Of a DNA stretch of 64,000 nt, positions 1-64,000 are shown one piece after another. The stretch comes from Tubiluchus corallicola (Eukaryota > Priapulida > Priapulimorpha > Priapulimorphida > Tubiluchidae), in the NCBI GenBank assembly GCA_030141605.1, contig JAQGDQ010000777.1, forward strand, positions 27,501 through 91,500, given 5' to 3'. Numbering within the stretch: position 1 is the stretch's first letter; each line of letters starts with the position of its first letter. The notes beneath the pieces are model-generated. The model worked only from the letters and a program-made list of their open reading frames with translations. It ran no database searches and was not told the DNA's origin. A program made the position numbers and the translations under genes.

Positions 1-741
1 ACATTAAACTTTCCCGCAATTCCTGTGGGTCACAGGCAGTTTGATCAAGGAGCCAAGTACAGAAAGGCCTAATAACGATTTTTTTGCATCCGACCTGTGT
101 ACATCATTACTACTACACTCAAGAAACTATTTTAGAAGTTATTAAAATTTATATTACAAACCATATATTTCTACTTTCAGGACAGATAGTGGTAATTTCA
201 TTACAATGCATATTAGTAATGTGTATCACACAGTCTGTGTAGTACAGTGACATTAAGCTACAACCGTCTTGTAAGGGTTAATGGCATCCGATCTAGTAGA
301 AAAAACTACCCGCACTATCTTTGGGATCATGGCACGGACTTCAGCTGGATACACTCAATTAATCGCCTGGGCCACACTTTCATTAGGTTGACAAATGTCT
401 TCGCGGGCCGCACAAATTCTCTCGGTGGGTCGCAATTTGCATACCCCTGCTGTACGTGGATAAGAATGAAACAAAGTGGATGACAATTATAGGCGTATAA
501 GCCACGGCGGGGGCAATCACCAAATTTTTCGAGCACCGGCCAAATGATGAAAAAAGTAAAATAATATTTTTCATAAAAACAAATCATGGAATTTCTTCAC
601 GTCACCAAATTAAGTGCCTGAAATCCGGCATTTTTTAATCATGGGGTAATTGCCGACTTAGGACTTTTTTCGAGTTGGCACTGTATTTTTCGGGCAAAAG
701 TGGCTCAGCCCCCTACTCCCTACAAAAATCGGCTTGTACGC
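1..741. other. No recognisable gene; probable intron of the SLC16-like gene
   Basis: Short open frames occur on both strands, for example around 247-483, but none matches a family I recognise or shows paired splice signals. Because the transporter exon at 1980 begins in the middle of the protein, this stretch is most likely intronic. I see no repeat here that recurs elsewhere in the window. Confidence 0.4.
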
Positions 742-942
742 CTAAGTTGACAACAGTGATGACAGCAGTTTTGCTATGCTGACCATTCTTTGCTTGATAA
801 CAGAGTTAACATAAAGGAAAACAGGACGATCTGTCATATCCTGCTCCTGGTAGAAATACAGGTAGTATTGACTGACCACAATCGGTTCCGGCAGATTGGT
901 TGTAAGATGACTTGGCTTATTCAAGTTCTTAAATATGAACAA
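742..942 (-). other. Unassigned minus-strand ORF (possible exon remnant)
   Basis: The minus strand reads about 50 coding-like residues beginning near NLPEP and ending LLSSLLST-stop. The composition (YYLYFYQEQD, RPVFLYVNSV) looks more protein-like than most shadow ORFs here. I cannot assign a family. The LPEP start recalls the RhoGAP motif, but nothing else supports that. It lies directly upstream of a LINE remnant on the other strand, so it could belong to an older insertion. Confidence 0.2.
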
Positions 943-974
943 AAACTGATTATTCCCATTCTGGGTTAAGAAAA

Positions 975-1800
975 AAGTGATGCATGCGGCCCTGCTATCA
1001 CCTATTTTCTACAGCTGTGAATCCTGGATGACTGGCAATCTTAAAAGCGATAAATGTGATGTACAATTCTGTGATTAAAGCATTGCTTGGCGTCAAGAAG
1101 ACAACCGCTAATGACTTATGTTTAGTCCAGCTAGGATTACCTTCTGCCAGAGTGTACGTTCAAAATGCTCAATCAAGGTTCTTTAAACGAATAATTGAAT
1201 TGAGTGGCAACGAGCCCGATGACCCATTTTCGATCGTGTGGAATTTGTGCTCGGAAGCGAACACACCATGTGTACAATATGTGAAAGCTATCCTTCGTAA
1301 AACGGATATTATCTCTGACAACCTTGAGAACACAAAACAACATATCAGGGATTTCGAAAGAACTAAACTGTGCACCTATCTCTATTTGAATCCGGAACTA
1401 TCTATCAGTGCAATGTATAGTGTAAAAGTAAATGAGCTCCATAGGATCAAAACATCTCGCTTATGCCTCTCCTCACATAACCTAGCTATTGAGACTGGAA
1501 GATGGGCAAGGATAAAAAGAGAAGACAGGCTATGCTCCCGCCCTGGTTTAAACATTCAAACAGAAGAGCATGTTATCTGTTTTTGTCCACTTACAAATCA
1601 CCTTCGTGAAGGTAACACTGAACTGAACTTCAACAATCTGCATAAATTTTTCAATGGAAACCCAATGTCATATTGTGAATTTGTAAATAACTCTTTAGCG
1701 AATGTTAAAGATATAGTTCCACTCACTAGCATATATGAAAACTGCACATCTACTTAAGTATTATCCATATTTATTTTTCTGTACATGCCTGAGGGGTCGA
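975..1800 (+). mobile_element. 5'-truncated non-LTR retrotransposon (LINE), C-terminal end of ORF2
   Basis: An open frame at 1056-1757 encodes the end of a LINE polyprotein: the segment NSVIKALLGVKKTTANDLCL, then the block SSHNLAIETGRW followed by R-x-R-E-x-R-L-C and EEHVICFCPLTNH, typical of Jockey/CR1-like C-termini with a Cys/His pattern. A second frame just upstream (about 985-1050) carries FYSCESWMTGNL, which belongs before it, so there is a frameshift near 1050. No upstream RT catalytic block is present. This is a dead, 5'-truncated copy in the first visible intron of the transporter gene. Confidence 0.75.
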
Positions 1801-1979
1801 TGAGAAATCAAGGATTCCACGAAGGGGTCAAAGGTCCAAAAAAGTTTGGTCTGCACTAGGATCTAAAACAAATCCAGTTTTTTTAACACTGCCATTGTAA
1901 CAAGATCAGTGTTAAGTAAATCAATTAATTAATTACTAGCATTAATTAGTTCGCTACTATAACACTTTCTCTTTGACAG

Positions 1980-3035
1980 GTTGCTCAAGCAAATTCGTCT
2001 CGATGTCCGGCTTCGCAATAATCAACAAGTACTTCGACAAGCACCTGTCGTTCGCCATCGGAATCGCCTACAGCGGAATTGGCATCATGATGGTGCCTCT
2101 CAGTTACCTCCTCAACTATCTCGTTAAGGAATACGGCTACAACGGCGCAATGCTCATCAGCAGCGCGGTCATTCTGAACGCTCTCCCCTGCGCGATGAGT
2201 TACAGGCCCGTAAAAGTTCGAGGAAAAAGCAACGACGGCAAAATCGACGATGCCAACGGCACAAACAGAAGCGAATTAGATACGGCAACCACGAATCGGG
2301 TGACGTTTGATATCAAGTCGCCAAGAGAGAGCTCGGCAAGTTTGGAATCGTATTTCAAAGTAGAAGCCCATTTGAACGCAACGGCCGAAATGGTTGACGA
2401 CTACGGCAACGGCGACAACAACGCAAACTTCGCATATTCCGTCGTGCCGAGTAGTAGACTGGATTTAATAGAAATGGCGATGACCAGTGCCGCTGCTGAT
2501 GATGAGGACACTGCAGAAAAGACCAAGAAGAAGCATAAAAAGGAAAAACGAGGAGGATTTCAATGGAGCGTACTGAAGGACATCCGCTTATGGATATTTC
2601 TCATCATGGTCAGTCTATTTGACCTACCTTTCATTAACCTGAACGTCTACCTGCCATTCAAGTCGGTAGAAGTCACTGGTAGTGACGTAAATGAAGCGAC
2701 CATGTTGTCGATAAACTCCGCAGTGTACACAGTGTCTGTACTACTGGCCAGTCCTATCTGGGACTACAAGCAATTCAGCAACGTGTACGCGCGTCAGTTC
2801 GGTTACTGTTTCATCGCTTTCGTCACCGGATCAGTGACGCTGCTGTTCTGCGTAGCACACGAGTATACGTCTCTGTACGTGCTGGTCGTGTTGTCCGGTG
2901 GACTGTACGGACTGTGTTTCTCGCCCACTAGTGTCATATTGAGAGACATGGCGGGCGCGGATCTTTTCACCGATTACTACTCGGCGTACATGCTGTTCGA
3001 GACGCCTTGTCTGTTCTTGGGTCCACTGCTGTTAG
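1980..3035 (+). CDS. SLC16-like exon: TM4-TM11
   Basis: The acceptor is tttgacag before 1980 and the donor is GTAAGA after 3035. The exon enters in phase 1 (completing a Gly codon) and leaves in phase 1 (TTA G). The loop between helices 6 and 7 (about 2205-2565) is hydrophilic and ends in a Lys-rich KKKHKKEKRGG stretch before WSVLKDIRLWIFLIM, as in MCT proteins. Helices are visible at WIFLIMVSLFDLPFINL, SINSAVYTVSVLLASPI, FIAFVTGSVTLLFCVA, LYVLVVLSGGLYGLCF and MLFETPCLFLGPLLLG. Confidence 0.87.
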
Positions 3036-3871
3036 GTAAGATCATTTAGAAACTTAGTAACAATGTATAATGTATACAATGTACAATGTATGTATTTGGA
3101 TAACGCAGGTAGTGTATATTGACACCTTCAGGACCGTAAACATTTAATACATTTTGTACGTGTTCATTAGAAACTGCTCTCGGTGATTACATTTTACTTG
3201 ATCATTTTTGTAAGTTTCTACTCCTCATACGATAGATTTAGATGCAAAATTATATATGACTTACGAATTAAAAAACGATTTAAAAAAATTGAAAAAGCTT
3301 TCAGTGGCAGCAGTGTTTGCACCGTAACAATGTACAGTTTCACTTCTTTAGCCTCAAGTCTACTCTATTTCTAAGGACATTTCAGTTTCTCCTTGGCTGA
3401 TCCGTTGGCCTTTCCTAGAACTCTGTACAATAAACAGTTCTCTGGGCTCTAGCAAGCAGGTGATCAATAAATTAGTGTGTACGATCACGCAAGTGTGCAC
3501 CAGACTAAGCTTTTCAACAGGCTAAATTGGAGTGCCCGAAAGGATGTTTTTTCTTAATGTTATTCAATAAAATCACTTATAAATGTCTAAACAAACAGCA
3601 TGATTAGACAGCTGATAATCTCCTCAATAGAACAGTACCTAATTTGTAATCATTTAGTTATGTCTGTGCTCATGCAGTCTTATAAGACCTGTTTCGAATG
3701 GTGCAGTCCTGCAGGTACTACCTGTTTATCTTTTTAGGTGCGATGTACGACGTCAACGGCAACACAACTTTGCCGTTTTTAACCATGGGTACAGCTATGA
3801 TTCTATCGGCTCTAGTGGCACTGCTCCTGCCGCCTGTTACGAAGCTGTGGTATCCACGGAAACAAGAATAA
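1980..3871 (+). CDS. Monocarboxylate transporter-like (SLC16/MFS) gene, 3' part, two exons
   Basis: Spliced CDS join(1980..3035,3738..3871). It encodes roughly the last two thirds of an MFS transporter: membrane helices 4-6, a long charged cytoplasmic loop, and helices 7-12. The first visible block (GCSSKF, then HLSFAIGIAYSGIGIM) matches the helix 4-5 region of monocarboxylate transporters, where a small-residue-rich GIA-SG motif is typical. Such proteins carry monocarboxylates or related solutes with H+ across the plasma membrane. Exon 1 in the window starts mid-codon (phase 1), so the start codon and helices 1-3 lie before position 1. Both introns are GT-AG. The gene is convergent with USP19. 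The exact SLC16 paralogue cannot be told. Confidence 0.85.
3036..3737 (+). other. Intron between the two SLC16-like exons
   Basis: A 702-bp intron with GTAAGA donor and ctttttag acceptor. It holds AT-rich sequence without a repeat I can match elsewhere in the window. Confidence 0.8.
3738..3871 (+). CDS. SLC16-like terminal exon: TM12 and stop
   Basis: The acceptor tttttag joins G|GT to complete Gly, giving GAMYDVNGNTTLPFLTMG and a last hydrophobic helix, then a short basic tail and TAA at 3869-3871. The hydrophobic helix followed by a short polar C-terminus fits an MFS end. The stop codon overlaps an AATAAA hexamer, so the real polyadenylation signal must be further downstream and is not clear. 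Confidence 0.85.
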
Positions 3872-3924
3872 ACAACAACACGGAATGCAACAATATTGCA
3901 TCTCACTGTTAAATATTGTCAATA

Positions 3925-3972
3925 CAGTGTTCCCTCACTTATCGCGCGGGTGTTCCGTTCCAGGCCCACGTG
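3925..3972 (+). mobile_element. Remnant end of a pogo-type MITE in the transporter 3' flank
   Basis: The string CAGTGTTCCCTCACTTATCG, preceded by TA, matches the terminal inverted repeat of the complete element at 56753-57385 (whose right end reads GTGAGGGAACACTG). Only one end is visible here. Confidence 0.65.
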
Positions 3973-4171
3973 TGATTCATTGGATGATGGTGATGATGGA
4001 TGATGACGACGACGACGGCGGTGTTAAATATTGCATTCTAAATTGTATTGTATTGTCACGTATTGAACTGTGGTACCTATGCTAAGCATATTTTATCGTA
4101 CCGCAATGCTTCGCGGGGATATTCTATAATGTTATTTCATTCTTCCTGCATAAAGAATTATAACATATAAC

Positions 4172-5281
4172 TAGCGATGGGCGATTTTGAAATTATCTAA
4201 TTCGATGATAATCTTTTTCTTGTAATTCAATATATCGATCAGTCTTTTACGGTAATTTTTTAGTGTTTTTCGCCACATTTTTCAAACATTGCAGCACTGA
4301 AATACAGCCTATCAACTTCTTCATGGCTTTCATCGTTGTCTGCCATTTTCATAACTATTTTTGTAGACACGTATGTTCGTTAATTATTCTATTGCTATGT
4401 CCATTACACACGTCACGTGAAAGGGAATAAGTCCCAGTTTGCAAAACTGTGGTTTGTAATTATGTTCGTTGTGTAATTTGAGAAGAACGAAGAAAAAATG
4501 CAAGAATTCCATTTATTTGTGTTAAAACACTACCTTTTAGTAAATGTGCAACATGGCTAGAGGGCGGAGGAGGTCAAGTGACCCAACGGCCATGTGTAGA
4601 GGAGTAAACCTTCCAAATCAGGAGTGGAGCCCCGAAGGCGGACCAGTGCAACAGGCTCACTGACTCCGGCAGCTCCTGCAGGCAACCTGGTGCCAAACGT
4701 ATCGCTCTGCTTTCCTTTGGACTACACCAGGGAGGTTGAGAGGGAGTTCCTGTTGTCTGGACAACTCAGGATCTCCATACACCTTGCCCAGTCGTGTGCC
4801 CTGGAGAAGCCATTCCAGTGGTTCAATAATCAGACTGCTCAGCCACAGTCGACGCTGCTGCTCCATCAATGTGATCAATAACTGACTCTCTTGGTGCACA
4901 CCCCATTGTCTTCCGAGACAGAAGGATGCCAACCAACCAACACCAGGGAGGAAGAGAGGGGGGATTCCTGTTGTCTGGGCAAATCAAGATCTCCATACAG
5001 CTTGCCCAGCAGTGTGCCCTGGAGAGGCCATTCCAGTGGTTCAAGGATCAGACTGCTCAGCCACAGTCGACGCTGCAGCTCCACCAATGTGATCAATAAC
5101 TGACTCTCTTGGTGCACACCCCATTGTCTTCCGAGACAGAAGGATGCCAACAACAGCAACACGTATACTTTGCTCTCAATTAATCTCAATTAACAGAATT
5201 ACTGTTCAAGTAATTATATATCGATTATATCCATTCATACGCGGTTGTAATCTCAATTAATTTATTAATCGCCCATCGCTA
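4172..5281. mobile_element. hAT-like MITE with TIRs, hosting a nested SINE-like element
   Basis: The left terminus TAGCGATGGGCGAT (4172) is the exact reverse complement of the right terminus ATCGCCCATCGCTA (ending 5281). The flanks are CATATAAC on the left and CATTTAAC on the right, an 8-bp target-site duplication with one mismatch, as expected for the hAT superfamily. The element has no transposase ORF. Its interior is occupied by the 4550-5153 element. Confidence 0.72.
4550..5153 (+). mobile_element. SINE-like element (body only) with internal 217-bp tandem duplication
   Basis: From GGCTAGAGGGCGGAGGAGG onward this matches the body of the 5S-headed element at 16589-17145, but the 5S-like head is missing. 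The segment from ACCAGGGAGG to CAGAAGGATGCCAAC occurs twice in a row (near 4724 and 4941, about 217 bp apart). ORFs of 85 codons seen on it belong to the repeat. Confidence 0.75.
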
Positions 5282-5855
5282 CATTTAACAAATAAAAATA
5301 AGCAATGAAGTAAACAAATTGTTTGTCGTTTCCATGACGAAGCAACTCCTTTCATAGCAACAACTCTCGCGGTCAAGACTGAAGATGCACAGAATAATAA
5401 GACAGCTCAGAGGCATATTAATCGATAGACTAACTAGGCTATAGCCTAGGACGCCAAAGTTTGAAGGTGTCACATTTTACTGAAAAAAGGGCACATTTTA
5501 TAACACACCACAGGCAGTTACTGAGGACACCTTTTAGATAAGTGCCACTTAATGAACAAGTGCAAGGTATTACACAAACAAGCAGTTGCACAGCCAGCTT
5601 GAATATAAACACTATGCAAATACATGTAATTTATAATCACCACATTATTATAACTATAGCAAACTAGGTTAATAGTGTTTCTAATACACCACAAGTAATT
5701 GTTGAAACTGCATATTAGCAAGAGCTGTGGAAATATATGTAATTTATAATGACCACGTACAAACTGGGTTAATAGTGTTTCTAATACACCTCAAGTAATT
5801 GTTTAATCTACTCATTCACAACAGAGATGGGTGAGACAGAACTATCAGCCTAGGG

Positions 5856-6142
5856 CAGGGATGAGAATGACAAATTGCAAAAAGCTCTGAAACAGGCCAG
5901 GGGTTTGAAGGTCGAGTAGGCTTTATGGGGGTTCTTTCAAGGGGGGTGAAACCCCCTTGGAGCCAGCAACAAATTGCAATTTTGTGACCATATGGAGCCT
6001 CTAAGCGGACTTAAGCGGTCAGCTTATGAAATAATGTACTGGATCCGTAGAAATTTTCTCAACGAATTTACGCGACTTACAAAAATGGTAAGCCTTCCAA
6101 AAACTCGGAATTTCACGTACCCACGGAAAATTCTCATCCCTG
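5856..6142. mobile_element. hAT-type MITE with 13-bp TIRs and perfect 8-bp TSD
   Basis: The ends are CAGGGATGAGAAT and ATTCTCATCCCTG. They are flanked on both sides by GCCTAGGG (5848-5855 and 6143-6150), an exact 8-bp target-site duplication. Other copies are at 14453, 50597, 58442, 63243 and 63734. It lies just downstream of the last visible USP19 exon. Confidence 0.85.
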
Positions 6143-6191
6143 GCCTAGGGCGTCGTAAAGTTGTGACACGCCCCTGAGAGAGCCAGCTTAC

Positions 6192-6354
6192 CTAGGAAGT
6201 AGTCACGAAACTCTCTGGTATTTGCCAAAGCCTGTAGAACACTGTTCATGAAACAGGTGTTGCCTAAGTTGTCCAAACCCGTGAAACCGGGCGTCACGAC
6301 TTGCTCTGTTGCCTTTTGCGCCTTACTGAGTGGCGCCACCGTGCAAGTCGGTTT
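6192..6354 (-). CDS. USP19: USP19 exon with catalytic cysteine box
   Basis: The minus-strand acceptor gtttcag enters at 6354 in phase 0. The exon encodes KPTCTVAPL ... [20 protein letters not shown] ... [12 protein letters not shown] and leaves through GTAAGC in phase 1. The Cys in NTCFMN is the USP nucleophile. The next residues would extend the USP fold, but no matching exon is seen at lower coordinates. Confidence 0.9.
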
Positions 6355-9300
6355 CTGAAACGTAACAAAGCGCGTTGTAATTTCCAACAAATTAATGGTT
6401 AACACAAAATCGGCAGCCTACCAAACTCTCGTAATGCTGCGGTGCCCAAGTGATTCACTGACTGAATGAATGACCCACTTTACATTGTTGAAGTTTAAAG
6501 TGCCTTTGTACAATCAGCATTCTCTTCCCGGAATGACTCTGTTTTTCAGAACAAAAACGGAATTACTGAAACAGGGTTGGCTCGCTCACGTCGTGAAAAG
6601 ATTGTTATAGAATCGACTCGTTGTTAGCGGGGATTCTCTTAACAAAACCCTGTTGTTTTTCAAACTCTTCTCGACATTCCCAAGAGTACATACGAGGTTG
6701 CCTCGTTAAAGGACAAGGAAAGGGGCACTTGAAGTAGGTTTCAGAAAAACTGCCTTAAAAAATTATACTACTTTACAGCAATTTTATGCACATATTTCGC
6801 GTTGAAAGGAATTTTCGCTCATTTTCATTTTAATCCTCCCGACGGCGTCATTACATGACGTCACTATGCAAACATGAATCAGGGGAAGAAAAGGCAATGT
6901 TAAATTATGACCCAAAAAGCTTTCCGTGTAAATCTATATTACTTGGCATTTCATTTTCCTGCTGGAATGACTTATGTAACGAAACTAATAATTGAAAATT
7001 TTTGCGCTAATTAGTAAAATGTCGCTGACTCACCCTCCAGGGTGCACCACTCACAAGCCAAAAAACGTATTTTTAATCTTATTGCCAAGATACAGTGATT
7101 TAAAATTTTACTTAATTAGCAACATGTGCGCTACAAATGCTCTGATTATTTTTTCAAACTTCACTCAATGTTATGAAAACTTGTTTCAAACGACCTACCA
7201 TTAAAATGACTGCGCCTAACGGTCATCGTGGGAGTCTAAATTTACACGTGTTATACAGCATGACTGCCGATTGAAGCCTTGCATACGAAAAGGTAGTACG
7301 TAAGTGGTATAAAATTTCGAGGCGAATGTTTTAAGCTTGATGTAAGTGGAGGGTTGTCTTGTGCTTTAATAGATTTAAATCAGTTGGAAATTTCCTCTGC
7401 AATAATACTTTAACTAAACCAACCAACCAAACAACCAGCCCACCAGCCAGCCAGCCATCCAACCAACCAACCTCCCACCAACCAAAAAACAATCAACCAA
7501 CAATCACCCAATCAAGTAATCGATTAACTAATCAAATAATCAATGAATTCATTAAAGACAAACCTTGGTGGTGTTCAATCGCTCGCCGACTTTGTTTGAA
7601 TCCTCCACGTCGGGAAGCGGAATTGCGGCGTTTGACGATGCGGTAGCCGATGCTGTAGCACTGGACGGAAAAGTCGGTCCAGAAAGAGGAACCCAGGTGT
7701 TCGATGGCCCAGCAGTTGCCGCTAAATAAGAAATTAAAGAAAATGCTAAATGTTGGAAGAGGATTAATAGCACTCCATGGTTGAAAATGTGTGCTTGCAA
7801 ACCAAAACCATCCATAAGTCGGCATAGTTAAAACTACGTTGTGGGGTCTCAAAGTAAAATGTACCAAAAATTTGGTCAAATGTTAATTTGTTTTTTTTAA
7901 TAAAAACAAACTCTAAATATATTGGACGTTTATATTCTAGTTTCAAATTATCAAAAAAATGTTAAGAAAAATACTAAAAATCAAATTTTATAACTCCTGT
8001 ACGAATTTTTCTGTCTAGAAACTAGAACTGCAATTGAAAAAAACTCGTAGTTTCAAACTCCGATAGTGGTGCGTGGAAGCAATGATTTTGCTTGTGAATT
8101 TTTCTGCTGCCAAGCTCAGATCTTTGTTTGGAAGACCCATCTGCTGGATTTAAACATAACTTCAACTTGTTCGTGCAAAGTCCATAGCAACCAACATTTA
8201 AGTGGTTGCTAAGTGTTTTGTAGAAACGTGACAAAAAACAATGGCTGACTTTGACAGCGATTTTCTAAAGGCTACGTTTGTCAGTGCGTAACCTGCACCT
8301 CAACTTCAACGCGAATTATCTCAGCTTAGAAATAACATAGAGCGATGAACTTGGTATCAAAATGATCCTCGTGAAATAGAGATACAGGATATGTGAATAA
8401 CTAGAAAAACTATAGCGACTTATGGATGATTTTGCTATGCAGGCACACAAACGGACCTTCAATTAAACGTGGATTATCTTAGCTTAGAAATAATACAGAC
8501 CAATGAACTTGGTATGAAAATGATCTTCATGAAACGGAGATTAAGGATACGTGAATAACTAGAAAAACTTAATTGCCGACTTATGGACGATTTTGCTATG
8601 CAAGCACACAATTCAATATTCATTAATTGCAGGATTTGTTTTAATAACTTTTTCCATTTTAATTATCTCGGATTGAGAAATTTTTGTAGGGAGCATTCCA
8701 GAACAGCACACCCTGCAGCAAAAAATATAAAAGCAAAATAAGGAAAAAATAATAACAAACGAACAACCAACTAAACACACAAAAGTGAGGGAACAACACC
8801 GCAACATTAATCGTTTGAACCAAAAACAAAAGCGAAAAAAATATGGCGGCTCTTAGTTAAAATTAGTGAGGTGCTGCTTCAGAAAATTGTTACAGATTGC
8901 TTTAATACTGTATAAAACGAAACAAACATACGTAATTTTAATGTTGTAACTTTTAACTGTAAGTTTAAACACACACGAACACAAACAAATTGATAAAATC
9001 CTAAACAAAAAAATTGTTTGCTTACGAATAGCCTAAATTGTCGCAGTTCAAGAATATGCCGGTACACGGATTTTAAGCACGTGACAACTGACAACAAACA
9101 CTGCGTGAGCGACAGTACTTTTTCTACCTAAAGTACAGCTTCTTATCTCAAGCATGTGCACATGATTGCTGGAGCTGTGAGCACATTGTACTGGAGCTGT
9201 GAAGCAAATAGTACTACCCTCACGTGCAAACACGCCAAATTTACACTTTATCATATGAACCTTCATACATAAACTTGATAAAATCCTAAACAAAAAATGT

Positions 9301-12300
9301 TTTATGCTTATTAATAGCCTAAATTGTCATAGTCAAGCTTGAACCTTTCACGGTAGACACGTGACAACTGACAACAAACTGTGTGAGCGACAGTACTTTG
9401 TCTACCTGAGCTGAGTCATGTGCACATGACCGATTGCGCACAACAGTCAAACACCGCGTTGCCGGAGCGCACTGTGTTGGGCTGCAAAGCAAACAGTTTC
9501 ACCCTCACATGCTCCGGTTAAGTACACGTATAAAGAAAGAACTAAAGAAAAAAGACTTATTATATTGAATATTATCAATAATATAGAGTGAAAACAGGGG
9601 GCGCTGCAGTTCAATAGTATGCGCCTCCACTAGTTTTTGCGTATATGCTTACTGATTGGGTTTTTTCTCCAGTGTGATTATTTTCTCTGTGTACAATGTG
9701 TATGTCTTTATGGAATTCATGTTTCATTAAATTCAATTCTGAATGTTGGGTGGCTCGTGTTTGAACTCAGCCAGCTTGTATCAGCTGATACAGATACTTA
9801 CATAGGCCTAGATACTGCCATGTTGCCTCTTAAAAGTTTTTCTCTCTGTTTTCCTCGATATAGTATGTCATGATGTCAATACATGATTTCTGAACAAAGT
9901 CGTTAAGATTTGCAGTACAGTCAACCTCGGATATAAGGGACACCTCCGCACCGGAAAAACCGTCCCTTAGATCCGATGTCCCTTATAATCGAGTTGAGTC
10001 AGACCGAGGTTGTATCTAGACCTGTACTTTTCTGTACTTTTACGTATATTTTTATGGATTATTGCTACATATTTAGTGCTAACGGTATGTAGGAAGCTCC
10101 TTCAGTGATGTGAGATGTATGTGACGGCGGAAACCGAGCTGTTTGAAGGCCGAGTTTGAAAAAAATTGAGGTTAAAAATCGATCAATTTCGTTTTGATCA
10201 TCGGGTCCCTTATGTGCGAGGTAATTTACCTGGGTTTCTATTACGCTGGGCCTGAAGATATCATCCCTTACATCTGAGTACCTTATATTTGGTTTTTGTG
10301 TATCTGTGTACAGACCTGTTGATCTGGGTTTTCCCTAGCATGTTTATTTTCCCTGTGTGTAATGTGTATGTCTACATGAGTATGAGCCGCCACTGGAAAA
10401 GAAAGCACGAGTCTTCTGTCTTTATCAGTCGCCTAAAGTGCCTAAATGCCAGAGTTTTACGTTACCTATGAACAAGTTCTGACCGTTTGCGGCGAAAGCA
10501 ATAAATTTCCAGGTTTTGCTTCAAATTTGGTGATTACAATTTCATTTCATTATGTGGAAAGACATACAAGCATACAGACGCGATTAAACTCACGTTTCAC
10601 TGTTAAATGCACTTACAATGCGTGGCCGCCTCCAGGGCCGGCCAGTGTCGACCATCCTTCTTCTTCAGCTGAATCTCTATCATCGAGTTCGTTATCTTCC
10701 ACTTGCATTCTTCCGGGTAGATCTGATCGCGAAGTTTCACCGTCCAGGAGAACACAGTGTCACTGTTAGCACGGGGGTGCAGAGCCAAAAACTTTGAATC
10801 CCTTCAAAAATAGAAATGCAAATAAAAAATTCGGCACATTCTACGTTACCGTGAGTCCAATACACGTCTACTGCATTAGCTTAGCATCGGCAAATACGGA
10901 CAATCAGGAAATTCAGACCGACGGTCTCCCCGCTTTTGTCCACCAAACCGAGATACGAGTGTACTTATTATTACTTACTTTGTGGAAAAAAGAACATGGA
11001 AGGATTGCTGCTCAAACTCAACAATTAGACTGGCAGGATCGATGCATTTCACGTACATGTTCACCATCATGTCAGTTTGCTACAAAACAAAAACGTAATT
11101 ACATCATATGTCGAAATAAAACATTACAGCAGGCACTGATAATATGGTCATTTTCTTAAGGAAAATCGAACCAATGAGTAGACTCAATCTTACTCTAATT
11201 AATCGTTCAAAATATACATTTTCTTGTTGTTTCTTATATTTAAATGATTAGCTTAAAAAGTTAATTAATGGCAACCGAACACGGGTATTGCTTACGTCAG
11301 AAACTAGCCACAGTTTGTGCAATGGCAGACGTCTTCCCCTGCGCGCCAAGCTCATTTGTGTAAGTGTTACTGCTTAAATGCGTGATGTCACTAAAATGGG
11401 CTCTACATCATATGACATCAGAAACTAACACTGCAGTTCATGATCATGGTTATCACGGTACCGCCTTCTATTTGTCGGCCATGCGAATGTGACAAAAAGG
11501 CGCCGCTGCCAATCTTAGTAGATCCACTGAACCGCGCGTAGCTTTGAAATTACGCATTACATCAATTAACCAAAGTTGAAATTCAATACAACAGTAAATG
11601 TGTGTTTGCGTAGCAAAATCGTCGATAAGGTAGCAATTCCAGTTATTCACATATCCTGAATCTCCATTTCATGAGGATCATTCACTGATTCATAAGGAAC
11701 AACACATATTAAAATCTGTAACCTAGTAGTAGCTAAACAGGCATCACAGGCATACGCTACTACATCATGATATAGCTGCAAGCGTTACGTTACAGAATTG
11801 CTTTAGCGTTACGCACCTTTTCGTAGAAGTTGTGCTTGACGTGGTTTATCACGTAAAGGTTTTTGGCTGCCTCATCCTCCTAAAAACCAGCAAAAAAAGA
11901 AACGAAAGCAATTAGTATTTGACACGAACTAGTGTGAACTTGCCTTTCAGTAAACGTTTAGAATTCGATGAGAATTGGTTTTGCCATGACAACTTGTCTC
12001 TTCACTGGCTGCCTTACCACGGCAGAAAAGCTATTGTGTCTGTCTATGTAGAACTACAGACTTATAATAATAATAATAACTTTATTTAAAGTTATGTTTT
12101 GGGTCAACAATTAACATTAGCTCAAAGAGCTATTATCGCCGACTGTAAATAACAACCTACAACTACATAACTGAGGCTATTATTACCCCACTTTTACCCT
12201 AAATACCACGCGTCAGGCGGGGCAACAGCAGGTACCATTTTTAAAAACTTTGGTATGACCTGGCCACTGGTTCGAACTCACGACCTCCCAGACGGAAAGC

Positions 12301-15300
12301 AGACGCATTATCACTAGACTAAACCGTCCGGTCTAAAGACATATTCTTTTTGTAAGAAATTGGAAACCACAATGTCACAAGTCAAAACAGCACAAGAGAA
12401 CAGAAGAACCCATTTCTTTTGCATACGTCATAAAGAGTTAAGACCTTTGGCACAAGAGGCTGAATTTAGCTATACTAAATGCCATTATACATCGAGTCCA
12501 ACTATTGATGACATCACAAACTAACATAATTTTCAACAGCGAAAATATTCTGAGCGTATTTGCACATGTTTGCTACAAGTACAAAGCTACTGTAAGGTAT
12601 TCAGTGTGTTGAACTAAAACTAGGCAAGTTTTAAGATAAAAATTCAAATTTCAAATTTACCGCTGTGTTTACGCATGAGCTGTTGAACGTGTGTAGTTTG
12701 TCAGAAACACATCTGAACTGAGAAGTACAGTACCTGTTTTTGTGCTATGTGTTTTCGAAATGCAGGCACTAGTGCCCGTCTAACTAGCGAATAGCAAAAT
12801 GCATGTAATAGAGAAGAACTAGTGGCGTGAACGAGAAATTGTGTTTGTGTGATAATAACTGTTCCACGTAAGTGATTTTTGAAAAATAGTGTGTTTCCTT
12901 TCAATGATGTAAAGAGTAGATTGGTTTGAGTTACAGTTGGGTCTGGTTTTGCTTTAGGAAGTAATTACTTGTTGTGAGCACCTCATATGATTGTGAATTC
13001 AGAAAAAGAAAAAGAAGTAAAGGAACAGAACAAAAAAGTTGGAAGAAAATGGAAAGAGAGGTGTGACGGTAACTGTATGAAATGACAGGAACTATAGAAA
13101 CTGACATTGATGAATCCCGTCAGGGGCAGCAAAACTCAGCCTAAAGCTTACATAATTACACTTGTATCTCGGTTTGCACGACAAAAAGGGGGGAGACCGT
13201 CGGTCCGAACTTGCCAAATGTTCGTAAATATCCGATACAGAGTTAATACAGTAGTCGTCGTGTATTAGACTCATGGTGATGTACAATCAATCTGGTACGG
13301 GCTGCTCTTATGCAAAGGTACATAAAAACTGTCTGCATTTGACTCACATAACTCCACATAATTGACTCTAAACACTGACTCTAATACACACTCTGATTAA
13401 ACCACTTAAACATGCTTAAACTAAGATTTCTGCTATTACCTATCAGCTATTAGTACTGCGTGATGCTAGACATAGACATAGAACATTTATTTTCTCCAAT
13501 TAGTTTAACATCAAAAGTTTTTTAAATATTAAGTAATTATAATCATGGAGCAGGGCAGGGAAGGACCATAGGGTCATCTAGTCTCCTGTCCTTTCTTACA
13601 AATAGATTAGTATATTAAAAATTAACGGTGATGCTGCAGATAACAAAAACAAAAACAAATAAGAAAAAAAAAACAGTACAAATTTTCAAAAAAAAACTAA
13701 AAACAAAAAATAATAAAGTTAGATACCTAAATCTAAACAAAACAATATAATTATTCAGCAATTAGGATTATTATATGTAGTAGTTTAAAATGGGGTCTTA
13801 TTAACAGGCGAATTTGACCCAGGTTAGTGAGTAAAGTTAAAAACTGAGAGTATGGAAAGAAAAATAAGCATCAAAAAAGTGTAATATAGAAAAATTTATG
13901 CGAAAAAGTAAGCATGAGAAAGAGCAACAATTACTTAGGAGATGAGGAGAAAAAAGAAAAAGAAGCATACAAGCAACGCATGTGTCAACACATAGTGTTT
14001 AGTTACACTAATGTAATGATGCAAACAAAGTGAAGGCCTGCCAACTAGCAGTCAGCTCGCGAAGCAATGGACTGTGTCCGTAAGTATACAGGACTTTACA
14101 CGGTCAAGATTTTGTCCGATATCCGTAAAAGCGAGGTCCGGCAAACTGAGTTATGAGTTTAGTTTTTTGCATATTTTCGATATAATTTAAAGCACTCCAA
14201 ACCACCATGTGTTATTTAACAAAAGAGCCTCGTTACCACATTCAAATAAGTTCAGAATCATTAAAAACCTCGCCAAGAGATGGAGCCACACCAGTGCACA
14301 AAAGCTCAGAAAACCACACAAATATAGCGACACAATTTTCAAATGGATTGTGATCGTAGTATGCGGGATTTCATATCAATAAAAGCGAAGTTCAGCAAAC
14401 CAAGATACGAGTGTACAAAAACTGACTATTCCAACACAGTGCTGTAATTCACCATGGATGAGATTGACAAATTGCAAAAAACTCTGAAGCAGCCCGGGGG
14501 TTTGGGGACTGCGTAGGCAGCAACAAATTGCAATTTTGTGACCACAGAGAACTTCTAAGTGGACTTAAAATATCAATTACCTTGTTTCATGCATGATTTC
14601 AAATACCCAAATACCCAATTGTCTGAAAAACGCTTAAGTACTGGCCGCTCCTATGCAAAAGTATATAAAAACTGTCTGCAATTGACTCAAATAACTCCGC
14701 ACAATTGATTCTATATTTTTATACATAGAGATAAACACGTGGTTACACTGATGTATGGGATGTAAACAAAGTGACGGCCTGCCAACTAGTGGTCAGCTTG
14801 TGAAATAATGTACTGGGTCCGTAAAAATTTTCTCAACAAATTTATGCGATTTACAATAATGACACTACTGGTCTTCCAAAAACTCGGAATTCCGCGGAAA
14901 ATTCTCATCCCTGATTCTAGCACATAGTGGCTAAAACAAAATTAACGGGAAAAGCTCATTTATCCAGCCCACAAATTTAAACAACCTCAAGTTGGGGCCA
15001 CTCTTCCTCCGCTCCTTTCTCCAAGCAGAACGTAAAAGAGGAGCCTTCGTACTGTCCACTGCTGCTGTCCGGTTCTATATACGCGTAAAGGCTACAGCTC
15101 CATGTCCGCCCATCTATAATGGATAAAATACAATGAACAGAAAGGTAGTGACAAGCTATTTGAGTCTAATGTACCAATTTAGATGACAACAAAGGAATAA
15201 GGTATTTGCAATTCGTACGTGTCAAGCTCACATGTCTTTCTTTGTCCAATAAATTATAAGTATGTCAAGGTCACATGATTTTCTTATCCAATAAATTATA

Positions 15301-18268
15301 AATACACCTCAAGGTCACATGACTTTCTTTGTCCAATAAATTATAAGTCAATTACATTATTTTGCAGAAATTCAGTTCTTTTTTAAAATGCTTCAAAGCA
15401 TAAAAATAGACAGACAGGCAGATAGATAGACAGAGAGGAGACACGTCAAACCTTTTAGTTTTAGCTTGCAAGAGTTAGCTAAGATGGTAGCCTCTATGTC
15501 CTTGTTTTCAAGCCCGGCGCCAATCTCAACCTTGATGATCACGCGCGAGTCACTCTGATTCCAACCACAGAGCAGTTCATCTAACACAAACAAATAAACA
15601 AATAGTAAACAACTACACAAATAAATAACCTTTATGATCAGTTCATCTAACACAAATAAACAAACAAATAGTAAGCAACTACACAAATAAATAACCTTTA
15701 TGATAAATAACAAAAACAAATAGTAAATAATTACGCAAATAAATCAAATTAGCTTTAACAGACACAGAACATTAATTAGCTTTTCGACTTACTATCTACT
15801 AACCACCAATAAGCATTTTTACTATTAAAAAAAATAAGGGAAGACAAGTTGATTTTTCATATACTACTTCATTTTCAAGTCCGATAAAAAGTGTACATTT
15901 TAACGCAATTAATACTGCAAAAGTGCTTTTGATATCACAAATGAACATAATTTTCAACAGCAAAAATATTCCGCGAGCATCTTGTGCTTGTTTGTGATGG
16001 AGAAAATTGAAGTACAGCGCTACTGTAAAAGATTCAGTGTGTTGTACTAAAACTGGGTAAGTTTTAAGATAGAAATCCAAATTTACTGTTGCACTCACGC
16101 ATGACCTTTCGAGCATGTGCAGTTCGTCACAAACTAACACATCTCAACTGACAGCCACAGCACCTGTTTTTTTGCATCATGCATTTCTGAAATGCTGGCG
16201 CTAGTGCCCGTCTAACCAGCAAATGGAGAAATGCATGCAACAGCGAAGAACTAGTGGCGCAAATGCGAAATTGTGTTTATGTGATAATAATTCTTTCACG
16301 TGAGTCATTTTTGAAAAAAAATAGTCAATTTCCTTTTAATATTTTGAAGAGTAGGTTGTTTTGTCTCGCAGTTTAAGATTGGGTCCGGTTTTGCTCTAAG
16401 CCAAAATACCAAAGACACGACGTTGTAAGAAAATCACAAGTTTCCATTGACTTGGCATACTATGATTAAACGATGATAATCAGTGGAAAACAAATGGTTT
16501 ATGTGGCTTAGATTCATAGTCAGTAAAATCAAAAGCATAATATTGTTATAATGAGTAATAATATTTTGTGTTGTGCTGTATTGCATTATCTACGGCCATA
16601 TCACGTTGAAAACACCGGCTCTCGTCTGATCACCGAAGTTAAGCAGCTTAGAGCCTGGTTAGTACTTAGATGGGTGTACCACCTATCTATAGCACCTATC
16701 TAGGAATACCAGGTGCTATAGGCCTGCGGCATGCCCACACTGTATCTCGACACTAGGCGGAGGAGCTGCACAAGCAGCCAACGGCTAGAGGGCAGAGGAG
16801 GTCAAGTGTGTAGAGGAGTAAACCTTCCAATTCAGGAGTGGAGCCCCGAAGTCGGACCAGTGCAGCATGCTCAATGACTCCGGCAGCTCCTGCAGCCAAC
16901 CTGGTGCCAAACGTATCGCTCCGCTTTCCTCTGTACTACACCAGGGAGGAAGAGAGGGGGTTCCTGTTGTCTGGGCAACTCAGGATCTCCATACACCTTG
17001 CCCAGGTGTGCGCGCTGGAGAGGCCACTTCAGTGGTTCAAGGATCGGATTGCTCAACCACAGTCGATGCTGCAGCTCCATCAATGTGATCAATAACTGAC
17101 TCCCTTGGCGCACACTCCATTGTTTTCCGAGACAGAAGGATGCCAACAACATAATTGCACTACATTGCATTGCACTGTAGTGTATTGCATTGTATTGTAT
17201 TGTATTCATCAATAAACTCATTGCTATCACTAAAATTACAGAAAAGCACAGCTTCATAAAAATGTTTAGCCACCAAGTCTAAGCATGATGCCACATCATA
17301 GTGAAGCCCTGTTGTTTAAGAGCACTGGTGCGGCTTGCTCGAGCAAACGTATAAAATATAGTATAAAAGTATTAATTCTATTGCCTGATTGATGTTGTAT
17401 TGCCTGTGACAGCCTCTTCACCCCACAACGTATGGTTGCCTCTGAACTCTGCTCAGCGCTCTGAACTTCCATAAAAATGTCAAATAATATTCTCGCGTTA
17501 GCCATAAAAAGGTGAAAAAATGAAAAAAACACACGGGGATTCTGCACGCTGTTACACGTGAGAATCAGGCGAGTAAGTACTAATTCACTAAATGTAATCA
17601 ACAACCCAAAAGTAAATAAAGCGGCACTCTATTAGAATTCAATGGCGCATTATGACAAACAGTGCTCTTACGATACAATGATTGGCCAGTGCCTGAGTTT
17701 CACCAGTGGTGAATAAGTTAATGAAATAATAGAATATTAACGTCCAATAAGTTTAGAATATGTTATAAAAAAACGAAAAATTGATATTTAACCCAAGTTA
17801 TGTATAACAAAATATGTCTATATATATATCAAGTAATTTTAGGTCATTTGAGCAAACAATTGATTTATTCAGTCAGATGAACTAGGATTTCGCCTGAACA
17901 AAGTTAAGTTCAGCATTATCTCAATTATTAAATAAATAATATTGTGTATTTTTGCATAATTCTATACACAAAGTATTGATGAGCAATCGTAAGAGTAGTG
18001 TGGATCGTCATAATGTGATGAACAATCATATCGAATAGGTGATCACTCGGCGAAAATCGACTGGGACCTGGATTCTAATAAAGTGCCAAGAAAGCATTTA
18101 CCGTCATCTTCGTCATTTTCCGGCTTCTCTTTCTCGACTTCCTTCTTGCTGGATTTCAACAGAGATTCGTCGTCGCCGGCGTCCAAACTGGCCTTTTCCA
18201 TGCTTCGCTTTCTGCCCAGCTCAGCAACGGCCAGCGTAGGACGAACTTCACGCACGAGAGGTATTTTG
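6192..18268 (-). CDS. USP19: USP19-like ubiquitin carboxyl-terminal hydrolase, N-terminal exons to catalytic Cys box
   Basis: Minus-strand CDS complement(join(6192..6354,7564..7721,10617..10801,10979..11079,11817..11879,14986..15113,15452..15580,18102..18268)). All junctions keep phase. Order: acidic N-terminal segment; CS domain 1 ([12 protein letters not shown] ... EEEWPQLE); short linker; CS domain 2 ([19 protein letters not shown] ... FLALHPR ... [17 protein letters not shown] ... HWPALEA); Ser/Ala-rich linker; KPTC; then [19 protein letters not shown], the USP Cys box. Two CS (p23-like) domains before a USP core are diagnostic of USP19, a deubiquitinase linked to ER quality control and HSP90. 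Missing: the true first exon and, downstream, the rest of the catalytic domain including the His box. Confidence 0.88.
6706..7350 (+). repeat. Dispersed repeat family E (~650 bp)
   Basis: Begins TTAAAGGACAAGGAAAGGGG and ends near TTTAAGCTTGATGTAAGTGG. Near-full copies lie at 36434-37094 (same strand) and 57622-58106 (opposite strand), with a partial start at 54287. No ORF with recognisable function and no clear TIR was found. Confidence 0.75.
7413..7516. repeat. CCAA/CAGC-rich low-complexity tract
   Basis: Runs of AACC, CCAGC and AACCAACC dominate this stretch, which lies in the USP19 intron just 3' of the Ser/Ala-linker exon (minus strand). Confidence 0.75.
7564..7721 (-). CDS. USP19: USP19 linker exon (Ser/Ala/Pro-rich)
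   Basis: The minus-strand acceptor cttatttag precedes position 7721 and the exon enters in phase 1. It encodes [20 protein letters not shown] and a Ser/Ala-rich stretch ending RLNTTK. The donor is GTTTGT, leaving in phase 0 and joining the KPTC exon in frame. Low-complexity sequence between CS2 and the USP core is expected for USP19. Confidence 0.8.
8305..8625 (+). repeat. Direct duplication, two units of about 165 bp
   Basis: The segment containing ATCTCAGCTTAGAAATAA, GATGAACTTGGTAT and GTGAATAACTAGAAAAAC is followed immediately by a diverged second copy (starting near 8470) with the same landmarks in the same order. It lies in a USP19 intron; no coding signal. Confidence 0.7.
8985..9410 (+). 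repeat. Imperfect direct duplication (~285-bp spacing)
   Basis: Landmarks TGATAAAATCCTAAACAAA, AATAGCCTAAATTGTC, CACGTGACAACTGACAACAAA and GTGAGCGACAGTACTTT recur in order at about 8990-9125 and 9276-9405. Intronic in USP19. Confidence 0.7.
9918..10294 (+). mobile_element. Pogo/Tc1-type MITE (family B), right end eroded
   Basis: Starts TA-CAGTCAACCTCGGATATAAG and shares its whole interior with 51083-51540 and, inverted, 53347-53805 and 39297-39831. The TA dinucleotide and CAGT terminus suit pogo/Tc1-mariner insertion. No transposase. Confidence 0.75.
10617..10801 (-). CDS. USP19: USP19 exon: second half of CS domain 2
   Basis: The acceptor tttttgaag (minus) joins AA|G. The exon encodes [46 protein letters not shown] and leaves at CAT T through GTAAGT (phase 1). 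The other AG four codons later breaks the frame, which fixes the acceptor. W-PxEC-K and the W-x-LE end are CS hallmarks. Confidence 0.88.
10979..11079 (-). CDS. USP19: USP19 exon: first half of CS domain 2
   Basis: Acceptor ttttgtag (minus), phase 0. Encodes [19 protein letters not shown] then [14 protein letters not shown]. Donor GTAAGT, phase 2. It is too short to stand out as an ORF but aligns with the VVVHVYVKEI region I recall for human USP19. Confidence 0.86.
11156..11540 (+). repeat. Dispersed repeat family F
   Basis: Shares landmarks AGACTCAATCTT, TTCTTATATTTAAATGATTAG, AGTTAATTAATGGCAACCGA, TATTTGTCGGCCATGCGAATGTG and CCAATCTTAGTAGAT with 48871-49285 and 54628-55290. No TIRs or ORF recognised. 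Confidence 0.72.
11817..11879 (-). CDS. USP19: USP19 short exon between the CS domains
   Basis: A 63-nt exon (minus) with acceptor ggtttttag and donor GTGCGT, phase 0 at both ends. It encodes [21 protein letters not shown]. The K-(H/N)-x-(F/S)-YEK motif matches the sequence just before CS2 in human USP19. A further small linker exon between this and 14986 is possible, but phases allow direct joining. Confidence 0.8.
12063..12335 (-). mobile_element. tRNA-derived SINE (minus strand)
   Basis: On the minus strand the element starts GACCGGACGGTTTAGTCTAG, with an A-box-like TAGTCTAGTGA and a B-box-like GAGTTCGAACC about 45 nt later. It then has an unrelated body and ends in a (TTA)n tail. A second member of the family on the + strand is at 52019-52310. 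Intronic in USP19. Confidence 0.8.
12463..12970 (+). repeat. Dispersed repeat family G
   Basis: Carries ATTGATGACATCACAAACTA, CATAATTTTCAACAGC, GCACTAGTGCCCGTCTAAC and AGAAGAACTAGTGGCG. It matches 15795-16400 over about 550 bp, and partially 45955-46155, 47620-47895 (inverted) and 50235-50490. Confidence 0.75.
13000..14452. other. Gene-free intronic stretch of USP19
   Basis: A-rich DNA (13600-13760, 13850-13980) with eroded pieces of hAT-MITE interior, such as GTACATAAAAACTGTCTGCA (near 13320) and CAAAGTGAAGGCCTGCCAAC (near 14025). No exon or RNA gene recognised. Confidence 0.5.
14453..14913. mobile_element. hAT-type MITE (CAGGGATGAG family), left TIR eroded
   Basis: Right end AATTCTCATCCCTG intact; left end reads CATGGATGAGATT with two changes. 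The interior is colinear (inverted) with 58442-58922. No exact TSD visible. Confidence 0.78.
14986..15113 (-). CDS. USP19: USP19 exon: end of CS domain 1
   Basis: Acceptor cattatag (minus), phase 1. Encodes [19 protein letters not shown] ... [19 protein letters not shown]. Donor GTTGTT, phase 0. This equals the stretch between the VVRFAGG and WPSL blocks of the human first CS domain. Confidence 0.85.
15222..15350 (+). repeat. Short tandem triplication (~44-bp units)
   Basis: Three units share TCACATG, TTTCTT(TG)TCCAATAAATTATAA. Intronic in USP19, upstream (on the minus strand, 3') of the CS1 exon. Confidence 0.75.
15452..15580 (-). CDS. USP19: USP19 exon: start of CS domain 1
   Basis: Acceptor tgtgttag (minus), phase 1. 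Encodes [20 protein letters not shown] then [19 protein letters not shown]. The donor GTTTGA is weak but is the only one giving phase 1 to match the next exon. The acceptor and first eight exon bases are duplicated 66 nt upstream (see 15573-15720). Confidence 0.85.
15573..15720 (-). repeat. 66-bp tandem repeat carrying the CS1-exon splice acceptor
   Basis: Two near-identical 66-bp units, plus a degenerate third, each begin (+ strand) CAGTTCATCTAACACAAA, the reverse complement of acceptor + exon start TTAG|ATGAACTG. The first unit spans the real exon boundary at 15580; the second puts an identical acceptor at 15646. The intervening 66 nt are open in the exon frame. Confidence 0.85.
15795..16400 (+). 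repeat. Dispersed repeat family G (long copy)
   Basis: Colinear with 12463-12970 and extends further on the left, with AAGACAAGTTGATTTTTCAT matching the outer ends at 45955 and 47890. Intronic in USP19. Confidence 0.75.
16589..16725 (+). pseudogene. 5S rRNA-like sequence with internal duplication
   Basis: Strong similarity to metazoan 5S rRNA: TCTACGGCCATATCACGTTG, CTCGTCTGATCACCGAAG, TTAAGCAGC, GCCTGGTTAGTACTTAGATG, then AATACCAGGTGCTATAGGC. Near 16676-16700 a short repeat (CACCTATCTA twice) lengthens the molecule by roughly 17 nt, which would disrupt the normal fold. The internal pol III promoter region is largely kept. Confidence 0.85.
16589..17145 (+). mobile_element. 5S-rRNA-headed SINE-like element
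   Basis: A 5S-like head (16589-16725) runs straight into the body shared with 4550-5153 (CGGCTAGAGGGCAGAGGAGG to CAGAAGGATGCCAACAAC), ending near ATTGCACTACATTGC. A 5S-like pol III promoter at the front of a body found elsewhere without it is the structure of SINE3-class elements. A random 5S pseudogene next to another repeat is the alternative. No poly-A tail or TSD is obvious. Confidence 0.72.
17150..18101. other. Gene-free stretch (USP19 intron)
   Basis: A TTGTATTG-type simple tract at 17160-17205, then AT-rich unique-looking sequence. A 102-codon minus ORF at 17296-17604 has no recognisable features. Confidence 0.45.
18102..18268 (-). CDS. USP19: USP19 N-terminal exon (acidic)
   Basis: Acceptor catttag (minus), phase 2; donor GTAAAT, phase 1. 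Encodes [20 protein letters not shown] ... then a Lys/Glu-rich acidic segment ending PENDEDD. Phase and the ED-D-LL context match the CS1 exon, so it joins as DDDELL. Human USP19 has a similar charged region before CS1. The start codon must lie further upstream (higher coordinates) and was not found. Confidence 0.72.
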
Positions 18269-20407
18269 CTAAATGTATGGTAAGTTCTTTGCAGTCTGGG
18301 GTTCCCTAAGCTACCGACACGTTCGTGCTGGAGCCTATCACGGGTTTCTTCATGAAACTAACGTATAAAACAGACGAATTTCAATTAACAATAGATTGTT
18401 AGCAACGTAAATTAACAACCAAAAAGAATGTTTACTTTCACGGTAACGCCAAATTTTTAACTTTAAAATTAAATACAGAAACAAATTGCTCACCGAAAAC
18501 AAAAGAACAAAATGAGTTAGCAAAACTACAACTTTCTACAGCACATTCATGACACAAAGCCTTTGCATTCAAAAATGTATACGTTGAAAACTGAAAGGTT
18601 CGGTTTTATTCAGCCCTGCTTTATCTATTCTACTCATGCAGGCTTACGATGAAACAACTAGAACAATAAAACAACTTGCTGCCAGCCAGAGATTATAGTC
18701 GCTGCATGTGCTAATATCAGGTCCAGTACACTATATACATATGGCAAAGGGCCAAGTTAAAACAATTAAATTTCTATTTTATAGCTGTAACTGTGAGGGG
18801 TGAGCATTCTCTACCATCGAGCTGAACTGAATTTCAAGATTTCGAATTCAAATCGAATTTGAATTTAGTTTGCAAGATTTTCGAACAAGTTTTCAAGCTA
18901 CTAACAAAAAGTGGTTTTACAAAGATTATGCACAGTACTTCAGTCTAGTATGTCAGGTCTTTTATTTTGGAGTAAAAGTTTGGTATAAATTATGTAAAGA
19001 AGGTGTTGGGAAAGTATATGTTGCACTTAATAATAGTTGCTCAAACTCATCCTAGAAGGTGGCATGACTAAGAGAAGAATTCAGGTTGTTGATGTATGTT
19101 GTAAAAAGACAGTGTGGATATATCTTGAAGACAGGCACTTGAGCGGGGAATAAGAAATGACATGTATGACAGGCTGCTGCTAGAGACAATACATAGTCAC
19201 AGCATTCCCAAGGAACATCATGTGAAACTTGGTCAATAAAAGTGACCCATATTATGTTATAACGACACTGTATCAAAAATAAAGGCCAGGCTGATACTAT
19301 TATACTTATCATGTAATGAAAACTCCACAAATGCAACTTATGTGACAAATCATTTTCTCAGTGAGGTAGTCTTCTTATGCACATGAGCATTCATACCACA
19401 ATGTGTAATGAGCAATGTGCGAACTGCGAATAGATAAGTTACAATTGAATAAGATAGGTAAGTTACAGTCTAAGTCAAATTAAATTTTTCATCGATGAGT
19501 AAACTTACAATGCGTTACAACTTACAGAAAGTATATTGTCATTGTGATAGTTATCTCTTGTAAAATGGGCTGTAGTGTCAGGATTTCAGAAATGCTTTGG
19601 CCAAAAACCAGGTGCTGTACCTCTGAATTTAGATGTGTGAGTTTCAGATGCTTATACATAAACAACATATTATGAAACTGATTGCTTTATGACGGTATTT
19701 GATTTATTTTAATGCATTCTCAAAACACGTGGGTGCAAATTGATGCAATTCTTTATAATGCCTGTTATTCTGTAGATCTGTGTGCTATAAACTATTGTAA
19801 AATTTTTATTATGAACACTTTCATACTGAAAAATGTCTATAATAATTATTGTATTATATATTCACACAGATGTAGCGTAACAAAAAGAATCAAAATACTG
19901 TCTAATAGTGTCTATATACATTTTTTGGCTTAATTGACGCCTTGTCGGGATCAATCTTGGGTACAACATATCTGCCTCTTCCGAGGCAACATATCTCTCT
20001 GTACATTAATTGTTTTCTATCTGAAACCGGTTTCCTTTCTCCTCCTATCATTTTTTGCACGTGAGCTGTTTTTATACATCTGCCCGGAAGCAGCTACATA
20101 TCGGTAAACTGGAGTAGTAGAATAAAAGCTGCACAAGTTGCCTTACGATTTATGTAGTTGTAGAGGAAAACCGAAGTAATTTCAATAACGTATTTTCAAC
20201 TTCAGCTTTTTTGAGTAAACGAGCACATGTCGACGCGCGTTATACGTAAAGTTATAAAACATTATAAAGCATATTAATTATGTAACTTTCGAAATATTAA
20301 ATAATGACAAAATATTGGGTAACAGTTGACACGAGTTTATATTTAAGCAGTTTACTACTACAATGTGTAAGTCTAATAATCACGGGCTAGTCCAGTTGTA
20401 ACTACTT
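18269..20407. other. Gene-free stretch; presumed 5' region of USP19
   Basis: No exon recognised. A minus-strand ATG at about 18355 (MKKPVIGSSTNVS) lies close to the N-terminal exon, but no donor with the right phase was found, so I do not call it. The rest is AT-rich with no matched repeats. Confidence 0.4.
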
Positions 20408-20656
20408 TTGAAAATTTCCTCAATACAAGATATTCTTCCAGGAATAAAAATAGTGTGTCCTGACAAAGCAACTCTGCTAGGTACCCCTTTAAGGGATGAT
20501 GCCTTGGTGTCTGTTTTTGGGAAAAAAATACATCAGTTAAAACTGCTTGGTTCTTGGCTTAGCATATTTGATGCACATGATACATTATGCGTACTTCGAT
20601 TTTGTTTCTCCATTCCAAAATTTGGTCCATATGTCCATATTTTGAGTTCTTCACCA
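20408..20656 (+). mobile_element. Reverse-transcriptase-like retroelement fragment, cut by the gap
   Basis: The open frame encodes LPGIKIVCPDKATLLGTPL ... LLGSWLSIFDAHDTLCVLRF then CFSIPKF. The L-x-DAHD-x-L-x-x-LR-x-CF-x-IPK pattern is one I associate with RT-containing retroelement proteins of invertebrates. It runs into the N gap and is unrelated to the BEL element that follows it. Confidence 0.55.
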
Positions 20657-20880
20657 NNNNNNNNNNNNNNNNNNNNNNNNNNNNNNNNNNNNNNNNNNNN
20701 NNNNNNNNNNNNNNNNNNNNNNNNNNNNNNNNNNNNNNNNNNNNNNNNNNNNNNNNNNNNNNNNNNNNNNNNNNNNNNNNNNNNNNNNNNNNNNNNNNNN
20801 NNNNNNNNNNNNNNNNNNNNNNNNNNNNNNNNNNNNNNNNNNNNNNNNNNNNNNNNNNNNNNNNNNNNNNNNNNNNNNNN
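20657..20880. other. Assembly gap (224 N)
   Basis: A run of N ends exactly where the BEL/Pao 5' LTR begins, so the left target-site duplication of that element is not visible. Confidence 0.99.
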
Positions 20881-21298
20881 TGTTGCAGGTGCAAATGTTT
20901 TGGTCCATTACCTCTTCTCAAGGTAGTATATGCATTAGAAGCCACAATATATTAGACTGTAGCTCAACCTCTAGACTACTTTTTCTACTCTGACATTGTA
21001 TAGGTGGAACTTGTCATGTACGCACGTCTTTGTTGCATTTAAAAATTTGACTTATAATTATACTGCTACCTTTTACTGACATTCTGGCTTTTTCTCGACT
21101 CAATATTGGACCAACAATGTATGTATGCATTTTAGCTTTTTTAGTGTAACGTAGTAATCTGTAGCACTTATTTTCTAGCACTTTTATTTCACTAGATTTG
21201 TAGATGTAGTAGTTGTAGACTACAGAAAATTTGTATTTTTGCAGAATAAACTACATAGATCTGGGAACTCAACTTTGGTTTGAGCGTATACATTACAA
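20881..21298 (+). repeat. BEL/Pao 5' LTR
   Basis: Begins TGTTGCAGGTGCAAATG directly after the gap and ends near CATTACAA. It matches 33958-34374 with scattered substitutions and small indels, so the element is not new. An AATAAA hexamer is near its end. Confidence 0.9.
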
Positions 21299-21974
21299 CC
21301 ATTTATTATTGCACTTCCAATGAGGTCTGGGCAAAGCGGTGTCATATCAAAAGGGCCGACGTACGGTGCGTGTGTGACCTTGACGTGGATACCTGGAAGT
21401 TGAACAGCTGACTGCTGGAAGACGTTATATTGCGTTGCAATGGAACATTGACGGGAAAGCTTTCTATACCGTGTGAATTCTACAGCATAGGACAGACAAG
21501 TTTGAAGTTTATTTTCTATGAACATTTACTTGTGTCATTATTCATGTTTTATTGTTGCCAAGTTTGCACTGATTAGCCTATGCCAGTTCTTGTGAGTATC
21601 AGTACGAAGTATTTAGTATAAATTATATTTAAAATGTTTAATATCCTTTTATGTAAAGGGGTTCATTTGATTATTTGAATTTATATGAGCTCTATAGTAG
21701 TGAAGCCTACATTTTTAACAGCCTTGTTGAAAATTAACTGCCAAGTAGATGATTTTTGCTGATGGTTTGGTTAGCATTGCTTGTTAGCTGAATGAATTTG
21801 AATGAATGCAAACGCTGAACTAGGTTGTTAGTTATTGCTGAGAAAGTTATGTTTTCTATTATAATGGATCCTAGCTTAAATTAAATAATTTAGGCTTTGC
21901 AGTTTGTTTGATAAGTTGAACTTTAACTTGCAAATTTTGCTAAACACGTTTTGAGAAATATTTGTACAGGCAAA
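21299..21974 (+). other. BEL/Pao 5' untranslated leader
   Basis: Non-coding stretch between LTR and gag. No primer-binding site starting TGG directly after the LTR could be picked out. Confidence 0.6.
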
Positions 21975-23739
21975 ATGTCAGTTGAAATGGAAGAGATGAA
22001 ACGGCATAAGACAGCAAGGACTAATGCTAAGAGACAGATTACGATGAAGTCAAAAAAGCTTCAGAATTGTATTAAAGCAGAAGAACCAGTGGAGGAAATC
22101 AGACAACTGCTCAGCGAGTTAGGCACTTTGTATACTGATTTTCTGCAGATTCATCGGGCGTTTCATTTACTTTTAAATGACGCTGACAAAATGACATCAC
22201 AGACTTATGCTGATGAAGTTAAGAATGATGTAACCACAATAATGAATACTGCCAAAGATTATATTGGTATTCGGCAACTTGTCACTGCAGATGATACGGG
22301 TGCTACTGCTAACTTTGATACAGAGGCTGATGATATTTCCAAAATTCCAGTTTCAGGTTTGTTGCTAGAGGGCGCGCCACCTGTCCAAGACACAAATGTT
22401 AGCATTGCTAATACTGCTTGCAGCGTGACATCATCTGGAACTGAAGTCAGTCGTAAAGATTTCGGTGGTGCTCGACCAAAGACGCCCATGCACCCGATGT
22501 TACCAAGTAATCCCACTTCGCCTGTAGCATCTAAGAAGGTTACAGTATCTAAAAAGTCTTCTTCAAAGAAGAGCAGTTTGAGTAGCATCAAGGCAAAAGC
22601 AGCAGCCAAGAAGGCAGCACTTCTTGCTGAAGCTAATATGATAGATGCTCAGAGAAAGCTGGATCAAGAGGAACTTGACCTCAAACAAAAGCGCAAGAAG
22701 CTTGCACTTGAAACAGAGCTTGCAAAGGCACAGGCCCAGGAAAATGCAATTGCTGAATTGGAATGTGCATCACAGTTGTCTCCAGAATCTATAGCTACCA
22801 GAGAGAAACAACAGCGTGTCTTGAGATGGGTCAATGAGCAACCTGAACCTATGGCTGATCCAGAACCTGAAGCCGCCCATTTTGGTCTTAACCCATTGGT
22901 ACCTGAATGGCAGCCGCAGCAAGTTACTCAACCAATTGATGCTCCGAGAATTTCTTCGCAGCATGTTTCTTCGGAAAGGCAGCCCCGCACAAATTTTGCG
23001 CCTCATCATTTAGCAGATATGTTTCATCTAATGTCAGTGCCTAGACCAGATATAGTCAAATTTACCGGAGATCCCATTGAATATTGGACTTTCATTACTT
23101 GTTTTCACAATGCAATTGGAAACAAGCCAATTGATGACAGTGCGAAGCTAAACCATCTGTTGCAGTCTTGTACAGCAGAAGCCTATGAGTCAATCCGTTG
23201 TTGTGCTATGACCGGAGGAAGCAGAGGCTATGCAGAAGCTTTAAGGATCTTGAAAGAGAGATTTGGTGATAATCATCAGATACAGGAGATTTGGATGAAA
23301 AGACTGACTGAAGGACCACATATTAAATCACAGGATGCCAAAGGTTTGCTGAAACTTGCTGATGACTTAAATAATGCTAGAGTGACCTTGCAAGCTATGG
23401 GAAAGATGAATGAAATGAGCACTACTCGCAGCATGGCAGATATAGTTAGACGTTTACCATACCATCTTCAATCCAAATTGCGCACCAAAGCTATAGAACA
23501 TTTAACAGAATTTGGAAGGTATCCTGGTATTGACATACTATCATTGTTTCTGATGAAGGTAGCAAGAGAAATGAATGATCCAGTTTTTGGACTTTGCGAG
23601 ATGAAAGAGTCTAAGCTGCCTACCCGCAAGGAAAAGGGGAACATTACCAAAAGTTTTAGCTACACTGTTGCCAATACAAAGGCAGTCAAAAGGAAGACAT
23701 CCTTTCCTGAGCAATCTCAGTTTGTGAGAATATGTCCTC
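21975..23739 (+). pseudogene. BEL/Pao gag region (5' half of split polyprotein)
   Basis: Starts at ATG 21975. The N-terminal part is charged with a Lys/Ala coiled-coil-like stretch (about residues 205-270). It then carries the DUF1759 gag core (VKFTGDPIEYWTFITCFHNA, LNHLLQSCTAEAY, LRILKERFGD). The frame breaks at the first Cys-Pro of a zinc knuckle (CP|Q-C-x3-H-x4-C), where the nested element inserted. Downstream codons to 23936 belong to the intruder's LTR. Gag would form the intracellular particle. Confidence 0.88.
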
Positions 23740-23945
23740 CGCCAGTATACATGCGTGTTGTTAGTTTTATCAACTTTACCCCTTTTGCAAAGTTGCTCTT
23801 TTGTTTTCAGCTTCTTTGTTTTTCGGGTTGCGCTCATCTTTCTAGTTATAACCTCGTTGCTTTGCGAGTTACAATAAAGTTGTTAAATTTATTCTTGTCG
23901 TCTTGGTGTTTGAGACAAAGCTGGAACATTCTTTAATTAATGGCG
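23740..23945 (+). repeat. 5' LTR of nested Ty3-like element
   Basis: 206 bp from CGCCAGTATACATGCG to TTAATTAATGGCG. Contains AATAAAG near position 23870. Confidence 0.92.
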
Positions 23946-23963
23946 TGGTGGCTGCCGGTGTGA
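23946..23963 (+). promoter_or_regulatory. Putative primer-binding site of nested element
   Basis: TGGTGGCTGCCGGTG starts at the first base after the LTR. TGG pairs with the CCA end of a tRNA; which tRNA is not determined. Confidence 0.6.
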
Positions 23964-24146
23964 CTACGTACTCAGAAAAGCCAGTGGACCTTATAATTGG
24001 TTTGTCGAGAGTGTACATGCATCTGTCTAAATCTAACCAAAACCAGTCAGCTTATTCCATAGCTGTAAAGACGTAAGAATTCAAATTTATCAGCGCAATT
24101 TTCGAAAGAACTAGTATTGATAAACACCCTCAATTTGTGTTAGAAT

Positions 24147-26165
24147 ATGGCCACTACTCGTGCTCCAAAACAGTGGTGTCTGACAAAACAAGAGACAATT
24201 ACATCATTTGAAGCATGGCGCCAAAATTTGCAATACACTCTATCGCTAGATCAGAATTTTGCAGAATTTTTAGTTGAAGGTGCGACCTGGCATAAGAAAA
24301 CAAATGCAGCACCTTTACGAGGTCTGCAAGATGATGATGAAAACGTTCCCATTGCAAACCGCCGAACAGCCGCACAAAAGACCACTCATCTGGACTTAAT
24401 GCTGGGACAGATTGCCAACTATTGTCCGATTATTTCGAGAAATTCCATTGTCAAAAACTCAACATCATTGACTCGTATATGGCAAACAATTAGACAGCAT
24501 TTCGGATTCCAAACAACAGGTGGTCATTTTTTGGATTTTAATAATATTCATATGCAGCCAGACGAACGTCCAGAAGATCTTTTCCAGCGTTTAAATAGTT
24601 TCATTGAGGATAACCTCTTACGCGCTGCAGGTGGTATACAGCATCACGGTGAGAATCCAATTAGTGATGAGGAAATTACACCTACCTTAGAGAACCTAAT
24701 CATTCTGACTTGGCTTCGACTTTTACATCCTGGGCTACCCAGCTTAGTCAAGCAAAAGTACGGTACAGAGCTAAGATCAAAAACACTTGCCTCACTGAAG
24801 CCAGAAATTTCATTGGCACTAGATTCTTTGCTAGAGGAACTTCAGGCATCAGCCGATGCTAAAGTGTTACGCACAGCCTTCCAACAGTTTCCAGATTATT
24901 CCAAACGCAAACAGCCGTTGATTCGGAAAAAGCAACCGCATCGTTCAACAAAAATTTGCCCGTTATGCAAACAAGCGGGTCGTGCTAAATTTCAACATTT
25001 TCTCAGTACGTGCCAGTACCTACCAGAGGAAGATAAGGAATATTTCGCCAGAGCCCGTCAGACCATCAGCTTTGAGGAAGACTACAGTCAAGACAGTGCA
25101 GATAGTTGTCATAACATTGACACAACAGAGCCTGACGCCGGTGACGATGATGAGTGTGCGTCCCATAATCTCCGTTGTGTGTCTACCGCACATCGAGTCA
25201 GCACAAAACAATCTCCTCATTTGAAAGTTTTCTACAAACATCATCCAATCTACATAACCCTAGACACGGGTGCTGAAACCAGCATGATCAAAGAAGCTAT
25301 TGCCCATCTAATTGGTGTTCCTATTCAGCAAGCTACACAGTCCGCTTTGCAAGCTGATGGGGTTACACCATTGGACATCATAGGTGAAACACGCATAACT
25401 GTTACTCGAAATGCTCACAATCTCTGTTTAGGAGCCCTAGTAGTGCGTAATTTGGATGTTGATATCTTGGCTGGAACTCCTTTCCTCATAGCTAACGATA
25501 TCTCAGTTCGTCCCGCTCGGAAAGAAGTTTGCATAAAAGGCTCAGACACTGCTAAATATGATATTCCCCCTGTCAACACCTCCAAAAGTAGTATTTGCTA
25601 TGCCCATGTTCTGCGTGCACCCTCAACTCCTACTATGATCTGGCCTGGCGAGTACTTAGAGTTATCAGTCCCCTCTTCTGTGGACCCTGACAGCCCTTTA
25701 GCCGTAGAGCCTCATACCGACTATGCCAAAACCACCTCACTATGGCCTCAACCTGACATAATTGAAGCTGTAGCAGGAAAAATCCGCATACCAAATATTT
25801 CTTCTGATCCACTTACAATACCCAAACACGCACACATTTGCAAGACCTATTCGGTAACTAGTTCCAAACTTACTACTAATAGCCAGGATTCCCAAAACCT
25901 ACCCCAGGCTCAAATGCATAACGCCAAGCAGAACCCACCAGTTTGTTACTCAGATGCCGTCACTGTTGACCCAGATAACATCCTAAGCCCGCAATCTCGT
26001 GCCAACTTCAAGAAGCTACTACAAGACTATGATGGCATTTTAGCCCCAATATCAGTGGATACAATGGTGCTGCTGGCAAGTTCGCATCCAAAGTCAATAT
26101 GGGTCCCGTACAGCCCCCACAGCGCAAGGGCAGAGTACCTCAATACTCACGAGATAAACTCATAG
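24147..26165 (+). CDS. Nested element ORF1: gag plus aspartic protease
   Basis: 672 codons from ATG 24147. The N-terminal half is gag-like without known motif (FEAWRQNLQYTLSLDQNF). Around residues 270-290 there is a CPLC-x9-H-x4-C knuckle. Near residue 372 LDTGAETSMI is the retroviral-type protease active site (D-T-G). It overlaps ORF2 by 67 nt in a different frame, so ORF2 is probably made by -1 frameshifting or reinitiation. No stops interrupt it. Confidence 0.88.
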   Translation: MATTRAPKQWCLTKQETITSFEAWRQNLQYTLSLDQNFAEFLVEGATWHKKTNAAPLRGLQDDDENVPIANRRTAAQKTTHLDLMLGQIANYCPIISRNSIVKNSTSLTRIWQTIRQHFGFQTTGGHFLDFNNIHMQPDERPEDLFQRLNSFIEDNLLRAAGGIQHHGENPISDEEITPTLENLIILTWLRLLHPGLPSLVKQKYGTELRSKTLASLKPEISLALDSLLEELQASADAKVLRTAFQQFPDYSKRKQPLIRKKQPHRSTKICPLCKQAGRAKFQHFLSTCQYLPEEDKEYFARARQTISFEEDYSQDSADSCHNIDTTEPDAGDDDECASHNLRCVSTAHRVSTKQSPHLKVFYKHHPIYITLDTGAETSMIKEAIAHLIGVPIQQATQSALQADGVTPLDIIGETRITVTRNAHNLCLGALVVRNLDVDILAGTPFLIANDISVRPARKEVCIKGSDTAKYDIPPVNTSKSSICYAHVLRAPSTPTMIWPGEYLELSVPSSVDPDSPLAVEPHTDYAKTTSLWPQPDIIEAVAGKIRIPNISSDPLTIPKHAHICKTYSVTSSKLTTNSQDSQNLPQAQMHNAKQNPPVCYSDAVTVDPDNILSPQSRANFKKLLQDYDGILAPISVDTMVLLASSHPKSIWVPYSPHSARAEYLNTHEINS

Positions 26166-29029
26166 AGCTGCAAGCAAAGTTTGATGAGCTTGAAGCACAG
26201 GGTGTAGTCCGTCGCCCTGAAGATGTTAATGTTACTGTCGAATACCTAAACCCCTCATTCTTAGTCAAAAAGCGCAGAGGTGGTCATCGTCTTGTAACAG
26301 CCTTTTCAGATGTTGGCAGATATAGCAAGCCCCAGCCATCTTTAATGCCTGATGCCAACACTATCCTACAAACTATCGCCCGTTGGCGTTACATCATTGT
26401 ATCTGACCTAACTGATGCTTTCTATCAGATTCCATTAGAACATTCTTCTATGAAATATTGTGGGGTAGCTACTCCATTCCGTGGCATCAGAGTGTACACC
26501 AGATGTGCCATGGGCATGCCTGGTTCTGAAACGGCACTAGAAGAATTAATGTGTCGGATCCTCGGTGACTCTCTCCAAGATGGCTTTGTTTCTAAATTAG
26601 CAGATGACCTCTATTGTGGAGGTGATACCCCTGAAGAACTCTTGGACAATTGGCATCGGGTTCTTGACGCTCTTCACAAGTCTAACATCCACTTATCTCC
26701 CACAAAGACTATCATCTGTCCAAAGTCAACCACCATACTAGGATGGATTTGGACACAAGGCAACAGTGCCGCTAGCCCTCACCGCATAGCCACCTTATCA
26801 ACATGCCCTGCACCAGATACAGTCCATGGTCTTCGATCATTTATTGGTGCATATAAAGTACTTGGACGTGTCTTACCTGGCTGTTCCCTTGTGTTAGCCC
26901 CTCTAGAGGATGCCATCGCTGGACTGCAGTCACGTGACAAGCTGCAGTGGACCGATGAATTACACCACCATTTTGCCGCTGCCCAAAAGGCTCTATCTAT
27001 GCACAAACCCATTATTTTACCAGTACCTTCAGATCAGCTGTGGATAGTAACTGATGGATCTGTCACTAAAAGGGGAATTGGTGCTACTTTGTATGTTACC
27101 CGCAATTCCAAATTATTTCTTGCCGGATTCTTCAGTGCCAAGTTACGCAAACATCAGGTTACATGGTTACCTTGTGAGGTAGAAGCCTTGTGCATTGCTG
27201 CTGCTGTCAAACATTTTAGTCCCTTTATTATACAGTCGACTTCTCACCCCTGCGTACTAACGGACAGCAAACCATGTGTTCAAGCTATTGAAAAGCTTTG
27301 TAGAGGCGAATTTTCCGCCAGTCCTCGTGTCACGTCATTTTTATCCACCGTAAGCCGCTACCAGGTAACTGTCCGGCACCTCTCAGGAAATGCCAATATT
27401 CCTTCGGATTTTGCAAGTAGAAATGCACCTGAGTGCAACGAACCACATTGTCAGATCTGCTCATTTATCATACAGACCGAAGATTCTGTTGTCCGTTCCG
27501 CCTCAGTGCAGGACATCATCAATTGTACTGCTCCATTGCCCTTTACCACCAGATCAGCATGGAGGGACATCCAGTCTGGCTGTCCAGATTTGCATCGCAC
27601 TCATGCCCACCTTCGGCAAGGAACGCGTCCGTCAAAGAAATGCACTAACATCAAAGATGTTAAAAGGTACCTCAATGCCGCTACAATTGCTAAGGATGGC
27701 TTATTGGTTGTGCGTCGTCATGAGCCATTGCACCCTTCCATGGAGCTCATCGTGGTTCCACGTTCTGTTCTGGAAGGCCTTCTCACAGCTCTTCACATAA
27801 AGCTTAGTCACCCTACAAAGCATCAGCTTCAGCTCGTTGCCAGGCGCCACTTCTTTGCTTTAGACATGTCAAAGTCCATTGATCGAGTTACTGACTCATG
27901 CCACATGTGCTCGTCTCTGAAAAAGTTTCCCCAAAGTCTTATTAGCCAGTCATCTGATTCTCCTCCCAATGCTGTTGGTCTGTCCTTTGCTGCGGACATT
28001 CTTAAACGTCATCGCCAACTTATCCTAGTAGTGCGAGAAACATCCACTTCTTATACGAATGCATGCATCGTGCCAGATGAAAGAAGCGACACCTTTCGTG
28101 AAGCTCTTGCTTGCCTTTGCTTAGATCTTCACCCTCCAGATGGCCCTTCTGCAGTAGTCAGAGTGGATCCTGCTCCTGGCTTTCGTGCTCTTTCCAATGA
28201 CAGCACTCTTCTGCAGCTTGGTCTTTCTCTGGAAATTGGACGTATTAAAAATCCAAATAAGAACCCAGTTGCAGAGCGTGCGATCCAGGAATTGGAAGAA
28301 GAACTTTTGCGCCACGAACCTGGAGGTGGACCCGTATCCCGTTTAGGTTTGTCTATGGCTCTCGCTCGCCTAAATTCTCGCATCCGCCATGGCGGTTTGT
28401 CCTCCCGGGAGTTGTGGACACAGCGCGACCAGTTCTCTCATGATCAGCTACCCATTTCTGACAGAGATACTATCATATCCCAACACATGCAGCGCCAGGC
28501 CAATCACTCACACAGCGAATCCTCTAAATGTCCCAGTAGACGAAATCCTAATCACCCTGTTATCAATATAGGAGACTTGGTCTACCTTTACTCAGATCGC
28601 GATAAATCCCAGGCACGCAGCAGGTATCTTGTCACTGGTATTGATGGAGAATGGCTCTTTCTAAAAAAATTTACTGGTTCGCAATTGCGTGCCTCATCTT
28701 ATAAAGTAAAGCACTCTGAATGTTATTTAGTTCCGACCCACACAGACCATGACAAGTATCCTCCGCCTCTGTTAAAACATAGTTTCTGCGATGATGACGA
28801 TGACTCCGAGGCCGTGTCTGCCTTTCCAATTCCCCATCAGCCATTGATACCCATCACTCTTTCTTCACCCCCATCTGACAGCTATACAGACAAGGCATCT
28901 GCTGTCCCTCAGCAGTTGTTCCCGACTTGCGACACTTCAACCGAGCAATCTATCCCTCCAGCCACCGATTATTCTCATCCAAAACGCAGTCGTCGCCCCC
29001 CAAAATATCTTGCTGACTACGTTACCTGA
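26099..29029 (+). CDS. Nested element ORF2: RT, RNase H, integrase
   Basis: 976 codons from ATG 26099. RT spans roughly residues 60-240, with catalytic LADDLY near 167. RNase H follows (VTDGS near 317, CEVEAL, LTDSKP). The integrase HHCC zinc module is near 566-610, with core D in FAADI (~630), D in VRVDPAPG (~688) and E in VAERAIQELE (~724), a D-35-E spacing. The C-terminus has a DLVYLY-type chromodomain-less tail and an acidic/Pro-rich end. All catalytic residues seem present, unlike the broken host element. Confidence 0.9.
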   Translation: MGPVQPPQRKGRVPQYSRDKLIELQAKFDELEAQGVVRRPEDVNVTVEYLNPSFLVKKRRGGHRLVTAFSDVGRYSKPQPSLMPDANTILQTIARWRYIIVSDLTDAFYQIPLEHSSMKYCGVATPFRGIRVYTRCAMGMPGSETALEELMCRILGDSLQDGFVSKLADDLYCGGDTPEELLDNWHRVLDALHKSNIHLSPTKTIICPKSTTILGWIWTQGNSAASPHRIATLSTCPAPDTVHGLRSFIGAYKVLGRVLPGCSLVLAPLEDAIAGLQSRDKLQWTDELHHHFAAAQKALSMHKPIILPVPSDQLWIVTDGSVTKRGIGATLYVTRNSKLFLAGFFSAKLRKHQVTWLPCEVEALCIAAAVKHFSPFIIQSTSHPCVLTDSKPCVQAIEKLCRGEFSASPRVTSFLSTVSRYQVTVRHLSGNANIPSDFASRNAPECNEPHCQICSFIIQTEDSVVRSASVQDIINCTAPLPFTTRSAWRDIQSGCPDLHRTHAHLRQGTRPSKKCTNIKDVKRYLNAATIAKDGLLVVRRHEPLHPSMELIVVPRSVLEGLLTALHIKLSHPTKHQLQLVARRHFFALDMSKSIDRVTDSCHMCSSLKKFPQSLISQSSDSPPNAVGLSFAADILKRHRQLILVVRETSTSYTNACIVPDERSDTFREALACLCLDLHPPDGPSAVVRVDPAPGFRALSNDSTLLQLGLSLEIGRIKNPNKNPVAERAIQELEEELLRHEPGGGPVSRLGLSMALARLNSRIRHGGLSSRELWTQRDQFSHDQLPISDRDTIISQHMQRQANHSHSESSKCPSRRNPNHPVINIGDLVYLYSDRDKSQARSRYLVTGIDGEWLFLKKFTGSQLRASSYKVKHSECYLVPTHTDHDKYPPPLLKHSFCDDDDDSEAVSAFPIPHQPLIPITLSSPPSDSYTDKASAVPQQLFPTCDTSTEQSIPPATDYSHPKRSRRPPKYLADYVT

Positions 29030-29490
29030 ATTTTATCCTTTTTCTTCAGCATTTACATATCAAGTTGTAAGTGTGCCTTTTTGACTTTATAATGTAAGTT
29101 ACACACAAATTTTGTATTGTGTTTTTGAGTAACATAATCCGATAATATTACCCTAAATCATTGACTTCATGCTAAGTTCTATTATAGTCGTGCTGTATTT
29201 CTTTGGTCATCTGTGTATTACCTCTTTCTATATGTAATACTGTGACAGCTATCGTTAATGCACTTATATTCGCATTACTGTACAAGCACATACTGTTTTC
29301 ATGATAAACAACGTATATTAATGTTGTGCACCGCACATCGTAGTTTGCGATAGTTCATAAATTACATTCTATATCGTTTGTATTGTAATTCTAGTTACAA
29401 GTTTCACCTTTTGTGTCATATTACATGTATACTAAATGTTGTTTGATTTTGTTTCTAGCCATCGGTTAAGAAAAAGGAAAAGAGAAGCCG
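29030..29490 (+). other. 3' untranslated region and polypurine tract of nested element
   Basis: AT-rich non-coding region, ending in the purine run AAGAAAAAGGAAAAGAGAAG (29468-29487) just before the 3' LTR, as needed for plus-strand priming. Confidence 0.8.
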
Positions 29491-29696
29491 CGCCAGTATA
29501 CATGCGTGTTGTTAGTTTTATCAACTTTACCCCTTTTGCAAAGTTGCTCTTTTGTTTTCAGCTTCTTTGTTTTTCGGGTTGCGCTCATCTTTCTAGTTAT
29601 AACCTCGTTGCTTTGCGAGTTACAATAAAGTTGTTAAATTTATTCTTGTCGTCTTGGTGTTTGAGACAAAGCTGGAACATTCTTTAATTAATGGCG
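29491..29696 (+). repeat. 3' LTR of nested Ty3-like element
   Basis: 206 bp; I see no difference from the 5' LTR. Followed by CTC and then the resumed zinc-knuckle codons of the BEL element. Confidence 0.92.
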
Positions 29697-32600
29697 CTCA
29701 GTGTACTGGCAATCACAATTTAGACAAGTGTGAAAGATTCATGGAGCTAGATGCCGAGAATAAAACAAAGCTTGTTAAAGAAAAGAAATTATGTTTCAAC
29801 TGTTTAAAGGCTAAACATTTTTCCAGAACGTGCAATCGCCCAGGTTGTGCAGTGGAGAACTGCAATATGAAACATTCAAAGCTGTTACATGAGGCCTTCA
29901 CATTGGACAAGTCTGATGTTCAGCAAAATGAGAAGAAGCTTACTGAGGCAAGTAGTTGTGCCTGCAAGTCAATGCAGACTTCTACAAGAACTTCTTTGCC
30001 TGTTGTTGCAGTTTTTGTCAAAACATCTGAACATGCCAAGGGAATGGTTACTCATGCTTTGTTAGATCCTGGCAGTAACAAGTCATTTTGTTCCCGACAA
30101 TTAGTTGAGAAGCTTGGCCTGCAAGGACACGAGCAGACTTTGTCATTATCAACTTTGAATAATGGGTCAATGGTTAAGGCACTGGAAATATCTCTGTATG
30201 TCAGTCCGACCTTTGGCAAACCAGTTGATAGAGAAGTCATTTATCTTTCTAAAGTTTATGCCTTGGAGAAATTTCCATCTTTGCGGGATAGCGTGGTTAC
30301 CAGTTCAGATGTATGTAGTTGGGAGCATTTAAAGAATTTACGACTAGCTAACATGAGGCCAGCAGAAGATGTCTTATTACTGATTGGACAAGACTGTGCT
30401 CATGCATTTAAGCCTCTGCAAGTAAAGGCAGGGAATTCCGGAGAACCATATGCTGTACGGACGCCATTGGGCTGGGTTGTGAATGGACTTCATAATCTTG
30501 ATTCTCAGAATTTGAATGCTGTCGTCAATGTCGTGCAATCTGATGAAGACTTAACAATCCAAGTGAAAAGATTTTGGGAGGTTGATTCATTGGATAATGT
30601 CGACCAGCGCAGTATGTCACTTGAGGACAAGGAAGTGCTAAATGTGTGGGACAGTTCAGTGCAACTAATAGATGGTCACTATAACTTGGACATACCATTT
30701 AAAGTGAATCCTCCTGATCTGCCCGATAATCGCAAGATTGCTGAGAAGCGCCTTCAGTCATTGAAGTATCGGCTCTCAAAGGACCCTGAGCTGCATAAAA
30801 AATATACACTACGCATGAAGGAGCTTCTAGAAAAAGGTTATGCAGAGAAAGTTGCAGCATGTGACTTAGAAGGAACACCTGGATTTGTGTGGTACCTCCC
30901 GCATCATGGTGTAGTGAATCCGAATAAGCCAAAACTTCGCATTGTCTTTGATTGCTCCGTCCTGTTTGAAGAGATTTCTTTAAATAAAGCTGTCAAACAA
31001 GGGCCCGACTTGACAAACGGTTTGCTAGCTGTTCTGATTCGATTTCGGGAAGGCCCTGTGGCACTTATGTCTGACATAGAGGCCATGTTTAACCAGGTTG
31101 TAGTATCCAAACATCATCGAGATGTTTTGCGGTTTTTGTGGTACCCAGATGGTGACTTGACAAAACAACCACAGGTCTACAGGATGACGAGGCATCTTTT
31201 TGGAGGTAATTGGAGCCCCAGTTGTGCTACATATGCTTTGCAGAAAACTGCCCTGGATAACATTCACGAGTTTGACAGCAAGATTATTGATGCAGTGCTT
31301 CGTGATTTTTATGTTGACGACTGTTTGAAGAGCTTTTTGACTGATGATGATGCCACTGAGTTTGTAGTTAAATTGACAGAGTTGTTAGCCCGTGGTGGGT
31401 TCCATATAACTAAATGGATTAGCACTAGTGTCAAGGTACTCGAAATGGTTCCTGAAGAGGATAGAGCTGAATCTGTTCGAGAAATTGACATTTGAAAAGG
31501 TTCCTTGCCATTAGAAAGAGCTCTGGGCTTACGTTGGAATGTGGACAGAGATGAACTTTGTGTCCAAGCCAAATTAAAGGAGAAGCCACTCACAAAGCGA
31601 GGTTTATTGAGTGTTCTTTCTTCCGTGTATGATCCTTTGGGTCTAGCCTGTCCCGTTACACTTGTAGCAAAGAAGCTCTTTCAGCAAGAAAGCAGACTAA
31701 GGAAAGAATGGGACAGCCAGTTGTCTACTGATGTTCAATACCACTGGATTAACTGGATGAAGCAAGCTACAAATTTAGATCAGTTTGGTGTTGAGAGATG
31801 CTTCATGCCAAAGAACTTTGGACATGTGCTGAGATGTGAATTGCATGTCTTTGGAGATGCATCTGAGGATGCTTATGCTGCTGTGGCATATATGCGGCTT
31901 GTGAATGCTGATGAGGAGATACACTGCTGTCTTGTTTTGGCCAAAGCACGGCTAGCTCCCATGCATAGAATGACTGTTCCTAGGCTAGAGCTATCGGCAG
32001 CTGTACTTGCTGTTAAGATCGGCCAGACAATCTCGCGTGAGTTGAGAACCGACATAGATGAGACCTGGTACTGGACTGATAGCAGTATAGTTCTGGGCTA
32101 CATACACAACACTGATAAACGCTTCAAAACGTTTGTAGCTAACAGGCTGGGTATTATACATGAAGCTTCTATGCCTTCTCAATGGCACCATATCAGAAGT
32201 GAGGACAACGTTGCTGATGATGCTTCAAGAGGCTTGTCAGTTGATGAACTACTTCAGCAGAAAAGATGGATTAATGGTCCTGAGTTTTTGTGGTTGCCAA
32301 AATCTGAATGGATAGAACTCGAGGTAAAAAATTTGCATCATCCAGAAATGGAAATCAAGCGTGAAAGTGCGAAGTCTCAGAAAGTTGTATCATGTGGTGC
32401 AGTGGCATCAGTAGAAGCCGAGTCGGATGCTTTAGAAAATATGTTTAAGAGGCACTCATCGTGGTACAGGCTGCGAAAATCTGTCGGCTGGATCCTGCGG
32501 CTGCGGAACATTTTACTGAGCAAAGCTAGAGGAATGGATGCTAAGTCCTTTGATGCCAGTTTATCTGTTGAAGAACTGCAGCAGGCAGAGATCAGCATTG

Positions 32601-33859
32601 TCAAATATCTACAGTACAAGTGCTTGAAAAATGATGATGTAATGAAAACTCTGAGGAAGTTAAATCCTGTCATAGATTCCAATGGAGTGATGTGTGTAGG
32701 GGGCCGTGTGAAGAGCATGCACCAGATGATTCTGCCTAAACATCATCACATAGTAGACCTGATTATACGTGAAGCACATGAAATGTCAGGACATTCTGGA
32801 CGAGAGTATGTGGTTGCCAAGCTGAGACAGAAGTACTGGATCATCAAGGTTAGAACCAGAGTCAGATCACTCTTATCGAGCTGCATAGTCTGTAGACGAC
32901 GTGATGGTGTTCCATTGTCTCAAAAAATGGCTGATCTGCCAGATGATCGCGTGTCTCCAGCTCTATCTGCCTTCACAGCTGTTGGTGTGGACTGCTTTGG
33001 TCCGTTTTTTGTCAAAAGAGGTCGGTCAGAGATGAAGAGATACGGATGTGTCTTCACTTACCTGACAATTCGTGCTGTTCACATAGAGGTACTACATTCC
33101 CTGGAGACTGATAGTTTCATTAATGCTCTTTTCAGATTTATTTCTCGCCGTGGGCCTCCGTCTGTCATCCGATCTGACAATGGCACTAACTTTGTCGGTG
33201 CAGAGAAAGAATTGAGATCAGCAATATGCAACTGGGATCAGCAGAAGATTACAGATGTTCTACGGAAGCGTCATGTACAATGGATCTTTAACACACCAGG
33301 TGCATCCCATCATGGTGGAGCTTGGGAAAGGATGATCCGATCCATTCGCAGAGTTGCCTTTTCTATATGCAGTGAGCAAAGGCTTGACGATGAAAGCTTG
33401 CCTACTCTGATGTGCATGGTAGAGTCCATTATAAATGATAGGCCGATCACAACAGTGTCAGATGATCCAAATGATCTTGAGGCTCTCACTCCAAACCACT
33501 TACTGTTGTTAAGAGCTGGATCAGTACCTGTCAAGCTCTTTGATTATTCTGACTTATATAGGCGAAGATGGCGCCAGGTACAGTATTTGACAGATGTCTT
33601 TTGGCGGCGATGGACTCATGAATATCTTCCGATGCTGCAACAATTCTAAAAGTGGGAGAAGCAGAAGGAAAATCTCAAGTGTGGAGATGTTGTTCTATTA
33701 ATCGACAACACCTTGCCAAGAAACCGTTGGGAACTTGGACGGATTATGGATACTTATCCGGGTAAAGATGGCTTGGTCCGCTCTGTGTTGCTCAAGACAA
33801 AGTCGTCAACTCTGAAACGGCCTGTGCAGAAACTTTGTCTGCTTGAGCGTGTTTCATAA
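29697..33859 (+). pseudogene. BEL/Pao pol region with two in-frame stops
   Basis: Resumes in the gag frame with QCTGNHNLDKC (zinc knuckle), then protease (LLDPGSNKSF, near 30063), RT with YVDD (near 31310), RNase H (HVFGDASEDAYAAVAYM, near 31845), integrase zinc module (HEMSGHSG ... CIVC, 32778-32900), core D (GVDCFGPF), D (RSDNGTNF) and E (GGAWERMIRSIRR). TGA at 31493-31495 and TAA at 33647-33649 interrupt an otherwise single frame; it ends at TAA 33859. It cannot make a full polyprotein as it stands. Confidence 0.9.
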
Positions 33860-33957
33860 ACTGTTTTTTTGTGTTCCAAAATGAGGTTAAAGTTTAATGA
33901 TTGATAAATATTTTGTTATGTTTCATGTTCCAGATAGAACATTCAAAGGGGGCGGGG

Positions 33958-34374
33958 TGTTGCAGGTGCAAATGTTTTGGTCCATTACCTCTTCTCAAGG
34001 TAGTATGTGCATTAGAAGCCACAACATATTAGACTGTAGCTCAACCTCTAGACTACTTTTTCTACTCTGACATTGTATAGGTGGAACTTGTCATGTACGC
34101 ACGTCTTTGTTGCATTTAAAAATTGTCTTATAATTATACTGCTACCTTTTACTGACATTCTGGCTTTTTCTCGACTCAATATTGGACCAACAATGTATGT
34201 ATTCATTTTAGCTTTTTTAGTGTAACGTAGTAATCTGTAGCACTTATTTTCTAGCACTTTCATTTCACTAGATTTGTAGATGTAGTAGTTGTAGACTACA
34301 GAAAATTTGTATTTTTGCAGAATAAACGACATAGATATGGGAACGCAACTTTGATTTGAGCATATACATTACAA
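33958..34374 (+). repeat. BEL/Pao 3' LTR
   Basis: Starts TGTTGCAGG right after the polypurine tract and ends CATTACAA. It stops 572 bp before the ATR start codon and could supply promoter or polyadenylation signals to the region. Confidence 0.9.
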
Positions 34375-34409
34375 TACCATAAGAATTAGTGGACCCTAAA
34401 AATTGCACA

Positions 34410-34705
34410 TTAAGATCGCCTCCCAAAAATTCGATTTGTACATATGTATATACAGTATATTATATTAACGGTAAGCTAAAGATGATGAAAATACTGAGAC
34501 GAAAACCCTAACCTAAAAATAACTGAGACTCTAAACTCGGTTACTACCCCAAAAATCGCACCTTAATAAGATTGCCTCCCAAAAATTTGCTTTGTACGTA
34601 AGTATATACGATATATTATATTGAGGGTAAGCTAAAGATGATGAAAATACTGGCACAAAAACCCTAACCTAAAAATAACTGAGACTCTAAACTAACCCAA
34701 AATCT
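34410..34705 (+). repeat. Two-copy direct repeat, 156-bp spacing
   Basis: GCCTCCCAAAAAT, GTAAGCTAAAGATGATGAAA and AACCCTAACCTAAAAATAAC each occur twice 156 bp apart. The CCCTAA is a single telomere-like hexamer per copy, not an array. Lies upstream of ATR. Confidence 0.75.
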
Positions 34706-34890
34706 CTGGAAAATACTGGGAGATGTAAAAGTTTAATAGCGTCCAATTCTTTATGATTTCTAGTACAAGTGACTTACCATTTGAACCGATTTCGGTATGT
34801 TTAATCGTTGTGCTTTTTAGCTCATAAAGTGTGTACACAGGGACCGTTTTTAATAGCAAGTAGTCGTTTTTGGAAGGTGAACGCAGAACA

Positions 34891-34946
34891 CTGGTTTTGG
34901 TAAAGCCTACGTCACACTGGTTCTGGTAAAGCCTACGTCACTGACT
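34891..34946 (+). promoter_or_regulatory. Putative ATR proximal promoter element: duplicated CRE-like half sites
   Basis: A 26-bp unit (TGGTTxTGGTAAAGCCTACG followed by TCAC) is repeated directly before the start codon, placing two ACGTCA (CRE/ATF half-site type) motifs at 909-914 and 935-940 of this kilobase. A regulatory role is inferred only. Confidence 0.35.
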
Positions 34947-34996
34947 ATGCCTCTTCCTGCACCGAACCAGATGTCCGAGTGCGAAAGCCAGGAAAG
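34947..34996 (+). CDS. ATR: ATR exon 1 (start codon)
   Basis: ATG 34947 opens MPLPAPNQMSECESQE, then AG|GTTTGT. Phase 2 exactly fits exon 2 (AG|T = Ser). A second in-frame ATG at 34971 is an alternative start. Found by phase and position; similarity at the extreme N-terminus is weak. Confidence 0.6.
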
Positions 34997-37900
34997 GTTT
35001 GTAGCCATAAATATGAAACTGTACTTTATTACGTAACTGTGCAGATATCATAAAGTTACACCTGAAGGGAGAAATCTTCTGAAATTTGATTTGTTTCAGA
35101 TTGATATTTTTCATATAGGTTGTTCGTCGTCTTGCGACTGCTATCGGTTTCGGCCGGTTGGTTGTAAGACGGCTTGTATTTGTGACAACCTATACTAGTT
35201 TGCTGACGAGTAACAAACGTCGCTAGTCCTTTTTCTTCCAAGAGATGTTCCAAGAAAAAGAACTAGCGACACTTGTTACTCAGCAGCAGACTAATACTGT
35301 ACCTGCAGGTGTCATGAAGCAGCCATGTTTAAACAAGATGCATGTCTTTCTGCGTATTCCAAGAAAAAGAACTAGCGACACTTGTTACTCGGCAGCAAAC
35401 TAGTACTGTACCTGCAAGGGTCGTGAAGCAGTCATGTTTAAACAAAATGCATGTCTTTCTGCATGTTCCAAGAAAAAGAACTAGCGACACTTGTGACTCG
35501 GCAGCAAACTAGCACTGTACCTGTAGGTGCCATGAAGTAGCCATGTTTAAACAAGATGCATGTCTTTCTGCATGTTGCAAGAAAAAGAACTAGCGACACT
35601 TGTGACTCGGCAGCAAACTAGCACTGTACCTGTAGGTGCCATGAAGCAGCCATGTTTAAACAAGACTATTTTAAACATGTTTAGACTTTGATTCGGATTC
35701 GGAAATGCTGAAAGTCGACTTGATTTGATTTCGAAAGTCGCAAGTTCGATTCGATTCGAATCATCATGCAACACGATGTTTGTGGCATGACGTGAGCCTA
35801 GTGCATCATCTGTGACGAGTCACTAAACCAGCAGAGATGTCTCAGCACATTCAGATGTATGTACATTCTCCTTGTGCGAGGTGAACAGCCTGGATCAGTA
35901 TGGCAAATGTCCACATCACTTCACTTCACTCGCGGTTATGACCACATGATTGTGAGGTCTGAACACCGCCCAAAATATTCATTGCAGTAAATAAGTTATT
36001 GATTTATGCGTCTGCTTCTTAAACCTGATTGGTTATTTTACTGCAGTGTACGCGAGGATAAAGAGCTCGAAGAGATTCGACAGTTCAGGTCTACCATCTT
36101 GGAAACAGTGCAGCGCGTCCAAGCTGTAAAAGCAGGTAAGCGTTCAGCACTTCGCTGTAAGTTTCATTCTTGTGTGTACAACTGTTGTTCGTGCTCGTGA
36201 AATTCCTGCGCCGTGGAGTCGGATTTGGGAGTAACCCTCATGGGGGCCTTGCTCCTCAACCCCAATTTTTTGCAGTTTGTCATTCTCATCCCTGCAGTCA
36301 TTATCAATCGCTGGAACTGTGAAAGGGCTTGTTGCAGTTTTGTCACTGTTCTTTCAGATATTTTGAATTAGTATGCTCACTCTATGTAACATTTTAACAA
36401 GAATGAAGAAAATAGTATTGGCCAATGTTTACCTAAAGGGCAAGAAAAGGGGTACCTGAAGTAGGTTTCAGAAAAATCGCCTTAAAAAATTATATTACCT
36501 TACGCCAATTTTATGCGCATATTGTATTCGAAAGGAATTTTCGTTTGTCTTCATTTTAAATCTCGTGCAACACTGTTCCGACGGCGCCATTACATGACTC
36601 CACGTAAATCAGGGGAAGAAAAGGCAATGTTAAATTATGACCCAAAAAACATTCCATGCAAATTTATAATACTTAGCATTTTACTTACCTGCTGGAAAGA
36701 CTTATGTAACGAAACTAATAATTTAAAATGTTTGTGCCAATTGGTAACATGTCACTGACTCACCCTCCAGGGTGCGCCACTCACTAGCCAAGAACGTATT
36801 TTTAATCTTATTGACAAGATATAGTAATTTGAAATTTTACTTAACTAGCAACTTAATGTATGCTACGAATGCTCTGATTATTTTTTCAAATTTTACTCAA
36901 TGTTATCAAAACTTGTTTAAAATGATCTACGATTAAAATGGCTGTGTCTAACGGTCATCGGGGGAGTTTAAATTTACAAATTTTATACAGCGTTACGGCC
37001 GATGCAAGGATAAAGAGCTCTGCATACGAAATGGTAGTATGTAAGTGGTATAAAATTTCAAGACGAATTTTTTAAGCTTAATGTAAGTGGAGGGTTTTCT
37101 CAATATCTTTAATCAATATCTCATTTTTTCAGATGTTGAAGATGCCGGAGACCTGACAATGAAACTTCTGCATTGCGTGCACAAATTCATGATTGACAAT
37201 CCTAAAATATTCGTCGAGTCTGTTGGCCGGGCATCAACCGAGGCTGTCAACCAATCACGCGGCAAGTGAATTTAGTAAAGAGACACTTTTGCCAAAGATT
37301 TAAATCATTTATGAAATGATGCTAAAAGCATTTTTGTTACCATTTTACCATTTTGTGAAGTCTCTTTTAGGAACAAAGCGATCTGGTTTTTTATAGCTGT
37401 ATGGCATATAAATTAATGTCTGCTCGGTGTCTTGTCTTAAAAAGATAGCCTTGATCATGACCTGGATTCCAGTCTTGCCACACACACACACGTTAAGTAT
37501 GCCCTGCATTCCTTAATAAGCTACCCTCTTTAGCACCAGGCCAGACATGACTTATTTACAAATCTCTGCACTCATTTCTCAGCTTTTAACATCAATGTTT
37601 ACAGTCTTGCATCAAATGAACTTGTACGTTTGTTCCTGCACGGGAACCATACCCTAGATAATTTTTGTAATAATCTAATTCTTGTACATTAGTTATAAGC
37701 ATTATGGCCACAATGTCCTATTGGTGGTACACATTTACCATTTCACATGCCTTTATATTTATTCTTTGTTTAAACTTGAAAATTTTATTTTTTTGCCTCA
37801 GTTAAGTGCTGGAATAATTTACCTCTTGATATCCGTAACTCTAACTCTTTAAACGTCCTTAAATCTCGACTAAAAAATCATATGTGTTTTAATAAGCTGC

Positions 37901-38646
37901 CTAATTACTTTTCAAGTGGTACTCGAAATTCACCTGTACACCATACTAGAATGAGAGTTGGTTTTTGTCAACTTAATTATGATTTGTACTTCAGAAAATG
38001 TAAAAATTATGACGGATCGCTGGTATCACCTAGCTGTCAATGTGGTTCTGCTTATGAAACAGTCGGTCATTACTTAATTAGCTGCCCTCTACCACTAGCC
38101 CAGACATGCCTTATTTACAAATCCCTGCCCTCTTTTGTCAGCTTTTAACATAGGGAACCATACCCTAGATAATTCTGTGAACACTCAAATTTTTGTTTTA
38201 GTGCAGTTTTTACTTCAAAGACACTAACCGCTTTAAATAGTTATAACTTTGTTACTCTTGTTACATAGTAATGTTCATGTTTACTGCGACATTTTTGTAC
38301 ATTGTGGTCACCATTGTTCTGCATCTGTCGAGCATTTCGCTCCCACTAGGAGAGAACATATGTCAGTTCTGTCTGTTTCAAGCCTAGATGTTACACATTC
38401 ATTAAATTATGTTTAAACCACGTAGGCCTTGCCATCGCGTGTGAGTAAAACAGCAATGGCAGTAACCTTTTTTGTGAGCAGTGTGTTCGTCTGGGACACC
38501 AGAAACGTAATGGTGCAAGCGCTTAGCAAGTTTTACTTCTGGTTCTTGCCATTTATTATATGCACGCTGTCATATAATCATTATTATTAATATCTATTTT
38601 CCCCAGTGTTTCTTGATATTGTATTTGTATTTACACTTCCAAATAA

Positions 38647-38680
<34 letters not shown>

Positions 38681-41600
38681 AATTTGTTCTAGATTACACT
38701 GTTTGGCTGTTCGGTGCAGTGCTGCGGATAGCCAGCGAGGAGAAGGCATCGGACGTTCGCCGCCAGTGCGAGGATGAACTGCATGCGTTGCTGATGCTGG
38801 TGAAGATGCACAATTCTGTCATGTTTTCTCATCTCGTAGCAGAACTCATCGGCGTCATTTCCGGTATGTGCGTGATGTTTACGGAGCAAACTTGCCTAAA
38901 TTAGTGCACTTGTTAATTAATAAGTTAATTAATATTATTTAGTAAATTAAGGTCACCTTAACTTAATGATATTTGTACAGTAAGTCCTTGCTTAACGACG
39001 ATAATGCGATCCAGCAAAATGCGACATTAAGCAAAATGAAGCTAAGACTTCCATAGAAAGTAACATAAAGGAACTGAGATACAATTTAGAGGTAAAAATC
39101 AATGCTGCTTAAATCACATAAACTGAACGTTTTATAAGTTTTTTCATGGTTTCTACTAATTAATTTCGTTCTACTTGCTTGAAACCATCTTTCTTTCTTA
39201 CCAATACGTACCTAGCTAGCGGTTTCTCTTTCATTGAGGTTTAAGCCTAGGCAGCCATTAAACAATAAACACTGCAGAGTCAAAGTCAAGCCCAGGTAAC
39301 TTACCTTGCATATAAGGGACTCTATGGTCAAAGCGAAATTAATCGATTTTTAACTTCAATTTTTTGCAAACTCCGCCTTCGAACAGCTTGGTTGCCGCGG
39401 TCACATACATCTCGCATCACTGAAGTAGCTTCCTACATACCGTTTGCACTGAATGTGTAGCAATAATCCATAAAAATGTAGTATTGCATGCACATATAAA
39501 GCTGCTTACTGTATTTGTACATGTGGCATCTGCGTGGCAACTATCTGTGTTAGTATCACACTCATTTATATCTGGCAGAACAGAGAAATAAGTATTATTT
39601 TCAATGCAGCAACATGTTTTGCAGACATGAAGCTCAGTAAACTGTGACATCATTATGCTCAGCTGGTTGCCCTTCAGATATGTACATATTTTCTATCATA
39701 TTTTTTGCAAGGACACTAGACAAAGGTCTGGATGCACCCTCGGTCTGACTCAACTTCGGCTATAAGGGACATCGGATATAAGGGAAGATTTTTTCCGGTC
39801 CGGAGGTGTCCCTTATATCCGAGGTTGGCTGTATTTGCTTTTCATTACATTCGACATGTGGTTTTTCTTTGTGCCATTAATCCAAATTACAAAAAATTAT
39901 ACTGGTAAACTGCAACATTTCTCCACCCTTTGGTGACGAAGACAATAAAGTGCAATGAATTGATCTAATTCTGCCTGTTCTCGTTATAGTCAAATTAAAC
40001 TAAATCAGTGTGTCTTGTTTTGAAAGATTTATCGAACATGTCGGTTGGATATCCGCAACTGCTCTGCCGATTTTGCGTAAAAAACGGCGACGATGCCCGC
40101 ACGCAGCCTCGGTTGGACAGTCCCGGCGTCGTCGTTTCTAGTCACGAACACCGCCACCAGCTGCAGCTCATACTCACCGACGTCCTGCGCAGATTTCACT
40201 TCGAGATCATCACGAGTTTGAAGCGACCGACGGGCATTGATGCGAACTTGGTGTACCTTCTTTGCCAACAGCTAAGTGCTGGTAGTCTCCCGCTGAAAAT
40301 GGTAGGTATTTGTACATATACATGTGTGTTGTACGTATAAATATAGTTAGTTATTTTAACTGATTGTGGTGTGTTAAATTGTATTAAACCTTTCACTACG
40401 TAGTTGCTTTTTAACTGGGCCGGGCCGTATTGCGTTTTGCACACTTGACGATAACTTCTTGTGGTGTGTTACTAAAATACAATCTTGTAAATAGACGAAT
40501 GCTGATCTGTTATTAAACACGAATTCTGAATACAGTAATCGCCGTTTAATAGACTCACCTTGGGACCGACGTGTTTTGACCCAATTTAACCGATTGAACC
40601 TATTAACCGATGGATGTAGTATTACTGTTATAGTAGTATAAGTCATCAGCTTACTATGTACTGCAAAGGCTTTTAATCAATTTTAGAAACGAAGTAATGT
40701 CTAAATTCCTTTATGCAGTTAAAATAAAAAAAAATTTAAATATTAATTTATATAATGAATTAACAATAAATTCAAAAGTAAACTTTTCTAAATCACACAA
40801 GTCTGTTAATTTGCAAAAATTACAAAAATTCCTTCAAAGTTAGCTGCTTCATTTTCTCGCGAAGAAGTTGGCTCACAAAGTTCTCGTAATTATAAAAACA
40901 TTGAAAATCTGTTGCTATGTGATGCACGCATTCTCGTAAGACATTTAGCGCTTGGCATGCCTAAAATAAATAACTGAAAGTATTTTGTGCACAAAGCATA
41001 TTTAGAAAAAGTCATAGAAAAGGTTTACTGGGATGCGTATGGTAAAAGGGTAAAATGCAAAAAACCGGTCTGGGGGTAATTTTTTATCCCCCGGTGACCC
41101 TATAAAGGTTAAGTTGAATGCTAAGAAAGAAAAAACAGCTGAAATCAGCGTGGTAATCGAAACCGTCCAGAGCATTCATTAAACCCAGCCGTCACCAATA
41201 CATTTGCTAACCAGAGCCCAGAGCCAGCATTGTTTAACTTTGGTTGCAAAACCACTCCGGAAGCCATTCGCCTCATCAGTCTTTGCGTTTCTAGGCAACG
41301 ATAGACTGTCTAACCAGCTTATTTCAGAGGAACGATAGGTGGCTTCAGTATGGTCACCAATACATTTGCTAACCAGAGCCCAGAGCCAGCATTGTTTAAC
41401 ATTGGTTGCAAAACCGCTCCAGAAGCCATTCGCCTCATCAGTTTAACCAGCTTATTTCAGAGGAACGATAGGTGGCTTCAGTATGGTCACCAATACATTT
41501 GCTAACCAGAGCCCAGAGCCAGTATTGTTTAACTTTGTTTGCAAAACCGCTCCGGAAGCCATTCGCCTCATCAGTTTAACCAGCTTACTTCAGAGGAACG

Positions 41601-44600
41601 ATAGGTGCCTTCAATATGGTCACCAATACATTTGCTAACCAGAGCCCAGAGCCAGCATTGTTTAACATTGGTTGCAAAACCGCTCCAGAAGCCATTCGCC
41701 TCATCAGTTTAACCAGCTTATTTCAGAGGAACGATAGGTGGCTTCAGTATGGTCACCAATACATTTGCTAACCAGAGCCCAGAGCCAGCATTGTTTAACA
41801 TTGGTTGCAAAACCGCTCCAGAAGCCATTCGCCTCATCAGTTTAACCAGCTTATTTCAGAGGAACGATAGGTGGCTTCAGTATGGTCACCAATACATTTG
41901 CTAACCAGAGCCTAAAGGCAGCATTGTTTAACTTTGTTTGCAAAACCGCTCCGGGAACCATTCGCCTCATCAGTCTTTGTGTTTCTAGGCAACGATAGAC
42001 TGTCTAACCAGCTTACTTCAGAGCAATCATAGGTGGCTTCAGTACGGTAGGACCTCTGACAGGACCATGAGTTCACTGCTCGCCGCTTGCATTTCTGTGA
42101 TAAATCTGTGTGAAGAATTACAGGAGAAACAGGAGGCGTAAGTACTGCTGGTTATTTTTGTCTAAAGACTTGTATATGCTTATGCTTCAGTTCAATTCAA
42201 TAGATTTATTTTGCAATAAACAAATACTTATGCATTGCATGTACATTGATAATTTTTGTCTAAAGAGATGTATATGCTTATACTTCAATTCATTTCAATA
42301 GATTTATTTCGTAATAAACAAATACTTATGGATCACAAGTAAATGATAATTTTTGTCTAAAGAGATGTATGAAGTATATGCTTATGCTTCAATTCAATTC
42401 ATTTGATTTATTTTGCAATAAACAATTGACGACAATTCATTGCAAATGTTGGACCAAGGCTTTGGAATGACATAAATGATGAATTAAAAACTGTTCAGCC
42501 TATTCAAAAATTTAAAAAGAAATATAGAGCAATGATTTTCAACAAGTACAACACTTCGTAATATCCTGCAACTACTGCAGCAGTCATACCACAATCCTGG
42601 TACAGATTATACAAAACAAGACATCATTGATAAATCTTTAGAGCTGATGTCAACATAGCACAATCTATTATCTTTCTTCCTACCATTTCCACTAACACAT
42701 CCTTCTACCCTTCCTGTGTGATCTAACCTTTCTCCTGGTTCTTTTTTTGTTCACTCATCCATTCTTTTTTTATCGGGTTCACATGACAGTGGGCTTATAC
42801 AAGCCTTTGCTTCTCTAGCCCAGTGCAGTACAATTAATCTTTTATGATAGCGATAGTGTATGAAACATGACAATTTAATACAGTATGAAGTAACAATTTT
42901 GTTGTCACTGTGTACTTAATGTCATTATATTGTACTGAATGTGATAATAATAAACTATAACTAAACTATAACGATGACATTGAAGATGATATTTTGTGAC
43001 GAGGTCAGTGTGAAGAAGTTGTGTACTGAAAAATTGTCATATTTGGTTGCTCTGTATACTTGCTTCGTGTGATTAGTTTCGTTGTTTATAGGATGGCCAC
43101 GGACCTTCAGCGGAAACTCGGCAGGCTGCTGGTCGCCTTGTGTCGTCGTGACCATCCGTCCAGCTTCACATGTCTCCTACTGTCCGCCGTGCAGACTGTT
43201 GTTACCAGCGAATCCTTCTGGTCGCTGACTAGCCCGGAGATCTTCGCCGCCGTGTACACTTTGGTATCGGCGCTGTACAAGCACCCTCATGTGAATATGT
43301 GTGATGCCGGACAGTGCAACGTGGTAACACGAGTGCTCATAGAGAAAGTCGGTCTTCACCAACACTGTGAGGTATTTTGAGATCACCAAGTTCTTTGAAA
43401 ATTATATACAGTAGGCACCTTTGATTAGATTCAGTGTTAATAGACTTACTAAAACTCTGGCTGCATTACTACCATCAATTATATTTAAATGTTCTGTACA
43501 ATTATAGTTATTACTACAAGTATAATGTATAATTTAATCTCTTCTCCCCCACTTAAATTTGGGTACATATGTGTATATGTATATCATTGTATATACAAGT
43601 AAGCAATATGGTGCATTGTAATACAAGTAAGTTGTGCATTGACAGATAATCACATAATTCATATTCGTAACTGTTTACCCTCTTTACGGCTCATTCAAAG
43701 TCGTAATTACATATTATGTTTTCCTTTTTCAACTTTCAGGTTTATTGCTCTTATACCATTGCTATTATTACATCATTTACTTCATCCTTAATTACATTAA
43801 GTTATCTACAGAAGCATGCATAACTATAATCAGTTTTTCATTTAAGTAAGGTGAGTGTGTTAATGACCGTATGCTCATACACTCACCTCGCACTACTCAA
43901 ATTATTTTATTTAAAATTTATTAATGTGTTTGATATTGTATTTTCATAGTAAAATTCATAGTTCATAGTTCATTCGCATAATTGACTCAAAAACGCCTGG
44001 TACAGACCGCTTCAATTCAAATGTACATAAAAACTGTCGGTAATTGACTCAAATAACTCTGCATAATTGACTCAATATTTTTGCTTCACATGCTTCAATG
44101 AGACACTTTCCTGTGACTAATAAGCTTTTATGACTTTTATATCACCTTAGTTCCCTTTTGTCCTATAATATACGTAGAAACAATCATGTTAAGTACCGTT
44201 TTGTTTGTAAGCAGGAACCTTTATCATACGCTAATATGCTAGCCAAATGGCTTGCTTTGAGCCGCCTGTATATATATACACGTACGTACGTACGTACGTA
44301 CATGTGTATGTATGAATGTATATGTATTTATGTATTATGTATATATATATATTTATGTATTTATGTATATATATATATATAACTCAATATTTGACTCAAT
44401 ATTTTTAGATATATTAATAAATATAGAACAAATATAGAATATAGAATGTGTGTGTGTGTGTGTGTGTGCGTGCGTGCGTGTGTGTACACATACACCCACA
44501 CACACACATATATATATATACAGATATACACACATGCATAAATATATATTATATATTTATAATATATAAAAATCTTAGCCTTGCCGTTGTAGGTTTAAAA

Positions 44601-47600
44601 TTTATAGGGAGAAAGGAAGAAAACATTTACTTTTCATAATTAGATTTTCCTAATCAATTTTGCGAGCAATAGAAACAGCACAGTTTAGCACAAAGAAGAT
44701 TATCTTGAGCTGTTCCGGAAACTTCCGTCCTTATCCCTTGACTTTCGTTACATTTTAGCTCCAGGAAGTCTTGATACACTGCTTAGTAAACGAGGTCCAG
44801 TCTCAAAAGAGCCATTCCTCTGTCGCGAGCACTGCGACGCACGTCAGTCCGGGGACGCGTGCTTCCGGAAGCAGCCGGGAACGCCTCCCGGAAAAGCGGA
44901 GAAGGCTGTCGGTGACAAAAGTTGCAGCGGCTGCGTCGAAAGCTGCAGAAAAGTAAGAAGTGCTTTGCGTAGTCTTGTAGGCAACATAGTTTGTGTCGCA
45001 CACTTTATTTGTGATTCTTAATTTAAACAACAACAATAATAAGTCTACATGTGCTACCACCCGCATTTAGAATTATTTATTATTGAACTAAGTCAAGTTT
45101 AATCCAATGTCGTGGCCTAGGTCTGTGCTGCTCAGTCACCTGGGCTTCCCATATATGGTAGTGTTGATTGCTAGTGTTTTACTAGCCAATCAGGTAAGTT
45201 CAGTGGGTGCACGTGACTTGGGTAGCTCTGCCAAGGCCTGCTGGAGTTTTTTTCTTGAGCATTGCTGTTGAATGGTCACCATGTGTCTTCTTTCCTGTAA
45301 TTATTAGCATAAAGAGAAATAAAGTCTTTCACAGTTCAACAAATTTCATATTCTTTGCTTCAACCACCAGAGTGAACCAATCTACAACAGTCTACACTAA
45401 CTTCAGTCTTTCACAGTTCAACACAATTTTATATTCTTTGTTTCAACCATCAGAGTGAACCAGTCTACAACAGTCTGCACTAACTTCAATCTTTCACAGT
45501 TCAACACAATTTCATATTCTTTGTTTCAACCCCCAGAGTGAGCCAGTCTATAACAGTCTACACTAACTTCAGTCACTCACAGTTCAACACAATTTCATAT
45601 TCTTTGTTTCAACCACCAGAGTGAGCCACTCTAGACTAACTTCAGTCTAATATACTTCAAGCTCTCTACAAATTCAATCCTTCTATGCTCTCAACAATAA
45701 AGTTTTCTACAGTTTGTTTCTGTCATTTATGAATAGTTTGTGCAGTTTCACCTGTTTGCAAGGATTTTAAGTGTTCTGTAGCATTGAATCACAAAATAAG
45801 AGTGGAGTTGCAAGCTTTTTTCCATAAAATAGAAATATCGGCTTTACATTTTTCACTCTTTTGCCATTGTGAAAAGAAATGCTACTTGCTGTAATTAAAT
45901 AATAATAATAATGGTTATAATAAATTCAACTAAACATGCATCTTACTGTAGCTTCTTCAAAGGAAGATAGGATGATTTTTCATATAGTATCCCATTTTGA
46001 AGTCCGTTAAAAACTATGCATTTTAACACAATTAATACTGGAAAAAAGCATTTCTAATAATTCTAATTAATGGTGGGCGAGCCCAACTTTTGATGACATC
46101 ACAAACTAACAAAATTTTCAATAGCAAAAATGTTCTACGAGCGTGTTGCTATAAGATTTGTCGAAAATCTGTTTTTAATTTGTCTAAGGCAGCAAATGCA
46201 TGTCATGTATAATTTTGCATGAAAATCCATTGTATAAGGAGTAGAAACTTAGAAAAATTATCTACTATCATCTAATTGTTGTTTAGTGAGAGCAGCTTTT
46301 CATTAACCCTTGCAAAACGCAGCAAACGCTTGCGGCCCTGAAGGAGTTAAGCAATTGTTTTCCAAAAATAAAAACGATTTGTACAAAAGTACTTAACACC
46401 GTGAAAATCTAAACACGGTAAAACATATTTCTGCCTACTATTGTTGTTGTATTTCCTCGCAAATTGTTTCAGAGAATCGACAACAGATGGCGGCGCTGTG
46501 TCAAAGAACGAAGTCGGTGAGACTCTAAAGCTCGTTAGAAAACAGGTTGATATTATAATCGAGAGAATCCGTTTGCAGGTATGTTTCACTTCAGCCACAT
46601 ACTTTCCTTATCATTAATGTACAGTCATACCTCGGTTTTCGAACGTCACCATACTCGTACAAATCGGTTTTCGACAAGAAAATTCGGCTGAAATTGTCTC
46701 TGCTCTCAACCAGAATTTCGGTACTCGACCAACCGCCAGACACGTGATGAACACATGCGGGGCAAGCCGAGTAGAGCAGAGCGTAGCCGACCGCGCCCGA
46801 GAGTACAAGATGTGAATTGCCTAACATCCCTAAGTGCTTTCTTCACTGATTTTTCTCCGCTTTTTCATGCAGGAACAATTAGGTTTTTCTTTCAAAGTAA
46901 TTTTATTATGTTTTTCTTATCAATTATATCACATCTACTGTTTGAATAAACATTTTTGCATTATTGTATTTCGTCTTAGTAATACTTTACAGTTTATTTG
47001 GTGCTTATTTGCTTTTACATTATTTCTTATGGGAATAAATGATTTGGTACTCAACCTTTTTAGGAACGAAGTATCGTTGAAAACAGAGTTATGACTGTAT
47101 TTGAAATAGCATGCAATTAGTGCAATTTAGCTGCAGTTTCCGTGCAAAATTGTTAACAGACCAACCGAATTCGATTGAAATGAGTTTTTTTAACTTGAAT
47201 TAGATTCAAATCTAAAATCATCAGTTTGAATAATTCAGTACTTTAACCACATACGTTCTTTATCATTAATTATTATTATAATAAACAGATATTTTTAGCT
47301 TATTGCTTGTTGGTTCTTCAGTGTAAACATTAGCAATATGCAACACTCTTCGAAATGAAAAATCAAAATTAAGAAAAATTTCTTCTCTATTAGGGCTTGT
47401 TATGGCTATTCAATGATTTCGAAGAATGTTGCATATTGCTAACTTTTACACAGAAGAAGCAACAAGCAATAATAGATAAAGATAAAGCTGAAGAGTATGA
47501 CATGAAAAGGAATGGAGATGATTCATCATCTCGAAAACGTGTTGCACGAAAAGTAGATGCTGTAGCATACTACAAACATTCGACAACTCATGCATCAGCA

Positions 47601-48441
47601 CAGTGGTAAATTTACTTGTCGAGTTTTAGTACAATTCACTGAATATCTTACAGAAGCAGTGTTCTTCAATTTTCGCTTTCACAAACACGAGCAACACGCT
47701 TGTGGAATACTTTTGCTGTTGAAAATTTTGTTAGTTTGTGATGACATCAATAGTTGGGCTCGCCCACCATTAATTAAGTTTTTAATCTATCATTCAATTA
47801 TCAGAAACGCTTTTGCAGTGTTAAAATGTATACTTTTATCGTATTTGAAAATGGGGTAGTGTGTGAAAAATCATCCTGTCTTCCTTTGATGAATGCGAAA
47901 AATATCAATATTTAATAGCATTAGAAATTGTCATAATGATTTATTAAACTGGATATTATATTCATTGTAATAATGTAAATATATAAATATTTTATTGACA
48001 ATTTACAATCAATACAATTACAATTACTATTACAAGCTACAAAAAATTACGTAAACAATGCAGTACATTACAATGAAGAAAAAACCACACAGACAAAACC
48101 CCGCACATGGGGTATAATCTTCAACACAATATACAATAAAACACAGTAATAATAGTAGTAATAGTAGTAGTAGTAGTAGTAGTAGTTGCAGCAGCAGCAG
48201 CAGCAGTAGTACTAGTAGTAGTAGTGGTAGGTATGTGGGTGGGTGGTTAGGTAGGTAGGTAGAAGTAGTAGTAGTAGTAGTAATAATAATAATATTAATG
48301 ATGATGATGATGGTGATGGTGATGATGAAAATAATAATAATAATAATAGTAATTGTAATAATAATGATAGTAATAGTAATAGTAATGGTAATAGTAATAG
48401 TAATAATGATAGTAATAATAATAATAATAGTAATAATAGTA

Positions 48442-48499
<58 letters not shown>

Positions 48500-51400
48500 A
48501 ATAATAATAATAATTATAAATATTAATCATTATTGGTTGCATTGCTTAACTTTATGTAGAATTCTAGTTCATACAACTTTTCTCATTCTCTTTCAGGATG
48601 GCAATTTAGAAATTCTTACTTGTGGATTGGCTGTGTTGGCGGAAAGTGTTGCCGTTGCTATGGCGACTGCTGGCGCTTTGCAGACTACTTGGGAATACTG
48701 GTTGCCATCGTTTTCCACATCAGCAGTGTGTACGCTTTGCATAGAGATGGTTAATTATGCTGCGTCTACAGGTGGAGCCACTGGTTATAAGTTCTACATG
48801 TCGGTACTGCATTTTGTAGCAGTTCTACTTTATGTATCAGGTATGCGGGTTTTTTTATATCAGAGTACAAATTTAAAAGAAGACCAGACAATTGTTTAGA
48901 CTCAATCTCTTTTTGATTTACTGTCCAAAATATACGTTCTCTTTGCTATAAAAGTTACCAATTGTTTCTTATATTTGAATAATTAGCTTAGAAAGTTAAT
49001 TAACGGCAACCAAACACATCTATTGCTTACGTCAGGGACTAACCACAACTTGAGCAATGGCAGGCATCTTCCCTTGCACGTCAAGCATGTTTGCGTTAGT
49101 GTTACTGTTTAAATGCGTGATGTCACGAAAATGAGCTCGCGTCATATGACATCAGAAACCAACACTGCAGTTCATGATCTTGGTTATCACGGTACTGTCT
49201 TCTATTTGTCGGCCACGCGAATGTGACAAAAAGGCGCCACTGCCAATCTTAGTAGATTCACTGAGCTTTGAGCATGTAGCTTTGAAAGTTTAACAAAATT
49301 TCTGTTTCTGAATTAATTATTGTTGATTCTAACCTTTGATTTAAAAAAAAGCTATTGTAATTTTCAATATTTTAGAGCATTCTTTATTCTGAACTAATGT
49401 TTACACAAGCATCCAGTTTCCCCTTAAAGCCAGTTCTCCAGAAAATTCTGGTAAATCTGCAGGAGGTCTGGCAGTGCCTCTCACTGGTAAACTAAACTTG
49501 CCATGTTTACTGTGTTACCGTGGTAACGAAACCTTGTATCCTTTGCGAGTCGATGTGTGCAGTTAGCGACGCCCCGTTTTCGTGAAATTTTACAATTTAC
49601 AACGTCGTTTCAATTATTTTGGTTGTCTAAGAAGCATCTAAATGCGAAATCATGAAAAGTTTTTCGCTTGCGCATTACTACGGGGATGCCACCATGTTAG
49701 TATAGTATGCAATGGTGGATACGGGTTTTAGAACATTAGTGGGCCCAACAGCAGTTAGGGGGTCTGGGGGGACAATGTAACCTCCCCTGCGAGGCCTTTT
49801 GGGCCACCCCCTAAATACGGCACTGGTATAGTGTACATGTGAAATCTGTCTGAAATTTATTTATTCATGAATAATACAGTATCTTAATTAGGGACTAATA
49901 TTTTAAAATTAGTTTATACAATTATGTTCATTGTATCTATTCTATTCAATGTATCTAGCTTCAGATGGTATGCAGTTGGAAGCCAATGACTCCATCGATT
50001 TCTCTTCATTAATGTGGATTGTCTCCATTCCCTGGATTGCCGTGGAGTCGTCGTGGGTGGATTTGTGGCTAGTCGATAAGCCGGCAGTGCTAAGAACTTG
50101 CGCTCAGGTTGCACAAATGTTGGGTACGTACAGCTTTTCCCGATTCACTTTTCGCGATTTACTCTGGACGAATTTCCGGAATGGTAGTTATAAACAGGAG
50201 AATTGACTCTTTTTGTAGAAATTTAGAAAGCTGCCATTTGTTGCCTTAAAGGAAAGCCGGATGTTTTTTCATATCCTACCCAATTTTGAAGTACGGTAAA
50301 AAGTATACATTTTAAGATATATAGTAATGCCAAAGCATTTCTTATAATTAACCTAAAACCTTAATTTGCGGTGGTTGAGCCCAGCTAGTGATGACATCAC
50401 AAACTAACATAATTTTCAACAGCGCAAACATTCCATGAGCGTGTTGCACGTGAACAAAAAGTGAAGTACAGTGTGCTGTTGTACAACATACAGTGTGTTA
50501 TACAGAAGCTTGGCAAATTTTGAGTTTAAAATTTAACTTTTTAATCTTAAATTTTAAACTCAAAATTAACACACTGTATAACAATATATATATATTGAGT
50601 TTTTGGAAGACCAGTATTGCCATTTTTGTAAATCGCGTAAATTCGTTGAGAAAATTTTTATGGACCCAGTACATTATTTCACAAGCTGACCGCTAGTTGG
50701 CAGGCCGTCACTTTGTTTACATTATTTACATCAGTGCAACGACGTGTATATCTCTATGTATAAAAATGTAGAATCAATTTTGCGGAGTTATTTGAGTCAA
50801 TTGCAGACAGTTTTTATATACTTTTGCATAAGAGCGGCCAGTACTTAGGCGTTTTTGAGACAATTAGGTATCGTGTATCCTTGATAGTTGGGTATTTTAA
50901 ATTATGCATGAAACAAGGTAATTGATATTTTGAGTCCACTTAGAGGCTCTCTATGGTCACAAAATCGAAATTTGTTGCTGGCTCCAAGGGGGCTTTGCTC
51001 CTCAATTGCATTGCTGGCCTAGACGGCTCCCAAACCCCCAGCCTGTTTCAGAGTTTTTTGCAGTTTGTCACTCTCATCCCTGCAGTCAACCTCTGATATA
51101 AGGGACACCTCGAGACTAGAAAAAATCGTTCCTTATATCCGATGTCTTTATAACCGAAGTTGAGTCAGACCGAGGGTGTATCTAGACCTGTACTTCTCTG
51201 TACTTTTACCCATATTTTTATGGATTATTGCTACACATTCAGTGCAAACGGTATGTAGGAAGCTCCTTCAGTGATGAGAGATGTATGTGACCACGGAAAC
51301 CGAGCTGTTCGAAGGTCGAGTTTGCAAAAAATTGAGGTTAAAGATCTATCAATTTCGCTTTGATCATTGAGTCCCTTATATGCAAGGTAATTTGCCTGGG

Positions 51401-52258
51401 TTTCTATTACGCTGGACCTGAAGATATTGTCCCTTATAACCGAAAGTCTCTTATATCCCGAGTACCTTATATATGAAGATTTTCACATAGGAAAAACGTT
51501 ACGAAAAATCGGAATTGGTGTTTATACCCGAGGTTGACTGTATTTGGTTATTTGTATTTAGGAGTGATTTTCCGCATGACAATTACATTGAGCTAAAATG
51601 TTTGCTTTTCTATACTTTTGTATTTACTAAATGATTTAATGGATTTTTTCAGACGAAGCCGCCCAGTGCAGATGCATCGATCTCCTTGGAATGTTCCCGA
51701 AGGGCGTGGCACCGGGATGGAAGATACACGTCATCAGGCTGGCCTTGGTAAAATGCATCTATTGTATCTTTCGCTAATAAGCCGGGACAGTTTGCGTAAC
51801 TTTGAGCAATAGCAAGGATATTTAGAGTTGGTAGTTAACACTTTAACCCACTTTTACGCTAAGTACAGTTCAGCAGCGCAAACTAGAATGTAGCACTCAA
51901 TGATCGAGTTTACGAAAAAGGCGCTTGTGGAGTGAATGGAACCTAGTTTGTTATGAAGATTTCTGTGTGCAATAAAACAGCATGTAAGTGATACCAGACG
52001 GTTTAGACAAACAATTAGACCAGATGGTTTAGTCTAACGGTAGGGAGGACTGAGAGAACCAGCGGCGGGAGGACCTAAGATTTTAAAAATGGTACATGCT
52101 GTTGCCCTGCCTGGCACGTGGTATTTAGGGTAAAAGTGGGGTAATAATAGTCTCTGTTATGTAGATGTAGGTTGTTATTTACAGTCGGCGATAATAGCTC
52201 TTTGAGCTAATGTTAATTGTTGACCAAAAGCGACTTTAAATAATGATTATTATTATTA

Positions 52259-52305
<47 letters not shown>

Positions 52306-55300
52306 CAAATTTTCAAGATGATTTTTCAAGCTTTATCTGTGAAGTGCACTTTAAATTAGCTTTTTGGAAAAGAAAAATGTTCTGTGATTTTCAGACACTG
52401 GAGGACAGTGCTCTTCTTTACTCGTCGGCTTTGCGGGCCTTTGTGAATATCTTGCACAGACACGGGTCGACGTCGCATCGCCTTGTGGCTGACCTGCTAC
52501 ATGCGGCGTTATCGACAGAAAACAAAGCATTGCTGCTGACGTTGGCTAACATATCGGCGCCGTTGTCGTGTATTCTTGCCGGCCAAACCGTTGTGAAAAG
52601 GTAAGGTAGCACTTTTGTCCTTTCAGAGAAGATATTTGCTTAGATTTGTATAAGTGACGAATCTTCTAAGTTTGAGCTGTTTTATATTAGTCTGTGTGGA
52701 CGTTGGAATTGTCCATTGTAGTTAGGTGCTGCCATCTATGTGCTCATTGCTCTTGAGAATATTTAATATATATATATATATATATATATAAAGTTAGTAG
52801 AGCATCTCTGCATGAGTGTATCATTGTTAATGATTGTGGAAGTTGGTATTGTACAGTGTAGTTAGGTGCTGCCATCTATGTCCTAATCTTCTTACATTCT
52901 ACCAGCTGACTTACCTTCAGTGTAATTGTATGGTCCAGTGACTACATACACACTGGTCCTCTCCCTATCTGACTTTAATGGTTGTTGTGAAGCCTGTGCA
53001 ACTCTGCATAGGTCAAGTTCTATACCTGTATACTGACCGTGAAACAGGTTTTACTGACTGTTTTTGCTTTCTAGTTTTTGCTCAATGTTCAGTGCAGCAG
53101 TTTTGCTACTCGTGTTTTCTCTGTAAAGACTAAATAAACACTTTTCTGTTGTGCGCAGTGCAAATATTTAATATAGATTTTTGGTTCCTATCCATACTTC
53201 TCTGTGTCTAAACTCAATCATAACAAAGTGACTGAACAACAACTTCAAAAATGACTTTCGCAGTCTGTTCTGTTAAAGGAAAACTGAACCCCATCTTAAA
53301 TCATAACTCAAAACAATCTACCTTTATTGATTATTGAAATAAAATACAGTTAACTGTACCAAATACGAGTATAAGGTACTTGCTTATAAGGGACCACCAA
53401 CACTGGTCCCGACTTTTTGTAATGTTTTTCCTTATAAAAATCTTCGAATATAAGGGACGATATCTTCAGGTCCCGCATTATAGAAACTCAGGTAAATTAC
53501 CTCGCATATAAGGGATCCTATAATCAAAGCGAAATGATAGATTTATAACCTCAATTTTTTCACAAACTCGTCCTTTGAACAGCTCGGTTTCCACAGTCAC
53601 ATACATCTCGCATCACTGAAGGAACTTCCTACATACCATTTGCACTGAATGTGTAGCAATAATCCACAAAAATATGGGTAAAAGTACAGAAAAGTGCAGG
53701 TCTAGGTACACCCTCGGTCTGACTCAACTTCGGCTATAAGGGACATCGGATATTAGGGACAATTTTTTTCGGTTCAGAGGTGTCCATTATATCCGAGGGT
53801 GACTGTACATGTTATGCAAAGATGCAAAGCCTACTAGTGCACTAGTGTTTATGATAGAGGCAAGATTGCACATTTTTGTGCTTCTGTCACATTCTCATCG
53901 TATCTGCTATCTCACTCATCAAAAGGCATCTTTTGCTTCAGTTATTTTCATCTTTCCAATATCATGTTAGAGTTTTGTCCAGCTGCTGACCAATTGTATC
54001 ATTATTTAGTCTGTGCATTTTACGTTGGTATTTTTTATACGCATTGATCAGTTTCGTAACATAAAAATGGATAAAATTGATAAACAAACTCTCTCTCTCT
54101 CTCTCTCCCTCCCTCCCTCATTCTTTCTCTCTCTCCCTCACTTTTATTTTACTTTACTTTACTTTTGTTCATTTACTTTGTGTGTCACTAAGTGATAATT
54201 GTAAATATTTAAAACTGTTTTATGTACTTTGTCCTGAATGTATTTTTGTATATATGAACCTAGAGTTTTCGATAAAGACTCAAAGAACAAGAAAAGGGGT
54301 ACCTGAAGTAAGTTTCAGAAAAATCGCCTTAAAAAATTATATTTAGAATATTTAGTTAGTTTGTTAGTTTGACCTATTATTATGTTTTGGTTATGCCTCT
54401 TTTCTCTAGAGCCGTAAACTTCAAACCTGGGTCGTCACTAACGCGTCTCTTAGTACTGGAGTGTTCTTACTGTTCTAATGGTTTTGCACTAAAAGCATTG
54501 CCAGTGGAGAGAGAGGTCAAATTAGTGGACGTGGAGTTGGTTGCTCCATTTTTTTCGCTTCTCACCAATTTTGATCCGGAAGTGAAGCTTGGTGAGTAAG
54601 CTCAGTTGTTTTGTCATCTTGTTAAAGGAAAATCGGACGATTGTTAAGACTCAATCTTGTTTTAATTTACTGTCCAAAATATACATTTTCTTGCCTATAA
54701 AAGTTATCAATTGTTTCTTATATTTGAGTAATTAGTTTAGAAAGTTAATTAACGGCAACCAAAACTGTGGCTACTTTGTGACGTAAGTGATAGCTGTAGC
54801 AACTGAACACAGCTATTACTTACATCACAAACTAACCACAGTTTGTGCAGTAAGGCAATCAAACAGAAATATGGAAGCCAGTGACATTTTACTTAAACGA
54901 AAACCGGACGATTGTTTAGACTCAATTTTATTTTAATTTACTGTCCAAAATATACGTTTTCTTGCCTGTAAAAGTTAACTATTGTTTCTAATGTTAAAGT
55001 AATTTCCTTGGAAATTTAATTAGCGGCAACCGAACACAGCTGTAACTTATGTCACGAACTAACCACAGTTTGTGCAATGGTAGTCATCTTCTGCCAAGAA
55101 CATCTGTGTAAGCGGAGATTGCTATAAGACGCTGATGTGACGTCACGATATTACTTATGACAGTACAGCGCCTATTTGTCGGCCACGCGAATGTAACAAA
55201 AAGACCCCTTTGCCAATCTTAGTAGATTCGCGCGTTGCTTTGAATGTTTAATGAAATTTGAGTATCCGAGGTAATTATTATTTAATCTAAGCTTTGATTT

Positions 55301-58300
55301 AAAATAAACTACTGTAGTTTTCAATATTTTAGAGCATTCTTTATTCTGAACTATAGTCTACACAAGGTTTTCCTTTGAGTTTAATTGCAAGGAAGTAAAT
55401 TAAAAAAACTGAGCGTGTATTTGAACCAGGTATCTTTGGACTTCAAGTCCATCTTCATGATCGTTAGACAGCGCAACATGTAATTCAGACCTTTTTTCTA
55501 GTTTGTCTTCAAAAATTCTAGTTATTGTGCTTTTGTATCATCTTTAATGGATTGTGTACAATGATCTTTAAACGTTTACGCCACCACCACAGTAATAAAT
55601 TGCCTAATGTGTATCAGTCGACTTGTCTAATACAGGCAGCGTGTAAAATTTAGCCATACCAGTGTTTGTCATACCAAATGTGCTTGTGGCTTGCAGTAAT
55701 GGTAGTTGCTGTGAAACACACGTGAAACTTATGTTCGTTGCGCATGAAACTGGTGTTTGTTGCGTGTGAAACTGGTGTTTGTTGCACATGAAATTAATGT
55801 TTGTGTCGCATTAAGCTGGTGTTTGTTGCACGTAAACAGGTGTTTGTAGCGAGTGAAACTGGCGCGTGAAACTGGTGTTTGTTGCGTGTGAAACTGGTGT
55901 TTGTCGCACATGAAACTGGTGTTTGTTGCTCGTGAAACTGGTGTTTGTTGCGTGAAACTGGTGTTTGTTGCACATGAAATTAATGTTTGTGTCGCATTAA
56001 GCTGGTGTTTGTTCCACATGAACTGGTATTTGTTGCGAGTGAAACTGGTGTTTGTTACACGTGAAACTGATGTTTGTTGCGAGTTAAACTGGTGTTTGTT
56101 GCACGTGAAACTGGTGTTCGTTGCGCGTGAAACTGGTGTTCGTTGCGCGTGAAACTGGTGTTCGTTGCACGTGAAACTGGTGTTTGTTGCGAGTGAAACT
56201 GGTGTTTGTAGCTCGTGAAACTGGTGTTCGTTGCACGTGAAACTGGTGTTTGTTGCGAGTGAAACTGGTGTTTGTTGCTCGTGAAACTGGTGTTTGTTGC
56301 ACGTGAAAGTTATGCTTGTTGTGCATGAAAATGGTGTTTTTATGCACGTGAAACTGATGCTTGTTGCATGCAGTGTTGGTGTATTACTAGTGCTTGTTTT
56401 TAAGTCTTTGTTTTAAAGCTTAATTACTCAACTTTTGCTAAAAATGTCACGTATTACTGTCTTCAGAATTCAGCATTGATTGTGTATCGTGCTACACCAT
56501 TTAACGTAATCACTTATCGGATAGACAGAGATGCTTAAATCCATCAACTGTGTGCTATTTCTTCATTGATTTTTTTTATTCACAGAGATCGTTTCGGCTC
56601 TAAAGTCATTATTTACTCATGTGAGGCTGGACGGTTCTGAGAGCATGAAGTACGTGGAAATGTTCCTCTCTTTGTTGGATGATGCCAACGAGCAAATTCA
56701 GGAGATGTTCAGGTTCCGGAGTATTTTCTATACTTGCTAAACAATTTTAGTACAGTGTTCCCTCGCTACTTCTTAGTTCGTTAATCGCCGACTCGCTGTT
56801 TTGCGGGTTTTCAAAAATATTAATGTAAAATATTTATCGCTGTATTTTCGCTGTTTTGTGGGTTTTTGCAGTACTCCGTCTAAACTATTTTTGCACAGGC
56901 GTAGTACGTATTGTACAGTAACGTATAGATTTGATGAATTTTGCATAAAAAATCATAAACTGTATAAAAATATTAATTCTAACATTAAAAGAATATTATA
57001 AATCATAAAAAATTACCATTTACAGTAAATAGTGTATTTATTCAGCAGATGAATACACACCAAAAACTAAATGTAGTTCTTGCGCCCGCTTGAGATGCTA
57101 CTCAATGGTGAGAGCACATATCAAAGTTTTAAAATTAAGTATCTAGGTTTAAGAGTTTAAAACATTTTTATGAACATTTAAGTAAAGTTTTTTAAAAGGT
57201 ACATGTACAGTATGGGAGAAGTTATTAAGGAAATGGGAAAGGGTTATGTATAAGAGTGTGGGGAGGGTTTATAAAGACTTAAAATGTGTAACTACTAAAA
57301 TAGGTATACCGTCTCTACTTCGCGGAAATTCACTTATCGCGGGTGGGCCTGGAGCGGAACATCCACGATAAGTGAGGGAACACTGTACCTGCTAAATGCC
57401 TCCTTATAAGTTATACAGTCAATTATTGAGAACACCAGGGCTTATAATTTTAAATTGCATTTTCACCATGTTCCTCAATTAACACAACGTCTAATAATCA
57501 TGTTAGCGTTTTTAAGTGACTTTTAAACAATTGACTTCAATGTAAGTGTTTCTTTGGTGAAACAGTGGTGCACTATGGGATGGCGAAGAAGTGGCGCAAA
57601 CGTTTAAATTATTAAGCGCAAGAAAACCCTTCATAAACATAAAGCTTGAAAAATTCGTTTTGAAATTTTATATCACTTACATACTGCCCTTTTGCATGCA
57701 GGACTTCAATAGGCAGTCACGCTGTATAAAACGTGTAAATTTAAACTCCCGCGATGACCGTTAGACGCAGCCATCTTGACGACAGGTCATTTGAAACAAG
57801 TTTAGATAACATTGTGTGAAATTTGAAAAAATAATCAGAGCATGCATAGCACACGTGTTACTAACTGAGTAAAATTTTAAATTGCTGTATCTTGTCAATA
57901 AGATTAAAAATACGTTTTTTGGTTAGTGAGTGGTGCTTCCTAGAGGGTGATTCAGCCACGTTTTACTAATTGGTGAAAACATTTAAAATAATTAATAATT
58001 TTTTTTCTAGTTACATAAGTCTTTCTAGCAGGTAAACGAAATGCTACGTAATATAACTTTGCATGGAAAGTTTTTTAAGATATACCTTGAGATTCCCTTT
58101 TCTTCCAATATAAAAAAGATTAGATAGAAATGGATTATTTTACATTTCGTGTTATTCTTCAAGCACGGTGGCTGCTTAGTTGTGCACACAAAGAGCTCGG
58201 CCAACTAACCGTCGTCCACCGTCTTTGTTATTTCAGCAAAGTTGTTCCGTACCTGCTTCGTTGCGGGACTGCGTCAAAAGATGGCAGCACCGAGATTCGC

Positions 58301-61300
58301 GTGGCTATCGTCAGCAAACTGAAATCGGCCTACGTGACCGGCAGGGCGTCTAGAAACACTCGACTACAGGAGAACGTTTTGCTGTCGTACGGCCAGTTGG
58401 GAAGGTGGGTTATCACTAAATTATTTAATTCATTATTTATGCAGGGATGAGAATTTTGCGCGGATACGCAGAATTCCGAGTTTTTGGAAGACCAGTAGTG
58501 CCATTTTTGTAAATCGCGTAAATTCGTTGAGAAAATTTTTACGGGCCCAGTACATTATTTCGCAAGCTGACCGCTAGCTGGCAGGCCGTCACTTTGTTTA
58601 CATCACGTACATCAGTGTAACCACTTGTATATCTCTATGTATAAAAATGTAGATTCAATTGTGCGGAGTTATTTGAGTCTATTGCAGACAGTTTTTATAT
58701 ACTTTTGCATAGGAGTGGTCCGTACTTAGGCGTTTTTGAGACAATTAGGTATCATGTATCCTTGATAGTTGGGTATTTTAAATTATGCATGAAACAAGGT
58801 AATTGATATTGAAATTTGTTGCTGTGTCCAAAAGGGCTTCGCCTTTGGCCAAGAGGGCCTACGCGGCTCCCAAACCCCCAGCCTGTTTCAGAGTTTTTTG
58901 CAATTTGTCATTCTCATCCCTGCATTCAATCACTTTGCACAGCGCTTTGCTCTTTAAGCCCCTGCTGCTTTTTGCACGTGGAAACAAGGACATCACCAAC
59001 TGCAGCTCAAGCACTAGGTGACTAGGTATTTTGCACAAATATGTGCAGCGCACGGCGAAAGATTTTTAATGTTTCTATCATCATGAAAATATCATAAACC
59101 AACTCCTCCGCGAATAAATGAAACAATCGACCTTGCACGAATTTTTGTAACTCTTAGTGGTAATAATCAGATTTGTGCGATTTTTTTTATTTTTTTTAAT
59201 TCACTCACGTAAATTAGTATTCTTAAATAATTGCACCTACCAATTTTGTCATTAATTCGTTTTTGAAATTTGTTTAAAGCCTTATAGTGCATACTAGTTA
59301 GTTAAGACTTAGGAACCACCCTGTACGTACGTACACATAATTTATTTTATGCTGCATACTAGTTAGTTTAAACTTAGGAACCACCCTGTACGTACGTAAA
59401 CATAATATATTTTATAGTGCATACTAGTTGGTTAAGACTTAGGAACCACCCTGTACATACATGTAATTTATTTTGTACTGCATATCAGTTAATTAAGTCT
59501 TAGGAACCACCCTGTACTTACGTACATTTAATTCATTTGATAATGCATATAAGTTAATTAAGACTTAGGAACCACCCTGTACGTATGTACACGTAATTTA
59601 TTTTCTAAAGTGCATACTAGTTGGTCAATACTTAGGAACCACCCTGTACGTACGTAAATGTAATTTATTTTAAAGTGCATACTAGTTGGTCAATTCTTAG
59701 CAACCACCCTGTACACGTAATTTAGTGATTTTCGTCAACATCAGTATTTATTTGTGGCTGTTTTTGACAAATGAAATCTGCGCCTTATTTTTTTTGGAAA
59801 AACAGAATTGCAGACACTGAAGTCCTGCGTGTGGTCACCGTCAGTTTGTTGGACGCCATATTGCCCGGAGAACCATCAGTGACCGAAATTGCTCAGCTGC
59901 AACTGCGAGATGTCGCCGCCGGTCAAAAGCTTTCGCCGACGGATCTGTTCAACAAGTTTCGCGTGGATATCTGCTTGGTAGGTTTTCGCTTATTTCCTTT
60001 AAAGTTTTGACTATGCAAATTGTTGAAATTTTGGTGAAACTTGGGGAAACACGTGGGCCTGGGGGGGGGGTTAATTTGCCGGCTGAATTGGCGAATGAAC
60101 TTATTAGCAGTTAGGTTAGGTTCAAACTTGGTTCCGGGATGGGTGGATAGCAATTATGTGCGGATATGCGGACTGCGTATCAAATAGTACTAACACAATG
60201 CATATTGTACTATTAAATAGCAGTAATAGTAGTGGTAGTAGTAGCAATAGCAACGGCGGCGGCGGCAGCAGCAGTAACAGCAGCAGCGGTAGTAGTAATA
60301 GCCCAAATAAAACTTATTTTTGCATGTTGCAGTTTCTCGGGAACTTTCTGTATGCCAGAGTTTCGCAGAAGTCCTCTGAGGAACCGCTAGGTGTCCTGCA
60401 GAAAGTTGTCGCCATGTTCGAATTTGCCGACGTTCAGTCTTTCCTCACTGCAAATCTTCAGTATCTGTTGCCAGTTCTGGTCAGCAAGGCATCGCCCGTG
60501 GCCACGGTCATACTCAGACTCATCAGCAAACAGCTTGATATGGTAACAAATAGTTTCATGGTAACAAATAGTTTCAAATAGTTTCATTGTAACAAATAGT
60601 TTCAAATAGTTTCATGGTAACAAATAGTTTCATGGTAACAAATAGTTTCATGGCAACAAATAGTTTCAGTGGGAGGGAGAGAGAGAAAGAGAGAGAAAGA
60701 GAGAGAGGGAGAGAGAGAGAGAGAGAGAAATAGAGAAAGAGAGAGAGAGAGGAGGGAAGAGAAAGAGAAGAGAGAAGAAGAGAGGGAAAAGAGAGAGAGT
60801 AAGAGACGTCAAGTAATATGTACATTTGCTAAGTATAGAAGTTTATACACCTGGACATTTTCGTCACACTTTACAGGCTAAAAAGCAAATGTTGGCTGTG
60901 AACTTTGCTTACATTTTCTCCTATCTGGTACGAGTGCGATCGGACGTCAACTTGAAGGACGTGCTGGTCTACGTTCAGAAAGAGACGGAACTGGATCTGG
61001 GAAAATTGATGAGGCTGCATTATCAGGACATGCTTAATGAGGTGCTGCTCTACCTGTCTACACATTACAAGCAGGTATGCTGTATCTGTCTACGCTTTAA
61101 TAACAGGTATGTTCTACCTGTCTACACATTGTAAACACATATGCTCTACCTGTCTACGCATTATAAGCAGGTATGCTCTACCTGTCTACGCATTATAAGC
61201 AGGTATGCTCTACCTGTCTACGCATTATAAGCAGGTATGTTCTACCTGTCTGCACATTGTAAACACATATGTTCTACCCGTCTATACATTATAAGCAGGT

Positions 61301-63632
61301 ATGTTTTGCTTGTCTACACATTATGAGCAGGTATTCTCTACCCGTCTACACATTATAAGCAGGTATACTTTATCTGTCTACACATTATAAACAGGTATGC
61401 TTTAACTGTTTACACACTATAAGGAGGTATGCTCTACCCGTCTACACATTATAAGCAAGCATGCTTTACCTGTCTACACTTTATAAACAGGTATGTTCTA
61501 CCTGTCTACACATTATAAACACGTATGTTTTACTTGTCTTCATATTATAAGCAGGTATGTTCTACCTGTCTACACATTATAAGCAGGTATTCTCTACCTG
61601 TCTACACATTATAAACAGGTATACTTTATCTGTCTACACATTATAAACAGGTATGCTTTAACTGTTTACACACTATAAGGAGGTATGCTCTACCCGTCTA
61701 CACATTATAAGCAAGCATGCTTTACCTGTCTACACTTTATAAACAGGTATGTTCTACCTGTCTACACATTATAAACACGTATGTTTTACTTGTCTTCATA
61801 TTATAAGCAGGTATGTTCTACCTGTCTACACATTATGAGCAGGTATTCTCTACCCGTCTACACATTATAAGCAGGTATACTTTATCTGTCTACACATTAT
61901 AAACAGGTATGCTTTAACTGTTTACACACTATAAGGAGGTATGCTCTACCCGTCTACACATTATAAGCAAGCATGCTTTACCTGTCTACACTTTATAAAC
62001 AGGTATGTTCTACCTGTCTACACATTATAAACACGTATGTTTTACTTGTCTTCATATTATAAGCAGGTATGTTCTACCTGTCTACACATTATGAGCAGGT
62101 ATTCTCTACCTGTCTACACATTATAAACACGTATGTTTTACTTCTCTTCATATTATAAGCAGGTATGTTCTACCTGTCTACACATTATAAGCAGGTATTC
62201 TCTACCTGTCTACACATTATAAACACGTATGTTTTACTTCTCTTCACATTATAAGCAGGTATTCTCTACCTGTCTACACATTATAAACACGTATGTTTTA
62301 CTTGTCTACACATTATAAGCAGGTATGTTCTACCTGTCTACACATTATAAGCAGGTATCCTCTACCCATCTACACATTATAAGCAGGTATACTTTACCTG
62401 TCTACACATTATAAGCAGGTATACTTTACCTGTCTACACATTATAAGCAGGTATACTTTACCTGTCTACACATTATAAGCAGGTATTCTCTACCTGTCTA
62501 CACATTATAAACACGTATGTTTTACTTGTCTTCATATTATAAGCAGGCATGTTCTACCTGTCTACACATTATAAGCAGGTATTCTCTACCTGTCTACACA
62601 TTATAAGCAGGTATTCTCTACCTGTCTACACATTATAAACACGTATTTTTTACTTCTCTTCATATTATAAGCAGGTATGTTCTACCTGTCTTCACATTAT
62701 AAGCAGGTATTCTCTACCTGTCTACACATTATAAACACGTATGTTTTACTTGTCTACACATTATAAGCAGGTATGTTCTACCTGTCTACACATTATAAGC
62801 AGGTATCCTTTACCCATCTACACATTATAAGCAGGTATACTTTACCTGTCTACACATTATAAGCAGGTATACTTTAACTGTTTACATGCGTAAATTTGTT
62901 GAGAAAAATTTTCGGGGTTGAACCTTGTTTTCGTCGAAATTGCAACCGAAACTTTCAGTAGCATTTTTCAGTAGGTATTTATCCAGCTTACCTTTTATCT
63001 CCTAGATGTTAAAAATTGCTGAAAAATTTTGTTTATAATAGTTCAAATATAGCGTAAATATCGTTTATTTGATAATCTGTACGATTTGTAGCATGCCTTT
63101 TATGGTAATGCGGCATATCTTCATTGCTGACAAGTGTGAAGCTTTGAGGCCTCCAGACACGTAATTTGAATAAAACCAAGTTTAATTTTAGAATTTATGA
63201 AATATAGGCAACAAAATATATGCAAAATAAAATTTTTGAAGCTTCATGGTCATATGTATCATGTATCCTTGATAGTTGGGTATTTTAAATTATGCATGAA
63301 ACAAGGTAACTGATATTTTAAGACCACTTAGAGGCTCTCTATGGTCACAAAATTGCAATGTGTTGCTGCCCTCAAACCTCCAGCCTGTTTCAGAGTTTTT
63401 TGCAGTTTGTCATTCTCATCCCTGATTTCTTGATGTCATCCGCTTCTTTCTTTTCCCTACTGTCTAGGTGTTCAATGGTTTAGTGATGTTGGCCGAAAAG
63501 GACAAAACACCGCAGCAAATAATCAGCGAGGAAGAGATGGCGGAATTCTTGCAGCCGAGACTTTTGGGATTTCTCGCGTTTTTTGACGCTCATCTCCTCA
63601 ACTCCATGCGCTCCATAGATGAGAAGAAATTG
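34947..63632 (+). CDS. ATR: ATR serine/threonine kinase, N-terminal 20 coding exons (continues beyond window)
   Basis: join(34947..34996,36047..36135,37133..37261,38693..38863,40027..40301,42043..42137,43092..43371,44759..44952,46473..46578,48597..48840,49965..50123,51653..51747,52395..52600,54410..54591,56586..56712,58237..58404,59806..59977,60333..60542,60877..61074,63468..63632), 3315 nt, 1105 codons, every junction phase-consistent. ATR is the PIKK that senses RPA-coated ssDNA with ATRIP and activates CHK1. The segment covers the N-terminal HEAT-type helices and enters the UME domain. Diagnostic matches to remembered human ATR: EKRRRLS, SIPWI, PFFSLLTNFDPEVKL, LPVLVSKASPVA, NFAYIFSYLV, VFNGLVMLA, LQPRLLGFLAFF. 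FAT, kinase and FATC lie outside. Confidence 0.93.
35190..35680 (+). repeat. 109-bp tandem array preceded by an inverted copy (ATR intron 1)
   Basis: CAAGAAAAAGAACTAGCGAC recurs at 35251, 35360, 35469 and 35578, exactly 109 bp apart. The sequence at 35190-35247 (ACTAGTTTGCTGACGAGTAA ... GTCGCTAGTCCTTTTTCTT) is an inverted copy of the unit start, so the array begins with a hairpin of roughly 50-bp arms. Confidence 0.88.
36047..36135 (+). CDS. ATR: ATR exon 2
   Basis: Acceptor ttttactgcag, donor GTAAGC. Encodes VREDKELEEIRQFRSTILET then VQRVQAVKAG; aligns with the PEEYNTVVQKPRQIL region of human ATR. Confidence 0.82.
36237..36294 (+). mobile_element. hAT-type MITE remnant (right end)
   Basis: GGGGGCCTTGCTCCTCAA ... 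TTTTTTGCAGTTTGTCATTC ... CATCCCTG equals the right end of 50597-51082. Confidence 0.7.
36434..37094 (+). repeat. Dispersed repeat family E
   Basis: Colinear with 6706-7350 over its whole length. Ends about 38 bp before ATR exon 3, so it supplies part of that intron's 3' end. Confidence 0.78.
37133..37261 (+). CDS. ATR: ATR exon 3 (ends at a GC donor)
   Basis: Acceptor tttttcag. Encodes DVEDAGDLTMKLLHCVHKFM then IDNPKIFVESVGRAS...NQSR. The donor that keeps frame with exon 4 is GCAAGT at 37262; the GT four bases on breaks the frame. Confidence 0.85.
37495..37690 (+). mobile_element. LINE 3'-end remnant
   Basis: AGACATGACTTATTTACAAATC, TTTCTCAGCTTTTAACAT and GGGAACCATACCCTAGATAA match the 3' end of the LINE piece at 37800-38190; a second, shorter copy of the same tail. 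Confidence 0.65.
37800..38190 (+). mobile_element. LINE ORF2 C-terminal fragment (ATR intron 3)
   Basis: Open frame reads VKCWNNLPLDIRNSNSLNVL, KSRLKNHMCFNKLPNYF, HHTRMRVGFCQLNYDLYF, C-x-C-G-x8-H-x3-SCPL. W-N-x-LP-x-x-IR and the HTR-x-R-x-G block with a Cys/His finger are typical ends of CR1/L2/Jockey-type ORF2. 5'-truncated. Confidence 0.75.
38653..38681 (+). repeat. (TTA)n microsatellite next to ATR exon 4 acceptor
   Basis: About ten TTA units end 11 bp before the acceptor ttgttctag, replacing the usual polypyrimidine tract. Confidence 0.85.
38693..38863 (+). CDS. ATR: ATR exon 4
   Basis: Acceptor gttctag, donor GTATGT. Encodes DYTVWLFGAVLRIASEEKAS then VRRQCEDELHALLMLVKM...LIGVIS; matches human NWIITRLLRIA and following helices. 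Confidence 0.88.
38979..39020 (+). mobile_element. Pogo-type MITE end remnant
   Basis: TA-CAGTAAGTCCTTGCTTAACG resembles a pogo-type terminal repeat; the partner end is not visible. Confidence 0.45.
39297..39831 (-). mobile_element. Family-B pogo-type MITE carrying a captured EGF-like exon
   Basis: Outer parts match the family at 51083 and 53347 (TGCATATAAGGGACTC, GTGTAGCAATAATCCATAAA, CCTCGGTCTGACTCAACTTC, end ATATCCGAGGTTGGCTG-TA). Between about 39475 and 39715 there are roughly 240 bp absent from the other copies. The left terminal repeat is missing. Confidence 0.72.
39478..39574 (-). pseudogene. Captured calcium-binding EGF-like exon fragment
   Basis: On the minus strand a splice acceptor ctctgttctgccag is followed by AT|ATAAATGAGTGT, encoding DINECDTNTDSCHADATC, TNTVSSFICAC. 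D-I-N-E-C plus C-x5-6-C-x4-C pattern and F-x-C-x-C is a cbEGF module, and phase 1 entry is the usual phase for such exons. The module loses its last Cys where MITE sequence resumes. Confidence 0.72.
40027..40301 (+). CDS. ATR: ATR exon 5
   Basis: Acceptor gttttgaaag, phase 1; donor GTAGGT, phase 0. Encodes DLSNMSVGYPQLLCRFCVKN ... HQLQLILTDVLRRFHFEIIT ... LCQQLSAGSLPLKM. Confidence 0.85.
40520..40632 (+). mobile_element. Small TIR element remnant
   Basis: TACAGTAATCGCCGTTTAAT at the left and ATGTAGTATTACTGTTATAG at the right give CAGTAAT/ATTACTG ends around about 100 bp. Weakly supported. Confidence 0.4.
41165..42042 (+). repeat. 133-bp tandem array ending in the ATR exon 6 acceptor
   Basis: CACCAATACATTTGCTAACC occurs at 41193, 41355, 41488, 41621, 41754 and 41887: spacing 162 then 133 four times. 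The first and last units keep an extra 29 bp (CTTTGCGTTTCTAGGCAACG...). Each unit ends ATAGGTGGCTTCAG, and the last one is the real acceptor at 42042. Confidence 0.9.
42043..42137 (+). CDS. ATR: ATR exon 6
   Basis: Acceptor gtggcttcag (inside the repeat) is the only nearby AG giving phase 0; the AGs before 42051 and 42063 do not. Encodes YGRTSDRTMSSLLAACISVI then NLCEELQEKQEA. Donor GTAAGT, phase 2. Confidence 0.78.
42439..42561 (+). mobile_element. LINE ORF2 terminal fragment (ATR intron 6)
   Basis: Frame reads IANVGPRLWNDINDELKTVQ then PIQKFKKKYRAMIFNKYN before a stop. R-x-W-N-x-I-x-x-ELK and FKK-x-Y are typical last residues of several LINE ORF2 proteins; family differs from 37800. Confidence 0.65.
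43092..43371 (+). CDS. ATR: ATR exon 7
   Basis: Acceptor gtttatag, donor GTATTT. Encodes MATDLQRKLGRLLVALCRRD ... FAAVYTLVSALYKHPHVNMC ... VVTRVLIEKVGLHQHCE. Confidence 0.88.
44275..44575 (+). repeat. Compound microsatellite (ACGT)n, (TA)n, (TG)n
   Basis: ACGTACGTACGTACGTAC, TATATATATA blocks and GTGTGTGTGTGTGTGTGTGC follow one another in ATR intron 7. Confidence 0.9.
44759..44952 (+). CDS. ATR: ATR exon 8 (basic KRRRLS segment)
   Basis: Acceptor cattttag, donor GTAAGA. Encodes LQEVLIHCLVNEVQSQKSHS ... LPEKRRRLSVTKVAAAASK; the SPKRRRLSSSL stretch of human ATR is at the same place. Confidence 0.9.
45320..45660 (+). repeat. 83-bp tandem repeat, about four units
   Basis: CACAGTTCAAC followed by TTTCATATTCTTTG and TTCAACC-CCAGAGTGA recurs at 45331, 45412, 45495 and 45578. 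ATR intron 8. Confidence 0.85.
45955..46155 (+). repeat. Family G repeat, left arm of an inverted pair around ATR exon 9
   Basis: GGAAGATAGGATGATTTTTC ... TTAATGGTGGGCGAGCCCAA ... GATGACATCACAAACTAACA. Its inverted partner is 47620-47895. Confidence 0.8.
46473..46578 (+). CDS. ATR: ATR exon 9
   Basis: Acceptor ttgtttcag, phase 2; donor GTATGT, phase 0. Encodes ESTTDGGAVSKNEVGETLKL then VRKQVDIIIERIRLQ. Confidence 0.83.
46622..47097. mobile_element. Pogo/Tc1-type MITE with TA target duplication
   Basis: TA-CAGTCATACCTCGGTTTTCG at the left; GTTGAAAACAGAGTTATGACTG-TA at the right, imperfect inverted repeats of about 24 bp. No transposase. Confidence 0.83.
47298..47480. repeat. Long imperfect palindrome
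   Basis: TATTGCTTGTTGGTTCTTCA ... TTAGCAATATGCAACACTCT pairs with AGAATGTTGCATATTGCTAA ... GAAGCAACAAGCAATAATA; arms of about 58 bp around a 60-bp loop. Confidence 0.85.
47620..47895 (-). repeat. Family G repeat, right arm of the inverted pair
   Basis: Reverse complement reads GGAAGACAGGATGATTTTTC ... TTAATGGTGGGCGAGCCCAA ... CATCACAAACTAACAAAATT, pairing with 45955-46155 across exon 9. Confidence 0.8.
48120..48520 (+). repeat. Large compound trinucleotide microsatellite
   Basis: Runs of AGT, AGC, GGT, GAT and AAT repeats; the last block is about (AAT)20. The long ORFs drawn across it are artefacts of the repeat. Confidence 0.95.
48597..48840 (+). CDS. ATR: ATR exon 10
   Basis: Acceptor ctctttcag, donor GTATGC, phase 1 out. 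Encodes DGNLEILTCGLAVLAESVAV ... TTWEYWLPSF ... YKFYMSVLHFVAVLLYVSG. Confidence 0.86.
48871..49285 (+). repeat. Dispersed repeat family F
   Basis: Colinear with 11156-11540. It starts almost immediately after the exon 10 donor, so it occupies the 5' part of intron 10. Confidence 0.75.
49965..50123 (+). CDS. ATR: ATR exon 11
   Basis: Acceptor tagcttcag, donor GTACGT. Encodes DGMQLEANDSIDFSSLMWIV, SIPWIAVESSWVDLW, TCAQVAQMLG; human ATR has LSLPWIY here. Confidence 0.87.
50235..50490 (+). repeat. Family G repeat, partial copy
   Basis: GAAAGCCGGATGTTTTTTCAT ... GTGATGACATCACAAACTAA ... AACAGCGCAAACATTCCATG, same order as 45955. Confidence 0.7.
50489..50585. repeat. Hairpin-forming palindrome
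   Basis: AAATTTTGAGTTTAAAATTT pairs with AAATTTTAAACTCAAAATT over a 10-nt loop, and outer CAGTGTGTTATACAG pairs with CACACTGTATAAC. Confidence 0.85.
50597..51082. mobile_element. hAT-type MITE, left end truncated
   Basis: Right terminus CTCTCATCCCTG present; left starts inside the element at GAGTTTTTGGAAGACCAG. It abuts the next MITE with no base between. Confidence 0.8.
51083..51540. mobile_element. Family-B pogo-type MITE
   Basis: CAGTCAACCTCTGATATAAG at the left and TATACCCGAGGTTGACTG-TA at the right are inverted copies; interior equals 9918-10294. Confidence 0.83.
51653..51747 (+). CDS. ATR: ATR exon 12
   Basis: Acceptor attttttcag, donor GTAAAA. Encodes DEAAQCRCIDLLGMFPKGVA then PGWKIHVIRLAL; matches human QAQSRCVFLLTLFPRRI. 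Confidence 0.88.
52019..52310 (+). mobile_element. tRNA-derived SINE (+ strand)
   Basis: Same family as 12063-12335: GATGGTTTAGTCTAACGGTA head, AAAATGGTACATGCTGTTGC, GTATTTAGGGTAAAAGTGGG, TTTACAGTCGGCGATAATAG, then a long (ATT)n tail. The B box is degenerate here. Confidence 0.8.
52395..52600 (+). CDS. ATR: ATR exon 13
   Basis: Acceptor gattttcag, donor GTAAGG. Encodes TLEDSALLYSSALRAFVNIL ... LLHAALSTENKALLLTLANI ... QTVVK. Confidence 0.88.
53347..53805 (-). mobile_element. Family-B pogo-type MITE with TA duplication
   Basis: TA-CAGTTAACTGTACC at the left and ATATCCGAGGGTGACTG-TA at the right. Inverted relative to 51083-51540. Confidence 0.8.
54287..54345 (+). repeat. Family E repeat, 5' fragment
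   Basis: GAACAAGAAAAGGGGTACCT ... AGAAAAATCGCCTTAAAAAA, the start of the family; ends about 65 bp before exon 14. Confidence 0.75.
54410..54591 (+). CDS. ATR: ATR exon 14
   Basis: Acceptor ttttctctag, donor GTGAGT. Encodes RAVNFKPGSSLTRLLVLECS ... VELVAPFFSLLTNFDPEVKL G; human PFLFLLKKKIPSPVKL aligns. Confidence 0.88.
54628..55290 (+). repeat. Family F repeat, duplicated copy
   Basis: Two successive starts (GGAAAATCGGACGATTGTTA at 54628 and CGAAAACCGGACGATTGTTT at 54897) precede one full 3' half with TATTTGTCGGCCACGCGAAT. Confidence 0.72.
55419..55485 (-). pseudogene. tRNA-like relic
   Basis: Minus strand contains GATGGACTTGAAGTCCA (resembling a Ser-TGA anticodon arm) and CCTGGTTCAAATACAC (T-arm-like), preceded by GCGCTGTCTAACGATCAT. 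The T stem does not pair and no long variable arm is present, so it is not a working tRNA. Confidence 0.35.
55735..56365 (+). repeat. 22-bp minisatellite, about 28 units
   Basis: Unit GTGAAACTGGTGTTTGTTGC plus two variable bases. Variation is confined mostly to GTTTG/GTTCG and the dinucleotide before GTG. ATR intron 14. Confidence 0.92.
56586..56712 (+). CDS. ATR: ATR exon 15
   Basis: Acceptor ttattcacag. Encodes EIVSALKSLFTHVRLDGSES then MKYVEMFLSLLDDANEQIQE MFR. Donor GTTCCG is weak but is the one giving phase 2 into exon 16. Confidence 0.83.
56753..57385. mobile_element. Pogo-type MITE with TA duplication
   Basis: TA-CAGTGTTCCCTCGCTACTT at the left and ATAAGTGAGGGAACACTG-TA at the right. 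No transposase. Confidence 0.85.
57622..58106 (-). repeat. Family E repeat, inverted copy
   Basis: AAAACCCTTCATAAACATAA ... GTTTTTTAAGATATACCTTG is the reverse complement of the 36434 copy. Confidence 0.75.
58237..58404 (+). CDS. ATR: ATR exon 16
   Basis: Acceptor gttatttcag, donor GTGGGT. Encodes KVVPYLLRCGTASKDGSTEI, RVAIVSKLKSAYVTG, SRNTRLQENVLLSYGQLG R; human QISRNNELKDTLILTTGDIGR aligns. Confidence 0.9.
58442..58922. mobile_element. hAT-type MITE, both TIRs intact
   Basis: CAGGGATGAGAATTTTGC at the left and GTCATTCTCATCCCTG at the right. Best full-length reference copy in the window; no clean TSD. Confidence 0.85.
59285..59722 (+). repeat. 65-bp tandem array, seven units
   Basis: TTAGGAACCACCCTGTAC recurs at spacings of 65, 65, 61, 65, 67 and 65 bp, with CATACTAGTTAGTTAAGACT between. 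Ends about 80 bp before exon 17. Confidence 0.9.
59806..59977 (+). CDS. ATR: ATR exon 17
   Basis: Acceptor ggaaaaacag, donor GTAGGT. Encodes RIADTEVLRVVTVSLLDAIL ... EIAQLQLRDVAAGQKLSPTD then LFNKFRVDICL; human SFFSQYKKPICQFL aligns at the end. Confidence 0.9.
60200..60302 (+). repeat. AGT/AGC/GGC trinucleotide tract just before exon 18
   Basis: Open in the exon 18 frame as Ser/Asn/Gly repeats (NSSNSSGSSS ...). Ends about 30 bp before the exon. Confidence 0.88.
60333..60542 (+). CDS. ATR: ATR exon 18
   Basis: Acceptor gcatgttgcag, donor GTAACA, phase 0 both ends. Encodes FLGNFLYARVSQKSSEEPLG, KVVAMFEFADVQSFLTANLQ, YLLPVLVSKASPVATVILRL, ISKQLDM. Confidence 0.92.
60540..60668 (+). repeat. 18-bp repeat that begins at the exon 18 splice donor
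   Basis: Unit ATGGTAACAAATAGTTTC, about seven units with small insertions. The first unit is ATG|GTAACA, the real exon end, so several units re-create the donor. Confidence 0.88.
60668..60810 (+). repeat. GA-rich microsatellite
   Basis: GAGAGAGAAAGAGAGA-type purine tract in ATR intron 18. Confidence 0.95.
60877..61074 (+). CDS. ATR: ATR exon 19
   Basis: Acceptor ctttacag, donor GTATGC. Encodes AKKQMLAVNFAYIFSYLVRV, LKDVLVYVQKETELDLGKLM, LHYQDMLNEVLLYLSTHYKQ; human NNFKYIFSHLV and LKNETEIELGSLLRQDFQ align. Confidence 0.93.
61048..62888 (+). repeat. 32-bp minisatellite derived from the exon 19 / intron 19 boundary
   Basis: Unit GTATG(T/C)TCTACCTGTCTACA followed by CATTATAAGCAG, roughly 57 units. 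The first unit is the last 27 nt of exon 19 plus its donor; later units differ from exon 19 mainly by TAC to TAT. Many carry AAGCAG|GTATGT, a good donor match. Confidence 0.95.
63243..63422. mobile_element. hAT-type MITE fragment (right half)
   Basis: TGTATCCTTGATAGTTGGGT ... GTCATTCTCATCCCTG, ends 45 bp before exon 20. Confidence 0.78.
63468..63632 (+). CDS. ATR: ATR exon 20 (start of UME region), probable GC donor
   Basis: Acceptor ctactgtctag. Encodes VFNGLVMLAEKDKTPQQIIS, EEEMAEFLQPRLLGFLAFFD, SMRSIDEKKL. Human reads VFNGLSILA and LQPKLLGILAFF. Frame stays open to 63695, but no GT donor is convincing; GCAAGT at 63633 is. The 3' boundary is therefore less certain than the exon. Confidence 0.85.
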
Positions 63633-63733
63633 GCAAGTTCATTACAGAGTTGTAAAATGATACGAATGATATTATTAATGATACAAATTTATTGAAAAAT
63701 GATACTGTATTGTTTACATGCGAATCATCCATC

Positions 63734-64000
63734 CAGGGATGAGATTTTTCCTCGGATACGCGGAATTCCGAGTTTTTGGAAGACCAGTAGTGCCATTTTT
63801 GTAAATCAGGTAGATTCGTTGAGAAAATTTTTACTTACCCAGTACATTTTTTCACAAGCTGACCGGTAGTTGGCAGGCCGTCACTTTGTTTACATCACGT
63901 ACATCACTGTAACCACGTGTATATCTCCATGTATAAAAATATAGAATCAATTGTGCGGAGTTATTTGAGTCAATTGCAGACAGTTTTTATATACTTTTGC
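63734..64000. mobile_element. hAT-type MITE, cut by window end
   Basis: CAGGGATGAGATTTTTCC followed by GAGTTTTTGGAAGACCAGTA, colinear with 58442. Confidence 0.82.

What the first reader, a model, noticed from the sequence alone, without database searches (positions are those of the whole stretch)
61048..62888. A minisatellite made of a splice junction: about 57 copies of the ATR exon 19 end plus its 5' splice site
The 32-bp unit contains the last 27 nt of exon 19 (9 codons, one base changed) and the GTATG donor. The true exon boundary is unit one. The intron therefore carries dozens of decoy 5' splice sites in strong context right after the real one. A 32-bp step is out of frame, so use of most decoys would break ATR. 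The array either depends on first-donor preference or sets up length-dependent mis-splicing, and could also buffer U1 binding. I know of no described case of this scale.
Basis: partly seen in the sequence, partly recalled or inferred. Interest (0 to 1): 0.9.

Follow-up and report, generated by a model that had tools for sequence, protein, structure and literature searches.

The report
Splice-donor minisatellite in an animal ATR
In an unidentified animal, the end of one exon of the DNA-damage gene ATR, together with its splice signal, has been copied in tandem dozens of times into the next intron, so the cell presumably has to ignore dozens of false splice signals, some predicted to be stronger than the real one, to make this protein.

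Summary
Window 61046-62886 is a 32-bp array (57.5 copies); each unit is the last 27 nt of an ATR exon plus its GTATG donor, and unit one is the real exon end. Of 58 homologues spanning the join, 56 lack indels there, so the array came from conserved coding sequence. A second contig of the assembly, apparently the other allele, has about 30 intronic units instead of 56; its exons 19-20 encode identical protein (11 synonymous differences) and its exon tail equals window units 3-5. All 56 extensions modelled give premature stops. GT survives in 50/56 and 20/30 units, so decoys are not visibly purged.

Most likely: neutral expansion of a junction-spanning duplication, tolerated because the first donor wins, perhaps with leakage to decay. 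No RNA was available. The architecture is known: the human CBS 31-bp VNTR (24 exon + 7 intron nt, 16-21 copies).

New: scale and recurrence. In the same gene three other donors and the stop codon begin tandem arrays. None of 73 dynein exon hits from this genome has an array of five or more copies at its edge, but most of those loci are array-poor.

The parts
60369..60542 (+). ATR exon '18', homology-supported part; ends ATG|GTAACA
60540..60668 (+). 18-bp array starting at the exon-18 donor (7.1 copies; shares only the last 3 nt of the exon; later copies include ATG|GTAACA three times, ATT|GTAACA and ATG|GCAACA); 2.1 copies on the second contig
60877..61074 (+). ATR exon '19' (198 nt); tail LYLSTHYKQ is conserved in ATR homologues
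61040..61043 (+). AGGT inside the exon, 33 nt upstream of the donor AGGT at 61073; possible microhomology for the founding slip (inference)
   Evidence: both contigs
61072..61080 (+). authentic donor CAG|GTATGC
61046..62886 (+). 32-bp minisatellite: exonic first unit plus 56 intronic units, 50 of which keep GT; 8-unit higher-order period
61104..61112 (+). first decoy donor CAG|GTATGT (+32 nt), scores above the real donor on a recalled matrix; use gives a stop in exon 20
63169..63231 (+). two AATAAA hexamers (63169, 63226) in the intron downstream of the array; relevant only to the U1/polyadenylation rival
63468..63632 (+). ATR exon '20' (starts VFNGL); donor looks like a GC donor, TTG|GCAAGT, on both contigs

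Best explanation
A tandem duplication that began 27-29 nt before the end of an ATR exon and ended a few nt past its 5' splice site was amplified by slippage or unequal exchange into a highly variable minisatellite (shown: sequence, exon origin, two very different copies of the locus; the process itself is inferred). Because the duplication spans a coding-to-intron boundary with the good copy first, every extra copy lies in the intron, and mRNA stays normal as long as the donor abutting the exon is chosen (inferred from protein conservation in both copies). The array is most likely a tolerated passenger of an unusually minisatellite-rich locus, at the cost of some leakage to downstream donors whose products all carry early stops and would be degraded (inferred, not shown). 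The same first-copy-works logic fits the three other donor arrays and the stop-codon array in this gene.
For: Array and register. Exon tail conserved across ATR: 56 of 58 spanning homologues without indel at the junction. The second contig C1638 is colinear, several long stretches 91-97% identical, 85.7% just after the array, and has about 30 intronic units; only 3 unit types are shared (of 29 and 30); its exon tail equals window units 3-5; exons 19 and 20 differ by 5 and 6 nt with identical protein. Own-genome searches found the unit on no other contig (the tool scores only its best candidates). GT is not purged: 50/56 and 20/30 keep it; non-consensus 8.4% at GT vs 11.0% at the other positions. 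All modelled decoys give stops: 56 here, 23 on C1638. Other boundary arrays in ATR. About 19% of the fetched C1638 and C2122 sequence lies in arrays of 5 or more copies vs 0% of 50 kb from two dynein loci.
Against: No RNA data here, so first-donor use is inferred only from homology and constraint. Allelism of the two contigs is inferred: the assembly also holds redundant contigs. The first decoy of the window's copy scores above the real donor, which should cause leakage; if none is found, an unknown protective mechanism is needed. From memory, SR proteins often favour the intron-proximal of two donors, the opposite of what is needed here (my one search for papers returned none). One array-rich dynein locus, C971 (44% in arrays), has none within 15 nt of its 5 exon hits.
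Confidence: 0.78

Rival explanations
1. Selected regulator: array length sets the fraction of ATR pre-mRNA spliced to decoys and destroyed by nonsense-mediated decay, acting as a tunable damper on ATR.
For: All modelled decoys yield a stop; copy number differs about two-fold between the two contigs; in CBS more repeats are reported to go with lower activity.
Against: No sign that GT is kept better than other positions; only 3 unit types shared between the contigs; no expression data.
Confidence: 0.1
2. U1 landing pad: the donors recruit U1 and suppress premature polyadenylation at the two AATAAA sites downstream in the intron.
For: 50 of 56 units keep GT and many pair with U1 (U1 letters recalled); AATAAA at 63169 and 63226.
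Against: Two hexamers in AT-rich intron are unremarkable (my judgement, not tested); -1 and +5 are among the more variable positions (27% and 31% non-consensus), not what preserved U1 sites would show.
Confidence: 0.03
3. Nested or recursive splicing: CAG|GTATG is acceptor and donor in one, so pieces of the array are removed stepwise.
For: AG|GT is juxtaposed in most units.
Against: By eye no long pyrimidine tract before CAG, and in many units another AG sits 3 nt upstream; no RNA evidence.
Confidence: 0.04
4. Assembly artefact: inflated or chimeric array.
For: Tandem arrays are hard to assemble; the assembly has redundant contigs and a contig ending in an inverted copy of itself.
Against: A second contig carries the same array with a different length, order and mostly different unit types, with diverged flanks.
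Confidence: 0.03

Closest known systems
Human CBS 31-bp VNTR, c.1444_1467+7(16_21), exon 13/intron 13
   Same: Unit = exon 3' end (24 nt) plus start of intron (7 nt), so it carries the 5' splice site; near-identical unit length; polymorphic copy number; substitutions between units (PMC2630376, passages; also listed as 'exon 13-intron 13' in a table of PMC1395315, passage).
   Different: 16-21 copies vs about 57 and 31 here. The passages describe one such array in CBS, whereas this ATR has several. A copy-number effect on activity is reported for CBS (PMC5188458, passage) and unknown here. The primary paper (Lievers 2001) was not held.
[quoted passage not shown]
   Same: Tandem duplication across a splice junction that splicing hides, leaving normal mRNA (PMC2630376, passage).
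   Different: One extra copy, at the start of an exon, and the more distal of the two sites is favoured (the paper calls them donor sites).
Intron gain by tandem genomic duplication of AGGT segments
   Same: A duplicated exonic segment containing AGGT offers paired splice sites (PMC3443670, passages; PMC4974935, search listing only).
   Different: No new intron is made here: exon 20's acceptor lies outside the array, 581 nt past its end.
Intronic VNTRs affecting splicing (ABCA7, MIR137HG)
   Same: Minisatellite linked to splicing (search listing only).
   Different: From the listing I cannot say whether those units carry a copied donor.

Membership tests
Exon-intron junction-spanning VNTR (CBS type) | Repeat unit holds the exon 3' end and its 5' splice site | tested here: met
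Exon-intron junction-spanning VNTR (CBS type) | First unit is the functional exon end | tested here: met
   by homology and conserved join; not tested on RNA
Exon-intron junction-spanning VNTR (CBS type) | Copy number varies between alleles | tested here: met
   56 vs about 30 intronic units on two contigs read as alleles; allelism itself is inferred
Exon-intron junction-spanning VNTR (CBS type) | Copy number lowers gene activity | not testable with these tools
   no expression data
Intron gain by tandem genomic duplication | Tandem duplicate of a segment containing AGGT | tested here: met
Intron gain by tandem genomic duplication | The new intron is bounded by the duplicated AGGT copies | tested here: not met
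   exon 20 starts at 63468 after CTGTCTAG, outside the array
Recursive splicing ratchet sites | Acceptor and donor juxtaposed as AG|GT | tested here: met
   most units
Recursive splicing ratchet sites | Strong pyrimidine tract and RNA evidence of stepwise removal | tested here: inconclusive
   tract weak by eye only; no RNA available

The most novel reading that the evidence does not exclude
In minisatellite-dense genes, arrays seed preferentially on boundaries where coding passes to non-coding in the direction of transcription (donor sites, stop codon), because processing that takes the first signal shields every later copy. This ATR, with four donor arrays and one stop-codon array, would be a natural stress test in which splicing must pick the first of up to about 50 similar donors, with array length setting ATR output.
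Probability: 0.3. Interest if true: 0.8.

Novelty: new variant of a known kind. Interest (0 to 1): 0.58.

Why it matters
How the spliceosome chooses between near-identical competing donors has mostly been studied with two copies in designed constructs (recalled). Here nature offers one checkpoint gene with 50 and 20 GT-bearing decoy units on two copies of the locus, the first decoy strong in one and without GT in the other. Allele-specific RNA reads would directly measure first-donor preference and its cost. It also suggests a simple, testable rule for where minisatellites can live at gene edges.

Tried and rejected
Chance resemblance: rejected, the unit is coding-derived in register and the second contig's exon tail is identical to window units 3-5. 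Unit transposed from elsewhere: own-genome searches found it only on C2327 and C1638. Purging of decoys: not seen. Genome-wide habit of junction arrays: not shown. The dynein sample gave 35 exon hits in 50 kb and 38 in 59.4 kb. The first 50 kb hold no array of 5 or more copies at all, so they say little about preference; one AT-rich 12-bp x2.5 run at C64 14400-14429 does overlap an exon start. In one search no listed array lies within 15 nt of an exon hit; only C971 there is array-rich (44%, 5 exon hits). Enrichment at ATR donors: 4 observed vs 0.66 expected for 34 arrays and 28 hand-listed, partly approximate donors in 67,337 bp; Poisson tail about 0.005 by my own arithmetic. It is post hoc, and one of the 28 donors was listed because of its array. 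The P printed pairs a count of 4 with the expectation for 5-or-more-copy arrays, of which only 3 qualify, so I do not use it. Polarity (donor/stop vs acceptor): no acceptor-derived array was found among the homology-supported exons, but under one was expected, so polarity is not shown. Whole-frame PDB searches found nothing at E 0.001, being too diluted. Species not identified: the best ATR matches are two starfish at 50%, then other animals. Paper searches for junction-spanning minisatellites: in the titles and abstract starts listed I recognised no case other than CBS; most listed papers were not opened.

Full report
What is there. The stretch 61046-62886 is a clean 32-bp tandem array, 57.5 copies. 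In register, one unit is the end of an exon (CTCTACCTGTCTACACATTACAAGCAG|GTATG) and 56 follow in the intron before the array decays at about 62886. Neighbouring units are about 84% alike, but units 8 or 16 apart are 90-91% alike, so part of the array grew by copying 8-unit blocks.

The gene. The stretches 60120-60542, 60877-61074 and 63468-63632, translated and joined, match human ATR chains at E 2.5e-40 over residues 87-262 of the 262; the first part (before about 60378) does not align. A later search with these and two further exons found 58 proteins, most of them named ATR, two starfish best at 50% identity. Pfam gave nothing above its cut-off for the piece. The species stays unknown. The join HYKQ|VFNGL is collinear in homologues: of 63 proteins in hand 58 span it, and 56 of these have no indel from nine residues before to three after. 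The exon tail is therefore old coding sequence and the array is its derivative.

The second copy of the locus. The window lies on contig C2327 of a 343.5-Mb assembly; the same exon and array were found on one other contig, C1638. C1638 is colinear with the window from about 54,000 onward; several long stretches are 91-97% identical, lower in and around repeats and 85.7% just after the array. Its array has about 30 intronic units. The contigs share only 3 unit types out of 29 and 30, and the C1638 exon tail is letter for letter window units 3, 4 and 5. Exons 19 and 20 differ at 5 and 6 bases and encode identical protein. A search with a snail ATR (20 of 43 candidates scored) found one ATR-like kinase region, on C2122 at up to 73% identity, besides more distant PIKK relatives at 21-41% on three contigs; part of the C2122 copy recurs inverted at that contig's end. 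I read C2327 and C1638 as alleles. Assembly redundancy elsewhere means this is inferred, but either way two diverged copies carry the array.

Decoys. GT survives in 50 of 56 units here and 20 of 30 in C1638. On a human-like matrix recalled from memory, 13 decoys (CAG|GTATGT) score above the real donor (CAG|GTATGC), 5 equal it and the other GT units are weaker, mostly through changes at -1 or +5. The first decoy, +32, is one of the 13; in C1638 the first two units have lost GT and the first intact decoy is at +94. Every extension modelled hits a stop: in exon 20 for the first unit, 19 codons past exon 19 for the other 55 here, and 29 codons past it for all 23 downstream GTAT sites in C1638, three of which are not at unit junctions. 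Multiples of three do not rescue the frame because the array contains stops. Non-consensus bases are about as common at GT (8.4%) as elsewhere (11.0%), so there is no sign of purging or preservation.

The same thing elsewhere in this gene. Intron 18 starts with an 18-bp array whose first unit is the donor itself with the last 3 nt of the exon, 7.1 copies here and 2.1 in C1638. Farther on, in C1638 (reverse-complement coordinates 32088-33538), 26 copies of a 56-bp unit read G-KRESLEEYLPFLL|GTACGT. That peptide is the conserved ATR stretch just before the next exon: of 50 homologue alignments (63 proteins tried, permissive cut-off), 47 extend into it. An N gap hides the sequence just upstream, so the exon proper is not seen separately. 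On C2122 a 68-bp array (7 copies) starts with the last 24 nt of a kinase exon and its donor, and a 53-bp array starts at the end of the ATR coding sequence, 23 coding nt and the stop codon in its first unit. A further 80-bp array begins 9 nt after another donor and carries GTAAGA, but is not clearly exon-derived.

Is that more than chance? About 19% of the fetched C1638 and C2122 sequence lies in arrays of five or more copies, against none in 50 kb of two dynein loci, which share interspersed repeats with the window and so belong to the same organism. With 34 arrays, 28 donors and 67 kb, 0.66 arrays should have a donor in the first unit; 4 do. This is post hoc, the donor list is partial, approximate and not fully independent of the arrays. 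In 73 dynein exon hits no array of five or more copies touched an exon edge, but most of those loci have almost no such arrays; the array-rich C971 locus (44%, 5 exon hits) had none within 15 nt. No acceptor-derived array was seen in ATR, but too few were expected for that to count.

How it most likely works. Duplications that start in the exon tail and end past the donor put the good copy first. If the exon-abutting donor is used, all later copies are intron. Slippage or unequal exchange then enlarges the array freely in an array-prone neighbourhood. An AGGT 33 nt upstream of the donor AGGT, on both contigs, may have primed the founding event. The expected price is leakage into stop-bearing isoforms; CBS gives the only precedent I found. 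Steps shown: anatomy, exon origin, length variation between two copies, stops for all modelled decoys, identical protein in both copies of exons 19-20. Steps inferred: allelism, first-donor use, leakage, decay, neutrality.

What is known. The human CBS 31-bp VNTR is 24 nt of exon 13 plus 7 nt of intron 13, 16-21 copies (PMC2630376, passages), and more units are reported to lower CBS activity (PMC5188458, passage); the primary paper was not held. CBS 844ins68 shows that splicing can hide a duplicated junction. AGGT tandem duplication is a supported route of intron gain (PMC3443670, passages), but this array does not bound an intron. So the architecture is known; the scale and the recurrence within one gene are what I did not find in the results listed.

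Noticed in passing
window 63630-63638 and the C1638 equivalent: Exon 20 of ATR appears to use a GC donor (TTG|GCAAGT) on both contigs.
   Followed up: partly
G000 C1957/C2045 (dynein, 4097-aa frame), C665 and C466 (PIKK-like, 3054 and 3925 aa frames): Very long single open frames for dynein and PIKK relatives in a genome whose other copies are split into exons: retrogenes, or another organism in the assembly.
   Followed up: no
G000 C45, C2048, C2100, C2197, C2212: Five contigs carry what looks like the same dynein gene with identical scores, a sign of redundancy in the assembly.
   Followed up: no
C2122 end (reverse complement 1-2133): The contig ends in an inverted copy of two ATR kinase exons with a matching array of about 70 bp, possibly a fold-back assembly error.
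   Followed up: no
C1638 reverse complement 43164-43916: 80-bp array, 9.4 copies, starting 9 nt after an ATR donor (AAA|GTAAGT) and carrying AAAAAGTAAGAG in the units read.
   Followed up: partly
window 24144-33649: Long retroelement-like ORFs (by eye), listed only.
   Followed up: no
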